NCBI GenBank assembly: GCA_037042915.1
Contig: CM073200.1
Span: forward strand, 1,054,001-1,118,000
Length of the DNA: 64,000 bases
Direction of reading: 5' to 3'
From: Auricularia sp. M13
Lineage: Eukaryota; Basidiomycota; Agaricomycetes; Auriculariales; Auriculariaceae
The position numbers and the translations under genes were made by a program. Below the pieces are notes generated by a model, which ran no database searches, was not told the origin of the DNA, and saw only the letters and a program-made list of their open reading frames with translations. Positions 1 to 64,000 of the stretch are shown in pieces; the stretch's first letter is position 1, and the number at the start of each line of letters is the position of its first letter.

Positions 1-1641
1 CATTGCTTGTAGATACTTAATTGCTCGTTAATTTCAGTTGGTCCAATATCTGTCTGTCCGTCGTGTTTCCAGGGTTAAAAAAAATCCTAGCCCAAATGAA
101 CAGGGAATCGGATGCCAGCTTATTTTTTCAGCAAACAGTTTGAATTTCTTCCAGAGGCTTGTGGGTGTTACTCAACGCGTGCTCGTGGTCAGCTTGAAAA
201 AGTGTGGACTTTGTCTGTCCGCTTTCATCCGGATATTACAGCGTAATCACCGATGCCGAGTTGTTGCGATCAGCCGGTGCAAAATATAAAAGGAAACCAT
301 TGAGATGGAGCCGCATCCCGAATAACGACATGCCATGAGTATTCTATTGTTCTGTCAGCCGTTGACCTGGTAACTGTTTTGATTGAAGGGAACAATCGTT
401 CGATTGTCGGTGGCGGGTCGAGAATCCCGCGACTTAAAGCTCCGCTCTCGTCTCTCTTCCCCTTTCCCCACCCACGGTCATTCGAAGGCCGCGGCCGCTC
501 GTCGTCGTCTTTTCGTGCATGGCCTGGGCAACGTGCTCGCCGCAACATTCAGCCTTCGTCGCCGTCGCTGCATTCGTAGCGGTGACCACCACCATCGTCG
601 TCGCTGCATTTGCGGCGGCGGCCTCCGCTCTCTGTTGCCATCGCGCCATCCGGGGAAGATGCGGTCAATAACTTCTTGGCGAGGACGGCAGGGATGAGGC
701 AATGAGGGTTGCGGATGCGACGTCGGCTGTGGCGGGACGGGTGGGCACCGGCACTAATGCCGTGCGCTCTGGCGTAATCGCGCGCACCGCAGGTGCTGGT
801 GTGCAAAGACAGCGTGCGTAGACAATACATTCGGCACTTTGCTTTTTACTGACAATATCACCTTTTTTTTCTGTTCCATTTTCTCTCCGGACTCCGTGCA
901 CCGCCTTACAATCATGGAATTTACCCCGTTCTGGAATTTACACCGGTATTTACCCCAATCTCATTTTAATCCTCGTTTTTACTGTCGGCATTGGGGTTTA
1001 ATCCGATTTGCTTCGTTCTCTATCTGCATGCGGGGGAATGATCGGCGATTGTCTTTACGGGATATTTGCATGCATCTTATCGTGACATACCCCGATTTAC
1101 CCCGATCGCCGCGACTTGGTGCGTATCCCGGTATATCCTCGTCTGGCTCCATCTCACCCCCGTTTTTATCCGGGTTTACTTTATCTTGCTGTACTCTCCC
1201 GCTTGCCACTGTATATACCCGTCTTGTGTATATCCTGGCCTAACCCTCAATAAAATAATTCCGATGAGGCTTGAAGCCACTTGAGAATAATCCTAAGTTG
1301 ACTGAGGAGGCTCGTCAAAAGACACTCCCAATTGGCAAAGACTACCCAAGACTCGGCCTTGAATATACAGGGACTGTGTCTTCAGTCAGAGCTCACTCCT
1401 TCTGTGTCTGCCAGGGCATCTCAGGACTGTCCTGGGGGCAGAAGTAGTATCAAACAGAATTTTTCGTAACGGCCTGACGGCCGGACTAACTAACCAACGG
1501 TATATCACGGGATCAATTCCTGACCGCCCCTTGCGTACCTGCCCGCTGCAAACAGACTACGCACTCTGGCAGGAAATAAGCCGAGCATGGCTAGGGCGCC
1601 GCCCCCGAGCGCAGTTGTGAATTTCACCGTGACCTCGCCGG
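1..1641. other. Unassigned gene-poor stretch
   Basis: I see no convincing coding region on either strand. Around 915-1240 the sequence repeats short pyrimidine-rich motifs of the type TTTACCCC or TACCCCGAT several times, which looks like decayed repeat DNA. No terminal repeats could be paired. Confidence 0.35.
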
Positions 1642-2040
1642 TTGATGGGCAGCCTGCTTGTTCGTCACGACGCGGCGCTCTGGCTAGTGCGAGTTTCTTC
1701 AGCACGGCTAGGCGCATGCCTTACAGCAGTATCACGTAGTCTGGAATGCGGGAACGACACGCCGCTCGGAAGCGCACCATACGCGCAACCGACTGTGCCC
1801 CGGACGCAGTCCGAGTCGCTGCATCCTCCATCTCGTTCTACTCGGAGCGAGAACGAGCCCGATTCACCGGCACCTTCGCGACCGCGGACTCAGCGGCGGA
1901 GGACGGCGAAATGTTGTCTTCCATCGAAGTCTACCAAGGAGACTAGAAATGTGGGCCCGTTCCCTATCGTCTTTGCGACCCTTATCGTTGCGCTCATGGC
2001 TGCGTTTCTACTTAAACGTTCTTCGTATGAGATTTCATAA
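1642..2040 (+). CDS. Possible small single-pass membrane protein (weak)
   Basis: An open frame of 132 codons. Its middle is rich in Ser, Pro and Arg and looks unstructured. The last 30 residues hold a clear hydrophobic helix, FPIVFATLIVALMAAFLL, followed by KRSS and a stop, which is the shape of a tail-anchored or single-pass membrane protein. No family is recognised. The N-terminal part may be wrong, because another frame is also open here and an intron could join them. It could equally be a chance frame in GC-rich DNA. Confidence 0.2.
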   Translation: MMGSLLVRHDAALWLVRVSSARLGACLTAVSRSLECGNDTPLGSAPYAQPTVPRTQSESLHPPSRSTRSENEPDSPAPSRPRTQRRRTAKCCLPSKSTKETRNVGPFPIVFATLIVALMAAFLLKRSSYEIS

Positions 2041-2699
2041 CATACACGGATAATTGTACTTCATCTCGCCTTCCAATCCGACCCCCGGAGTCACTGCATG
2101 AGAAACATTTTCACGGGACACACTAGTGTTATCTATAAGCACTGTAAGGCGATACAATGTAACCGATCGCGGAGAATGAGTTATTATGGATTGCGGCCTC
2201 GGGTGCTGAATTATAACTTGCCTTGGTGTAGGCGCCCACGGGCACAACGGAAGCCAACTACGCTGCATACATAGAAGACGGACGAACAGGACCAATATTT
2301 TGTAGTTTCTGACCATACTGAAAACCCCTCACGCTGATCAGGGCTTCAAAGCACATGTAGCGAGCTTGAAGACGCTACAGTGCACAAGACTCACGGAGAA
2401 TGCCATCAATCCATGTTCAAATTGTAGCAGGGACAGAAACAGGCAGTGACCATGCTCAGCGTCCACTGGGTGCCCGAAGAAAGCTTCGCGAACAGGCAAT
2501 TGCGTAACGCCCACATCGGCGACCACGAAGGTAACGGGCAGGAGCAGGTAGAGCAACTCATGACCACGGCTGACTGCGGGCGCCACGGAAAAAAGGCTGG
2601 CGTGTTCCACTGCTGTTGGTGGACAGCACAGCGCGCAATCGCAGGCGATGTTCGTCCACCCGATGCCCCAGACCAGCCACAAGCCATACAAAATGGGGT

Positions 2700-2860
2700 C
2701 AGCAGGGCGGAAAAAGAAGGAAAGCAAGGCAAAAGCAGTGATGGAAAGGAAAAGGAAAGTAAGAGGGGAAGGACGGGAAAGGGAAGGGAAGGAAGGGAAA
2801 GAAAAGCAGGTGGAAATTGGAGAGCAAAGGGAAAGGGAAAGGAAAAGGAGGTTTGGCACG
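2700..2860. repeat. Polypurine (GA-rich) tract
   Basis: About 160 bases consist almost wholly of A and G on the plus strand, with runs such as GGGAAGGGAAGGAAGGG. It lies directly after the VMA8 remnant. Such homopurine tracts can form triplex DNA and are slippage-prone. Confidence 0.75.
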
Positions 2861-2861
2861 C

Positions 2862-3381
2862 GCCTGAAAAACTCCTCGCGGTCCATCTCGTCGAGCGCGA
2901 ACATGATGAACTTGATGGTGTTGCCGAGAGTGGTGCTGACGTGCTCGATGGCGTTCACGCGCCAGTTCGTCGCGCGGATAACCTCATGGAGCACCGTGAA
3001 CGCCGTGCAGCGACGCGAGATCGACCAGCGTCTCCACTGCCTTGGCGTACACTTCCTCCAAGAGTACCTGCTGTCCGCCGCGCCCAGGCGGTCAGGTTGA
3101 GGTCTACAGCGATATTAGAGGCTATGGGCGGAGAAGATGGTGCGAACTTGGACGCACCTCTCCCTTGCACGATTTCACGGGGAAGGTGACGCCGTAAACT
3201 TTCTCTTGCCCCGCTTTGACCTTCATGCGGCGTTCTTGAACTGCTCCTGGACGAGATACGAGATGTCGCTGGCGGCGTAAGTGGCAGAAGGGCAGCTGCA
3301 TCACGCCGCCCATGTTGCGCTTCGCCTTCTTTGCCCCAGCTTCGTGTTGCCCAGCGTCATTCGCGTCGGGAACACATTTTC
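2862..3381 (-). pseudogene. VMA8: Decayed copy of V-ATPase subunit D
   Basis: Subunit D is part of the central rotor stalk of the vacuolar proton pump. Reading the minus strand, the start region shows NVFPTRMTLGNTKLG, then KAKRNMGGVMQ, then VKAGQEKVYGVTFP. Further on, in other frames, come VYAKAVETLVDLASL-like sequence and EVIRATNWRVNAIEHV...LDEMDREEFF. These are the conserved blocks of eukaryotic subunit D in the right order (its C-terminal block normally reads NRRVNAIEHV and ends DREEFFRLKK). The copy is broken: the blocks lie in different frames, the N-terminal helix is shortened, a conserved Arg is Trp, and the tail after EEFFR runs into a polypurine tract. The true gene must lie elsewhere. 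Confidence 0.75.
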
Positions 3382-6212
3382 GCGGACATTCTGGCCGGAA
3401 ATAGCGACTACGCGGTGGGGTATAGGATCAGAAGTTTAAGTTTAGGTGGTGGCGACGCCGTCGCAGTCGTGCATGTGCAGTGGTGGGCAATCAAGCGCGA
3501 ATCCGACCAAGTCCGACTTCTCGCTTCTTGCACTCGGAGCGCTCGCCCACTCCTTCCTAGTAGCCCATGCCCGTCTAATTAACGTGGCCCGTAACGTCGA
3601 CTGCGAAGCGGACGGTGACACCCAGCCGCGCCCCCCGCCGCGCTCGCCGTCCACCGCGGCGACTGACTCTGAGCGTCGTCAGCACTCCGCCCCGACGCCC
3701 AGACCGTGACACCGCCCCTTGATACCCACCGCCTTCTGCTCCCCGCGAGCACGCCAACGCGTCCGAGGGCTACAATCCCATGGGCGGCATCGCACACACA
3801 GCGCGCGACGGCGAGCTGGTTGCGATCAGCTCGCCGTCGCGATCCTCGTTGGGCGCACTGCAGACCTATCGCCGCGCAGCTCGCATCATCCCACAATATG
3901 CGCTTGAGGCGACCGCGGCGCCCAGCTTGTCACTGCACCCTCCGCTGGACAGCGACGACGAGTTGGGCCCTCGCGCAATCCAGACTCCCCGCTGTCCAAC
4001 TCGCTACCTGCATTGCGAGCTACCTCGCGAGACGCGCCTCCTTCGCTCAACACTCGCATCCTTCCAGATGCTGCGACGCTCAACTCGTCATCTCATCACA
4101 CGGCTACTCGTCATCTCATCACACGGCTACGAAACCCATCTGACGGAGGCGTGTACAGCTCGGGCGTCGAGGAGCTGGTCGCTGAGCTTCCAGTGCCTCT
4201 CCGGACCTGGCGCTATGCCAATCGCAGTCCGGGGCACTCGCGAGCACAGTACACCGAGGCTCAGACCACGCGCCCGCGCGCAGGTTCGACGCACCTGTGC
4301 ACCGCCGCGTGCATGCTAGTCGCCGCAGCCATATCTTACAGAGCCGTTCGCGTCCTGCTCCGAACTCGTACGCCCACCTTCCCGCCCCTCCTTGCGGCAC
4401 CGGGTCCTCGCGGACGCATTCCCCTATGCGGCCTGGCCACGTGCAGCGCCACTCGCCGCTATTTCAAGCTTTGCAGACGCTGACTTGGCCTACACCGCTG
4501 GTTATCCACATCGCCCAGCCTGAGATCAATAACACGTCCGAGTCCGCTCTGGCCGACTCTGCAGTGTTTGCGTAGCACTTGAGAGCTTGGGCCCTGTACG
4601 GCACCTTTGACGCCAGCATCTAAGGATCATATATATCGTACCACTCGCGGGCTGCAGCAGCGTCCCTCGGCCTCTCGGCACCCAATTTCTTTTACTTTGG
4701 ACATTGAGTTTGATCACGATCAGTAGCACCTGGCTTGTTCTCGACATCCTTTCACTGCTCCATGTCTGTCTCTGTCTCTGCAACTGCTGAATACGACGCC
4801 GACATCCGAGCGCGAGCGCGTCCTTCGTTCCGTTACCTGCAATGTTTGCGCTGATTGTGCTGCTGCTCGTCGCCCGGCACCGGCGTTTACCTTCTGCGCG
4901 TGCCTGCGAATCGGGACGGACGGCGCCGGCCACCGCGACGAGCACGACGACCCAAACTCGAGCAGAGTCGCTCATCCCACTCGCGCTGCTCGACCCGGCT
5001 CGGTGGACGAGCAGTCTGATATTCGACGTGCTGCAGACTTACTTGGGCCTACCACGCCCGCGGGGGCTCGGCGCACAGCGCGCTCGAAACGGTCAGGCTC
5101 AGCAGCACCCAGACGCCCACGCCGAAGGACAACCCGCACCTCGCGCTATAAGAAGAAGGCCGCCGTATGGTCGCTGCCCACGCCCGAGAGCGGGGTCGAG
5201 CAGCTTACCGGCAAGCTCGATGGTGACGCGCTGCTCAAGTTATTCCTCGCGTATCGGTTGTTGCGCGCGCGCAATCTGCTCCAGCTCCTGCAGGCTTGCT
5301 TCACTTCGGCACAAGACGAACCAGCAGTCTAGTGCGTCGTGTTGTGCACCTGCGGACCTTCTTGGAAGCTCCGAGTATGCTCTTTCTGACTCTTAACCCG
5401 AGAAGCCCTCGTTCTGCGTGTTGGGCCCGCACTCCGGGAGACGGTTTTCCGTCGAGGTCGGCCACTCGGACGTTGGCCATAAACACCAGGCCGGCGTACC
5501 TCGTGTCGCATCTCAGCATTCAGTGCACATTTTCGCATCGATGCTGCACCAGTTCATGAACGCACAGCCGCTCAGCAATAGAGGGCAGCTTATTCGTATA
5601 ACTTGCGATGGTCGGAATTCCATTTCCGTAAACATGGGATATGAGCATGATCTGTACGATCTCAAGGTGCGCACCTTAGGAGTCGGTGACTGCCGCTAGC
5701 GGCGCTACGATCCACGTCGTCCCGAGGCGGCGGGTTAGTCCAAAGGCAAAGGCAAGCTCCCAGTGGTCGATGAGGACTGCCTCAGCAGTGAGGCTTAATT
5801 CGTACAATAAGTGTTCTTTATATCGACGCCGAGCTTGATGTGAAGGTGGGAACTCGAGGGGGGATCAGTGTGAGGTTCCGCCGACTTCATTCCCGGACTC
5901 TTGCTCTCCCACCTTAAGTGCTGCCCCGACAACCCAGTGGTGTGGCCTTCATTTGGAGGCCACCCTCTTCTTCTCTCCTGTCGCCTCATTTGGCGCTGTG
6001 CCATCGTTCCGCCGCCGTCGTCGTTGTCGCTTCGTAGCGGCTGACGCGGGCAGCACACCCGATAACTTGAACGCCGGTTGCAATTGAAGAAACGTTATGA
6101 TAAAATCCAATGTAACGCAGAGTCATAGTAACTGCAATATATAATTACTTGACTCGTTCAAATAACGTGGCACCATCCATCGCTCTCTAGCACAAGCCTT
6201 CCCGAAGGAAGC
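3382..6212. other. Unassigned GC-rich stretch
   Basis: No family is recognised. Plus-strand sequence from about 5000 to 5330 has a protein-like run (ESGVEQLTGKLDGDALLKLF followed by AYRLLRARNLLQLLQ) that may be a remnant exon. Long overlapping open frames elsewhere in 3.6-4.6 kb are best explained by base composition. A 23-bp direct duplication is listed separately. Confidence 0.3.
4083..4128 (+). repeat. Perfect 23-bp tandem duplication
   Basis: The unit beginning ACTCGTCATCTCATCACACG occurs twice back to back with no mismatch. A duplication of 23 bases is a recent slippage event and would shift any reading frame through it. Confidence 0.85.
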
Positions 6213-6700
6213 CTACACTTGGTTGACGGTCATGTAGTGAATTGTGCCGTTGAAGTTGTTCACGATGTTCACTGTCTGCCCACTCTGCGACGTGCGCACT
6301 TCCGTTGAGGTCCCGGATGGGGAAGGACCTCCGGCGTGAGCGACAGGGGACATCGGAGGGTGCACAGGCGGAATCTGCTAAAGTGAGTTCATTTGCGACT
6401 CAATTATAGAAGGAGAACTCGTACCATGGCGGGTTCCTCGCGTGTACGTGCCGTAGGGATGCCCTGATTGGCCCCCTGGCAACACTGGCTCGGAGATTCC
6501 GCCCAGTCTGGAGGCGTAGCAATATGAACTTCACTTGTCGTGCCAACCTCTCCTGCACGAACCGTGGGGATACTTGCGGGGCATCCACTCGTGAGGATGT
6601 TTGAGACGAGTGGCGTATCCTCTTCATCCACGGAGAGGGATTCCTCAGTACAATTGGGTGAATGGGACCCCGAGTCATGATCATTCTCTGTGGCCGTCAT
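6213..6700 (-). CDS. Small two-exon hypothetical protein
   Basis: Exon 1 runs 6700-6425 (92 codons) and begins MTATENDHDSGSHSPN. Exon 2 runs 6374-6213 and ends NNFNGTIHYMTVNQV then TAG. The 50-nt intron has donor GTACGA and acceptor TTTAGCAG and keeps the frame, giving 145 aa. The first half is acidic and Ser/Thr rich. The second half is Pro rich and ends with the short beta-like segment TVNIVNNFNGTIHYMTVNQV. No domain is recognised. The clean splice sites and a continuous frame across both exons argue for a real gene. The start is the first in-frame ATG. Confidence 0.5.
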
Positions 6701-7313
6701 CTACGACTATGAGTATCAAATGTCGTGATCTAGTCCCGATGTACTGACAAAAGAACGACACTCGGAACGCCGGGTGGCTGAGGTATAAATGCGCGGCTGG
6801 CGGATATATATGTAAGTCCTCAAGGCTACTTGAGTTACTGGCTGCTGTTGCGCTGCGCTACCTTCTTCGATGTCCGTGATGTTAGGGAGAACGATGCGCG
6901 ACGCTTCAAGTTGATGGACGACGACATAGACGCGGTTTGACTGAGAAATATGTGCCTATGAGTTGGGCGAGTTAAATACACTGGTACGGTGCAACAAGTT
7001 GTCTTTTTGCCCGCTGGTGCCACGCTTGCACTGGCCGCCGACCTGAGCCTGAGGCGCTGCAAGCCGAGCCCAAGCCGGGGCTTTCAGGCCGAGCCGGGCC
7101 TTCAAAACACTAATTCTGAATGACATTTCGGGCTTGAGGATCAGTGCTTATTTGTAATAACCTAGGCAATCTTTCGAAAGTTGGTGCCTGCACCGTTAAC
7201 GTCAAGGATGCAAAGTGTGAAAGTTTCTCCCCCCCCCTTGTGATGGGACTCCACGGCTTCTAGGTCCATAAAAGCTGCAAGGCGACTCCCAGATTGAGCA
7301 CAACTTACATCCC

Positions 7314-7830
7314 ATGGAGACGCACGAACCCCAGACGTTGCCTCCGTCCTCTATCGGATCCTCAGCGCCTTACAAAACCCCGATACAACGCTTGCAGGTT
7401 TCGCGTGCAGTGACTGACGGAGTAGTTGCCTACGAAGTTTACAGTCAAACTAGCTGTGAGGCCTTCTTCCCACTTATGTTAGCGCGCGTCTGATTTTCAT
7501 AGATGGTCACAATGTCCCCATTCACGAGATTCGAGTTGAGGAAACGTCTGCTGGATTTGTGGCGCACCTGATGACAGTACCCGACACCAATAATCTCAAG
7601 GTAAGTACCACGTCCCCTGATCGTTGTCTGAGCTGATTTCGCGCTCCAACGAAGCCGCATCGTCGTGGTATATTGAGGATAGGAATTTGGAGCCAGTTTC
7701 TTATGCTGTCATTTGTGGCGCTCCTTTGGTACGGCATGAGAGCAAGGGCAGTGTGGGTGGAACTTTTCTGCAGTTTGCGTCTGCCGCGAATGTAGGGAGT
7801 GCGAGGAATGTTCTATACCATGACATGTAG
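7314..7830 (+). pseudogene. Gene A, left copy (unknown function, frameshifted)
   Basis: A start at 7314 gives METHEPQTLPPSSIG and stays protein-like to FFPLMLARV, where it stops. One frame over it continues LIFIDGHNVPIHEIRVEE, then FVAHLMTVPDTNNLK, up to a GTAAGTACC donor at 7601. A last block, EDRNLEPVSYAVICG through LYHDM, ends at 7830. A CATAAAAG box at about 7267 would suit a TATA element. The frameshift near 7488 is shared with the inverted copy at 58148-58664, so it predates the duplication or my exon model misses an intron. No family is recognised. Confidence 0.4.
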
Positions 7831-8109
7831 AGCAGTACGACGTTGCAATTGAGCCCAATTTAGAAACCGATTTAGAAAGAACACGAGACGTCAATGAGCG
7901 CATTTCGCGTACAGTAATAAGGCGGACAAGACGGTAAGTAGGGATGCATGGGGCCTGAGGCAAGGAACACCCGCGGCTAGATAACCGATAATAATGACAG
8001 TAAACGAGAATGGGAACATGCCCTAGTCGACTACGGGATGGCGTATCGTTCGCAGGCCCGGAAGGACTCTTGATGACGTGGCCGAGTAGTTCTCGGTGAA
8101 AGACTGAGC

Positions 8110-9000
8110 TGCCGGAGGCGGCAAAGCATGACGGCGGATGACGGCGGCGAGGCGGCGGCCGTCAGCAAAGTCGAATGGGTTAGATTGAGGCAGGGCAAAG
8201 GCGAGGAGCGACGGCGGATGACGGCGGCGAGGCGGCGGCCGTCGGCAAAGTCGAATGGGTTAGATTGAGGCAGGACAAAGGCGAGGAAGCGGCGGGATGG
8301 CGGCGGCGGCGGCCGTCGGCAAAGTCGAATGGGTTAGATTGAGGCAGGACAAAGGCGAGGAGCGCGGCGGATGACGGCGCGAGGCGGCAGCCGTCAGCAA
8401 AAGTCGAATGGGTTAGATTGAGGCAGGACAAAGACAGCGAGCGAGCGGCTGCGGGCGTCGGCGGCAAGCTCGCAGTGCAATGATGGCGGCGAGGCGGCGG
8501 CCGTCAGCAAAGCCGACCGTACGAGATTGACGGCGCCAAGAGGCGGCAGGATTAAGACGGGAAGCGACGGCGGCTGGCGTCGACGGCGTGATGTTGTGAG
8601 AGTGATGCAACCGCCGTCGGCCAGCTGAGATTCGACCGTACGAGATTGACGGCGCCAAGATCTGGAAGCGGCAGGACAAAGACGGGGAGCGACGGCGGAT
8701 TGAGTGGACGGCATGGTCCAGATGATACTGACGGCGGGGAGGCGGCCGCCGTCGGCGAGTCCGCGTCACCGCCGTCAGCGAGTCTGCCGAAATGAACTGA
8801 CGGCGCCAAGAGAGCAGCGTGGGACAAGGAACGGCGACGGCGAGGGTGCCGTCGCCGGCGAGACTGCCAGAGTAATGCGCTGACGGCGCCAAGAGACGGC
8901 GCGGGGCAAGAAACGACGGCGGCGAGACTGCCGTCGCCAGCGGGGCCATCGGGTTAATGCGCTGACTTCACCGAGAGACGGCGCTGGGCAGCAAGGGTGC
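8110..9000 (+). repeat. GC-rich degenerate array built on TTGGCGCCGTCA (left arm)
   Basis: Repeated units with internal dyads alternate GACGGCGGCGAGGCGGCGGC with TGACGGCGCCAAGAGACGGC. At 8160-8420 a longer unit of about 80 bases ending TCGAATGGGTTAGATTGAGG occurs four times. The same motif array stands at 56985-57860, 23560-23960 and 36040-36480, always distal to the same promoter-like stretch. Confidence 0.75.
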
Positions 9001-9205
9001 CGTCGCCAGCATCACATGCATTGCTGGGCGTCAGCGGCTGTTCAAGGTTCAAGGTTCAAGGTTCATGTTCAGGCGCCGTCGCGGCCTCGGCCGATGCCTT
9101 TATTCTCTTGCCCTCCCGCTCCCAGTACAAAATGCGGCACCGCCGGCGCATATGGCTGCCCAAGTCGACCCCATCCGCCTGCGCGCCGCCTAGCCACTCA
9201 GGAAG

Positions 9206-10330
9206 ATGAAATCCGCCCAGACCGCGACGAAGCAGCGTCGCAGCCCTCGCAGGAAGGAGCCCGTTGCGCCCAAGCCTGCGCCTGCATCCCGTACCCGCCG
9301 CGCTCGTACTGCCCGCAAGGGGCAGAAGCAGGCCGGCTCATCCTTCGAGGATGTCGACATGGCGGTGAGTGTCTAGCAGCCGTCCTAGTACCATTGCCCG
9401 GGAATTGACCATTGAGCTTCTTCAGACTGCAGACTCGCCACGGCCGGACGATGTCGGCCCAGCAGATCAGGGTCAGCACAACACGGGCATGTCTGGCCCG
9501 TGCGCGGACGGTACAGTGTCTCAGCATGGCTCCGTCGGCGAGCTCGTCGTCCAGGTCGGTGTTGTCTCGCCAAATTCCGCCTGCTGACGCGCTGCCAGCC
9601 AACGCTCGACGCAGAGACTGTGGCGTCGTTGTCTCCGCCGCCGCCGCACGTTATCCAGGTCTGTACATAGCCTCTCCACTCGCCCTTCACTCACGCTCCC
9701 CCAGCCCTCAATCGATCCATCGCTTTTATCACATCCTGTGGCCGACAGGTCCTTCCTCATGGACCCGCGACCGGAAGCTAATGCTCAGGTCTGTGCACAG
9801 CTCACTCCTGTCTGTCCTATGCCCCGTCTCATCGGCCTTAGAATGAACATGTGCGGACTTCGCCGTTTCCTGAGCCGCAGCTTCGTTCCGCCCCGACGGA
9901 TATATTGCCCGTCCCCGCATCGTCTCGCCAGCCATCCTCCCCGCCGCCAGCTGACCCTTCTCCTTGTAACACGGGATCTGTGCGCTCGCTTCGTACCCAC
10001 CGTGTCCTATCGTTGACCATCCTCTATAGCACTGTATCCACATCGACCGGTCCGACAGTCATGTCAACCTCCAAATCTTCAAGACTCCATCGGACGCGAA
10101 AGATTCCTCTAATCAGGTCCATTGCAGTATCAAGTGCGACAATATCAAGTGCGATGAAGTTCGTCCTTCACATTTTCGCTTATGCGCAACTGACATATCC
10201 CACAGGAACATCACCTCAACATCAACCTTTACTTCGGCCCCCTCCTCGTGCGCGATTTGACTCTCGGTGCAAATTAAGGCTATCCGACCACGGCTTCACG
10301 GCGCGCGACGTGTTTCTGTATGTTGAATAG
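9206..10330 (+). CDS. Gene B, proline-rich hypothetical protein (partial exon model)
   Basis: The start at 9206 gives MKSAQTATKQRRSPRRKE, a basic Pro/Arg tail. Exon 1 runs to 9364, then GTGAGT...CTTCAG. Exon 2 runs 9426-9554 (TADSPRPDDVGPADQGQ...) and exon 3 runs 9599-9658 (PTLDAETVASLSPPPPHVIQ); all three stay in phase. Beyond 9780 sequence unique to this copy continues with NEHVRTSPFPEPQLRSAP and, near 10100, a Cys-rich VHCSIKCDNIKCDE. I cannot fix the last exons. The first 30 residues and the promoter closely match those of the RTC4-like gene at 22182-23397, yet the rest of the protein differs. Function unknown. Confidence 0.45.
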
Positions 10331-10996
10331 AACATGCAGAATCATGTGCGATAGGCTATTGGAACCGTGTCGCGCCGCCATGTCCCGACTGCACCACTTT
10401 GATGTTCGTAGGTACCTACTGAGAACTATAGATTCTGCGCCTGCATGATCTATTTATGGTTGCTGATATCCATCGTGTATGGCGGAATCTCTTGCCGATC
10501 TGAACTTTGTTTCGATATTTTATGCGTCAACGCTGAACTGCAATAGCTGGCCGCTGCCAGCTGCAGATGCCCAACGGCTCAAGCGATATGGCGAGGGCAT
10601 ATTAACGTGAACTTCGTCCAATGGATGACACCGGCGAAGTTCGTGCTCTATGTATCTGCCGCCACCTGTAGCGGCGCAAGAAGCTTCACCGCCACCAGCG
10701 AGTTCCGTCGCTGTCCCGGTCCGGCGCTGCTCGGTTCTGAGGAGCAAAAAGAACACGATTCTCTGGATCATTTCCAGCCAGAAGGAGTCAATGAAAGTCA
10801 GAGATGTAAACGCGCTGGGGGCAGAAGAACGCACGCGGAGCAAAGGTGCACTAATAGGTCGGATAATTCTGAGACGAGGGCCGTCGCATTCGCAGTAGGA
10901 TGGCGCTGCGAAATAACGAGCCTTTGTTCGGTGCTTAGCATCCAGGCGACTCCAAAGAGTAGACTGACGAAGCCGCGGGTCCCGACGTGATGAAGG
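10331..10996. other. Unassigned stretch with a short duplicated block
   Basis: No gene is supported. Bases 10664-10720 (GCAAGAAGCTTCACCGCCAC...) resemble 30222-30278 at roughly three positions in four, so both may be remnants of one repeat or gene family. Confidence 0.3.
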
Positions 10997-11533
10997 TTAC
11001 CATAATTGCGGTTGTCCACACAAGAGACCACTGCGAGAGAGGAGAAAGATTGGTCTTCCACTGCTCGTTCTTGGGCTGAAGGGCAATTTACCGAGACATG
11101 AATTGGTCGTGGAACCCGATGAGATTATCATCGCTGGAACTTGATGCCGCTTCGTAGTCCATGCCTTGTAAGCCTCAGGGCGCTTCTGGATCGGGATGAG
11201 GGTCTTTGCAACGTGAGAAACATGCATGTGAAACAATTTCCGCGTTTGTACCCTCTTGACCTTGACCGAGTTGCGTTCGTGCTCGATCCAAGCTTGTACG
11301 AGAGAGATCCAGTCTTCGGAGTCGTTGATGTCCAGAAGAAACTTAGCGTCACTCTTCATCCACTTGAGATTGTTCGGAAGCGCCGCCAGCTCTCCCAGGA
11401 TTTCTTTTTTGTGTATTGGAATCGAAGAACTAGCGCCGGTGGTGTCAATATCATATGTGGTTGTGCGAGGGACTTGGTCAGCACGCACTGTGACTCGAAA
11501 GGATGGAGAACTCGCCTGGTTCGTGTGAGACAC
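10997..11533 (-). CDS. Hypothetical protein, fragment
   Basis: The frame opens MSHTNQASSPSFRVTVRADQ and contains a convincing globular stretch, ALPNNLKWMKSDAKFLLDIN, followed by DSEDWISLVQAWIEHE and KLFHMHVSHVAKTLIPIQKR. The tail after about residue 135 reads like read-through of an intron or non-coding DNA. The aromatic and acidic pattern suggests a real but unrecognised agaricomycete protein. The exon structure is incomplete. Confidence 0.35.
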   Translation of the reverse strand: MSHTNQASSPSFRVTVRADQVPRTTTYDIDTTGASSSIPIHKKEILGELAALPNNLKWMKSDAKFLLDINDSEDWISLVQAWIEHERNSVKVKRVQTRKLFHMHVSHVAKTLIPIQKRPEAYKAWTTKRHQVPAMIISSGSTTNSCLGKLPFSPRTSSGRPIFLLSRSGLLCGQPQLW

Positions 11534-11903
11534 CGCGTGTGTCCATCGTCGTGTGATGGTTAGAAGGGTCCGTAGCTGCGTTGAATTTCACGCATCAGTC
11601 TGGGAGAATTCAGAGCTGCTTCTCATAATGCTTCACGAGTGCGTCCTCCAGTTCGAGTCGGAGCTGACGTCCTCGATCATTGAAGTTGTTCTCATGCCCG
11701 ACGAACATCGCGAGGATCGTGAAGTCTGTCAGGGACGACATATAATCCACCTGCCTGGATCATCTGCTGCATCCTGAAATCGTGGCTAAGTAGAGACGTC
11801 TCGGTGCGAAGAAGATCATACAGAATGCGCCGGGACTCTGCCTCACGTTCGTCACCCTATCTCCAGAGGAATCGTCCTCCGGCGGCAGCTGCTCCTTCCA
11901 TGC

Positions 11904-12469
11904 TCACCCGTGCTCAGCCTTGAACTTGTCGTATTCGTCTTGATTGTCCTCGATATACTTATCCAACACTTTATTCCGCACGCGAGAAGGGCCGCCCGCT
12001 TGCACGTTGCCGCCGCCCTTGACAGAGTCGTAGGCAGGCGAAAAGTCGTCCTTGCGAATGTCCGCGAACGCGAGCCGCGCGGGCTGCGCCTTTTTCTCGG
12101 TCTGGGGAGGTAGGAGCAAGGTTTCGTTCGCCTTCCCGGTCCCCGCGGGCTTCCTCTTCGTCTTCCTGTCGCTCTTGATTTTGTTCTGCCAGTACTGAAT
12201 GACCGTGAGACTCGAGTAATCCGCAAAGTACATGCGGTCTGGAAGCATTCACGCACCTTCGTCCACCCTTTGTCATCGTCGCCAACGATGTCGGGAAACG
12301 TAGCCTTGAAGTAGGCGCTGACCTCCTCGAAGAAAGATTGCAGGTCTCCGCGACCGAACCTATCTTGCGTCCAGCGCGAGTCGGCTTGCCATTTGCCAAG
12401 GAACTGATTCTTCTGGTCCTTCACGAGCCTGTTCCAGATCTTCGTCCGGCTGTCGTTCTCCGCGGACAT
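11904..12469 (-). pseudogene. Hypothetical gene with one frameshift
   Basis: From ATG at 12469 the product begins MSAENDSRTKIWNRLVKDQK and continues to DDDKGWTKVRE near 12250. The good frame then jumps to MLPDRMYFADYSSLTVIQYW, through a Lys-rich linker, to VLDKYIEDNQDEYDKFKAEHG and a stop at 11904. The only 'intron' that could bridge the jump would be 18 nt, so a one-base frameshift is more likely. Predicted about 188 aa if read through. Charged, helical, no family recognised. Confidence 0.5.
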
Positions 12470-14268
12470 GCTGAAGCAGAAGGAGGGGGATCAGGTTGCC
12501 AGGACTCGCGAGTAAACCGCAATTTCGAGGTGGAGCTCAGAGCTGTGCAGCGCATTATCATCTATAAGCCTCCGCAGTGTTTGCTGATTTTCATTGTCTC
12601 GCCGCCAAGGAGCAATCCAGCGGGAACATCCCGGATTGAGGCAAAGCGCGAGAAGTGATCTGCGTCAGTCACGTCCCGCGAAACCGTTATAATCCAGGGC
12701 TTATTGTTGCTAAGCATGCTGTGCGATGCCCACTCTTGATCTCCCGAAGGCGTCCGCGCTGACCGCCGAGCTGATTGGTATTTGGCAACGCCCCAAAGAC
12801 GGCGATGTATTCGTTGTAGGAGTTTCTGCGCAAATGGGGTCGCACCCTGCGCTCATTCCGCTCATTCCGCCGGAAACGCACGAGTTCAGGGCCGTTTTCT
12901 ATGCGGAGTGAGTTGTCGCTTGTGAGATGTAGACTGAGACGCTTACCGAGTTCAAGAACTCTTGAGGAAGCCCGACTCCAGCTTCTCACGTGGAAGTTCT
13001 TCGCCCAAAACACAAGTTGCGTCGCGCATGAGTTCTGTTCCTGTAACAATCAGCAAACGTCGGTCAGATTGAGACGTTCCTTCCTGTTCGGTCTGTAGCT
13101 CCCGCGCGTCATGGGATGGCTAGCTACGTGAAGGAAATTCAGAGAGAGGACGTGGCTGCTTGGGTGTTCGAAAACGGGCGCTGGAAAGGTCGAGAGCGTC
13201 AGTGGTGTCTTCAGCGAACATCTAGCATACTGGTCGGCACCGGGGACCAGACGTTTGATCATAGATTGACAAGAAAAAAATGCGAATGTTGCCACTGCAT
13301 GCTCATAGTCTGCAGAAAGGAAATCGAGAGACGAATAGATTGTGATATGTTACAGGCGGCACGATGGACGCTACACTGGTTACAGGTGAAACAGATTAAG
13401 ACAAAACCAGACAGCAGAACAGGGAACCTTCAGTGGAAATAGGTCAGCGAGGGAGGATGTTGGCCAGACAGTGCAAGCGTACCAGACACGGCGCGTTGGA
13501 CGCCAAACGAAGCGCCTCCCAAGCCGCCCTCGACAATAACCTGGGCAACTGATGAGAAGTGGTGAGCGATATCATTATAAACATAGCACTGGAAGCGACG
13601 CACCTTGATACGTCAAGCTTCAGAGCTGGATGGGCGATCCTAAATCCAGCGAACAGCGGCGACGGCGCGCTGAAGCTGCAAAGCTGGAGTTATTGAAGCC
13701 CTATGCGCTGTGACGAAGAGCCTAACTTCATCGGCGCCTTCAAGTGGGCGACAAGCGCATCTAGCTCGAATGTGCTGAGTGCGTGGTGCTGATATTGCCC
13801 AATCATCGCGGTCGCGCGGGTTCCGCGGGCTGGCACGACCTGTCGCGTGCTTGGGCAGCGCGCGGTCAAAGACGATTGGCCACCTCCGAATGGAAGCAGC
13901 CAGGCGCTAACGCAGGCCCCGAATGAGGCCCGCGTCGGTAGGTGCTGACTTGTGCCCGCGAGGTGAAGATGATTCAAAGTCCGACAACTCCGATAGCTCG
14001 TCTTTTTCCTCTCTCTGGCACGGCACCGAACAACACCCAACAACGGTGAAGACCTCATTCGAGGCCTTTACCTTGGAATCATAATTTGTGTGCCCTCATT
14101 CAAGGGTGCACAAGCGAACTCCTGGTCGCTCGCATGCGCCACGCGCTGAACCCGCGCTTGAATCCATCGCGCTCATCACTGTCACCAATAGGCAAGGGCT
14201 CATTCGAGCCCTTGTCCAGTTCTCCTTTTTTTCTCGCCTGGTCTTTGGATCTGGACTTCTAAGACGCC
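12470..14268. other. Unassigned stretch
   Basis: Several short open frames exist on both strands (for example 12726-12911 plus) but none shows domain-like sequence or paired splice sites. The part just before 14269 would contain the promoter of the following gene family member. Confidence 0.3.
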
Positions 14269-15150
14269 ATGTACCACTCGCGACGACGCGATCTCGACGG
14301 CCCCCCAGAGCTTATCCCAGGGTCCCGCCCTCGCACTCCCTGGGAATCTTGGCCCAGCGATATTAGGACGGTATCATACGGTATTGGAGATGGTCAATAC
14401 GTAGCCTCTCTGTGCGCGAATGCTGCCATACCCCAGCTCCCGCCGCCCGAATTCCCGCGTCCGCGAATCGATTACCGCCTTGGGCCTCATGAACCTATGC
14501 TGTACCCGCAGATGTGGGTTAGCACAGCTCCACATATGGCCTGGATCGAGAAACACGAGCTCCATCGCGAGTTGCATCAGAAGAATATTGTGGGCTACGT
14601 CTTCCAGTCTCACGACTGGAAAGTGCTGTCGGACGGCGCTGCGTACGGAAGGATCTCAAGAGAGCTTCACTCAAGACTCAGCGAGGCCTTCTACGACATC
14701 CATCTGCGTGTGCTCCCGCTCCTCTCGGCCGCGCGAACGCGGCACCTGTTGCCGACAGCTACCATCACGGAGTGCATAAGGCTCTTGTCGGACCTCCATA
14801 CGCTGGCCGTGACATTCAAGGAATCGGCCCTCTTGGTCACGCGAGTACAGAGAGGCATTGCTGAGCTTCGCGCATTTCGACTTTTCCGCTTCGACGTGCA
14901 GCATCATGTACACGATCCTCTGTTCGTGTCTGATCGCATGTTCAACCTCGTCGGCATTTTCACATCAGATGCAACAATGGCAGACATGTTGCATAGGAAG
15001 GAAGGAAGGAAGTTCGATTCTGAGAGGCATCCCGACATAACGGCAATTACAGTCTTCGCTCTCAGGACCCGCAGTCAAGCTGAAGCCAAACAAGCCAGCT
15101 GACGCATTCGCTAAGCAGTCGGCCGTCCCGCTCTTTGCCCTCTACGAGCC
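14269..15150 (+). pseudogene. 5' part of a Mycena-type hypothetical gene, split by a LINE
   Basis: ATG at 14269 gives MYHSRRRDLDGPPELIPGSR and a well-conserved globular domain: PRTPWESWPSDI near residue 22, LGPHEPMLYPQMWVS near 72, NIVGYVFQSHDWKVL near 105, LLPTATITECIRLLSDLHTL near 160, and TFKESALLVTRVQRGIAELR near 183. I recall many such proteins of unknown function in Mycena-like genomes. The frame closes at 15102, and a neighbouring frame carries on to about 15150. The LINE then begins, and the rest of the gene resumes beyond 20.2 kb on the same strand. No enzymatic motif is recognised. Confidence 0.6.
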
Positions 15151-15182
15151 GCCGCAAACCCCTCTTCTCCCAACGATCCCAC

Positions 15183-18100
15183 CTACGCAGACAGCAGGGC
15201 TGCGTCCGGAATTAGCATAGGCACCTTTTCGACTTGCTCCAGCGTCTCATAAACCCACTTTGCCGTTTTTGCTATCGAGTCCTCATATGAAATGAGTAGC
15301 CGTAGGTACGCCGCATGGTCATTGTATAGGACCAGAGGCAGTAAAGTAGGATGGGCTTGTCTCATTTCGTTCAGGAAGGCGGCGCGTAGTGCTCGGACTT
15401 CGGCAGTTGCTGCGCATCCAAGTAGGACATGTTCAGCTGTCTCTACATGAGTTTTGCACAGACGGCATAGCCGGTCGTCGTAATCTACTCGCGCTCGATA
15501 GCGCTCTGGCCATCTCAGGCGCTCAACTGCCAATGCATGGCAAGATAGTAGCACCCTAGTCAGTGCCTTACGATGCACATCATTATCAATGCAGAGATAA
15601 GGACGCATCGCGAGTACGGGGCCAGGGCGGTGACGCAGTAGGTAGAGTTTTTTGTTCGAGTCCAATTGGGCCTGTAAATCCGAACGCATCCAAGCCATGA
15701 TGCTCAACCGGCATTCCTCGACGGATTCTACAGAGAGGCTGTGCAGCGGGGGGAGACGGACTGGGGATCGTAACTTGAGAATGACAAGCTGTAAATCCAT
15801 GAGCCAGCCCTGTTGTTCGGCCGCAGTAAGCACTATACACTCTTTTATGGCCTGACTGACGAAGGAGTCTTGGGCCATAGAGAGTGTATACTGTAGGTAT
15901 CTGAGGGTCATGTCGATCCGGCGGAAACGGAGAGGGAAGATGCTGGTTTCCGTGTACAGAGGTGCGAGCACCGAGCGATCATGGACTCCAAGGTTTCGAT
16001 GCAGGAACATGGACTGTACGGCTGACAGTTTGTCCAAAAGTGGCTCATCTATGTCAGGCATTATCTCACAGCCGTATGTTAGCAGCAGGTCGATGCGCGC
16101 CATGTATAATGTCTTGGCCGCCACCGGGGGCAGACTATCAACCATGGCGTCAATATGGAGTACAGGGTGCGCAGCCGCACTTGATTTGCTTGCCCTTGAT
16201 TTGTAGTGGGCCGCAAACATATTGCGAGCATCTGATTGGAACTGGACGCCCAGATATGTATAGGAGTGCACGATTTGGACTACTTCTTCCCCGAACCGGA
16301 ACACCGGCAGCGAGCGTGGGCGGGGACCGTGTATGCTGATTGAGGATTTCATGGCATTAATGACCATGAAGTTTATCCGGCACCAGTGGTAGAACACATT
16401 CATTTTACACTGCAGGCCTTCCGTGGACGTTGACACAAGTAAGAGGTCATCCGCATGCTCCAAATGTGATATGGTGGTCCCGTTCAAGTCCAAATCGTCA
16501 CGGTGAGGCTGCAAGTAGAAGTCCGCGAGGTATATTGAGAAGAGTAATGGGGACATGGTGTCGCCGATGAGTATACCAATCGTGGACTCAAATGCCGTTG
16601 ATTCCTCGCCGTTATTAGTGACGACATATCTCATGCCTGCGTAGAGAGCGCGCAGCCAGTCATAAATTTTGCCTTGCATACCAAGCTGTTTGAGCTTTAG
16701 CCATAGCGTAGGGCGGTCTGTCGAAGGGAAAGCATTTGTTATGTCAACCGTGGCAACATATAAAGTCTTTCCAGCAGCTCTAGCCTTGTCTATCAAGCAA
16801 CGCAGCAGGAACGCATTGTTGATCGTGCGGAATCCTTTTCTGAACCCGTTCTGCGAAGGCGGCAGCAGGCCTCTGGCTTCGGCCCATTTTGTAGTCCGTA
16901 GGAGCGCAAGTAGCGTCAAGGCTTTGAGGCCCTTCGATTCCGCACCGATTGTGCGCAAGTGTTCAGCACGAGCAGGGTCTTTACCTCGCTTCAGCGCCGC
17001 ATAGATCACAGTGATAAGCCAGATTTGGGGGGAACTTCTCTGTTCGAAGCAAGTGTTGGCCAGGTGCATGAGCGCGCCATCATCCATTTCCGCAATGTCA
17101 ATGTCCGAGACTCCGTCTTTACCAGGAGTCTCGCCGCCTGCATGTTCTTTATGGTGCTGTCTCAGCTGAGAGATATCTTCCAGAGCAATAGGGCCGTCGA
17201 AAAATTGCTCCTTTGAGACATCGATTGTCTTTTCAGGGATCAGAGCGGCACGGATCGCGTTGAGTTTGCGTAGGACACCGTCTATGGAGGCTGGCGCAGG
17301 ATCTGCAGGATTCATGCGCGGCTCAAAGACGATTTTAATATCCTCCGCCGACAGCGGCGAAGTGCTGGCCAAACGGTTTGGGTCATTCAGGCGACGATAC
17401 AGATTCCAAAATAGGGCAGCGACTGGTGAGGCTTCGAGTAACTTGTTGAGATTCTCACGCTTTTTTGCCTGTACTGGGTTATCTGTTGCATCCATGGGCT
17501 GTTCCTTTGGTTTAGCAAGAGGCAGTGGCAAGCCCGGAGCCTTGGGATGCGGAAGATCTACTACGACCTTCGGGACACCGTTTGGGTTGACCTGGAAAGG
17601 GTGCAGCAAGGCAGCATCAAGCAAGTCGCTATCCAGGTCCGGGACAGCATCTTTGAGTGAGCCTGATTTCGCGAGCTCGTCCGCTTTCTCATTCGGAATA
17701 GACACGCTGTGGGCCTTCACATGTGAGAACCGCACCTGTGCGCTACGGTGCTGAATGTTCGACGCTATGAGCCTGAGGATGTCCCCATTGGGAACCAACC
17801 AGTTGTCTAATGCAGCGCGCGGCGCATTCCAGGTAGACGCCGTAATAGCGTACTCTGAGTCGCTAAAGATGCGGAGATCTTTGTCTGGCAGGGCATCGCG
17901 CAGTGCCAAGAATATTGCGAACACTTCTCCGCGGTTGTTCGTTTGGCCGGGCCCTGGCGTGCGCACTGCTAAGTTCAGAGCATTCCCTTCTCCCCAGTAT
18001 ACTCCCGACCCCGCGGCTGCATGCGCGGACCCGTTGCGCGAGCACGAGCCGTCGGTAAAAGCCTCGCGCGATGTGGACGATACTGTGGCGTACCCAAAGA

Positions 18101-19088
18101 ATTGGGCGAGTTTTGCTTCTGGGTCTGTGCGCGTGAGCAGGGATTGAACATAGAGACGATCGAGCTCAGTATCCATGGGTAACGCGGGCGGAACAGACCT
18201 CTTGGCCCGCGCGGCAGTCGCAAGGCTGTTCGGAGTGTGTTCCCTCGGGAAGCGTGCTTGGACAACCACTCGTGAATGGTCAGACCAAGCCGGTTGATGG
18301 TCTGCAATCTCTACGACGGTGATTAGAGCACGAGCCTCTGAATTAGCAATGACGAGGTCTATGACTGATTTGCCTTGCGGCTGATGTGACGTGAAGCGCG
18401 TCGAGCTCTCACCCAGTGTGCCATTCAGTACCGCTAGATCCAGCGCTCGCAGCAGAATGAGAAGTTCCCTGCCGCGCTGGTCAGCTGTTGTGTCCTGAGA
18501 GACACGCATAGGGTGCCCATCTGCGGCCCTGAGGAGCCCAATGCGCGCGTTGATATCACCCACTACTATCACTGGGCGATTCATCCGGGCAAGCGCAGCC
18601 AGTATTGATTTGAGGGCATCAAGTGGGTGGGTATGCACCCATTCACTGGGTACCGTGCTTCCACGGGGCAGAATATAGACTGCAACAATAACAACGAAGC
18701 CCAGGTCCAGCGTCAGGATGTCCGGTCCTGAGAGGTCGTCGCGCACCGTATATGTAAGGGTTTTGCTGACCAGCACGAGGATTCCACCTCCAGGGCGGCG
18801 AAGAGAGGATGAGCCCGGGCGAGAGCGGCAAGCAATGCTGTAGCCTCGAGGCGGCGCTATCGTGAGATGTTCAGCAGGCCGAAGCCAGGTCTCCGAGAGT
18901 AGTACAATGTCGTGCTGCAGGAGTTGTGAGAAGCCCGGGCAGCTCAGTTTGACCTTCAAGTCTCCATGGATGTTCCAGCTTAATATGCTCAGGTCTAGGG
19001 GAAGTGAGCGACCGCTGGTATTATTTTCGGGGTCCCGAGACTGTGGTACAGTAGGTACGATGGGTAACGGGTTTTGGGAGACTGGCAA
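15183..19088 (-). CDS. LINE ORF2: endonuclease - RNase H - reverse transcriptase - CCHC
   Basis: This 1301-aa protein nicks target DNA and copies the element RNA into the genome. Domains in order: APE-type endonuclease at residues 33-275 (SWNIHG 37-42, SETW 65-68, GDINAR 177-182, SDH 269-271); type I RNase H at 340-475 (TDGSC with Asp346, GEVFA with Glu388, FSDSEYA with Asp410, KADELAK with Asp470); reverse transcriptase at about 650-960 (VDITNAF with Asp782, GILIGDTMSP 838-847, HADD 878-881); CCHC knuckle Cys1208, Cys1211, His1220, Cys1225. In RNase H-bearing LINEs known to me RNase H follows the reverse transcriptase; here it precedes it. All catalytic acids are present. The usual aromatic residue of the FADD/YADD box is His. 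Confidence 0.92.
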   Translation of the reverse strand: MPVSQNPLPIVPTVPQSRDPENNTSGRSLPLDLSILSWNIHGDLKVKLSCPGFSQLLQHDIVLLSETWLRPAEHLTIAPPRGYSIACRSRPGSSSLRRPGGGILVLVSKTLTYTVRDDLSGPDILTLDLGFVVIVAVYILPRGSTVPSEWVHTHPLDALKSILAALARMNRPVIVVGDINARIGLLRAADGHPMRVSQDTTADQRGRELLILLRALDLAVLNGTLGESSTRFTSHQPQGKSVIDLVIANSEARALITVVEIADHQPAWSDHSRVVVQARFPREHTPNSLATAARAKRSVPPALPMDTELDRLYVQSLLTRTDPEAKLAQFFGYATVSSTSREAFTDGSCSRNGSAHAAAGSGVYWGEGNALNLAVRTPGPGQTNNRGEVFAIFLALRDALPDKDLRIFSDSEYAITASTWNAPRAALDNWLVPNGDILRLIASNIQHRSAQVRFSHVKAHSVSIPNEKADELAKSGSLKDAVPDLDSDLLDAALLHPFQVNPNGVPKVVVDLPHPKAPGLPLPLAKPKEQPMDATDNPVQAKKRENLNKLLEASPVAALFWNLYRRLNDPNRLASTSPLSAEDIKIVFEPRMNPADPAPASIDGVLRKLNAIRAALIPEKTIDVSKEQFFDGPIALEDISQLRQHHKEHAGGETPGKDGVSDIDIAEMDDGALMHLANTCFEQRSSPQIWLITVIYAALKRGKDPARAEHLRTIGAESKGLKALTLLALLRTTKWAEARGLLPPSQNGFRKGFRTINNAFLLRCLIDKARAAGKTLYVATVDITNAFPSTDRPTLWLKLKQLGMQGKIYDWLRALYAGMRYVVTNNGEESTAFESTIGILIGDTMSPLLFSIYLADFYLQPHRDDLDLNGTTISHLEHADDLLLVSTSTEGLQCKMNVFYHWCRINFMVINAMKSSISIHGPRPRSLPVFRFGEEVVQIVHSYTYLGVQFQSDARNMFAAHYKSRASKSSAAAHPVLHIDAMVDSLPPVAAKTLYMARIDLLLTYGCEIMPDIDEPLLDKLSAVQSMFLHRNLGVHDRSVLAPLYTETSIFPLRFRRIDMTLRYLQYTLSMAQDSFVSQAIKECIVLTAAEQQGWLMDLQLVILKLRSPVRLPPLHSLSVESVEECRLSIMAWMRSDLQAQLDSNKKLYLLRHRPGPVLAMRPYLCIDNDVHRKALTRVLLSCHALAVERLRWPERYRARVDYDDRLCRLCKTHVETAEHVLLGCAATAEVRALRAAFLNEMRQAHPTLLPLVLYNDHAAYLRLLISYEDSIAKTAKWVYETLEQVEKVPMLIPDAALLSA

Positions 19089-19102
19089 ACTAGCTGCCCA
19101 AC

Positions 19103-20204
19103 TCAGTTTAACGTAGCCTGTATGTTCTCATACCCAGCGGGGCGGGCCATGTTCCACATCGCGACGAAGTGCTGTGCAACGGCTGCGCTCTGGAACGTAA
19201 CGTAGACGAAGTTTGAACCGGCCCTCGTAGCACGGATGTTGCGGGCGACCGTTTGGCCGCGGGGCATGATGGCAATGAGCGAACGCACCTGGCCCGTGAT
19301 GTCCTTGGCCCATTTCATCGGGCCGATGGTGGCAGAAAGGCCAGGCGTAGGTCCAACACTCGCCGCAGCCTGAGCAGACATTGGCGGCGGCGCGACCGGC
19401 ATGTGGGCAGCCTGCATGTGGGTGGGAGCAGGCAGCGCGGTCGGCGCCAAAGCCAGCGGCGCTGGGGCGATAGGTGGATGAGCAGCAGCCGCTGCAGCGG
19501 CCGAGAGAGGAGCCCGTTGGGCAGCAGCCAGAGTCGATGCGTGGAGCTGGCTCTGCACAACGCCCGTGTCCGTCGCCTGCGTGAGCGGGGCGAATGAGTA
19601 CAGCCGCGCGCGTTGGGCGGTGCGACGGCTCACCTGGTGCCAGTCATCGTCTTGTCAAGCACGTTTGAGTGGGCGCACGACTGGGACGCAGTCACCACCG
19701 CCCGTCGTCAGGGACGGGGCCGGAGCGACGGTAGTGTTTGATCCCAGGCGGTTAACGAGGGCAAGGAGCTGCTCTTGCGTCGTCCGGATCTGGTCGAGCG
19801 AGTCGGATATGGTATCCACGCGCTCGACGACTGCGTTATGACCCAGGACAGGGCACCTCGCGTGCCTCAACGTCGCGTTGCACGGGTAGCAGCGTGGCGT
19901 CGTCGGACGGGTCAGCGGCGAGCAGCTGAGCCATCGTTAGCAGGCTGTTTTTGACGGGCGAGAGACCGCCGTTCCCAGATACAACGTACGGCCATTTATG
20001 TGCACGGAGCGTCGCCGACGTCGCCGGCAGCCATGCGGAAACTTGACGATAAGGACCACTAAGCAATTGCCGGTGGTCATGCATGTCGTCCTCGTGAGCA
20101 AGAGCGGGAGCAGGTTGCGTAGTGGGCGCGAGGGCCATCATGGGCGAGATTGCAGCCTGGCACGGGCGAGCGCATGGCTCTTCACCGCCAGCGGGAGCAA
20201 ACAC
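19103..20204 (-). pseudogene. LINE ORF1-like region with breaks
   Basis: The C-terminal part (19633-19103) is Ala/Pro rich and ends with the compact block RAGSNFVYVTFQSAAVAQHF, a shape seen in nucleic-acid-chaperone ORF1 proteins. Upstream in the same frame, across one TGA near 19656, lies a short coiled coil (ERVDTISDSLDQIRTTQEQL). Another frame (20204-19836) continues further upstream. One in-frame stop and one frameshift are visible. The region ends 14 nt before ORF2, the usual close spacing. The assignment rests on position and composition, not on a recognised domain. Confidence 0.5.
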
Positions 20205-20227
20205 TCGGAATTCCCGCGTATCGTGTT

Positions 20228-21620
20228 CTTCGCGGGCTTCCCAAGAACATCAGCCGCACTAATGTGAAGCAACCGACTCTATGGCGAACAGCAGTAGAAA
20301 CGCAGCCGCTCGACTCCTTAGAGCATTACCACTGGGACGCGTACGGTCGCCGTCATCGGGATCGTCGTGAGGTTTCTCCACCGATGACTGAGATGCGCGA
20401 GACGGACGAGCAGGACGAGCGCGCCGAACCTGAAGCTCGATCTGGTCACAGTCGTGTCTACTCTCCTGCACGAGGGCGCCAGCCGAGATATTCCGCGTAT
20501 GTGGAGCAAGACCCAACGCCGCGCCCATCTCGCCGTTCTCTTTCTCCGCCGCCGTCGTCGTCATCATCTCGCCGCTCTCAATCGCCAAGATCGGCGCGAG
20601 CGTCATTGCGGGGTGACGTGGCACTTAACAATGTCCCACCTCGGTATATTCTTAACGAACAAGCCCGGATCTCAGGTGCGTGCTTTGCCATTCATTGAAC
20701 AGGTGACGGGACTGAGTTTTTCGTAGATCACGAGCCGCGGAAACACCCCGACGCGCCCACGCAATGGCAACCCAGAACATGGTCCACGGATCCTGCTCAT
20801 CAGGCGATGGAGCATTTCTCCTTGCCGGAGTGGGTCCCTCTGCTCCCGCGTTGGATGACGGACGTTGCGAACTCGGTGGATCGCTCGGTGACACGAGAGT
20901 GGCGACTTTGCGCCGACGATACCGCGCACGCAGTTCCATAGGACGTATTTACGCGCCCACTGGAATTCGCATTACCCCCGCTACACCTCATATTGAAGCA
21001 TGAGGAGAGGTTCATGTTCGTCATGATGGCTTGGGTCGCACTGCGTGACTTCTGGCTGCGAAAGATAATGGCCGATTATTCGTGCGGCATCAGCCTCAGT
21101 CTGGCGCAAGATCCTTGACGATAAGAATCACATCGATCGGGACCTCGCGCCATGGATTGAGGTGCACGTGCCAGCGGATGACCGTGCTATCGCCAGGGCT
21201 GGCGAAGGCTCTCATACGCCGGCGCCTCTGACCCGAGGAGAACGCGAAGCCCTCGAGAAGAGGATCAACAGTCTTTCCGGACAGCTACATGTAGCGCTCG
21301 CCCAGCAGCATACTCACGCGGGGAATCCAGCGCAGGCGAATACACTCGAAAACCATGCCCCGGCGACGACCTTCCTGCGACCTCATCTCGCGCAGAGGTT
21401 GAACCAGAAGGCTGGCTGAACCTGTTTCCGAATCTGGATATTTTCGTCGAGGTGGCGACGCGCCGCAGTACTCACGGATGCCGTGGACTTTCCGAAGGTC
21501 TCCTCGTCGATTAGCTGGGATGAATACTGGGACTACGATAAGAAGAGAGTCTTGCTCTTCAATCGTCTCTCTCGCGTCCCGACGGCATTCAAGATCGACA
21601 CGACAAGGAGATCCTGCTGA
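20228..21620 (+). pseudogene. 3' part of the LINE-split hypothetical gene
   Basis: Reading resumes with GLPKNISRTNVKQPTLW and SLEHYHWDAYGRR, then a Ser/Arg/Pro-rich linker (RRSLSPPPSSSSSRRSQSP), then PEWVPLLPRWMTDVANSV, HLILKHEERFMFVMMAWVAL, WRKILDDKNHIDRDLAPWI and finally SSSISWDEYWDYDKKRVLLF near 21560. This order matches the family whose N-terminal half lies at 14269-15150. The copy is decayed: at least one in-frame stop (near 20940) and several frame changes. Confidence 0.55.
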
Positions 21621-22181
21621 CCGACGTCATCACGTGGCCTCAGTCACGTGACAACGAATGCGGTCCCAGCCCCGCGTCTCGGGCCATGTGGAAAGTGCTG
21701 ACGCCGCTCGTTATGGGAAGCTGGGCCCGTATATCGCACAAGTACATATTGCTCATAATTCTGCAGAATTCCGAAGGGAAATTCGTTCTGTGCAGTCGCG
21801 CGAAGATGACGGTGCGTGACGGAGAAGCTCAGAACCCGCTCGTGGCCGCCGCCAGCGCCGACGCCAGCACCCGCGCAGTATGTCGCGCCAGCACAGAGCG
21901 TCGGTCGGGTTGATGATGATCGCGGGAAAACCTGGGAGGGAGCGCCGCGACTTGCCGTATAAACCGACCAGCAACACGTGAACGCTCGTCGTACTGGCCT
22001 GCGAGGCATGCGATGCCCGTGCGAGGCAGCATGGTCTGAAATGTGCGCACAGGCGCTCTCAGCCGCTTCCCTCTCTAATAAGAATGGTGTCAACTAAGTG
22101 GGAGCAGTGCAAATCACGGTGAATCGGCGCCACTAGAACGGCATGCACATTGGATCATATTCGTGTATATATAACAGAATC
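21621..22181. other. Unassigned stretch
   Basis: No gene is supported. Bases 21838-21896 are a near-perfect copy of 27754-27812. Confidence 0.3.
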
Positions 22182-23397
22182 TTACTCATCGTCGTCATCA
22201 ATAACGATTATCTCCCTCTCATTCTCCATAATGGTCCTGTAATGCATACGGACAGGCTCCCGATCAGCCCGCGGCGACAACACAGTCTGCGGACCGAGAT
22301 GACCATTGTCGGCAGGGCCACAGTTCTCCAATCGGGGCGAACTGATGGGGTCGCGGCCAAGTGAAATACCGTCCTCGAGTTCGTCACGGTTGGCGTCGAT
22401 GCGGATGCGGCGATTGGCCCAGCAGAAAGCATCATACGGTTCATCGCTGCCGCCATGGTCTTCATCCGGAAATAGATGCTGACCATATCGCGAGCTGTCA
22501 AGTAGAATCTGACGACCGCCGTCGAAGTCGACGCCACGATCCTCACAGACGAGAGAAATGAGCAATTCTCCCGCCATGACGGATTCCTGGAAGCTGCCAT
22601 AGCTGTCAGGCCGCATGCAGTCATCATGAACAAAGTGACACGTACCGAAGTCTACCGATTACACTTATCTTGTCAAAGAGATCGGGAACCGTATGCCAGT
22701 CGCGTTCAAGATAAATCATACACAGGCCTTGCGCTAGCATGAGCCCCTGCGAGCCATAGCTGGATGAACCACAACAATGAGCCAAATAATCGTGAGGAAA
22801 ACGGACCACGTACTAGCCACCATCGACCGGTGGTATTAACCCGTCTCTATGTCGGACAATAGCTGGGACACCGGCGGCGCGCTGGATTTGTTCGACACCC
22901 GCTAGCTCGCAGAATATGCGACTGCGAGTAGGATCTTGTAGGATAGCCGGCATAATTCTGGCGTACGCTCGCTGCATTCGCGTGGTGATGAGGGGCCAAT
23001 CGTGGCAGACAGGCCAGCCATTCTCTTTCCCCAGAGCGAGAAGTTCAGCTTTACGTTCGGAAGTGGTACGTTTGGGCAAGGTCCACTGTCCGATGAACCT
23101 TCTAGGCGGAGCAGGCTCCGGTTCCGGGGAAACCGAAGGAAGGCCCGCAGCACGACGGGCACGACGTTGAACAATGTACGGCGGCGTGGGTTCCCGGACA
23201 GAAGGACGATAACCAGCGAGCGGGAAGGGGGCAGGCAGTTGCGAATGCTGTAAGGGAGGCGGTGAGTCAGTATCTCTGACGAGTCTGCGATTATTACGAG
23301 CCTGGCGGGTTCGGGAGGCAGATGCAGCCTTTGGAGCAATCGGTTTGTTCTTCCGAGGGCTCCGACGCTGCTTCGGCGCGGTCTGAGCGGACTTCAT
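22182..23397 (-). CDS. RTC4-like domain protein
   Basis: Three exons, 23397-22814, 22759-22646 and 22602-22182, joined by GTACGTGG...CATCCAG and GTACGTGT...CTGACAG introns, keep one open frame of 372 aa. The N-terminus (MKSAQTAPKQRRSPRKNK) is basic and disordered to about residue 100. From 105 to about 290 the pattern (LGKENGWPVCHDWPLITTRM, RHRDGLIPPVDGGYYGSQGL, VMAGELLISLVCEDRGVDFD followed by ILLDSSRYGQHLFPDED) resembles the C-terminal domain of fungal RTC4, 'restriction of telomere capping protein 4'. The protein ends with an acidic IIVIDDDDE tail. The family is poorly understood and the RTC4 link is from memory of the fold pattern. The gene is intact. Its promoter and first 30 codons are shared with gene B. 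Confidence 0.65.
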
Positions 23398-23399
23398 GG

Positions 23400-23960
23400 A
23401 GATGGGTGGCTAAACTGAACGAAGGCGGGTGAAGTGGACTTGGGCAGCCATATGCGCCATCGGTACCGCATTATGTACCCAGAGCGCGACGGCAAGACAA
23501 TGTAACGGTATCGCCCGAGGCCCGACTCCGGAGGTCTCAAACTCAGCCGTGCCGAGACTTGGCGCCGTCAATCTCAGTCCCGCTATCACTTTAATACTTA
23601 CGAGCTAAGGACAAACTTCAATCTTGGCGCCGTCAATCTCAATCGTTTTGGCGACAGCAGCCTCGCTGCCGTCATGCCTCGCCATTAATATTGTTGACCT
23701 TGCCATGGACGGCCAGCTGCGTCGTCTCTTGGGCCGTCAATCGTGTTTGCGACGGCAGCCTCTCCGCCGTCATGGCTCGCCATCGCCATGCTTGCCGCCG
23801 TCAGTCCCAGATTCTTGGCCTTGCCGTCGACGGCAGCTGCGCCGTCTCTAATTCTTGGCGCCGTCAATCACGATCTCGTTTGCGACGACAGTCGCACGGC
23901 CGCCATGCCTCGCCGCCGTCACAAATTTGATCATTCTGTCGACGGTCAGCTACGCAGGCT
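23400..23960 (-). repeat. Shared 5' cassette: promoter-like stretch plus GGCGCC array
   Basis: Bases 23400-23530 align with the region upstream of gene B: both contain GTGGCTA, then GACTTGGGCAGCCATATGCG, then TATCGCCCGAGGCC-like sequence in the same order. Beyond, from about 23560, come several TTGGCGCCGTCAATCTCA units separated by GCCGTCATGCCTCGCC. The same two-part arrangement precedes both copies of gene B and occurs a fourth time at 35.9-36.5 kb. Confidence 0.65.
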
Positions 23961-25659
23961 GCATTCAATTTGTTCTCGGCGTGCTTTCTCCTCTCTTCTT
24001 CGGGGTCCGCAGCCAGTATTTAAAGCTTCCTGTCTCAATCTCGCATCGGTCGCGACCGATATTCTTGTAGCCACTTGGACAGGGGACTCATGGCATCGGT
24101 GAGATTTTCCGACACTCGGAGACTGCTGCTCACGTCCTCTAGCCTACGTCAGAGCACAGCTCCCGAATCTCAGTGAGTGCTCCCCCTCTGTGTTGGCGGT
24201 TTAAATATTTATCGAGAAACCAGCTACCATTATGCCCCGGAAGTTCTGACATCGCGTGCGGCACTAGCTCTCGCGCTCCAGGTTTCACCGGTGCCCAGCG
24301 CATCGTGCATTTGTGCATAATTGCTCGTGACAAATCTGCTGTCGGCCCGGACACAGGCGCTCCTTCGTCCCCCACTATCAAGGACGGCTGCTCTGCGTGT
24401 GCATGTGTCCGATCGGCATTCAGGCTTCATGTCTTCTTGTGGATTGAGCCGAGTCACTCCAGAGAGCAGACGAACCTCGTGGGCAGTGCGTCTTATGATT
24501 TCATACAGACACTGATCTCCCTTCCCCGTCTAGCCCACCCTCACACGCTTTCTCCCTTGGTAAAACGTGAGCCAATGTTGAAGTGTACCCATCTTTACGC
24601 TCATTACACTTGAGCAGCCTCAATTTCCGAGGTCTGTGGCGCCAGACAAGTGGTGAAGCTGCCAAATCAATGAGCACCGGCTCCTGCAAACTCCTCATGT
24701 CGCTGTTCAGGTAGCCACAATCTCTGATCATGTATTTTTTTCTATTGGCAGAATTTTGTGACGAATTGTGTGGCGCGCGCGATCCGCCTCGAGTTCGGCC
24801 AAGCGATCTGCGCGATCCTTGCCCTGGATAACATACATTCCCAGCGCGATTGATGCGCGGGCTGGTGAACCCATTAACGATTATGCTGAGCCGCGGAGGG
24901 GTGCCTTTCCTTTTCGATGCGGTGATGAATTCGTTTTGCGTAGCTGCGTATCCTCGTCGCGACGTAATGCTAAGCCCCGCCAGCCATTCCTTTGGCACCT
25001 ACATAGGACGCATGTACGTGCAAAGTATAGCAGCGACATTGCGCAGCATCTTGTCCGTACATGCGGCAAGTGTTTACTTTATCGCCTAGAAGCTCGAGCG
25101 CAAGAAGAGACAGGCAGAATCAAGAATTCGCGCTGGGAAGGTTGTCCGAGTCGAGACCAGAAACGATAGCCTTTTGCCTTTGAAGGTGAGCGCACTTGTC
25201 CACGCTGAAGCAGTACGAGTAGAGCAGCCCCGGTCAGACTCAAGAGCAGAGTGAAACAGCCGTGGTCAGTCTGGTTGTCAGCGACGAGCAGGCAATCTTG
25301 CAGAACGCGGTTTGTTTGACCCTGCGTGCGTGCAGTCCTCGCAGGCATTTGTTTGCAAGAATAGAATCAAAGAAGCATGTGCAACAATGAGAGAAGTTAC
25401 ATGCGTACAAAAGGTGTATAACTGGTAGATGGTTAGGGCTTTGTGTGTGCGCTTGCTTCGAGGCTGGGGCGGTGCAGTAAACCCGCAGTCACACGGTTAC
25501 AGCTATACGATTACTGCACGTTCTATTGAGTCGGGTGGTATGCCCGATCTCCATAACCCACTTCAACCCTGGTCTTCAAAATACGTCGCAGCATTGGCTC
25601 TAGAGTGTGGCAATATGCGTGAACTGGAATGAGAGGGGAAGACGACGTTGACAACTTGC
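23961..25659. other. Unassigned stretch
   Basis: Many short open frames on both strands but none with domain-like sequence or a convincing pair of splice sites. The part near 25.4-25.6 kb would be the 3' side of the MYND gene. Confidence 0.3.
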
Positions 25660-27420
25660 CTAACGGAGAGCTGGAAGCCTATTCAGCAGATACCGAGAGC
25701 GTAACCGCATGATGTGGGGCTCCAGCGGCACGTCGAGGAGAGCTTTGATCGTGGTTTCCACCTGCTCACTGTTTCCGACCCTGAGCGCCGTGTCGACCTC
25801 AAACAACAGCTGCATATTCGTAAGCATGTTGGTAACCTCGACTGTGATTGATAAATCAGTAAGACGAAGGTATAGTGGATATTCATGCAGACCTTTAACA
25901 GTCGCAGCATCGGGCCCGAGTTCATCAAGACGATGCCCGAAGACACCGATATAAATCAAGGCCAGACGGTCGATATCGAGGCCAAGCTCTCGACACGAAG
26001 CGGCGAAGTCGTGATGCTCCAGACCAGGCGCGGTCAGCGGGACAAGGCCGTCCAAGAGCCGACAGATGGGCTTGTGGGGGTGAGCACATTTACTCCAGTG
26101 CTGACGTTGACAGTCTACAGAGCAGTAACGAAAGATTCTGCATTTTGAGCAGAGGCGCAGAGACATATTCGTTTCCGCCCGGTTTGGGCAAAGTGGCGAG
26201 CTGCAGCACCTTTTCGCTAACAGTGAACGCAGCAAGATCCTGAAATGGCCGAAGCAACCACCATAAGCCACTTGCTCGTCGAAGAGATAGTTGACTAGGC
26301 GCGTTGGCATGGAGTCAATGTCGTCCTCCTCGAGGTACGTGTATAGGTCTAGCGCAAAAGCACAGAGATTGGACTTGTGCGAAGTCTCCGCCTCTGGCCA
26401 AGCGTCCAAAGCGGAGGAAATGGAAGAAAGCAGAGGTGCTTCAAATCCATAAAATAGGCAGCGCCAACCTGGCCATTCGGCGCGACAAAACCTCACGATG
26501 AAATGCAGGAGCTGCACCAGACCAGTAAGGCTGGTGTTGGGGTCGAAGCGCGAGGGCGTGTTCATGCGTCGCGAGTCAGGAGGTGTCAGTTTTGCGATAG
26601 CAGAATCGAGGCGAGCGCAGATGGCCCGGACAAGCATGGAGCGAGAAATTTGATGTTCGAAGGCTTCGTAGAATGCGGTGCGGCACCAGAGAAACACTCG
26701 TGTGAAGATAGCGAGGATGGCCCCATCGTCCGCCACGGTGAGCCAGAATAGAAGGCCCCTGAAGCCCGCAGACCCTCTGGGTAGAAGGTCGCGCGGTGCG
26801 GTAGGCCAAGTGTTAACGAACTTGAAGACCATGCCCCTCACGTTCTGTAGAGTGAACTTGGGGAAACAATTCTCCGCAATGGAGCAAAGAGAAGCAATCA
26901 ACCTAAGCACCAATGATTGACCTGGAAGGAAGCCCGTTGCGATGACGAAGTGAAAGCGATGAGCCTGCTGAGGGCAGGCCCGCAGGGCAGACTGGAGACA
27001 CGTTGTCAGATCTGAGAGCTCCACTTCGGATCGATGCGTCGTTAAGAATGCCATGACGCTGAATAGGAATTCGGGGTAACGCAAGCGTAACACGCGAGCG
27101 GTACCGTTGGCAGGAAACGAGCAAAGGCAGTCTAGCATCGCGGCGCAAACTGGACAGAGAGAAGGCCGCCTTGGGTCGTCCAACTTCCCAGTCATCTGCT
27201 GCATGAGTTCGTCCACAGTGCGGAAGGTTGCTTTGACGACCTTGTAAGCAGTGAGGTTCCAAGAACTTTGAGCTATCGGTACCAAAAGAAAAAAAACGCA
27301 CCTGCCAAGTCGAGTGGGAATCAAGTCCCTGCGGGTTTCTTCAGGACAGGAGCATGATTTCGTAGAGATGTGCATGCATACCTCTTTGTACGATGCGTAC
27401 CCGCTAGCTGGGGGAGCCAT
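25660..27420 (-). CDS. MYND-type zinc-finger protein
   Basis: One long open frame of 586 codons. Residues 406-453 form a MYND finger: Cys406-x4-Cys411, Cys424-x2-Cys427, Cys433-x3-Cys437 and His449-x3-Cys453, with the typical YCSVDCQRQHW core. MYND fingers bind proline-rich peptides, often in chromatin or signalling proteins. The 400 residues before it are helical without a recognised domain, and the C-terminal 130 residues are a helical tail. Residues about 40-60 may be read-through of an intron (GTGCGT at about 27304, possible acceptor at 27244), since a T-rich stretch encodes CVFFLLVP there. Agaricomycetes carry many such MYND genes. Intact. Confidence 0.8.
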   Translation of the reverse strand: MAPPASGYASYKEVCMHISTKSCSCPEETRRDLIPTRLGRCVFFLLVPIAQSSWNLTAYKVVKATFRTVDELMQQMTGKLDDPRRPSLCPVCAAMLDCLCSFPANGTARVLRLRYPEFLFSVMAFLTTHRSEVELSDLTTCLQSALRACPQQAHRFHFVIATGFLPGQSLVLRLIASLCSIAENCFPKFTLQNVRGMVFKFVNTWPTAPRDLLPRGSAGFRGLLFWLTVADDGAILAIFTRVFLWCRTAFYEAFEHQISRSMLVRAICARLDSAIAKLTPPDSRRMNTPSRFDPNTSLTGLVQLLHFIVRFCRAEWPGWRCLFYGFEAPLLSSISSALDAWPEAETSHKSNLCAFALDLYTYLEEDDIDSMPTRLVNYLFDEQVAYGGCFGHFRILLRSLLAKRCCSSPLCPNRAETNMSLRLCSKCRIFRYCSVDCQRQHWSKCAHPHKPICRLLDGLVPLTAPGLEHHDFAASCRELGLDIDRLALIYIGVFGHRLDELGPDAATVKGLHEYPLYLRLTDLSITVEVTNMLTNMQLLFEVDTALRVGNSEQVETTIKALLDVPLEPHIMRLRSRYLLNRLPALR

Positions 27421-27753
27421 TGATGGAGAGTACGACGGTCAGATCTCGCCGCCAGCCTCTTTATATTCTTACACGTGTCGAGTAACCCTATCGACCGTTG
27501 CAGCGAATCAGGCACACTCGAACCGGTGCTCGGCGTTGCCTAAAGACTTAGGATACATGAGGCGGCTGACTGGGCGAACCTGCAGCCAGTGCGCTTCAGA
27601 CCGCTCACCGGCTGGCAATGCTACTTCGCGAGTATTATTGTGTTTTGTACCTGAGAGCGGCGATCACCGCGATTGCTCCGGCGGTCCTAACCCTAACTTG
27701 TCAAGTGAGTCCCGGCACGGGTGTACAAACACGTCTACTATTCGGTGCACGGT

Positions 27754-27812
27754 GCTCGTGGCCGCCGCCAGCGCCGACGCCAGCACCCGCGCAGTATGTT
27801 GCGCCAGCACAG
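27754..27812 (+). repeat. 59-bp duplicate of 21838-21896
   Basis: The block GCTCGTGGCCGCCGCCAGCG... ending GCGCCAGCACAGA occurs at both places in the same orientation with one mismatch. One frame encodes a PAPTPAPAQYVAPAQ-type proline/alanine stretch. The flanks differ. Confidence 0.8.
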
Positions 27813-27989
27813 AACTACCGGCCCTACACGTGCGCCTCCACCGTCCTCACGCGTCGCGGGCGAGCAACCCATGACCTGTGCGCCCGCGCCTGCAGCCATC
27901 CCGTCTGCGACACGGACCAAGGCGCCTGCAGGCCCCCTACCGTGGCCGCCGTCATCCAACTGCCGCGCGCGCCTCCGCCGCAACCCAAA

Positions 27990-28225
27990 AAATATGGTCG
28001 AACAACTCATCCGAAGAACGGCAGCGCGTCAAGTAGTTCTTGGAGTCGCATCAAGGAGTTCTGGCCTGGCTTGCGCGAGGACGAGCGGCGCGCCCTCGTA
28101 CAGTCCTGCGCAAGATGAAGGAGCAGCAGAAACACATTGCTCTTGCGCCGCGTGCGGACGAAAGCGGCACCGATCGCGGGGGGTGCTATATGCCGCCGAG
28201 GAGCTCCAGCATTGTCAGCCGCAGC
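27990..28225 (+). pseudogene. NST1: Core of an NST1-like gene, frame-broken
   Basis: In successive plus-strand frames I read KIWSNNSSEERQRVK, RIKEFWPGLREDERRALVQ, VLRKMKEQQKH, HCSCAACGRKR and VLYAAEELQHC. This is the conserved core of fungal NST1, whose usual form has IKEFWLSLGEDERRALVK, then VLRKMKEQQKHSCSCAVCGR, then an EELEVLYDAYYEELEQY block. NST1 is a stress-response protein that lowers salt tolerance in yeast. Here the core is split by a stop and three or more frame changes, so this is a dead copy. The preceding 300 bases are proline rich and may belong to it. Confidence 0.75.
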
Positions 28226-28974
28226 ACCGCGTAGATCTCGTTCGACGGCGGTGGCGCGACGGCGGCGGGCTGCCGCGGCTGCTGGGCGCTGTTCTTCTTC
28301 CTTTCCTTCTCTTTCTTCTTGCTCGCCGCTGTCGTCTGGGCGGCCTCAGGCGACGACGGCGGCACCCCACCGTCATTGTCCTGGTCGTCTTCGGAGAAGT
28401 ACTCGTCGTACTGCAGCTCGCCCTAACGCAGCTCGCTGATGGCCGCCGCATCGGCAAAGAAGTTGGGTACGGTCCGCCGGCGGCCTTGTTGCCCGCCTGA
28501 AGCATGCCCTGGGCAAACGCAGCGTGAATCACGGGGGGGGGGGGGGGGTGATACTCTCGCCGTTGCGAGTCGCGGCGTCAGTCGACCGCATGACATTGCA
28601 TATACTCTGCGGCACGCTCGCCAGATAGTCACCATCCTCGGCCAGGCCGTGGGCGTCGAAGTGCTTGAACAGCTGTTCGGCGTGCTGCGTGAGCTCGCCG
28701 AGAGCGCGGCCGTGGTGCTCAGATGCACCGACTCGAACTCCGGGTCGAGGCCCGTGTGCGCGCCGGGGCCGCCGTCGTCGTCGTCGTCGACAGCAGCATC
28801 GCGCCAGCCGAGGCCGTGCCCTTCTTCTATCCATTGCTTCCTCCTTCTGTTCATCGTTGCAGCTGGCTCGGGCGTCGGCGGCGGCGCTGGGAGCGGCTGG
28901 GAAGGTGCAGGCGTCGACCCGGCTGGAGCTCGCGTCGGGGGTTGCTTGCCGTTAGCTTTCGCGGCGGCCGACAT
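28186..28974 (-). pseudogene. NST1: N-terminal part of an NST1-like gene, inverted relative to the core
   Basis: From ATG at 28974 the sequence reads MSAAAKANGKQPPTRAPAGS, a Pro linker, NRRRKQWIEEGHGLGWRD, PEFESVHLSTTAA, then one frame over ELTQHAEQLFKHFDAHGLAE, DYLASVPQSICNVMRS, and finally GELQYDEYFSEDDQDNDGG with a Lys-rich SKKKEKERKK stretch ending at 28186. Agaricomycete NST1 proteins carry an N-terminal region of this type before the SxEERxRIKEFW core. It runs tail to tail with the core fragment at 27990-28225, so the locus has been rearranged. Frames are broken at least twice, one of them beside a 16-G run. Confidence 0.55.
28533..28548. repeat. Run of 16 G
   Basis: A homopolymer of 16 G on the plus strand within the NST1-like N-terminal remnant. 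It is a likely slippage site and its length may also be an assembly uncertainty. Confidence 0.9.
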
Positions 28975-30838
28975 GAGTACGAGGATCCAGGGGGATCCAT
29001 CGCCGACACATTCCTCTTGCACTCCATGGCGGCCTCATGTCGCGTCTCGATGACGTCGTCATCTTGCCCCTCGTTGCACGACGTGTCGAGTACAACCTCG
29101 AGCATCGCAACCACCTCTCGATTCACGCTCTCTTCCCACGGCGCCACGGCGCCTTTACGCACGCTGCTAGGACCTCATTGTCCATCACCAAGCTTACGGT
29201 TCGCGATTGCCAGATTCCCAGGTCGATGCCCACAACGTCGGGCACGTGTTGCTTCTACGGTGAAGACGATTTCCATCTCGATTCGCAACTTTCCAAGTAT
29301 ATCAAATAGAGGTACATTTCTCTTTCACGCCGCGCGACCTACTCGACACGAGCTCACGATACCTGCCCAGATCTTCGTTCGACACTCCCTGCACGCTCGT
29401 CGTGCAGCACGACGTGCAGCTCGAGCGGGCAATGGTACAGAGCGCTCTGGCAGAGCTGCTTGCCAGCGTCTCGCGCGATCTCCAAGGCGACGGGTAGGAC
29501 CCATGAGGGCGGCATGGGACTCCTGGCTTGGGAATATCGAACTATGGGTAGGCGTTGTTTACGTACCTTGCAGACGGTTGAATAAATGCCTTTTACCCAA
29601 TGGTCCGCCAGTGTTTGATAAATGGTCTAGTACCAGTCGCGGTGAGCGTAGAATGAGCACAAAACCTACCAGAAGCAACGTACGAACGACAATAACAAGC
29701 TCTGCAAGTTCAACCTCTTCGCATCCTTTTCCGCGGCTTATACGTACCCTAGATATCTCGAATCGCATCCAGTGCGAAGAGCTGCAGAGCCGCGCGCGTG
29801 CCGTTCTGCTGCGCGGGCAAGAGGTACTTCGGCTTTGGCAGCCTTGGTACACCAATCGACTTCACCACCGCTCGTACCGAACAGACGCGCGACGGCATTT
29901 TCACGAAGCGGTCATATCAGGTACTGCACGACCTCCGGTAGGTAAGAAGGTAGATTCGGAGGTGGTGGGCCCTTCTGGACTACCTCCGCTTCGTCCGCGA
30001 AGGAATAACGCCCCGAAATTGGCGCGGACTCGGATTGCATGCTCCGGGAGCATCGAGCACCGGGGTCGGTGCGCTTTTCATTTCACGATTCCGCGCTCAT
30101 GCACTCAGGGCCATATAGTGCACCATCCACGACCGCCCGAAGCCTGTACCTATTTAAACGTATAAAATTGGATCGCCCGCAGACACCCACCGGCTCATGT
30201 CTCCGGAACGGCGAGCACCGCCACATGACGCCGTGCAAGAAGCTTCACTGCCACAACCGAGTTCCGGCGCTGTCCCTCGGCGCTCCAGCTCCACAAGTAT
30301 CCGAAACAGGACCCACCCTCCGCTTCGCTACGGATGATCTACAGTGGCAAAATCACCGTTCAACCCAAATTCAGCCAGAGAGTGATGTCTTATGACCCAC
30401 CGCAGCGATTGTGCGTGGCAGATATCAGTTTAGATGCATCTAATTAGTGGAACGGGTGATGCGCATTCAATATGTGAGGAAAATGCGCTGCATGAGACGG
30501 AGATTATGGCTTGGCGTGGCCTTGTGGTCAACTCAAATGGCCGGACGTGCTAGTCGTCGCCGTCTGTGTTAATTAACCATTGAATGGAACTGAGAAACAG
30601 CGGAATCGTACCTTCAAGTTCGAAGCCACCATGTGCCACACCACCGAGACGTCCGTCGGCAATATCGCCAGATTTCATGCGAGTGGGAGGGGGGAAAGCA
30701 TCGTACCGCAATAATGGGAAGCCTGGCCGAGCTTTTATGTGCACGCAAAGGGCAGTGCAGGTAATTTCAAGCATGCCATAGACCACACGCGAAACGGATC
30801 ACTGAAGCTGATTGCAGTGCTGTCACGACGAAGTACAG
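28975..30838. other. Mostly unassigned, one coding-like remnant
   Basis: On the plus strand 29318-29497 reads FSFTPRDLLDTSSRYLPRSS followed by LVVQHDVQLERAMVQSALAE and ends in a stop; this has globular character but no recognised family. On the minus strand 30786-30550 ends HGGFELEGTIPLFLSSIQWL, also gene-like. Bases 30222-30278 resemble 10664-10720. The rest shows nothing I can name. Confidence 0.3.
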
Positions 30839-31009
30839 TCGAACCTGTCTTAACCCATACTTGTCATAACCCATAACCTGCAGTAACCCATACATTCTGG
30901 CTCGGACCAACTGGCCTCTACAATGGCTATCCACCTCTGGGAACCCATAACCTGCCAAGACCCATACCTTGGAGGATGAACCGACCAGTATGGGTTAAGA
31001 CAGGTTCGA
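30839..31009. mobile_element. 171-bp MITE with 23-bp perfect terminal inverted repeats
   Basis: The left end 30839-30861 (TCGAACCTGTCTTAACCCAT then ACT) is repeated exactly in inverted form at 30987-31009. The interior repeats AACCCATA five times in both orientations. The left end follows TACAG, recalling the TA-CAG start of pogo/Tc1-mariner elements, but the right flank (TCATG) does not complete a TA duplication, so the superfamily is open. Non-coding and non-autonomous. Confidence 0.8.
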
Positions 31010-31194
31010 TCATGAGCCCAAGTTCTCGCACGATTTCCGAACATTTGTGCCTCACGCGCACGGGCCATCAGTCAAACCGAAAGCGGGCGCACTAAGGGTC
31101 ATAGAAACCGCCTTCGCATGTCTCGTGCGCATTCAATCCATCCCGCCGTGCTTCGGGCCGAGTGAGAAAGTTGCGGGATTTGCCGCCAGCGGCA

Positions 31195-31212
31195 CCACGC
31201 CGCTGCCGCTGC

Positions 31213-31243
<31 letters not shown>

Positions 31244-31330
31244 AACAATTCAGCGGCGAGGGCGCCGGCGACGACAAATCAGTGGCGACGGCGACGACAG
31301 CGTCGGCTGTGACGGCAACTGGCTGCGGCG
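31195..31330 (+). repeat. CGGCGA-type simple repeat
   Basis: Degenerate hexamer repeats (GGCGACGGCGACGGCGACGG and variants) interrupted by ACAACAATTCAG and ACAAATCAG. It lies about 150 bases before the CACTA transposase start and could be a subterminal repeat region of that element. Confidence 0.6.
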
Positions 31331-31470
31331 ACCGGTTTGTTTTGTTGAATTTGGTCGTCGCAAACCAAGCCCGCCGGCAAGAGGGAGCCAAATGTCTGTA
31401 CAATGACCCCCCCAGCGATTATTTATGAACACCGTAGCCTCGTAGTCTCGTTGTCTGTTCTCGTGGCGAC

Positions 31471-34400
31471 ATGCATCTCAAACCGGGCCAGCGTCTTTGT
31501 CAGTGTGTCTCGTTCGGCTGTGGCGCTCGAAAGACACGCAACCTCGGCGGCAGGCTCGTGCCCGGATACCCCGTCTCCCCAAACGACCTGCGTCTGCACG
31601 CCGAACAGGACCGGGCGTCCAGGATTGCGGGATCCGCTCCTCCCTTTGTCTGCGCCAAGGACGACGATTTCTCATGGCTATCGTTGCATCCCGAGGCGCA
31701 CTACGAATCTCCACGCTCGACCGCTCAGACCCAGCGCAGTCCTAGTAAGGACTTTGCAGCAGGTCCTTCACCTCAAAAGGATCCAGACTCTTCGCTGTCT
31801 GTCGCTTACCTTGACATCCTTCGCACCGAGTTATTCGCACGCATGGTCATCTGGAGATCCCAACTTCGCACAACGCCGTTCGACGTTGGCCCTGCTGGCA
31901 CCATGACATTTCCGCATCTCGAGGACATGGCCTGGCTCGGAAGAATCAGGTCCGTGGTTGCGGACGGCTCCACCGACCTCGTACATGTCGCCAACCTCAA
32001 GTCACACGTCCTCATGCTCATTGACCGCGAAATCGCTTTCCTCAATGAGCGTAAGGCTCATTGGGATAGAAAGATCGTCGCCTCAAATCCTGGAATTGCG
32101 CAAGCCACGAGTAAGCAGACTCCTTGTCAGAATATCTGTCTGTGTATGTTGGATTGACAAATTCACAGCGCCGGCGTTTCTGTTCTGGCCTGTACCAGCG
32201 GTCTCGGCATGCGCGTTATTTCTCCTTTCTTTGCAGCTCGTATTTGGACTGAGCGGTCCCGCTCTTACATTCGTCTGGCACTTCCTTAAACTTCTGGTGG
32301 ATCAGGTCACAACTGCAGCTGGGCCAGTGCCACCAGAAATTGCACGCGTTCGCACCGCATTCGACAATCTTCCCCGCAGCGCGAATACTATCCTACGCAA
32401 AGTGGACCTCGGTACGAACGTGGTGATCTACGCATCGTGCCCTAGATGTGGACATCTTGCTGCCCCGGAGCAATTGCTCGACTCGTCCGTAATCACCTAT
32501 CCGGAGACATGCCAAAGACAAGTACGGAAAGCCAACAAGATCTATACGTGCAATACTGCTCTTCTGGACACCGTAGAGCATCAGGTCGAAGGTGATGCGT
32601 AGTTACCCTCGATCATTCGATTACTGACGCCGGCTTACTGCGTAGGGATCCTGAAGAATGTGTCGAAGGTTCCGATCAAGCCGTTCGCATATGCCAGTAT
32701 CAAAGACTGTATAGCGCAATTTCTCGCCAACAGCACAATCGAAACGGCGCTCGTGACGTCTGCCAAGATTCTGAACGAGCACACTTCGCGCCCTTTTGAC
32801 CCGACCGCCGCCATCAACGACATTCGACACGGTAGGGTCTTTTCAGCATTTGTGGGCCCTGACGAAGAGACCAAATTCTTCTATTCTTCTGGAAACGATC
32901 TCAAACTCGCCTTTAGTTTATCAGTCGACTGGTTCCATCCGCGCGGCGCTACGAAACGCAGTTTTGCAAGTCTCGGTCTGATTTCTCTCTGTTGCTTGAA
33001 TCTGCCGCCAGAGATTCGTTTCCTACCAGAGAATCTATTCGTTGTCGGCGTTCTTCCCGGGCCGCGGGAGTCGAAAATTCAACCATTTCTCGAGCCTCTG
33101 GTCGACGATCTAATCGCGCTTTGGGACTCTGGTGTGTACGTTCCCCAGACTGCTCTCTGTCCTGAAGGGAGGCGGGTTCACGCTGCACTTCTTCCCGTGG
33201 TATGCGACATGCAGGCCGGCCGAAAGGTGCTTGGGTTCAATCCACCTACCGCAAATTATGCCTGTCCATATTGCCATTGTCACAGCGACCGCTTCTCCGA
33301 CGTCGACATTATCAACGGCACATTCATTCGCCGAACGTGGGTCGAATGGAAGCGCCAAGCTGAGCAGTATCGTGAAGCGGGTACAGTCGGGGAAAGAAAA
33401 CGCCTGCAATCAACCAACGGCGTTGCTTGGTCCGAGCTGCTACGATTGCCGTACTGGGATCCTACTCGGTATTTCGTCGTTGACGGCATGCACAATCTCT
33501 TCCTCGGCGTGGTCAAACATCACGTGCTCGAAGTCTGGGAGATCGACGTGGCGGCAAAGAAAACCCAGAAGCCTAAGCCAGTAACGACGCGACGGAAGCG
33601 GCGACAAGTACAACTACCAACGGCCATGTTTTCTTCGCATGCACTGACTGGAAAGGCTGTAAAAAGCGGTATGTCTTCTGGCTCAAGAACCTGCTACCCA
33701 TACTCATCGAGACGATCGTAACATAGCTGAGACTTTACTTGCCAAGACGGGTGACCGTGACCGGTGGGACAAGCTAGCAAGAAACCATCCCCATCCAGTG
33801 CTATTGCACATGTGCAACATTCGGCAGATCCACGTCGCATCTGCTTCTGCCAAACCTTCCCGACAGGAATGCGTTGCGGCACTGCGGGCTCACGTAAGGT
33901 CATCCTCTGTTGCGTGACGATTACTAAGAGTTTTAAAGGTGGATTCAGAGAATATAAATCAGATGCTCGCGACCCAAACACTAACTGTGCGTGTGTTTGT
34001 TCTGAGTTACTTTTTTCATGATTCTGACGTAGTTTCGCAAGCCCGACCCAATCCCAGACCATCAGGGACAACCGAAGCCTGCTAACTTGGCGCAGGCTGG
34101 CGCAGAGGCGCAGACAGAAACTCAGGCAGCAGCGCCGGCCCAAACGCGGGCTCAACCGCCGGCGCCAATTCAGCATCCACCGCCGCTGGGGACGACTACT
34201 CAGACCGGAACACATGCCCAGCCGCGCCAGCAGGCTCCTAATACGGCCCCATCATCTAATCCTCATAGGATGATACCCTCTGACGTCGAGAGGGTGAGAG
34301 ATATTATCTCTGCCGTGTCGACGCCGTCCTGGCTCGGTCGTGTGGCAAGAGATTTTGGGAGTGCCTCACACGGCACTCCGAAGGCTGATGAGTGGAGGAC

Positions 34401-35503
34401 AGCTGCTACCGTCCAGCTCCCGTTGGCACTCACTGCCATGTGGTATGGTACCAGCAGACAATCGGACCTAGAGTGGTTTCTCAACCTCGCCTCGGCGGTG
34501 CAACTCGCAACCAGAAGGAGCACTTCGGCGTCACGGGCAGATCAATATCTTCAATGCATGCGCAAGTATTTGCTCGGTTTAGTGCAGCGTGGATTCAAAC
34601 TGGTGCCAAACCACCACGCGGCCCTGCATTTGGCCGAATTCTTGGTCAGTTTCGGGCCTATTCAGGGCTGGTGGGCCTTCCCCATTGAGCGCCAGATTGG
34701 TCTCTTGCAGCAGATCAAGACGAACAATCATATGGGTACATATATGCCTTTGCTTCATTGCGTCTCGCTCAGGAATGCTGACACATGACGCAGGCGAGAT
34801 CGAAAGTACGATGATGCAGCGATACTATCGTGCATCAAGGCTGAGAGCCTTCGCCGAGAACCCTCCCACAATGGTTCACCCCTTCGTTCAACAGACACTC
34901 AACCTCGTGCGCGGGGATGCCATAGCGCCGCAACAGGGGTCCCTTCGCGTCGACGCGGCCTCAGCGATCACCAACACATCAGCATCGGCGACTTTGCGTA
35001 TGAATCACAAGCGCGCCAAAAAAATGCAACCCGATGAGTTCAGGCTACTCCGGCAGATGCTAATAGCTCGTGGCCATACAGGTTTCGTGTCACAGAAAGC
35101 GCAGCCTATCAAATGGATACAACATGGCGCTGTGAAATTTTCAGTCAACTGGGCCTCGTACGATAACAGCAATGTCATTTTTCGCCGCGCAAACGGCAAA
35201 CTTGGGTTCGGCCAAATCTCAACCATCCTGGTGCATGAGAGATGCCTTGGCCCAGGGGGAACGCGCGTCACCGGGACGTTTGTTCGTGTTCGAAGGTTTA
35301 TCAAAGCCGCAAAGAACGAGCAGACGCCCTACGTGGCGCTGAATGACTGTTTTCACGCAGCCGTATGCCTGAATGGATTCGCTACCAACGACGAGCTCGT
35401 GGGCATGGAAGATATCCTGCATCACTTCGCGTCCTACGTCTACGCAGGCAACGACGGAGTAGAAAGGATTGCAATCTGGTCCTTAGATAGGGTAAGCAGC
35501 TGA
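31471..35503 (+). CDS. CACTA/Tnp2-family transposase, six exons, apparently intact
   Basis: Exons 31471-32110, 32169-32591, 32646-33668, 33727-33893, 34033-34735 and 34794-35503 join through GT...AG introns (four of them 54-58 nt, one 139 nt) into 1221 codons with no stop. The N-terminus carries a Cys motif (CQCVSFGCG). Residues about 180-290 include a hydrophobic stretch and a zinc site (CPRCG...YPETC). The Tnp2 core follows: SVDWFHPRGATKRSFASLGL, then LCCLNLPPEIRFLPENLFVV, PGPRESKIQPFLEPLVDDL, VVCDMQAGRKVLGF, a CPYCHC zinc pair, and VVDGMHNLFLGVVKHH. The two Asp of the last blocks fit the DDE catalytic site. A disordered linker and a helical C-terminal domain (LGRVARDFGS...HAALHLAEFL) complete the family architecture. 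The transposase cuts and pastes its element. I could not find paired CACTA-type ends. Confidence 0.88.
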
Positions 35504-35877
35504 TCCAACAAGAACTTTGCTAACCAGACGTTGGGCAGAGTTAGCACACATCTGACATGATTTTCGTGTTCGAGATGTGACGCGTGAACGTCAAGTTGTC
35601 CGAACAACCGGTGCTGCGCGGGAGCTCCTGTATCGGCGTTTTGACGCGCTTCGAGTTCGAGTCCATTGAAGTGGGAAGCGCGGTGCACGAATCGCTGGGC
35701 CAGAGCTTGGCCGCAGGTCGGCGAGACGATGCGGGACAGATGTTCGCGGTGAGCAAAGCAGCCTCTGCAGACGAAACCCGGCAGCGCGCAGCTGCCTAGC
35801 AATGCACAGAAAGTTGAAACGATAGTCTGAGTCAAGCCGATGCAGGATTTCCACACATGGCACAGGTGACAAGCGCG
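35504..35877. other. Unassigned stretch, possible minus-strand remnant
   Basis: Minus-strand frames hold CAMCGNPASA near 35850 and, after a break, VCRGCFAHREHLSRIVSPTC, a Cys pattern that might be a small zinc domain. The shared 5' cassette lies immediately upstream in the right orientation to drive it, but I cannot build an exon model. Confidence 0.25.
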
Positions 35878-36480
35878 AGGTAGGTAGGTAGGTAGGTAAC
35901 CGTTACGGTATCGGCCAAGGCCGCGCCTTGAACCTGAACTTGAACCTTCCAGTACTCATGGCATTGCTGCAGCCGACGGCTGGTCAATGTAATACATCCC
36001 CAAATGTATGCTGGAGAGCACACCCTCGTCGTCGTCGTTTCTTGCCACGCGCCGTCTCTCGGCACCGTCAGCGCATCAGCCTCTCTGGGCGACGGCGGCG
36101 AGGCCGCCGTCATTTCCTGCCACGCGCCGTCCCTTGGCGTCATGAGTGACCTAATCTGGCAATCTGGTGGCCATGGCACACTCTCTGGCGACGGCATTCT
36201 CGCCGTCGCCGTTTCTTTCCCGCGCCGTCTCTTGGCGCCGTCACGCGCTGGCGCCGGCCGCACGCCGCCGCCATCCCGACGCAAGCCGCCGTCACTGCCC
36301 ATCTTTATCATGCCGTCCCCGCCCTGCCGCACCATCCCCTGCAGTCATCAGTCTGTCTGTTCGTGCTGACGTCGGCCCCATCGCCTGGTCATTTCGACTT
36401 GATCTTGCCGTAGACGCCAGTGACTGTCGGTCCATCTTCCCTGCGCCGTCTCTTGGCGCCGTCAAGCTTATCCCTGCCGA
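35878..36480 (-). repeat. Shared 5' cassette, fourth copy
   Basis: A GGTA tetramer run (35879-35898) is followed by TTACGGTATCGGCCAAGGCC, tandem TTGAACC units, and from about 36040 the CGTCTCTCGGCACCGTCAGC-type array. Order and motifs match 56880-57850 and the region upstream of the RTC4-like gene. It has lost the part holding the MKSAQTA start. Confidence 0.6.
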
Positions 36481-36604
36481 CATTGCCGACTTCAGTGTGC
36501 CGGCGCAGACGCCGTCAGTCTCCTTCTTCAGCGGCTTAACAAGTGCCTGTCGTGTGTTCATATAACACGTACAGTCTTTCCAACCGTTACGTCCTCCCCA
36601 CAAC

Positions 36605-37751
36605 ATGCCGCATAGCTCCAGGCGTTGCTTCCAGCACTCTGCTCCTATGGCGCCTACTTGGCAGCGATGCGTTCCGGGACAAGAGATCGGCAAACGCTCC
36701 TTGCTCCAGGAGGATCTGCCCATAAAATATGGAACATCAAAGTCGACCGTCCCAATGGAGCCTCCACTTCCATCGTCTGTGAGTGCACTGAAACCTCGAC
36801 AATATTCCACTCACGGATACCTTCAGGGCGACGCGATATATTCGGCTCCACTCGAGCCCGCAGAAGTTCGAGGCAAAGCCTCCTGCATCACCTCGCAACC
36901 TGCTGGCGCAGATTCACCTCAACCTGCGATTGTCAGTGGCATTGATACCTATATGCGTAGGCTCTGCAGTGTGCTGACTTAACTGCAGGCTGTATTAATA
37001 GAAACCCTGTCTATGGCCGATTCACTGTCTGATTCTGACATCGCTAGCGTGAGTCACTCATCTAGATCTTCACCGGATGCATATGCCGTCGAAGACGCAC
37101 AAGACGTAGAAGCGCCCGCGGTGTTGGCCCACGATTCGGCGGATAGTATCCACGAACCAACAGGATCAAACGTTGCAGCACCTTCAGTGTCGAAGCCATC
37201 CGATGCTCACAACTTCGACGGCCAAACGCAGCGTGCATCTTCCCCGCGCGACCCATCGGATGGCGCGATCGCTGAACCAAAGGTCGATGCTGCGCGCGAC
37301 CCCCCAGCGCAACCATCTGTCGGTCTCATTCCCAAACCTCCGGGTCAGGTCACACGTATCAAACGTGGAGGATATACTCTGATTTCGGCCCTGGGCTGGG
37401 ATAACGCCAAGTATAAACGGGTTCAGGTGCGTTGGGTTCTTTTTGTACGATTGTCTATTCCATTATTATACATGTACAGGGAATTGTGCAGGCCTTGGCC
37501 GACGAGTTTTTGGACACATCCAAGTCCTATGCTAAGCAGGATACGGAGAAACTGGACTTAGTCTGCCGTTTGGTGTGTAGTGAGCCTATCGCATGACTCA
37601 TGACTGACTGAGGCACATTCAATTACAGGCGTCTGACCAAGAGAGCAACCTTGCGGATTATAAGGACGGCTGGGCCGTGCGTGACCTGTTGAAGATTCTT
37701 CTCTCTAAGGCGGTTCAACGGGGCAAGCGTCTTCGACGGGAGGAAAATTAA
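36605..37751 (+). CDS. Four-exon hypothetical protein, intact
   Basis: Exons 36605-36931, 36989-37426, 37480-37572 and 37629-37751 give 326 aa in one frame. The first intron ends with a textbook branch region (GCTGACTTAACTGCAG) and the others use GTGCGT...TACAG and GTGTGT...TACAG. Residues 1-210 are disordered, acidic and Pro/Ser rich (MADSLSDSDIASVSHSSRSS). The C-terminal 100 residues form a compact domain: RGGYTLISALGWDNAKYKRV, GIVQALADEFLDTSKSYAKQ and DYKDGWAVRDLLKILLSKAV, ending KRLRREEN. I believe this small C-terminal domain recurs in mushroom genomes but know no function. Exon 1 is the least certain part; translation could also start at 37013. Confidence 0.6.
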
Positions 37752-37819
37752 TTTGTGATACATACGCTGCATTCTCATCACACATACCTTCGGCTCAAAT
37801 GACGAATTCAGGCCCTTAC

Positions 37820-37827
37820 TTACTGAT
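37820..37827 (+). repeat. 8-bp direct repeat TTACTGAT (left)
   Basis: Identical to 43329-43336. Eight bases is the target duplication length of hAT transposons. Confidence 0.6.
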
Positions 37828-40800
37828 AGGGGTGCCAACCGTAGCCGTCAAAACCGTAATACGGTCGTAATACGGGTACGGAGTCAACCCGTATAGCCCG
37901 TAATGTCTACGGCCGTATACGGTCCGTGTACGGGATACGGGCAGGTATCGTGAAATCGGTCTGCTCTGGGATCGGAAGCTGCTTAGGAGGCGCAATTTAG
38001 GCTATCTCACCGCTCTTGTGGGTCATCGGATAGGACGCATAGGCACAGTGTATGTTTTTAGCGGGTGTGACTGGGCCGGTGCCCTCCCGCGCGAGTGTAT
38101 TACGAGTCGAGTGAAAGGCCAGTGATAGAGGGCTAAAGGACCGAGTGGCGAGACGAGTGAGACGGCGAGCATCGAGCCTCGTTAGGCAATGAGACCGGCG
38201 AGGATCGGGATGAGAGCCGGATTCTTGCGGATATAGATCTGGAAAGCTTCTGAAGTCCAGCGGCCCATCCGTTGGATGACGTTGTCGGGCACGCCGCGCA
38301 GCGCCAGGTCTGTGGCGCCGCCGGAACGGATGGAGTGCCCACGGATGTTGTTGGGGAAGTTATGACGGAGGTAGCGGATGAACCAGGAGCATCGCGGCAC
38401 GCTTCCGTCAGCACGGACAAAGAGGGCGGGGTGCAGCCTCGTGTTGGGGTTCGCCTGACGTCTGTCGAGGTACGCCCTCATTGCTGGCAGAGCATTGGCG
38501 TCGTCGTTGCGAGCGGTTATAACAACAGTGTCGCCGTCAAAGAACCGATTGCCCTTGTGCCCGGGCAGGGTGAAAGAGAATTGCTCTACGCCATCACCAC
38601 CCAGAGCGTCGGGCCGGCGCCAAGCGAAAGAGGAGAACTCGATGACCTTGCGCCACTCGGCAAGAGCGCTTGAATCGGGCCAGACCAGTTCCCCTAGGCG
38701 CAAAAGGGCGTTGAAGCCGACGAACAAAATTGCCAAGAATAGCAAGTCGTCCTGGGACTGAGATCCGCCGTACTTGGCAGCCATGCGGGCCAGATCGGCC
38801 TGGGACAGCGGCGACTTGCGTTTGACAGAGTGCGCGGACATCTTTACGCAGCCGGCGACGGTGTTCCGCACAAGATCAGACGTGCGACTTGCTCGGACGT
38901 GGGGATAGAATGGTTCGAGAGAGTGGCAGATGCCCGAGAGGTACGAGCGTACAGACGCTGCGGAGATGTAATGATATTCGTAGGCAGCGTATAGCGACAA
39001 TGTGTCCGCGGTCGGGTCGACGGCGAGGCCATGGCGCTTGCAAAAGTTCTGATATGACTTGAGATGCGAGTTATAATTTCTGCGAGAGCCAGCTTCGAGC
39101 GAGAAACCGAGGGCAGTGTTACGCGCATTCTGCAGCTCCTGTAGAGACCACGTCGCCCGTTCTCCGCGCTTTGCGGCGTTTCGGGATGGAGACATTGGGT
39201 GCGGCTCGACGGATGGGGGCCGGCAGGAAGGACTCGATGGATAGACCAGCCACGAGTTCGCACGCGCGATCAAATAGGCCGCGGGAGAGCGCATCTGCCA
39301 CCGGATTTTCCAGGCCTGGAATGTGGAATACTCGGAACGAGACGCCGGATGCGATCGCGAGGTCACACGCCGTGAATAGAATGTCGTTGTACAGTTCCAG
39401 CGCCTTCAGGCTGCTGAACATGTCGGCCGAGTTCTGAGAGTCTGTGAAGAGCGCAACGCGCCTCGGGTGCTCTTGCCGCTGGCAGGCTGTATGCAGTGCT
39501 GACAGAACGCACAGAGACTCGTTGAATATAATGTTGTCATGCGGGTGCACGCAAGCAAATCCGCGGCGTTCGGCAGGGATCCAGAAACCGAGGCCGGTCA
39601 GCGACGCGTCGCAGATGAGAGTGATGTCGGCTTCATGGGCTTGCCAGTGCTGAGTGATCAGCGTCGAGGAGTTGCAGTGGGGCGGCACGATCTAGCGTCT
39701 CGGCAAACCACGTTAGGTCACGAACTACAGTGGCATTGAGTATGACGGGCCATGAGCGGCCATCTTTTCCGGAGCACTTTGACCAGGCGGCACTCAGTCC
39801 CGGGCGCAGGAGTGGGTAGGCGTACAGAGACCAGCTAGCTTGCCCGAGAAGGCTTTGCCATTCACGCAGCGGGCGCATCATCGTGTCGGAATCGGAGCGG
39901 GGGTTGACAAAGTCTAGGAGCTTGCGCACCAGATCGCAGCGCTGCTCCTCCGGGTATGAGATCGTCATCGCATTAGGGTCTACGTCAAACCCGATGATGC
40001 GGAGTGGAACACCATGGATTTGCTTGTCCTCGCTGTGTGGAATGCCGATGTCGTCCCACAGTTGGAGGAGCGCGGCTTGTTTCCGCGGGAGCTCGATGTT
40101 GAACGGTTCGTACAGTACCAGGTTGGAGAAGTCGTCGAAGGAGAAGCTGTCATCGACGTACACAAGCAAGGAGTCGATACCGCGAACATAGACAGCAACG
40201 TAGAGCACGAGCGCCATGAGGCTGAACCAGAGATCGCCGGAGGATTTCGTACCAAAGTTGCAGCAGCGGTCGACATGCCGCTCTCCGTTAACAGAGACGA
40301 TCTGCTTGATTTGCCACAGAGGGTGCGCGGGCAGCCTACGGTACGCTTTGGACACGTCAGACTTGAATAGGCGGAGTGGAGCGTCGGAAAAGGTGCGGCG
40401 CGCGCGCAGGAAGCGCACGAGATCGTGCAGGGTGTCAAGCCTCGTAGAAACATTCTCGCGCGAAATGAAGGAATTCAGCGATGGGTCGCCGGCACTGTGG
40501 TCGACGACAAGGCGAAATTTATCGGAGTGGGGCTTGGGGACGGCAAATACGGGGGAGCTGAACATCCCCGGCAGGAGTGCAGGTCCAAAGTCTCCCGACC
40601 ACCTCTCATCGCGCACTTCTTCATCTCTTGTTTGCTCGTAAAAGTCGAGCCTGTCGCGCGGCCACGGCTTGGGGTCGGAATAATCGACAGTTTGCGGGGC
40701 GTTGGCGAGGAAAGTGTCGGCGAGCGGCCAGAAGCCCTCAAGCAGGCCGGTGATGACAGAGTCGACAAACGGACGGTTTGGGTGACCAGTGAGAAGGTCA

Positions 40801-43328
40801 CGAAGTCGCAGCGCGTTGATGGGAGTGACGATTTTGAAAAGATCGGGGCGCGCGTTGATCGTGTTGACAGCGTCGGTATTGAGGTATTCGGACGGAGGGG
40901 GGCGCGGCAGCGGATACGCAGAAAAAGTAGCTTCTATTGACGGTGCTACAAGACATTGATCGTTCTCTGGGCGTCCCCAGACCATGCCTCTCGTATACTT
41001 GGGTGGTTTTCTACTGCGGCAACCCTCCTCCTCCGGCGGCACGTGCGGCGATCCTAGCTCGGGTTCCCGCTTCCGCTTCCTTGCGGACGGCGTCGAGGTG
41101 ATCTCTTGCGCCGTGGTCGCGACGGTAGCAGATGCGGCAGAGGTGGAGGTGGCGGCATTTGTCGTACCTGCACGCACGGTCATTGAAGTTGTTGCATATG
41201 TCGCCGCTGGGCTCCGGGCGAGTAAGTTTGGGCTTGCCGGTGCGGCTGGATTTGGCTGGATCGGCGGAGTCGCCAATAACTGCGCTACCCCAGGCGTGGG
41301 TGTGGCGCATGTGGGTGCGAGTGAGCTGGTCTTCGTCGAAGAAAGACCAGGATCGATGGAGAGCAACTTCGTTTCGCATGGCGATATCGGCCTTGATGAC
41401 GGCGGCATGCTTTGATTCGTGGAAAGAGTCGAATAAATCGTTGACGAAGCGCCCGTAGCACTTGAGTTCGTCCTCGCGGTGAGGGTAAGCGTAGACGACA
41501 GCTTCTGTGTAGCTGTTCCAACACTCCTGCCAGTGACTGCGGTTGGCGACTTTGCGCGTGATGCGTGACGCGCCAAGGACGATGTAAGCGTCGACATTGC
41601 CGAGCTGCTGAGAAGTGCGTTCGGCGACCTGTGGGGCGAATCGCGCGCTGAGAATCTTGTCGAAATCGACAGTGCGGTTGGCGAGGACGTGTTCCCAAAG
41701 ATCTTCGGGGAATGCGGGGGCGCGTCCGTCGCAGAGGAGGTCGAGTTTTGCGGCCCGGAGGTCAGCGCAGTAGTTTGCGCGGATGGCGAGAGTCCGCGCG
41801 ACGTGCGGTGTGATGTGCTTGGCGAAAGATCGTGCGCCGGCTGCGCGGAAGGGCGCGAGGGATGAGTCGTAAGTCGGGCGCTTGCGAGGGTTGCTTGCTC
41901 GAACAGAGTCTCCGTCGCCGTCGCCGTTGCCGTCGCTGTCGTCGGATGGCTGGTGGACGGAGGCAGGGGACTGCGAGCGAGACGGCTGCTGAGTGGTGGG
42001 AGGAGCAGGGCCGGCTGGCTGGCCTGCCGTGGCGACTGGGGGCGCTGCACTGCCGCCGACGGGAGCGTTGGGCTGAGCGTTGGCGGCAGCAGCAGCGGCG
42101 CGAGTAGCCCCCGCAGCGCGAGCGATGACTGTGGAGCAGATGTGCTGGCAGATGGCGTCAATGTACGGGTCGACGTCCTCGGGACGACCACCGCCAGCCC
42201 TGATGTGCGTGTTGATGTCGCGGACTGCGTCGGCGCGGTTGATTCGTCCGCTGCAAAAAGCTGATAGAGTCGCCGCACAGTTGTTTGCGGTGGCTGCGTC
42301 GAGAGAGGCGGCTGCGGCGCCAGGCTGGGTGCCCGCGGCACCCGCGCTGGGCCGGGGGAGCGCGGGACCAGCGCTGGGCTGGGGGGGCGCGGGACCGGCG
42401 CTGGGTTGAGGGCGCGCGGGACCAGACCCGGATTGACGAACGGGATTGCCGGCTGCGGCGCTGATGGGAGCGCGAGGCGCTGCAGCAGCGGGTGCGGGTT
42501 GACCGAAGGCGGCAGACGGCGGGGCTCCGGAGAGGCGCTGCGGATGCGCGCCAGCAGGGCTGGCGGGTCGCTGCGACGACCCGCTGACGTTGGGCTGCTG
42601 AGGCGAGCCGCCAGAGGTGGCGGTGTTAGCCGGTCTGAATATAGGTCCTGTGATGGGCTGGAGAGGCGCTCGAGAAGCGCCGGAGGTCTGTTGCGGCTGT
42701 GGCGGCGAAAGCGACCCGTGTTCATGTCTTTCTGGCATATAGCTAGTCCGAAGCGCGAGCAGGAACTGGCGAGCGCAGCCGAAAGAGAAGAACACGGGGA
42801 GACGAAGCGCATATGAGCGCTTATAACGCGGACGGTCCGCGAGAGGACGATCGCGTGCGGGCCGCGCGAGTGCGGGCCGCGGACGACGTAGCGCCAGTTC
42901 CCGCTTGACCACACAAGATCATTGTAACAGACTGCTAAACTGCAAGTTTACACCCGCTACATACCCCAAAGCAGGATTTCATGCTGATGCCGTGCCCTGA
43001 GGCTCGGATCTCACAGACTTAGTGACATTGATGCGCCGGAGATTGGGCGTTAACACCGCCGCGGACGTCGCCAACTCTGAAACAATGCTCTTCAGAGCTC
43101 CATAATTGCACGAGGGCGCATATCACTGCTCAATAATGACCCATATTTGTTCTTCTGGTGACCTGGAGCGGTCAAGGCACGTCGAAATTGTATGCTCCCC
43201 GTATATACGGCCGTTGACGGCTGTATACGGGTTCCACCCATACCGTATATGGTACGGTCCGCAACCCGTATCCAGCCGTCTGCTGTACGGCCGTCACCCG
43301 TATACGGTACGGTTGACAGCCCTACAAG
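37828..43328. mobile_element. hAT-like non-autonomous element enclosing a DIRS fossil
   Basis: The left end reads AGGGGTGCCAACCGTA and the right end, inverted, (CTTGT)AGGGCTGTCAACCGTA, the AGGGGTG type of hAT termini, with exact 8-bp direct repeats outside. The right end has about five extra bases, so the match of ends is not perfect. The first 130 and last 140 bases are packed with CCGTATACGG and ACGGGTA motifs in both orientations, the kind of subterminal repeats hAT transposases bind. No hAT transposase is present. The DIRS-type element occupies most of the interior and presumably entered a short hAT MITE later. Confidence 0.55.
38182..42914 (-). mobile_element. DIRS-type tyrosine-recombinase retroelement (fossil)
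   Basis: Parts in order on the minus strand: a gag-like region with a CCCH/CCHC-type zinc segment near its end (about 41.0-42.9 kb), reverse transcriptase plus RNase H (about 39.1-41.0 kb), and a tyrosine recombinase (about 38.2-39.4 kb) with the usual R...HxxR...Y signature. The recombinase in place of an integrase defines the DIRS group. The element looks close to whole, with perhaps one or two breaks, so it is not very old. I could not identify its terminal repeats with confidence; a short AGCGGGTGT motif occurs in inverted form just outside both ends of the coding region (near 38067 and 42953). Confidence 0.88.
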
Positions 43329-43336
43329 TTACTGAT

Positions 43337-43971
43337 ATACAGACCAGTCAGATGCAGGTGTAGAGACCCACGTTGTCACTGTCTGCCAGGCGCGGTAATT
43401 CCAGCTATCGCCTTCAAGGCCTAGGGCCACCTGAATTTGACCTGAATAACTGTGAGGCAGTTCCCATCTCGCATGCAGGTAATAAATAAATGAAGTATAT
43501 TGAGAGACAAAGGTCACATGATTTGAAGAGGCAGGAGAGAACGCAGGTCGACCGCTCCTGCAGTTCGTCGAAGCTGGGAGATTCTGGGGAGAGAGCGAGC
43601 TTGAGACCCCCAATGAAGGAGCAAGCGAGACACCTATGATGCACGGTGCTTAATCACCACCAGTTTTGTGCAGCGGCAAAATCGGTCGTCCGAAACTTAA
43701 CTGAAGGAAATCTAAAATTTTAGTTACATAACATGGTCTCTATGGGTCCTGAGACGATAGTTTTGCAAGTTTACAGGGTACAGGGAACTTGGGATGTGAT
43801 ATGAACTTCAAATTCACTCCGGCTGAAACCTACCTCATGCACGAACTAGGGGTCTGTGTAAAATGCCCGAGCTATTCTCAACATGTTATTTAACAAAGTC
43901 ATTACTTGGGAAGTGTACAAAACAGTGTTACTGTAAGCACACGAACTATTGCCGCATCACACGTCACGGAT
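43337..43971. other. Unassigned AT-richer stretch
   Basis: No coding region is supported. Base composition is clearly lower in GC than the neighbouring genes, in keeping with old repeat DNA. Confidence 0.3.
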
Positions 43972-44943
43972 GTAACGCCCGCTCTCACCTTGCTGCTAGC
44001 TGACATCCAGTTAGTTCTTAATAAATTGAGAACTAGTTAGACATGCACGGCATTTGAGATTGTAACCAGACTCGCTTGAATTAGGAATAAAAAACCCACC
44101 CCAGCTCAGATTGAACCCGCACATAAAACACATTCGAGCAAGCAAGCTAACCACTTGGCCAAGTAGCCAGTGGTAGAGGACATGCATTACTAAGCCCAGT
44201 GCTGTTGCACCAGCTCAGTCGTACTGAGCCCAACAAACTTCGCTTCAAGCCCAAGTCCCGAGCCGGCCGGAGAGGCGCGTCCCTTGAGCTGCAGAGAGCT
44301 CGGGACCGATGAATCTAGGATGCCAGCGGGGCGCGCATACCCCGGCAGTGGGTTAACGCGCCGCCCCAGTCGCAATCCTGCCGCCGGTACCAATTATCCC
44401 GCCTCGCTGGAGTGCGGGATATGACGATTACGGTTGGCAGGAGCTATCCCGAGTCACAGGAGGACCGGGATAGTTGATTATTTCGAGTCAGAGTTCATTC
44501 CATGACTCCACCTGTAATTTTAGTATAAATATCTGTATTTTAGCTCTCTGGATTCCTCAGTCTGCTTAACAGAGGCAATTCCCATTCATCCTTGAGTGAG
44601 AAAGGCCCAAGCAGCTCTCAAGTTTTGTCTCAAGGCCCAAAACCATCGGTGAGTAATGAGTTTATTGCTATTCACTATTCACTCATGGCCGCTTGGCCTT
44701 ACAACGGAGGTGCCGCAGCCCGGTAATAAATTCGTTTTTTCACGCGTCACAGGCGGGTCCCGGTAATGGGATGTCATCCTTTTTGTGCCCTCATGGGCCT
44801 CACAAATACCAAATTTTTCGCCGGATTATGCTGTACCGTATCAACCGTAGCTCATTCCCACGGGGTCCTATAAAATTTATCTAATCTTTTGGACCCCCGA
44901 TAAGCAATCACAGTCGATTCCGCACATCAAACCTTAATTTCCA
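43972..44943 (+). mobile_element. LTR-like sequence (fossil)
   Basis: It begins TGTAACGCCCGCTC and ends near TTAATTTCCA, the TG...CA pattern and opening typical of fungal Ty3-type long terminal repeats. A TATAAATATC box at about 44522 and a leader-like region follow. No second terminal repeat is found in the window and the flanks do not show a target duplication, so it is a solo or fragmentary copy. Old and probably itself interrupted by a SINE-like piece. Confidence 0.4.
44080..44175 (-). mobile_element. tRNA-derived SINE-like fragment
   Basis: On the minus strand TGGCCAAGTGG (44161-44151) matches an RNA polymerase III A box and GGTTCAATC (44117-44109) matches a B box, 33 bases apart, followed by a T-rich end (GGGTTTTTTATTCC). 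The acceptor halves do not pair as in a working tRNA, so this is a SINE or tRNA relic rather than a tRNA gene. Confidence 0.55.
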
Positions 44944-45501
44944 GAGGTGGTGTTATCGGTTACTGAACCTACTGTTGGAATATCAAATAGCCACACCAGG
45001 TTCTCGGCATGCACACTGTCATTTTGATGATCTTGTATTGCTCATGTGTCACGCCCACAGCAGCCGCTTTTTGTATTTATTCAGCACACTGTACGATGGA
45101 CTTCCCTACGGGTTCGCCAGGGTCATTGCTCACACTTGGATCTGCTGCTCAAATTCCAACACAAACACGCTGGCACATCCTAGCCAACCAACCGACGTGC
45201 GACCTGACGCTTGACGGCCTGTCGATTGACCGCCAACAGACGATTGACCTCGGGGTTACTGATTGAACACCCCACCGATGAGCCCATTGACGACCGACTT
45301 GTGTTTCCCTACCGGCTAACCCGACAAACCACCTCCCCATCCACTGTCCCCTGTTACAGTGTGCGGTGATTGTGCCCATACACTGCTTCTGTTGGATCTC
45401 TTTCGCCGCTTTGCCTGCTCCGTCTGACCGATATACCCGTTCCGCATGCCTCTCTGGACCGCTGGCACCTCGGCTACCTTCCCTCGGCATCATCAGACCA
45501 T
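44944..45501 (+). other. Possible internal remnant of an LTR element
   Basis: A plus-strand frame (SAAQIPTQTRWHILANQP then LTLDGLSIDRQQTIDLGV) has coding character and lies directly after the LTR-like sequence. It may be the start of a gag-like region. Fossil; family uncertain. Confidence 0.3.
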
Positions 45502-45503
45502 TA

Positions 45504-46129
45504 GGGTGTTTCACGGTGCCGTTTTCTTCAGCTGTTTTTTTTTTTTTTTTCCTGGAAAACGAAACATCGTGACGTTTCAAAACATCTCAAAACCTGATTT
45601 TTTACCATGAAACCACCCGGCCTTGAGATGTGCCTGGAAAAGAGTCGGCCAAGAATGATTCCGAGCTTTTGATCCCTTGGGGGCAGATATACCCTTGAAG
45701 CTTGTTCTCATATATCCTCATATTGACAATGTAGTGGATGAGAAATGATTTCAGGAGCTATACTTGCAACAAATGTTGTATTGCCCGGTCTGAGCCACAA
45801 AAACCTGGCAAAAACATGTTTGTAAAGACATTTTGGACCGGAAACCTTGTAGTGAAGACACAGACATGTGTAAATAAGGCTTATATATAGGCCCGATGAC
45901 GTACAAGTGAGTGTTGAGCCAGTCTTTCAGATGGGACGGACGACTGGTCCGCCGGAGGGAAAAACAAAACGGACATGAAAAACGAAACGTTGTGCAAAAA
46001 TAAGGTCCGACTCGTTTTCACTTTGGTGTTTTTCCGGCTCTTTCCGGAGTTTTTTGGTGATGTTTTTGCTTGTAAAACAAAACATACTTTGCATTAAAAC
46101 ATCGAAAAAAAGGGCACCGTGAAACACCG
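45504..46129. mobile_element. 626-bp MITE with TA target duplication
   Basis: Ends are inverted repeats: GGGTGTTTCACGGTGCC at the left and, inverted, CGGTGTTTCACGGTGCC at the right, each next to TA (45502-45503 and 46130-46131). TA duplications point to the Tc1/mariner superfamily. The interior is AT rich, with a T run just inside the left end, and has no coding capacity. Confidence 0.7.
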
Positions 46130-46131
46130 TA

Positions 46132-46973
46132 ATAGGTCAACCTCGGTCTTTGGATGCAACGCGCCATTGCCATTGTCCTCGACCACCGCTGCGTTGGTTT
46201 CCGACCGGCACATAGCCATTCGTCGGTCTGTCTCCTCGGTGTCACATTACGGCCTACACCTTTGGAGATGCAGTACACCACAACTCGGGTACTGCCCTCC
46301 GTGGCCGGTGCGTGCAGGGAGTACAGGCAAAGCTGCAACAATCTTGCCGTACCTCAGACCTCGGCCGCCACACTCTCCTTGGTCCACGCTCGGCATGGTC
46401 TATGGTCTGGAGGGTGTCCGGATATTTTGGGAGTCTCGATTGTTGGTTGGTGCGCTCACACCTCGCTCGCCGATGCGCTGTGCTTGCTGCGGTGCTTGCC
46501 ATTGCGCCAACCCCTTTCGCCCCTGGCATCGGTGCCTGCATACATGCGGGGTCACCTCGTTCTGTCCTGTATACCCGTCCGATACCCTCCATAGGCACGG
46601 ACATCCTTTATCACTTTCGTCTGGAGTCGTGCGCTTCACGCTTTCTTGACCCTCCCTTGACTCCCTTTACCCCCCCCCTCAATTGCTTTTGCTTGCTTCC
46701 GATTACTGTCGATGACCTCCCCGATTTCTTTCCCCACTGTTTCTGGACCTCCTTTTGATGTTGGTTGGCTGTCTTTATCGTCCAGAGCACTCAGATCCGG
46801 TTTGCCTTCGATCAGACTATATGTACCGGCGATTGCCCTCGGATGTACCCTAGGTTGGATCTGGTCTATTATGTGTTTGACCTTCCCCTCCTGAGTACTC
46901 TTCCTGGTTGGATATGCCTTGTGGTCGGTGGTGTATGCAGCACACCGTGACATCCCTCCTCTTGCCCTCTCCC
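46132..46973. other. Unassigned stretch between repeats
   Basis: Overlapping open frames on both strands without recognisable domains. The sequence adjoining both sides of the 626-bp MITE (before 45502 and after 46131) is pyrimidine rich and similar in character, so it was probably one old element before the MITE entered. Confidence 0.25.
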
Positions 46974-47340
46974 ATGGCCAACGCTCATCAACTCCTCGTA
47001 TACCCACTACGCCAGCTTGAACAATGAGAATTACGTGGAATTGAGCATGCATATCGAGGCCGTGCTTCTCCGTCGTGGCCTCTGGTCCGGCATTGTCAAC
47101 GTCACCCTTTCCGCCAGCGAGTGTTACGATTGTGCCCTCTCGGATCACGAGGAGATCCACGGAGCCGGCTTTGGAACTAAACGCGGACACAGCAGACCAC
47201 AGTGCGCTATTGAACACACCGGCACACATGAGCGTAAGGTCAGGGCCGAAGGTGCGGAGAAGGGTGGAGCTCGTCTATCAGAGTGGGCGTGCTCCAAAGG
47301 CAAGTCCGAAGGTCGGAATAGGAGCGGAGGACGGGAGTGA
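46974..47340 (+). mobile_element. Ty1/copia-like gag fragment (fossil)
   Basis: The plus strand encodes NENYVELSMHIEAVLLRRGL and WSGIVNVTLSASE, matching the start of Copia-type gag (L-x-x-x-N-Y-x-x-W-x-x-x-M ... G-L-W). Only the N-terminal part is present. Broken and old. Confidence 0.5.
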
Positions 47341-47678
47341 AGCTAGATTGAGGCGGAGGTCAGATTAGAGCGTATGAGAGGATCGAGTTTGATTTGAAAC
47401 TGAGGTGGTACAAGTAGTTGGGAGCTATTTATACTGGAGCGGAAGTAGGTCTCAGAACAGAGATAGAACATTCGGGAACAGTGCAGCTGCGGAGATGACG
47501 CAACAAGTGACGTAGTGTAGAACGAGATAGAACAAAATAGAGCGGAGATAATAAGATAGAACAGGATACAATATGGAGCGGAGATGATTGAAACATAGCG
47601 GAACGAAGAACGGAGATAGTCGGATATAAATCGGATATCAGAGCCGGAACCAAATCGGATGCATGGGCATAACAGTAT
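47341..47678 (-). mobile_element. LTR-like sequence with polypurine tract (fossil)
   Basis: On the minus strand AAAAGGGGGGATAC is followed at once by TGTTATGCCCATGC, the polypurine tract plus LTR start expected at the 3' end of a retroelement. A TATAAATAG box lies at about 47432-47424. The other terminal repeat is not in view. Confidence 0.5.
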
Positions 47679-47890
47679 CCCCCCTTTTAAGACCTGAGCC
47701 CATGAAGGTTGGAAATCCGGTCTCCGATGCGTGTGGGATTCGAGTTTGCAGGTGTTGCATTTTGGAGTGCGGAGAAACTTGATTTGAGTTTGCTGCGGAA
47801 TATTTGCGCACATTTGGTCGCAAGGGTATATAGGGCGAGCGTCAGACTTTGGAAGGGAAGTTGTCTCTTGTTCCCCAACCACCACCATCA

Positions 47891-48845
47891 ATGGCTGAAG
47901 AACCCATGCCCGAAGATGTTCGCCTCGCGGAGCTGTGCAATCTTGCCGTGGGCACGAAGGTGCAGGAGTACTTGCTGTCCTTCGGGGGAGTCCAGTGGTG
48001 CTGAGGGTCAGCCAACGGTGTCAGCTCCACCGTGACCCTCGACCCTCGACCAGTCAGGCTCCGGCGGGCTGACGGGGTCGGACTGGGTCTGACCTTTGCG
48101 TAGGCACACTGTGGCTGGCAGGCCCCTCTCGTCAGAGACTGCAAGCGCTAGATGATGAATCCGAGCACCAGCCAGGCTGGCCCCGCCACGTGGAGCCTGA
48201 CTCGACCTGACCCCTCCCGACTCATCGACCGTTGGAAGGGTCAGACAGATTCAGACCCGGGTCGGCGCCACCACTGGGGGAGTTGACGTGGCAGAGGTGC
48301 GGTCGACGCCGCGGGACGCGACAATCCTCGACCTTTTCATAAGCGCCGAGGATTTTGTGACGGCGATGACACGGTTCGACGAGAGCGCGGAGGAGCTCGT
48401 GGTCGGCATGTTCCACAGGTGCAAGTTCTAGGCGGAGATCAAGAGCAACACGCACAATGATGAGGATCTGCATCATATCAAGGCGGAGAAGGCCGCAGCG
48501 CGGGACACGGTCTTGGAGGCGATCAAGAAGGAGTTGAAGGTGCAGGGCAACCTTGTGCAGACCGCCGCAGATGGGTGGACGTTGTATGTGACATGGTTCG
48601 GAATTGGAGCTTGGACTGATATCCGCGATAGCTGGACAACATCCGCGCTGAGGCGAAGCGGTGCAAGGAGAAGGATCGCCGCCACGCTGAAGCGGAAGAC
48701 GACACGGACAATGCGGAGAAAGGGGCGGATGAGGCGGCAGAGAGCGAGGCGGAGGTGCCTGCAAGCGGTGCGGAGCACTCAGGCTACGAGAGGCTGCAGG
48801 AGCGGCCCAACAAGTTGCCCTCTGGTGTGCCCAGGGAGCTCATGG
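47891..48845 (+). pseudogene. Acidic hypothetical gene interrupted by a hAT MITE
   Basis: The frame starts MAEEPMPEDVRLAELCNLAV and reaches LLSFGGV at the MITE. Removing the MITE and one 8-bp target copy gives SFGGVDVAEVRSTPRDATIL and continues FISAEDFVTAMTRFDESAEE in the same frame. One in-frame TAG (48429-48431, after FHRCKF) is present; CAG to TAG would explain it. After DGWTLY a GTGACA...GATAG intron of 44 nt joins LDNIRAEAKRCKEKDRRHAE and a Glu/Ala-rich tail to PSGVPRELM before a GTGAGT donor at 48846. Charged, helical and of unknown function. Confidence 0.6.
47992..48275. mobile_element. 284-bp hAT MITE in the acidic gene
   Basis: Flanked by GGGGGAGT at 47984-47991 and 48276-48283. Ends are CCAGTGGTGC and, inverted, AGTGGTGGCG, an imperfect CAGTGGTG-type hAT terminus. 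The host reading frame is restored exactly if the element and one 8-bp copy are removed. Confidence 0.7.
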
Positions 48846-48879
48846 TGAGTGGTTTATATGTTTTCCGTGGTGCGGAATT

Positions 48880-50591
48880 CTGACTTGAGCTCCAGACCAG
48901 CCATGTCGGCATGCACGGGGATGGCTCCTTCTTGGCCTTGTCGAGACGGTGAGCCTTGCTGCCGCAAACGATGCAATGATCGTATGTTAGCAAAGGTGTG
49001 GCGTCCGACCGCATCGCCGAAGAAGAAGATCCAGCTGACGGTTGCGTGTGCGTCTGCGCTGAGCAGACAGCCTGCGACGAGGAAGAAGAAAAGGAGGCGG
49101 CCTCCATCGTGGAGGCAGTCGATGCACGCGTGATGACCTTGTTCCATGTGGCCAAGTCGAACTTGCCAATGTTGACGAGTGCCCGTCCAGAGCGACGGGG
49201 AGCCAAGGCGGTGCCCAGTAGGCGTGTAGCGCGGTCACAAGTCGCGACAGCCACTTCGCCCATTGTATCATCGTCATGCTCTGCTTGTTGACCTGGAGCG
49301 CAACGGCGTTCGCAGGCGCAGAGCCACTGAGTACGACGATGTGCGAGTTGCGCTCTGCCACAGGCATCTCGTCGGACAGAAGGTGCAGCGGCATGTATTG
49401 CCTCATACTGCCGAAAATAATCTTGCGCGCCGCGTCCGTGATGAAGATCTCGTCGCCAACGGCCTGGGGAAGACGATCCTCGTCGAAATGACCCCAGTCG
49501 ATGTCCGTCGCGTCGCCGTTGCGTGTCTTCTTCCCAGCGGGGGATCCAGCGCTGCCCGGAGAACGCTCGTGAACGTGTTTGACTATAGTCGTCAGTCAGC
49601 AATGTGTCGCGGCATCAAAGGACACCCCGCGCTGCCTTCGTGACGCCATCCACAGCACTAGCGTGCACTCGACTCACATACAGCAGGAGTGCGCGCCAGC
49701 GGACGTGTGGCACAGGCCACGCCACCCATGATCGCCCAGCGATCAAGGATCCGCAACAGCCAGGCTGCTCGCGGTCGCGTCTCGTCGCCCGTAGTGCCAG
49801 GCACCCGGTGCCATAGATGAACAGCACTGGCGACTTGCACGCAGTGGAAGGCAGCGCCAGGCGCATATGGGGGAGTACTCACCAGCCGCACGCATCAGCG
49901 TGACCTGGGTGTCTCCTTCGTCCAGCATGACGATGTCATTGTCGCCACCAGCGCCTTTGCCCTCTGTCTCCCCGTCCATGTCCTGGGTGTTCGAGAAGCG
50001 GCGGCTGCGGGCGCGCTTGCCTGCTGCGGTCGCCGGCTCGGCGATGCAGACCTGCTTTGTGGCGGCCTTCTTGGTTGCCTTGGGCGGGTTGGCAGGAGCA
50101 AAGAGGTCGTCAGCATCACCGGGCAACTCCGGCTGCACGACCTTCTTCTTCTTCGACACCTTCTTGGGCGGCGGCGCGGGAGGTTCGGGGACGTTGTCCT
50201 CGTCATCCTCCTCAGCCGGCTCCTCGTCTTCCTCTTCAGCCGCGTCGTCGTCGTCGTCAACGGGCGGCGCAGGAGCCTTCTTCTTCGGTGTGTTCTTCTT
50301 CACCGTCACCCCCTTGGCCTTGACGCCCTTGCCAGCAGGGGCCTTCTTCGGCTTGGGCTTCGGAGCCTTCGCCTTGTTGGCATTCGGCGTGGGCGGCAGC
50401 GGGTCCTCTTCTGGCTCGGGCGATGGTGGCGGCGATGCCACCTTCTTGGAGCACAGGTTGCGCGGAGGTGCAGGCGCCTTCGGCTTGCCTTGCGGCATCT
50501 TCGGCGGCGGGGACGACGGCGTCGGAACACGGTCGTCGTCACCGTCAGGGTCCACATCCGCGGCCTTCTTTGCACGTCTCGTAGTAGGCAT
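48880..50591 (-). pseudogene. Lys/Pro-rich hypothetical gene, probably decayed
   Basis: From ATG at 50591 (MPTTRRAKKAADVDPDGDDD) about 240 residues are low-complexity Lys, Pro and acidic repeats. A GTGAGT donor at about 49886 and an acceptor GACTATAG near 49587 would join VKHVHERSPGSAG and a globular domain: GDEIFITDAARKIIFGSMRQ, ERNSHIVVLSGSAPANAVAL, MTMIQWAKWLSRLVTALHAY. A frame change near 49195 follows, then KFDLATWNKVITRA, a Ser-rich linker and YDHCIVCGSKAHRLDKAKKE ending PTWLVW, a possible zinc knuckle. I recognise the pattern as a recurrent agaricomycete protein without known function. Its 3' end converges with the acidic gene. Confidence 0.5.
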
Positions 50592-50719
50592 GTCGTGTTG
50601 ATACGTGTGTGTAGGCAATAGCAACGCAGCAGTATCATCTCAGCGCGGATAGGGGTAATGTCGCTTGCACGTGTCGTTGTCGACCGAATATGCGCCCTCG
50701 TCGTCTAGCAAGCTCGGAG

Positions 50720-51222
50720 CAAGGGCCCCTCATCGGCAAAATCCGATATCACGTGGCGGGGGAGGGGGGGTCAGCTTTTTGGCCATATGGGAATTTTTTT
50801 CCGCAAGAATTTTGGTTGAATTGCCTTGAAATTGACATAATTGCCAGTCCAGATCGTGTTCTTTGGAAGGCAGAGAGCATTGAAAGGGACCTTTTAACAC
50901 ATCAGAGAGTGTTTATTCAGCTCCTACTGCTTTTTTACAGAGTATTGGTGGTTTGGTTGTGGTGTCGGTCGATCGCCGGAAGTAAATGGTGACAGGTATC
51001 TGGATGCAAATCAACTCCCAGTGGCTCGTGCTGACACTCCTGATGACACCAGCTACAACACAGCTCCATTTTTTCAACGCTGATGCATTCAGAAAACCTC
51101 TCAGCACCCATGGGCATGGTATTACTAAGCACCGGAAGCAAATGGGAGGGGGCGTCGGTTCGAGACGCTTATGGGAATTTTTGGCCTTGTGTCTAAAATT
51201 TTTTTTTTTCCAGGGGCCCTTG
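50720..51222. mobile_element. 503-bp hAT MITE
   Basis: Terminal inverted repeats CAAGGGCCCCT (left) and AGGGGCCCTTG (right), flanked by identical 8-bp copies of GCTCGGAG at 50712-50719 and 51223-51230. The interior repeats ATGGGAATTTTT near both ends and has no coding potential. Confidence 0.85.
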
Positions 51223-51230
51223 GCTCGGAG

Positions 51231-51863
51231 AGTCTGAGATAGCACGTTCGTCGACCGCAACCCAACAAAGAAACCGCGGAGACGCCAAAGAAAGCGAGAT
51301 TTCACCCTGTATGCGCAGGGTGATGGTGGCGGAGCGGACCAGAAGGCAATGCTTCCGAGTGGTCCGCTCCGCCGGCACAAGACGTGTTTTTCGTGTCTCT
51401 TCGACCGAGAAACTGCAGAATGTATCTTGCAGGATTGAAGATGAATGGACCCGGCGACGGGTATCTGCCGAACTTGTTGACATACCCGCGACTCTTGCTT
51501 GGCTGGACAACATTGCCGACGCTGATTTTCCTTCCGCGGAAGAGGCCAAGTAAGTACCTAGTCCCAGTCGACTCGATCTCCGTCACTTATATCGCAGTCC
51601 AAGCGAACAGGCCGTCCCATATGACGACTCAGAGTGATCAGGAAAACGTGTTCGGTGTCAGCCGCGCTCCGCGGCCTCCGGGAGTAGGCAGAGTGAAGCA
51701 AATGGTGAGGGAGTCTCCCGGAGCGACCAGAGTGATCGGAGCGAGTGTTTGGCATGATGTGATGCTATTTATCCTTGCAGCTGCTTGAGCCCACAGTTAC
51801 CATCCGAGGTCATTTAATGGTCACTGACGATTGCACCCCTAATAGACCATGTGAGAGCGGCTC
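51231..51863. other. Unassigned stretch between hAT MITEs
   Basis: A plus-strand frame at 51311-51553 reads STEKLQNVSCRIEDEW and LVDIPATLAWLDNIADADFP, mildly protein-like, but no splice model or family is supported. Confidence 0.25.
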
Positions 51864-51871
51864 CGTTGCAT

Positions 51872-52397
51872 TAGGGTGCTGTTGAAAACTGTTTGTTAAT
51901 AACAACGTTATTAACAAAGTGTTATTAACATGTTAATAACAGAGGACCCCAGGAGGGCCTTGTTAAAAACAAATTTGAACACATCAATTGCGGAGGCCCT
52001 GGCACATTGCAGGGACATAAATCTACTTTTGTATGAGCCTGAGTGCCTCAACATGAACTCAAGCTTGTGTTTTGTAATCTCAGAAGGTATGGAGACCTAG
52101 GCCAACGCTCTCAGCTGTGAGTGTATGACGACTAAGCACTGCTCTGAGGCTTGGTCAAGGCTCCCAAAACCATCAACATGAGGTGTGAACACCACAACAG
52201 CTTGTGGCATCTCCTTCGTGCAGTAATAGTTGACAAGAACACTTACAAAGGGTCATAATTGGGTCATTACTGACTTTCTGAGCTTCCTTTGTTATATTAT
52301 GTAAGTTTGTTATTAACAGTGTTTTTAACACCGTGTTAATAACAGGTTTTGTTAAAAACATGTTAAAAACTCCCGGGGAGTTTTTAACAGCACCCTA
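51872..52397. mobile_element. 526-bp hAT MITE
   Basis: Ends TAGGGTGCTGTT and, inverted, TAGGGTGCTGTTAAAAACT, flanked by identical CGTTGCAT copies at 51864-51871 and 52398-52405. TTAATAACA and TTGTTATTAACA motifs recur in both orientations near both ends as subterminal repeats. Non-coding. Confidence 0.9.
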
Positions 52398-52726
52398 CGT
52401 TGCATGCTCCAATGTTCTCTAATCTTCCTATGACCGACGATTGACACGCTGACATCGAGAACTTGCATTAGTCAAATTATGAGAATTATGACCCACAGCC
52501 CACAGAAGAATGATAAAAAATGGAGCTGTATTTGTAGTTGCTGCGGCGAAAGTACTGCACCGCAGCAGAGCTGGCGGACTTGGTCAAAGTCTGGCCGAAG
52601 GAAGTTGCAAGTCCGCCGCCGTCCGGTCCTCCCGCAAATTTTTCTCAAGTCCCGCTCTCGACAGCTGGCGCCGCGGCGTACCCATGCCTTCCACGTCGTC
52701 ACGCCTCATGCCATCACACTTGTCAT

Positions 52727-53333
52727 TAGGGGTGGGCGGGCTTGGGCTTGGCCTGAAGCCCCGGGTTTGGGCTTGGCTTGAGCGGGCACGGGCCAGTCTC
52801 TGGTCAAGCCCGAGCCCGAAGTCCACCTGAGCCCAAGCCCCGGGTCGGGCTTGGGCTTTGCCCCGGGCCTGAGATCAATATATAATGCTGATTATATGGT
52901 AGTTAATCTTGGGCAAAGTACTCAAATCAATTTTATTTCCTTGCAGTCCACAGCTGTGTGTCTCGCAAGCGTGTTTCATGTGCATCCAGATTGCACCTCG
53001 GAAGCAAATCTGCCTGTTACTGTGCCTCTGACACTGACTAATATGGCTCTGATGAGCTTTGGGTCAGATAGACCTTGTCAATGGTAGGTAACTAGTGCAA
53101 AGTAATTTGTTTGAGACAGGCTTAGAAGCATTCTGAGGTCATGCATTACTCAAATTGTGCAATATACACCCATGTGAGAAGCCCCGGGCTTCTGGGCCGG
53201 GCTCGGGCTTGCTCTCTTGAAGCCCTCGGCCCATACCCTGGGAAGCCTGCACATCGGGCTTGGCTTGGCTCGGGCTTGGACGGGCCGGGTCGGGTGGGCT
53301 TTGGGCTTGAAGCCCAAGCCAGCCCACCCCTAA
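52727..53333. mobile_element. 607-bp hAT MITE rich in GGGCTTG motifs
   Basis: Ends TAGGGGTGGGCGGGCTTGGG and, inverted, TAGGGGTGGGCTGGCTTGGG, with CTTGTCAT at 52719-52726 and 53334-53341. Dozens of GGGCTTGG/CCAAGCCC motifs occupy the outer 150 bases on each side, a classic hAT subterminal repeat pattern. Non-coding. Confidence 0.92.
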
Positions 53334-53341
53334 CTTGTCAT

Positions 53342-54682
53342 TGCCGTGCTCGCGACCGTCACCGCGGAATCCTGGAACTCGTGAATGTGCTGGTGCGTTA
53401 CCGGCTCATTCAGTCAGGTTTACTTCGCTGCAGGGCAAGCACCGCTACAACGGCCGTCTTCCAACCCAAGGTATGCACCTTAGTTCTTCCCCGCTCCTCC
53501 GACACGTTCGGCACCTCCCCGCGCCGGATGCTCAAGCGCGCCAGCAACAGCCCGGACGTGTCCTACAAGCACCAGCGCGAGGGCTCGCTTTCGGTGGCAG
53601 CGCCACGTACGCGGCCCAGCCAGCGGCACGTCCGGAATGCAGTCTGACGACCACCTATAACAGACACGCGTGTCAGGCCTGGCTCGCGCCTGCAACACAG
53701 GGGCCGCCCGCCCTTCTTCGCCCACGACCACTCGATGTCCCGCGACCACTCCATATCCCGCTGTCAAGCTTATCTTGAATGACAACTAGGTACGCTTTTA
53801 TTGTCGACACGGCTGCTCTTCGCGCTGGCGGTCGGGAGAACACAGCAGCTCGGACCCGCGCCAAGTATTCGCGGCAACTCCAGGTGTGTTTTCCAAAGTC
53901 GTACCCCGCCTCATCTCATCTATTATTCCAGCTCAGTCGACTGAGCCTGTCGGCGCGCTTCGACTCGTTACGGCTGGTGGCAGGCAGGTGCAGAACCTGT
54001 CATTTTTGCACGATTCATATTGACATCTCTCCAGCGAAATGGTATGCACCGGGATCGCACGAGGTCTGGTTATAGAGGTCGGGAAGGTATGCCTGTGGTT
54101 GTTTCTGGACGGTTTGCGCTCTGTACATATACCGTTCTTGCTGTTTTACCGTCGTAGCGAATATATCTCTTTTGTTCATTATTTTGTTGATTTTTGGCCA
54201 CAAGCAAGAATAAAATAATAAGTAGAAGATGCGCAAGTGGAGGCCATGCAGCATCTGGAGTGAACGCAGCTCCCGGAGCTCCGGACACTTTGCTGACTCC
54301 GCGAAGCAGCTGGAGACGACCTATTCCTTAGCGAGCTCCGATCACTCCACAGCCCGTGGAGACTCCCGGAGTCTCCACGGTACAGGCGCGTTTTCCTGAT
54401 GAGTCGTCGGCCCCGAGGACGCTATCGACCATGACTTCAACTCGGGTATGAGCCTGCACACTCACGGATTTTCCACGCTCTTACTTATAATTCCTTTGGG
54501 AACGCGAACATTCCCTAGTCTGACAGCCTGATGTTTCCTCTATATCCAGCTGAGAGCATACAACATGTACATCTATCGTAGCGCTAATCGATCCGATGTA
54601 AGCGCGTTCTTGCTGCGCTCCTTGGCTTTCTCTTCTCGAACTTCCCAGACTAGAGCGTGCCACTTAGCTAGGAAATTACACC
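53342..54682. other. Unassigned stretch
   Basis: Plus-strand frames around 53342-53780 are Arg/Pro/Ser rich and may be remnants of the gene into which the 607-bp MITE inserted, but I cannot identify it. The rest, to the Cdc20-like gene, shows only a palindrome at 54354-54380. Confidence 0.3.
54354..54380. repeat. 27-nt perfect palindrome
   Basis: Arms CCGTGGAGACT and AGTCTCCACGG surround CCCGG, so both strands read alike over 27 nt apart from the central base. Related GGAGTCTCCCGGAG sequence occurs near 51710, so this may be the end of a repeat family. Confidence 0.8.
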
Positions 54683-56068
54683 TTAAATGAAGCACGTACT
54701 TCGCCAAAACTTCAAACTTTCGTCTCCTGCACCAGTGACCACAACTGTGCCAGCCGGCGCAAGGGTGCTATATAGAACGCGCGAGTTGTGCGCGTCGCAA
54801 ATCTCCGTCACGACATCCATCCTAGGGTAAGCATAGACCATCAATGAGTTGGTGTGGTGACCATGTGTACTGAGGAACTCTTTTTTGTGCGGCGACCAAA
54901 TGATGGAAGTAACCTGTGCAGGGGTCTTGACCGTCTGCAGCCGCGCACCCGTTGTCACAGACCAGATGTGGATGTTGGCGTCCGATGTGCCACCGCCGGA
55001 AGCAAGAACGTGCGAATCCCAAGGAGCCCATGCTATAGCCTGACGGGTACTCAGTCGCTGGGATTAACAAACAACATATTATACCTTCACAGCAGCTTGA
55101 TGATTTCGCCTTGTCATCTTGGCATCGACCAACTTCTGCGACGCGACCTCGCCTATCCTAGCATCCCAGATGTTGACCACATTATCATTTCCGCCACTGG
55201 CGAGGAGCTCGCCGTCCGGGCGCCATTTTAATCCGCAGACGTCGCTAGTATGTCCAAGGAGAACTTGAACCTTGTGTTGTGCAATGCGGACGTCGTGGTG
55301 CCAGACGGAACCGTCTCCGCAACCTGAAGAAAGAATGAATTTATTCCAACTCAATGCGGCAACCTGCCCCTGATGGCCGCTCATGGTGCGCAACTTGCGG
55401 CTGGCCTCTGCATCCCAAAGCTCGACTGCCCCATTACCAAGACCAATACCGATCATGTTGCCGTCGGCAGACCAATCCAAGGAGGCGATGTATGTTCCTA
55501 CTGGACAGGAGCCTATAGCGCAGACTTCTCCGGAGGATGCATTATACATGTAGGGAGTCGCGCCCAGGGCCGCTGCAAGGACGTTCCTTGAAGAGAAGGA
55601 TAGCAAGTTGAGATAAAAATCGTCAACCATGCCTGGATCAACATAAGTCCGACAACTGAATCTGAATGCAGGATGGACGAACCAGGAGCATCCAGCACAC
55701 ATTCAGGGGTAGTAGCAACTTCTCTTGTTGCGCGCTGCGGAGGAACACCGTCGAGACGAGGAAATTGCTTCTTGAGCAAGTCTCGCTCGACCAGAGGCTG
55801 AGAGAATCGCATGATAGGTTGACCATAGGGTACTCCCACAGCCTGGGCTAGCCGTGCCGTGTGACCAGGAGACGAAGAGCGGACGTGGTAGTCAACGACG
55901 GTGGCCAAAGAGTTCATATGGCTACGGTCACTGATAAAGCGGTCTCCGCGCTGAAACTCGAGGTCAGATTATGAGAGAACGGCATTGAGGTAGTATTGGA
56001 ATCATACGTACCACGCATTTCTTCGACGGGGAAGAAGCTGGCGAGCGACAGAGGTTCACGGAGCTCAT
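54683..56068 (-). CDS. Cdc20/Fizzy-type APC/C activator
   Basis: Four exons, 56068-56012, 55950-55683, 55632-55085 and 55039-54683, with GTACGT, GTTCGT and GTATAA donors, give 409 aa in one frame. The WD40 propeller carries Cdc20 hallmarks: VLDAPGMVDDFYLNLL, WDARIGEVA, AVKAIAWAPWDSHVLASGGG, STHGHHTNSLMVYAYPRMD and SRVLYSTLAPAGTVVVTGAG. GDRFISDRS stands where the C-box (DRYIPxR) is found. Such proteins bring substrates to the anaphase-promoting complex in mitosis. Oddities: the tail before the C-box is only about 20 residues here, no KEN or Mad2-binding motif is seen, and the end (KFWRSTCFI) lacks the usual Ile-Arg. An upstream exon may have existed; its frame is open to an acceptor-like TCCTAG at 56102. 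It may be a divergent paralogue rather than the main CDC20. Confidence 0.85.
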
Positions 56069-56195
56069 GGAAGGCGAGCTGATCGAATTGGTCGTCTTGT
56101 TCTAGGAGGTAGAATGCACCATGTCAAACAACGGACGCGAGAAACCCAGGTTATGAGACCTTAAACACAGAGGAGAGGACTAGTTGAGGGGGCGA

Positions 56196-56772
56196 AGCTT
56201 CCCGTCGCGGGTCCACGAGGAAGGACCTGTCAACCAAGGGATGTGGTGGAATCGATGGATCGATTGAGGGCTGGGGGAGCGTGAGTAAAGGGCGAGTGGA
56301 GAGGCTATGTACAGACCTGGATAACGTGCGGCGGCGGCGGAGACAACGACGCCACAGTCTCTGCGTCGAGCGTTGGCTGGCAGCGCGTCAGCAGGCGGAA
56401 TTTGGCGAGACAACACCGACCTGACGACGAGCTCGCCGACGGAGCCATGCTGAGACACTGTACCGTCCGCGCACGGGCCAGACATGCCCGTGTTGTGCTG
56501 ACCCTGATCTGCTGGGCCGACATCGTCCGGCCGTGGCGAGTCTGCAGTCTGAAGAAGCTCAATGGTCAATTCCCGGGCAATGGTACTAGGACGGCTGCTA
56601 GACACTCACCGCCATGTCGACATCCTCGAAGGATGAGCCGGCCTGCTTCTGCCCCTTGCGGGCAGTACGAGCGCGGCGGGCGGGTACGGGATGCAGGCGC
56701 AGGCTTGGGCGCAACGGGCTCCTTCCTGCGAGGGCTGCGACGCTGCTTCGTCGCGGTCTGGGCGGATTTCAT
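56196..56772 (-). pseudogene. Gene B, right copy, 3'-truncated
   Basis: Starts MKSAQTATKQRRSPRRKE like the left copy and carries the same first three exons, with a one-base deletion at the end of exon 2. Similarity to the left copy stops at 56196, where sequence upstream of the Cdc20-like gene begins, so the rest of gene B is missing here. Confidence 0.6.
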
Positions 56773-56984
56773 CTTCCTGAGTGGCTAGGCGGCGCGCAGG
56801 CGGATGGGGTCGACTTGGGCAGCCATATGCGCCGGCGGTGCCGCATTTTGTACTGGGAGCGGGAGGGCAAGAGAATAAAGGCATCGGCCGAGGCCGCGAC
56901 GGCGCCTGAACATGAACCTTGAACCTTGAACCTTGAACAGCCGCTGACGCCCAGCAATGCATGTGATGCTGGCGACGGCACCCT

Positions 56985-57860
56985 TGCTGCCCAGCGCCGT
57001 CTCTCGGTGAAGTCAGCGCATTAACCCGATGGCCCCGCTGGCGACGGCAGTCTCGCCGCCGTCGTTTCTTGCCCCGCGCCGTCTCTTGGCGCCGTCAGCG
57101 CATTACTCTGGCAGTCTCGCCGGCGACGGCACCCTCGCCGTCGCCGTTCCTTGTCCCACGCTGCTCTCTTGGCGCCGTCAGTTCATTTCGGCAGACTCGC
57201 TGGACGGCGGTGACGCGGACTCGCCGGACGGCGGCCGCCTCCCCGCCGTCAGTATCATCTGGACCATGCCGTCCACTCAATCCGCCGTCGCTCCCCGTCT
57301 TTGTCCTGCCGCTTCCAGATCTTGGCGCCGTCAATCTCGTACGGTCGAATCTCAGCTGGCCGACGGCGGTTGCATCACTCTCACAACATCACGCCGTCGA
57401 CGCCAGCCGTCGCTTCCCGTCTTAATCCTGCCGCCTCTTGGCGCCGTCAATCTCGTACGGTCGGCTTTGCTGACGGCCGCCGCCTCGCCGCCATCATTGC
57501 ACTGCGAGCTTGCCGTCGACGCCCGCAGCCGTCGCCGCTGTCTTTGTCCTGCCTCAATCTAACCCATTCGACTTTTGCTGACGGCTGCCGCCTCGCCGCC
57601 GTCCGCCGTCGCTCCTCGCCTTTGTCCTGCCTCAATCTAACCCATTCGACTTTGCCGACGGCCGCCGCCTCGCCGTCATCCGCTGTCGCTCCTCGCCTTT
57701 GTCCTGCCTCAATCTAACCCATTCGACTTTGTCGACGACGCCGCCCGCCGCCGCCGTCATCCGCCGTCGCTCCTCGCCTTTGCCCTGCCTCAATCTAACC
57801 CATTCGACTTTGCTGACGCCGCCGCCGCCGCCGCCGTCATCCGCCGTCATGCTTTGCCGC
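56985..57860 (+). repeat. GC-rich degenerate array (right arm)
   Basis: Same organisation as at 8110-9000: GCCGTCTCTTGGCGCCGTCA units near gene B, then about 80-bp units containing CCTCAATCTAACCCATTCGA four times. Copy lengths differ from the left arm by small indels. Confidence 0.75.
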
Positions 57861-58147
57861 CTCCGGCAGCTCAGTCTTTCACCGAGAACTACTCGGCCAC
57901 GTCATCAAGAGTCCTTCCGGGCCTGCGAACGATACGCCATCCCGTAGTCGACTAGGGCATGTTCCCATTCTCGTTTACTGTCATTATTATCGGTTATCTA
58001 GCCGCGGGTGTTCCTTGCCTCAGGCCCCATGCATCCCTACTTACCGTCTTGTCCGCCTTATTACTGTACGCGAAATGCGCTCATTGACGTCTCGTGTTCT
58101 TTCTACATCGGTTTCTAAATTGGGCTCAATTGCAACGTCGTACTGCT

Positions 58148-58664
58148 CTACATGTCATGGTATAGAACATTCCTCGCACTCCCTACATTCGCGGCAGACG
58201 CAAACTGCAGAAAAGTTCCACCCACACTGCCCTTGCTCTCATGCCGTACCAAAGGAGCGCCACAAATGACAGCATAAGAAACTGGCTCCAAATTCCTATC
58301 CTCAATATACCACGACGATGCGGCTTCGTTGGAGCGCGAAATCAGCTCAGACAACGATCAGGGGACGTGGTACTTACCTTGAGATTATTGGTGTCGGGTA
58401 CTGTCATCAGGTGCGCCACAAATCCAGCAGACGTTTCCTCAACTCGAATCTCGTGAATGGGGACATTGTGACCATCTATGAAAATCAGACGCGCGCTAAC
58501 ATAAGTGGGAAGAAGGCCTCACAGCTAGTTTGACTGTAAACTTCGTAGGCAACTACTCCGTCAGTCACTGCACGCGAAACCTGCAAGCGTTGTATCGGGG
58601 TTTTGTAAGGCGCTGAGGATCCGATAGAGGACGGAGGCAACGTCTGGGGTTCGTGCGTCTCCAT
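58148..58664 (-). pseudogene. Gene A, right copy
   Basis: Inverted twin of 7314-7830, starting METHEPQTLPPSSIG and ending LYHDM, with the same frame jump after FFPLMLARV. Function unknown. Confidence 0.4.
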
Positions 58665-58860
58665 GGGATGTAAGTTGTGCTCAATCTGGGAGTCGCCTTG
58701 CAGCTTTTATGGACCTAGAAGCCGTGGAGTCCCATCACAAGGGGGGGGAGAAACTTTCACACTTTGCATCCTTGACGTTAACGGTGCAGGCACCAACTTT
58801 CGAAAGATTGCCTAGGTTATTACAAATAAGCACTGATCCTCAAGCCCGAAATGTCATTCT

Positions 58861-59430
58861 GAGTATGTTGAGTTTACGGTTGCACGTCTGCAACTAAACG
58901 GTTGGCGGTAAATCGTCGCACGAATGTAAATTGCGGTGGGTGACAGCTCAGGTAATCGCCCACCAGCTTTGTGTCAGTTTCAGACTGCGATTGAGGTAGA
59001 TCTGACGGCGACGGCGCGACTACGATGTATTTCAAACTCGACAGGCGAAAAATGGTGGGCCACGAAGGGGCCGAAAAGTGTTTCAAAATGTTTCCACCCT
59101 AGTAGACACCGTAGCATCGGGCAGATGACATTATCCGCGCTGAAGTGAACCCTCTGAGGGGAGTTGGCACCTCGACAAACACCTCGAAGGACGTTGGTAG
59201 CGGTGCGAAAAACGTGTTCGCAATCGACATGACCATCCAAGTTGCAGGCCTTGTTCCTGTCACTCTTTGTGAGCCCCGCAATCGAGATTGTCTCCAGCAT
59301 AAGTATATGAACGGTCTACTTTCGGAGATTTGCACTAACATAAACAAGCAGAGCCGAGCACGTGACAAAAAAGCAGCCGTGGTCTGGCCCCTGCATCCGC
59401 GCCCGCCCATATTTATCAGCCCGTTGCACT
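58861..59430. other. Unassigned stretch
   Basis: No gene is supported. It separates the right inverted-repeat arm from the 5'-truncated LINE. A minus-strand frame with NVICPMLRCLLGWKHFETLF is mildly protein-like. Confidence 0.25.
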
Positions 59431-62400
59431 CGCACGTTGTCCATCACCGTTGCCCGTATACCTTGCCGGGGACCTGAACGCGAGGACAGCTAATATGACA
59501 GCACGCCTGGGCGATCCCTCCAGGCGATCTCGCGACATGGCTCCGCGCAATCCGCGCGGTAACTGGCTTCTGCGCGTGGCAGAGAACGAGCTGACCATCG
59601 CGAACGGAGCACTTGGTGTCGACTCCTCGGAGGGAGGCCAGTTTACCTCCTATCAGCCGCGGGGATACACAGTCATTGACTATGGTCTGATCTCAGCGGC
59701 ACATGTAAACCTCGTTCGGCATTTCTCTCTAGATCCGCAATGCACATACTCTGACCACTCTGTAATACAAGCCAGGATGAATGTACGATTCCCGACAGCA
59801 GAGCGCCGGCGACCAAGGCCAGCGCCGTTCAAGACGAACGATGTACTGCTGCATGACCCTTTCAGCGACGCTGATCGAATGCTGAAAGACCTGCTCTCAT
59901 CGGAGCGCAGCTGGGAAACCGCTATGCAAGATCTGTACGGCCCAGTCACGGTATCAGATGAGAATCCTATCCGGGCGTACACGGATGGAAGCTGTCTGAA
60001 TGCAGGAAAGGACACTGCTGCAGCCGGTGCAGGGGTTTATTGGGGTCCCAACAACACCAGGAATGTATCGGAACGTGTCCCGGGCAATCGGGAGACGCAG
60101 ACGAATAATGCAGCTGAGCTGTTCGCAATCAGACGCTGTCTTGAACAAGCAGATCCCTGCCGCGCATTGAACATCCATTCCGACTCGGAATATGCCATCC
60201 GTAGCATTGGAGAGTGGGCGCCCTCTCGAGCTGAGCTCGGCTGGTCGTGTCCCAATGGTTCACTACTATACTAAATTAGCCTCCTGATCAGAAGGCGCAG
60301 AGCAGGACTTCAACTCACCTGGGTACAGGCTCATGGGCAGAATGAGCACAATAACGCTGTGGACGAACTCGCTAAGGCGGGTGCACGCCGTCCAGCAGTG
60401 TTAGAAGACGGAGACCTGAGTCTCCCCGCAGACTCCGCGGCGCCAAGCCTCGTGGAACCGCTGTTGACGCCAAAAGTGACGATGTCCATTCCGGTGCGAT
60501 CGGCAGCTGCTCCGTCGTCGGATACACTTTTCCCAACTGCGAGAGATCTCCACAACGAACCGTGGTTCAAGATACGGGACGGTACTTGGTCTCAGGATCC
60601 GAGTCTATGGTATGAGCGGAGGCGAGATTCGCACCGAGACAGAGCAGCTAGAGCACGCCTGAGGGCAGATAACATGGCTAGACTACAGGCTGCCAAGGAT
60701 CCAAAGGCATTCTGGGCTCTTGTTAAAGAATGGTGTACAGGGAGGTGTGCTGTGACGATGCCAGAGGCAGAACGTTTGGTTGCAGCATTTGCCCGACGAC
60801 TACATGGTCCGCCAGAGCCTCCGTCGCAATTCTGCATGGAGACAAGGCGAATAGCGGAGGATTTTGTTCGTTCTCTCCCTCGGGAGACGGAAGACCGGAC
60901 GGCGAACAGCGCGTTCAGTCGGCCGTTCACCGCGGATGAGATTGCCAATGTAAAGGCAGCGCTCCTGGCGCACATATCCTCGTCACCCGGGATAGATGGC
61001 AAGATGTACGAGGAGTTCTTGCGCATACCGAACGAAAAGATTGCCGAAACACTGTCTCTCCTGCTGCAGAAAAGACAGGTTCCCACCTCGTGGCTGGTAA
61101 CGCTGCTGGTGGCTGTTCCAAAAGCGAAGGGCCCGTATGACGACCCCGAGAACTTTCGGATGATAGCGCTGGAGTGCTGCATGCTCAAGCTTATGACGAT
61201 GCTCATGGATAAGCGCCTCAGGGATTACGCAGAGAACGACTCATCCCGGATGAGCAGAATGGGTTCCGGCCGTGTTATCGGACTGAGAATAACCCATCAT
61301 CCTCCGGACAGCGATTGAGACGGCCCATGCTATCAAGAAGCCTCTCTACACTGCATTTGTGGATTTAAGGAATGCATTCCCATCAGTAAATCACTCGATA
61401 CTCTGGAAGAAGATCTGGGAGATGGGGGTGAGCGGCCCAGTCTTTGATTGATTGCGTCTACTATATGAGGGGATGCGCTACCGCCTGCGCCAATCTGACG
61501 GACTCTCAGAAGAGATGAATGCGCAACTCGGCATCCTCATGGGCGACCCGGGCTCACCTTTCGCCTTCCTGCTCTACCTTGCAGACTTTGTGCCAGAGCC
61601 ACATCGCGACGATATCTGCCTGATGAATCGTCCAATCTCATACCTAGCGCATGCCGATGATTTAGTACTGATGTCCACATCAGCAGAAGGCTTGCAAGCG
61701 AAGCTCGACGCTCTGGAAGCCTGGGCCGGAAAGAACCAAATGGAGATCAACACCAGGAAGACAGTGGTGATGACGTTTGACAGACCGCGCGCCTCGCCGG
61801 CGCCGCGTCAGGATATGCACCTGAACGGCACCCGTCTGGAGTTTGTACCGGAATATTGCTACGTGGGAACTTGGTTTTCCTCCGCAACTTCAAATTTATG
61901 GGAGACTCACTTCACCAAATGCACAGCAAAAGCTCGCCGGGCGGCAAACGTGACTTTCTTCATTGAGTCCCACACAGGACGGATTCCGCCGCTTCAGGGA
62001 CATTCTCTATACACCGCTCATGTCGATCCCCACCTTATCTGGAGCACAGAAGTGACGGGCCTCGGAACTCTGGCACAACAAGGGAGATTAGAAGCAGTGC
62101 AGTTGGCATACCTAAGACTAAGACGGTTACTGGGCCTTCAGAAACGATCACAGCGCTGTATCTTGTTCACGGAAACGGGCCTGTGGCCACTCCGATACCG
62201 ACGCCTCACTCTACAGCTGGGATACGTCACTTATGCGTTGACGCAGCCAGAGAATCACTTGGCCGCAGTTGCGCTGGAGGCGCAATCAAAACTGTGCAAT
62301 GAAGGGCGAACATGCTGGCTATCGGACCTGAAGCACCACCTATACTCCTGCAATGTGGATTTGGAGATGCCTATTAGCACAGCAACAGTATGCAATAGTG

Positions 62401-62516
62401 TAGCAGCGTTGAAGAAAAGCATGCAAGATGCATTGCTCCACGAAGTATCGGCCTCACCGAAACTCAGCATACTACATCACAGGGTGGAATACACGACCAA
62501 GGGACGGGTCGACGCA

Positions 62517-63288
62517 GGCCCCCGGCTTATCCTATGAGAGGTCCGATCCGGCCGGGGTCCCGTTTGGGGGGCGGAAAACCGCTCTCAAGGGCCAATTTGG
62601 GGGGCGGAAGATCCAACATCGGAAATTGCCGAATGCTTTTCCCACGGTTCAGAATTGCGCTGGCTGGGCCGGGAAAAAAAAATCCCAAAGCATAAATCGG
62701 CCTAGGCAGGTGTCATATTAGCATAGGACTGTTGAATATCTTTATTTGAGTGCTAAAGTCCTTGATTCCGCCTTGATTCACAGATACTTGAGCATCCTTC
62801 CCCGGCGCTATCAGCGATATCGGGCCTTTAAGCAAACAAAGGCTACGAAGCTGTAAAGATTGAGGCACAGAAAGGTGAGCTGAGCATGACAAGACATAGA
62901 TCGGGTGTATCCCGATGCTAGAGAGTTGCCATGGACGTCAAATTGCGACAACATACAGTAGCAACCAGTGTCAATATGCTGCTGCCAGTATGGTCCTCAG
63001 GAGCATAGAGAGCTGCAAGTAAGGACAGAGCTAGAAGAAGATATTTGTAGCAAATGCAGTTGATGGTGAAGGGAATGGCCAATGTTCAGCTACTCATGGC
63101 TCATCGGGTCCAAGGATGCCAGGCCATCTGCGACCATGGCCGTCTGGAGGATGATTTGGGGGCGGGAAGATCTGAGCTCGGCGCTGCGCGCCGGCCATCT
63201 GGGGGCGGGAGGATCGGAGGTGCGCCCTCTGCGAGGGCGCGATGTGGGGGCGGAGGATCGGACCTCAATCGGGATAAGCCGGGGGCCT
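62517..63288. mobile_element. 772-bp Mutator-like non-autonomous element
   Basis: Flanked by the 9-bp direct repeat GTCGACGCA (62508-62516 and 63289-63297). The ends GGCCCCCGGCTTATCC and, inverted, AGGCCCCCGGCTTATCC continue as imperfect inverted repeats with TGAGGTCCGATC inside. GGGGGCGGA motifs recur near both ends. Nine-base duplications with long inverted repeats are typical of Mutator-like elements. Removing it and one 9-bp copy restores TTKGRVDAPVMKFRQYLRIE in the LINE frame. Confidence 0.8.
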
Positions 63289-63494
63289 GTCGACGCACCT
63301 GTGATGAAGTTCCGTCAGTATCTGCGCATCGAAAATAGGGCTAGTAGAGAGGCCCTCACCAGACTGCTCGTCTCGGACCATCGACTGTCGGTAGAATTCC
63401 TTCGGCGCCGAACGAGGGAGAGACCCAATGGCGTACCTCGCGAAGAACGCCTCTGTCATATCTGCATTGAGAAGGTAGAGGATCCGATACACGC

Positions 63495-63542
63495 GCTTTT
63501 TGAGTGCCGCGCTTTTTGAGTGCCGCGCTTTTTGAGTGCCGC
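63495..63542 (+). repeat. 16-bp unit triplicated in the LINE zinc knuckle
   Basis: GCTTTTTGAGTGCCGC occurs three times in tandem without mismatch. Removing two units (32 bases) would give a continuous ALFECRSSLELI; the expansion shifts the frame directly after the last Cys of the knu- ckle. Confidence 0.9.
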
Positions 63543-64000
63543 TCCTCTCTCGAGCTCATCTGCTGCAGGGAAGATTTCTGGCGGCAATGCGGGGAAATCC
63601 TTCGCAAACTTGACTCGCAAGCATGCGACCAGCGTTCAAAGAGGAAATCTCCTCCCTCACTCCCGCCTCTAACATCCTTACGCGACATGCAGCCGACGGA
63701 GGTATTGTTTGCACTCCTGGCCACAGAGCCGACCGCGCAAATCCTCGCCGTTTTCGCTATGAAAATCATGCACATATTTGATGGTCTAGAGCGCTATGTC
63801 CCTGACCGACAGCCGGACTGGGACTTGGCTAGTGATGGTGAAAACTAGACAGTATGTTGCTGGATGGCGTTGCGCACTTGACGGGCGCCTCGTGAAGGTG
63901 ACATTGGGCAAATCCCAATGATCACGCACCATCTCGGGGTCCCCGAAAACTGCCTCGCAGAAAGGCAACGTACTTGGGTGGGTGGGATGGCCCATCCTCC

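Follow-up and report, generated by a model that had tools for sequence, protein, structure and literature searches.

Two related LINE families in the window, the 64-kb stretch of DNA analysed here, carry an RNase H between an AP-type endonuclease and the reverse transcriptase (RT). Judging from the sequences, the ancestor of this APE-endonuclease LINE is likely to have acquired a full RNase H of cellular (RNase H1-like) type, which sits in ORF2 after the endonuclease and ahead of the N-terminal part of the RT.

The ORF2 of copy 1 is open on the minus strand over 1301 codons and runs from stop to stop at 15183-19127 (Table 1). About 49 stops would be expected per 1301 codons at the base composition here, and the frame has none; the plus strand across 15183-19088 has many. 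The start is a TTG under the bacterial start rule and the first Met is residue 169. The frame reads AP-type endonuclease, RNase H, RT and a C-x2-C-x8-H-x4-C motif, the order given in the original prediction, and Pfam together with motif reading bears it out, the strand being minus. The endonuclease is matched by a second profile (PF14529, 1.6e-9) and has the motifs LSETW (64), GDINAR (177) and SDH (269). Against the PDB, the RT matches R2 (7.3e-15) and L1 ORF2p (3.2e-11), and these are the only RT matches, which reflects the structures that have been solved. The C-terminal zinc region gives a weak zf-RVT match (residues 1188-1230, 0.0097) under the Pfam cut-off. By its N-terminal AP-type endonuclease, LINE-type RT and C-terminal CCHC, copy 1 is a LINE of the APE type.

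Table 1. Features of the two LINE copies, in positions of the window
Feature	Position	Strand	Evidence
ORF2 of copy 1 (EN - RNase H - RT - CCHC), 1301 codons	15183..19088	-	ORF scan and Pfam
AP-type endonuclease, residues 36-271	18276..18983	-	Pfam PF03372 (Exo_endo_phos), E 3.7e-14, above cut-off
RNase H, residues 342-476	17661..18065	-	Pfam PF00075, 1.1e-20, above cut-off; 1.8e-22 when searched alone
RT, residues 710-950	16239..16961	-	Pfam PF00078 (RVT_1), 1.1e-18, above cut-off
C-x2-C-x8-H-x4-C motif CRLCKTHVETAEHVLLGC, residues 1208-1225	15414..15467	-	Motif reading
ORF1, 3' part, 183 codons	19103..19654	-	Frame reading
GTTAAAC, candidate -1 ribosomal frameshift site into ORF2	19106..19112	-	Sequence reading
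Copy 2, related family, 5'-truncated and broken	59426..63516	+	Translation alignment to copy 1 and Pfam
RNase H of copy 2, catalytic residues retained, TAA inside (60272-60274)	59972..60385	+	Pfam
RT palm of copy 2 and the region after it, with a TGA in frame (61449-61451)	61299..62507	+	RVT_1, 1.4e-9, passes cut-off
C-terminal zinc region of copy 2, past the insertion	63298..63516	+	33/71 identical to copy 1 residues 1157-1228

The catalytic residues predicted for copy 1 (Asp346, Glu388, Asp410 and Asp470 of the RNase H, Asp782 and HADD 878-881 of the RT) are all at their claimed positions, and the RNase H span, predicted as 340-475, is found by Pfam at 342-476. His460, in KAHS (458-461), can be added to them; it aligns with the RNase H1 His and completes a D-E-D-H-D set. 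About 160 residues of linker lie between the RNase H and the RT, and a Pfam search of residues 966-1301 finds no RNase H after the RT.

Copy 2 is 33-35% identical to copy 1 in amino acids and repeats its order, as had been claimed for a second diverged copy: the 3' part of the endonuclease is followed by RNase H, an RT with HADD and the zinc region. Its RNase H, with the His in AHG, is matched by Pfam in two pieces, one passing the cut-off (5.7e-14) and the far end below it (0.0041); with X placed at the stop, the match is 4.8e-22. The endonuclease part (0.00074), the RT start (0.069) and zf-RVT (0.063) fall under the cut-off but nonetheless align with copy 1, and the CCHC spacing is identical. 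Copy 2 is dead, because it has two in-frame stops, a 773-bp insertion (62516-63288) and two frame changes within about 61234-61299.

Could the arrangement be an accident, one LINE copy having received an insertion of a host RNase H gene or of some other element? Nested insertions do occur in the window, copy 2 containing one, but the 1301-codon frame of copy 1 is unbroken, and a chance chimera is rejected as very improbable given the same order in copy 2, unless the joining took place separately in each copy. The pattern of conservation also speaks against it. The RNase H is the most conserved region between the copies (64/134 identical), with its catalytic residues identical in both, followed by the zinc region (33/71) and the RT palm (83/189); values elsewhere are 41/108 for the endonuclease tail, 45/160 for the RNase H-RT linker and 54/200 after the RT. 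On these alignments the RNase H equals or exceeds the RT palm in conservation, and it is therefore not a chimera, nor is it a passenger in decay. Since the order is common to two families at this distance, it is, as far as sequence can tell, a trait of the lineage, known from two copies, both inside the window. The original view that it is not a local rearrangement thus stands.

The RNase H of both copies looks like a cellular enzyme of the RNase H1 type. For copy 1 the best PDB match is human RNase H1 (6.8e-17, 65.0 bits), against at most 31.5 bits for bacterial and 22.1 for retroviral enzymes among the best 60 of 69 matches; for copy 2 it is again human RNase H1 (69.7 bits), against at most 41.0 and 35.9 bits, respectively, among the best 60 of 135. 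The two copies are identical to human RNase H1 at 47/135 and 46/136 positions (34-35%) and to each other at about 48%, as one ancestral gain would give. Both share with cellular RNase H1 the stretch AGxGVYWG...N...R.PG..QTN..E and the D-E-D-H-D set, but unlike it they are embedded in a LINE polyprotein. An archaeal/plant-type RNase H (aRNH) is ruled out: the fourth position of D-E-D-H/R-D is His, not Arg, and PF00075 is the sole Pfam family matching the RNase H of either copy, with no match to RVT_3, the plant/archaeal-type family. An AlphaFold2 model of the RNase H from the two-row alignment was unusable (mean pLDDT 38.1).

The source of the domain is a separate matter. It had been proposed that the RNase H was either moved or separately acquired; the cellular type agrees with separate acquisition, and a LINE source is compatible with the RNase H1 match, since no I/Tad-type RNase H is among the PDB matches listed (best 60 of 69 and best 60 of 135). 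Among RNase H-bearing clades, Tad1 is the best known in fungi, and the RNases H of LINEs are themselves of general RNase H1 type. RNase H is present in I-group clades, Tad1 included (PMC4640811). Shuffling within a Tad/I-type LINE, with the RNase H usually found after the RT relocated ahead of it instead of coming from a cellular gene, would fit these points. However, cellular RNase H1 is the best match of both copies, in a contest that is not a fair one with I/Tad enzymes absent from the matches listed, and the RT matches, limited by the solved structures, are to R2 and L1 only. Such shuffling seems unlikely, and acquisition of a cellular-type enzyme is the preferred reading.

A role in target-primed reverse transcription can be proposed. 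The endonuclease would nick the target DNA and the RT would copy the element RNA starting from the nick. The RNase H, held upstream of the RT by the linker, probably strips the template RNA from the RNA-DNA hybrid, and the second strand could then be made without host RNase H. ORF2 may be produced as an ORF1-ORF2 fusion through -1 frameshifting, because there is no ATG near its start and, in the -1 frame, it overlaps the ORF1 end. The candidate site, GTTAAAC, is in phase with ORF1, immediately 5' of its TGA, and occurs once in the window, both strands counted; folding 3' of it is not better than in shuffled sequences (z -0.27), giving no sign of a stimulator RNA. The ORF1 part has no match in Pfam and no convincing relative within the window (best 0.046). 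Copy 1 seems to be non-autonomous, since its ORF1 looks broken, with stop codons farther upstream in the frame. In a comparison of its flanks for a target-site duplication, the longest exact repeat is 12 bp (14617 and 21689) and the next are 9 bp, with no tail or boundary alongside. The window also contains a Plavaka-type transposase (Pfam), an element typical of agaricomycetes, which agrees with a probable fungal origin.

Why some LINEs bear their own RNase H despite the available host enzyme is still called enigmatic (PMC5348765). A lineage that retains the domain on the opposite side of the RT, no less conserved than the RT palm, amounts to a natural experiment, suggesting that what counts is the RNase H activity and not where it lies relative to the polymerase.

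Tad1 and other I-group LINEs resemble the lineage described here in having AP endonuclease, RT, RNase H and a C-terminal CCHC in ORF2, with ORF1 ahead. In them RNase H follows the RT, whereas here it occupies residues 342-476. The domains of a Paracoccidioides Tad element, for instance, are listed with RNase H after RT (PMC4427930). Plant and oomycete L1 elements are likewise APE-type LINEs in which a cellular-type RNase H was acquired outside the I group, but theirs is of the archaeal (Arg) type and follows the CCHC at the C-terminus of ORF2 (PMC5348765). RNase H ahead of the polymerase is already known in a different LINE group, oomycete Utopia, where both are in one polypeptide (PMC4640811), which weakens the idea of an undescribed arrangement. 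In Utopia, however, a restriction-like endonuclease is C-terminal, zinc fingers are N-terminal, and the RNase H is archaeal-like, Arg replacing His (PMC4640811). The copies here have His, and copy 1 places an N-terminal AP endonuclease before the RNase H and has no Pfam match to a restriction-like endonuclease. Utopia inserts in U2 snRNA genes; here the window has no Rfam match at gathering score, Rfam including U2, and a tRNA scan finds nothing in it.

A fungal LINE survey by Novikova et al. in 2009 reportedly describes the Deceiver and Inkcap clades. It is quite possible, if somewhat short of an even chance, that such a described clade (Deceiver, Inkcap or a Repbase family) already has the order endonuclease, RNase H, RT; this would concern novelty and is compatible with the acquisition proposed above. 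Inkcap and Deceiver are two fungal clades beyond Tad named in 2009, Deceiver being reported from Laccaria bicolor (PMC4427930, PMC3411680). On the other side, the upstream position was termed unique to oomycete Utopia by Kojima and Jurka in 2015 (PMC4640811), and Utopia is the only such LINE in the literature passages compared here. Pattern scans of contig collections holding no fungal genomes as such gave 0 relatives, among 4, 12 and 264 matches in three scans of viral contigs and 13 and 214 in two of genome contigs. Only tentatively can the lineage be taken as an undescribed APE-type clade that stands apart from the I group and acquired a host RNase H1, placed between endonuclease and RT, in an event separate from those of the I group, plant L1 and Utopia, its ORF2 being made fused to ORF1 through -1 frameshifting at GUUAAAC. 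If so, it would be a second case among LINEs of RNase H placed upstream, and the first such case that has an AP endonuclease; together with oomycete Utopia, the lineage would show that this placement has had more than one origin.

The second open reading frame (ORF2) of the first LINE copy (copy 1) runs uninterrupted over 1301 codons (15183-19088) and lies on the minus strand, which the original prediction had left unstated; a frame this long is expected to hold about 49 stops at the composition of the window (56% G+C). Pfam and motif searches agree with the original prediction on the order of its parts: endonuclease, RNase H, reverse transcriptase (RT) and CCHC motif. The RNase H, predicted at about residues 340-475, is a PF00075-type domain at 342-476; the residues that had been named, those of the RT included, are all in place, and His460 fills out the D-E-D-H-D catalytic set. 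No Pfam match to a second RNase H follows the RT in the final 336 residues. The best R2 match of the RT starts at residue 641, suggesting that the RNase H precedes the entire RT module and is not inserted within the polymerase.

Parts of the two LINE copies and other features (residues refer to copy 1 ORF2, other positions to the window)
Feature	Location	Strand	Copy 1 Pfam E-value or description	Copy 2 (plus strand), order and Pfam E-value	Identical, copy 1 vs copy 2
AP-type endonuclease	residues 36-271	-	3.7e-14, above curated cut-off	first, end part; 0.00074, below cut-off	41/108 (end part)
Endonuclease-RNase H interval		-			18/57
RNase H	residues 342-476	-	1.1e-20, above curated cut-off	second; 5.7e-14	64/134
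RNase H-RT linker		-			45/160
Stretch before RT palm	residues 641-737	-			23/96
RT	residues 710-950	-	1.1e-18, above curated cut-off	third; 1.4e-9	83/189 (palm, 761-950)
Region after RT		-			54/200
Zinc region, C-x2-C-x8-H-x4-C	residues 1208-1225 (motif)	-	within weak zf-RVT match, 0.0097, below cut-off	fourth; 0.063, below cut-off	33/71 (zinc region, 1157-1228)
GTTAAAC	19106-19112	-	in phase with ORF1, abuts its stop; candidate -1 ribosomal frameshift site
tnp2/Plavaka-type transposase fragment	32660-33721	+	PF02992, 3.8e-12; PF18759, 0.00028, below cut-off
Phage_integrase-like and adjoining frames	38182-42914	-	394 codons, Phage_integrase 0.00053, sub-threshold; adjoining 1093 codons, no Pfam match
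Host-type gene fragment	2341-3114	-	ATP-synt_D, 8.9e-11
Host-type gene fragment	55082-55702	-	CDC20/Fizzy-like WD40, 7.5e-57, just below cut-off
Inverted pair, 2.7 kb	7115-9779, 56196-58862		98.2% identical, internal repeats

The copy 1 protein matches only one other place in the window (tblastn, E up to 1e-3), a plus-strand copy (copy 2) bounded at 59426-63516 after extension by local alignment. Copy 2 is without its 5' part and is dead: TAA (60272-60274) falls within the RNase H and TGA (61449-61451) within the RT, the frame changes twice in the stretch from about 61234 to 61299, and an insertion of 773 bp interrupts it at 62516-63288. The pieces flanking the frame changes and the insertion, searched separately in Pfam, follow the same order, and those below cut-off (endonuclease end and zinc region) align with copy 1. 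At 33-35% identity the two copies belong to different families, which makes the domain order a lineage trait and, as had been argued, no local rearrangement. Identity was counted over parts bounded by our own choice, with Pfam bounds for the RNase H and residues 738-760 (frame changes) left out; by these counts, the RNase H is no less conserved than the polymerase, and its catalytic residues are retained.

The insertion, whose terminal inverted repeats (AGGCCCCCGGCTTA) span 14 bases or more and which has an 8-bp target duplication (GTCGACGC), is by its looks a non-autonomous DNA transposon, and one member of the 2.7-kb inverted pair stops about 560 bp ahead of copy 2. The tnp2/Plavaka match makes a fungus the probable host, Plavaka elements being typical of agaricomycetes. 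The frames at 38182-42914 are possibly a tyrosine-recombinase element, and the two host-type fragments fit a eukaryotic nuclear genome.

To which type does the RNase H belong? Searched alone, the domains of both copies match PF00075 as their only Pfam family, and their best solved-structure match is human RNase H1. For copy 1 the human enzyme scores 65.0 bits, bacterial RNase HI no more than 31.5 and the retroviral enzymes no more than 22.1 (best 60 of 69 matches); for copy 2 the corresponding scores are 69.7 bits and no more than 41.0 and 35.9 (best 60 of 135). The stretch AGxGVYWG...N...R.PG..QTN is common to both domains and RNase H1. Each domain is less identical to human RNase H1 (47/135 for copy 1, 46/136 for copy 2) than to the other copy, as expected from a single ancestral gain. 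On this comparison, made with cellular, bacterial and retroviral RNases H, gain from a cellular gene is favoured, though not proved, over a move within an element of the I group. A His distinguishes the domain from the archaeal/plant type, which is marked by Arg at this place (PMC5348765, PMC4640811).

As in other LINEs, whose established mechanism is target-primed reverse transcription, the endonuclease would cut the DNA and the RT would start copying the element RNA at the nick. About 160 residues of poorly conserved and perhaps flexible linker connect the RNase H with the RT, so that the domain might approach the RNA-DNA hybrid from its N-terminal position and remove the template RNA.

Upstream of ORF2, the partial ORF1 ends in ACG TTA AAC TGA at 19103 (minus strand). 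ORF2 overlaps this end in the -1 frame, its first Met being residue 169. GTTAAAC is unique in the window on both strands. Using 24 standard slippery heptamers plus GTTAAAC, the latter added after being seen, a heptamer abuts 4 of the 3768 stop codons in six frames and lies within the last seven in-phase places of 36, this site included. G_UU(A) is a natural shift site in equine arteritis virus, according to the accessible part of a 2016 review (PMC5009743). The RNA fold downstream of GTTAAAC is unremarkable (z -0.27), and ORF1 appears broken further upstream. Frameshifting (-1) at this candidate site counts as a plausible lead rather than a finding.

The arrangement had been proposed as possibly undescribed. 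An RNase H upstream of the RT is already known from the oomycete LINE group Utopia, where it was described as unique in 2015 (PMC4640811, available text). For the order APE-type endonuclease, RNase H, RT, no description was identified in the open-licence literature, which was covered in part, and we therefore do not present the order as new to the literature. Utopia differs from copy 1 in both nucleases, being a restriction-endonuclease element with an archaeal-like RNase H in that same text. In plant and oomycete L1 elements an RNase H of archaeal type sits at the C-terminus (PMC5348765, available text). The LINE with RNase H before RT is a real arrangement that two families share; it merits a report, but as a variation on a known theme.
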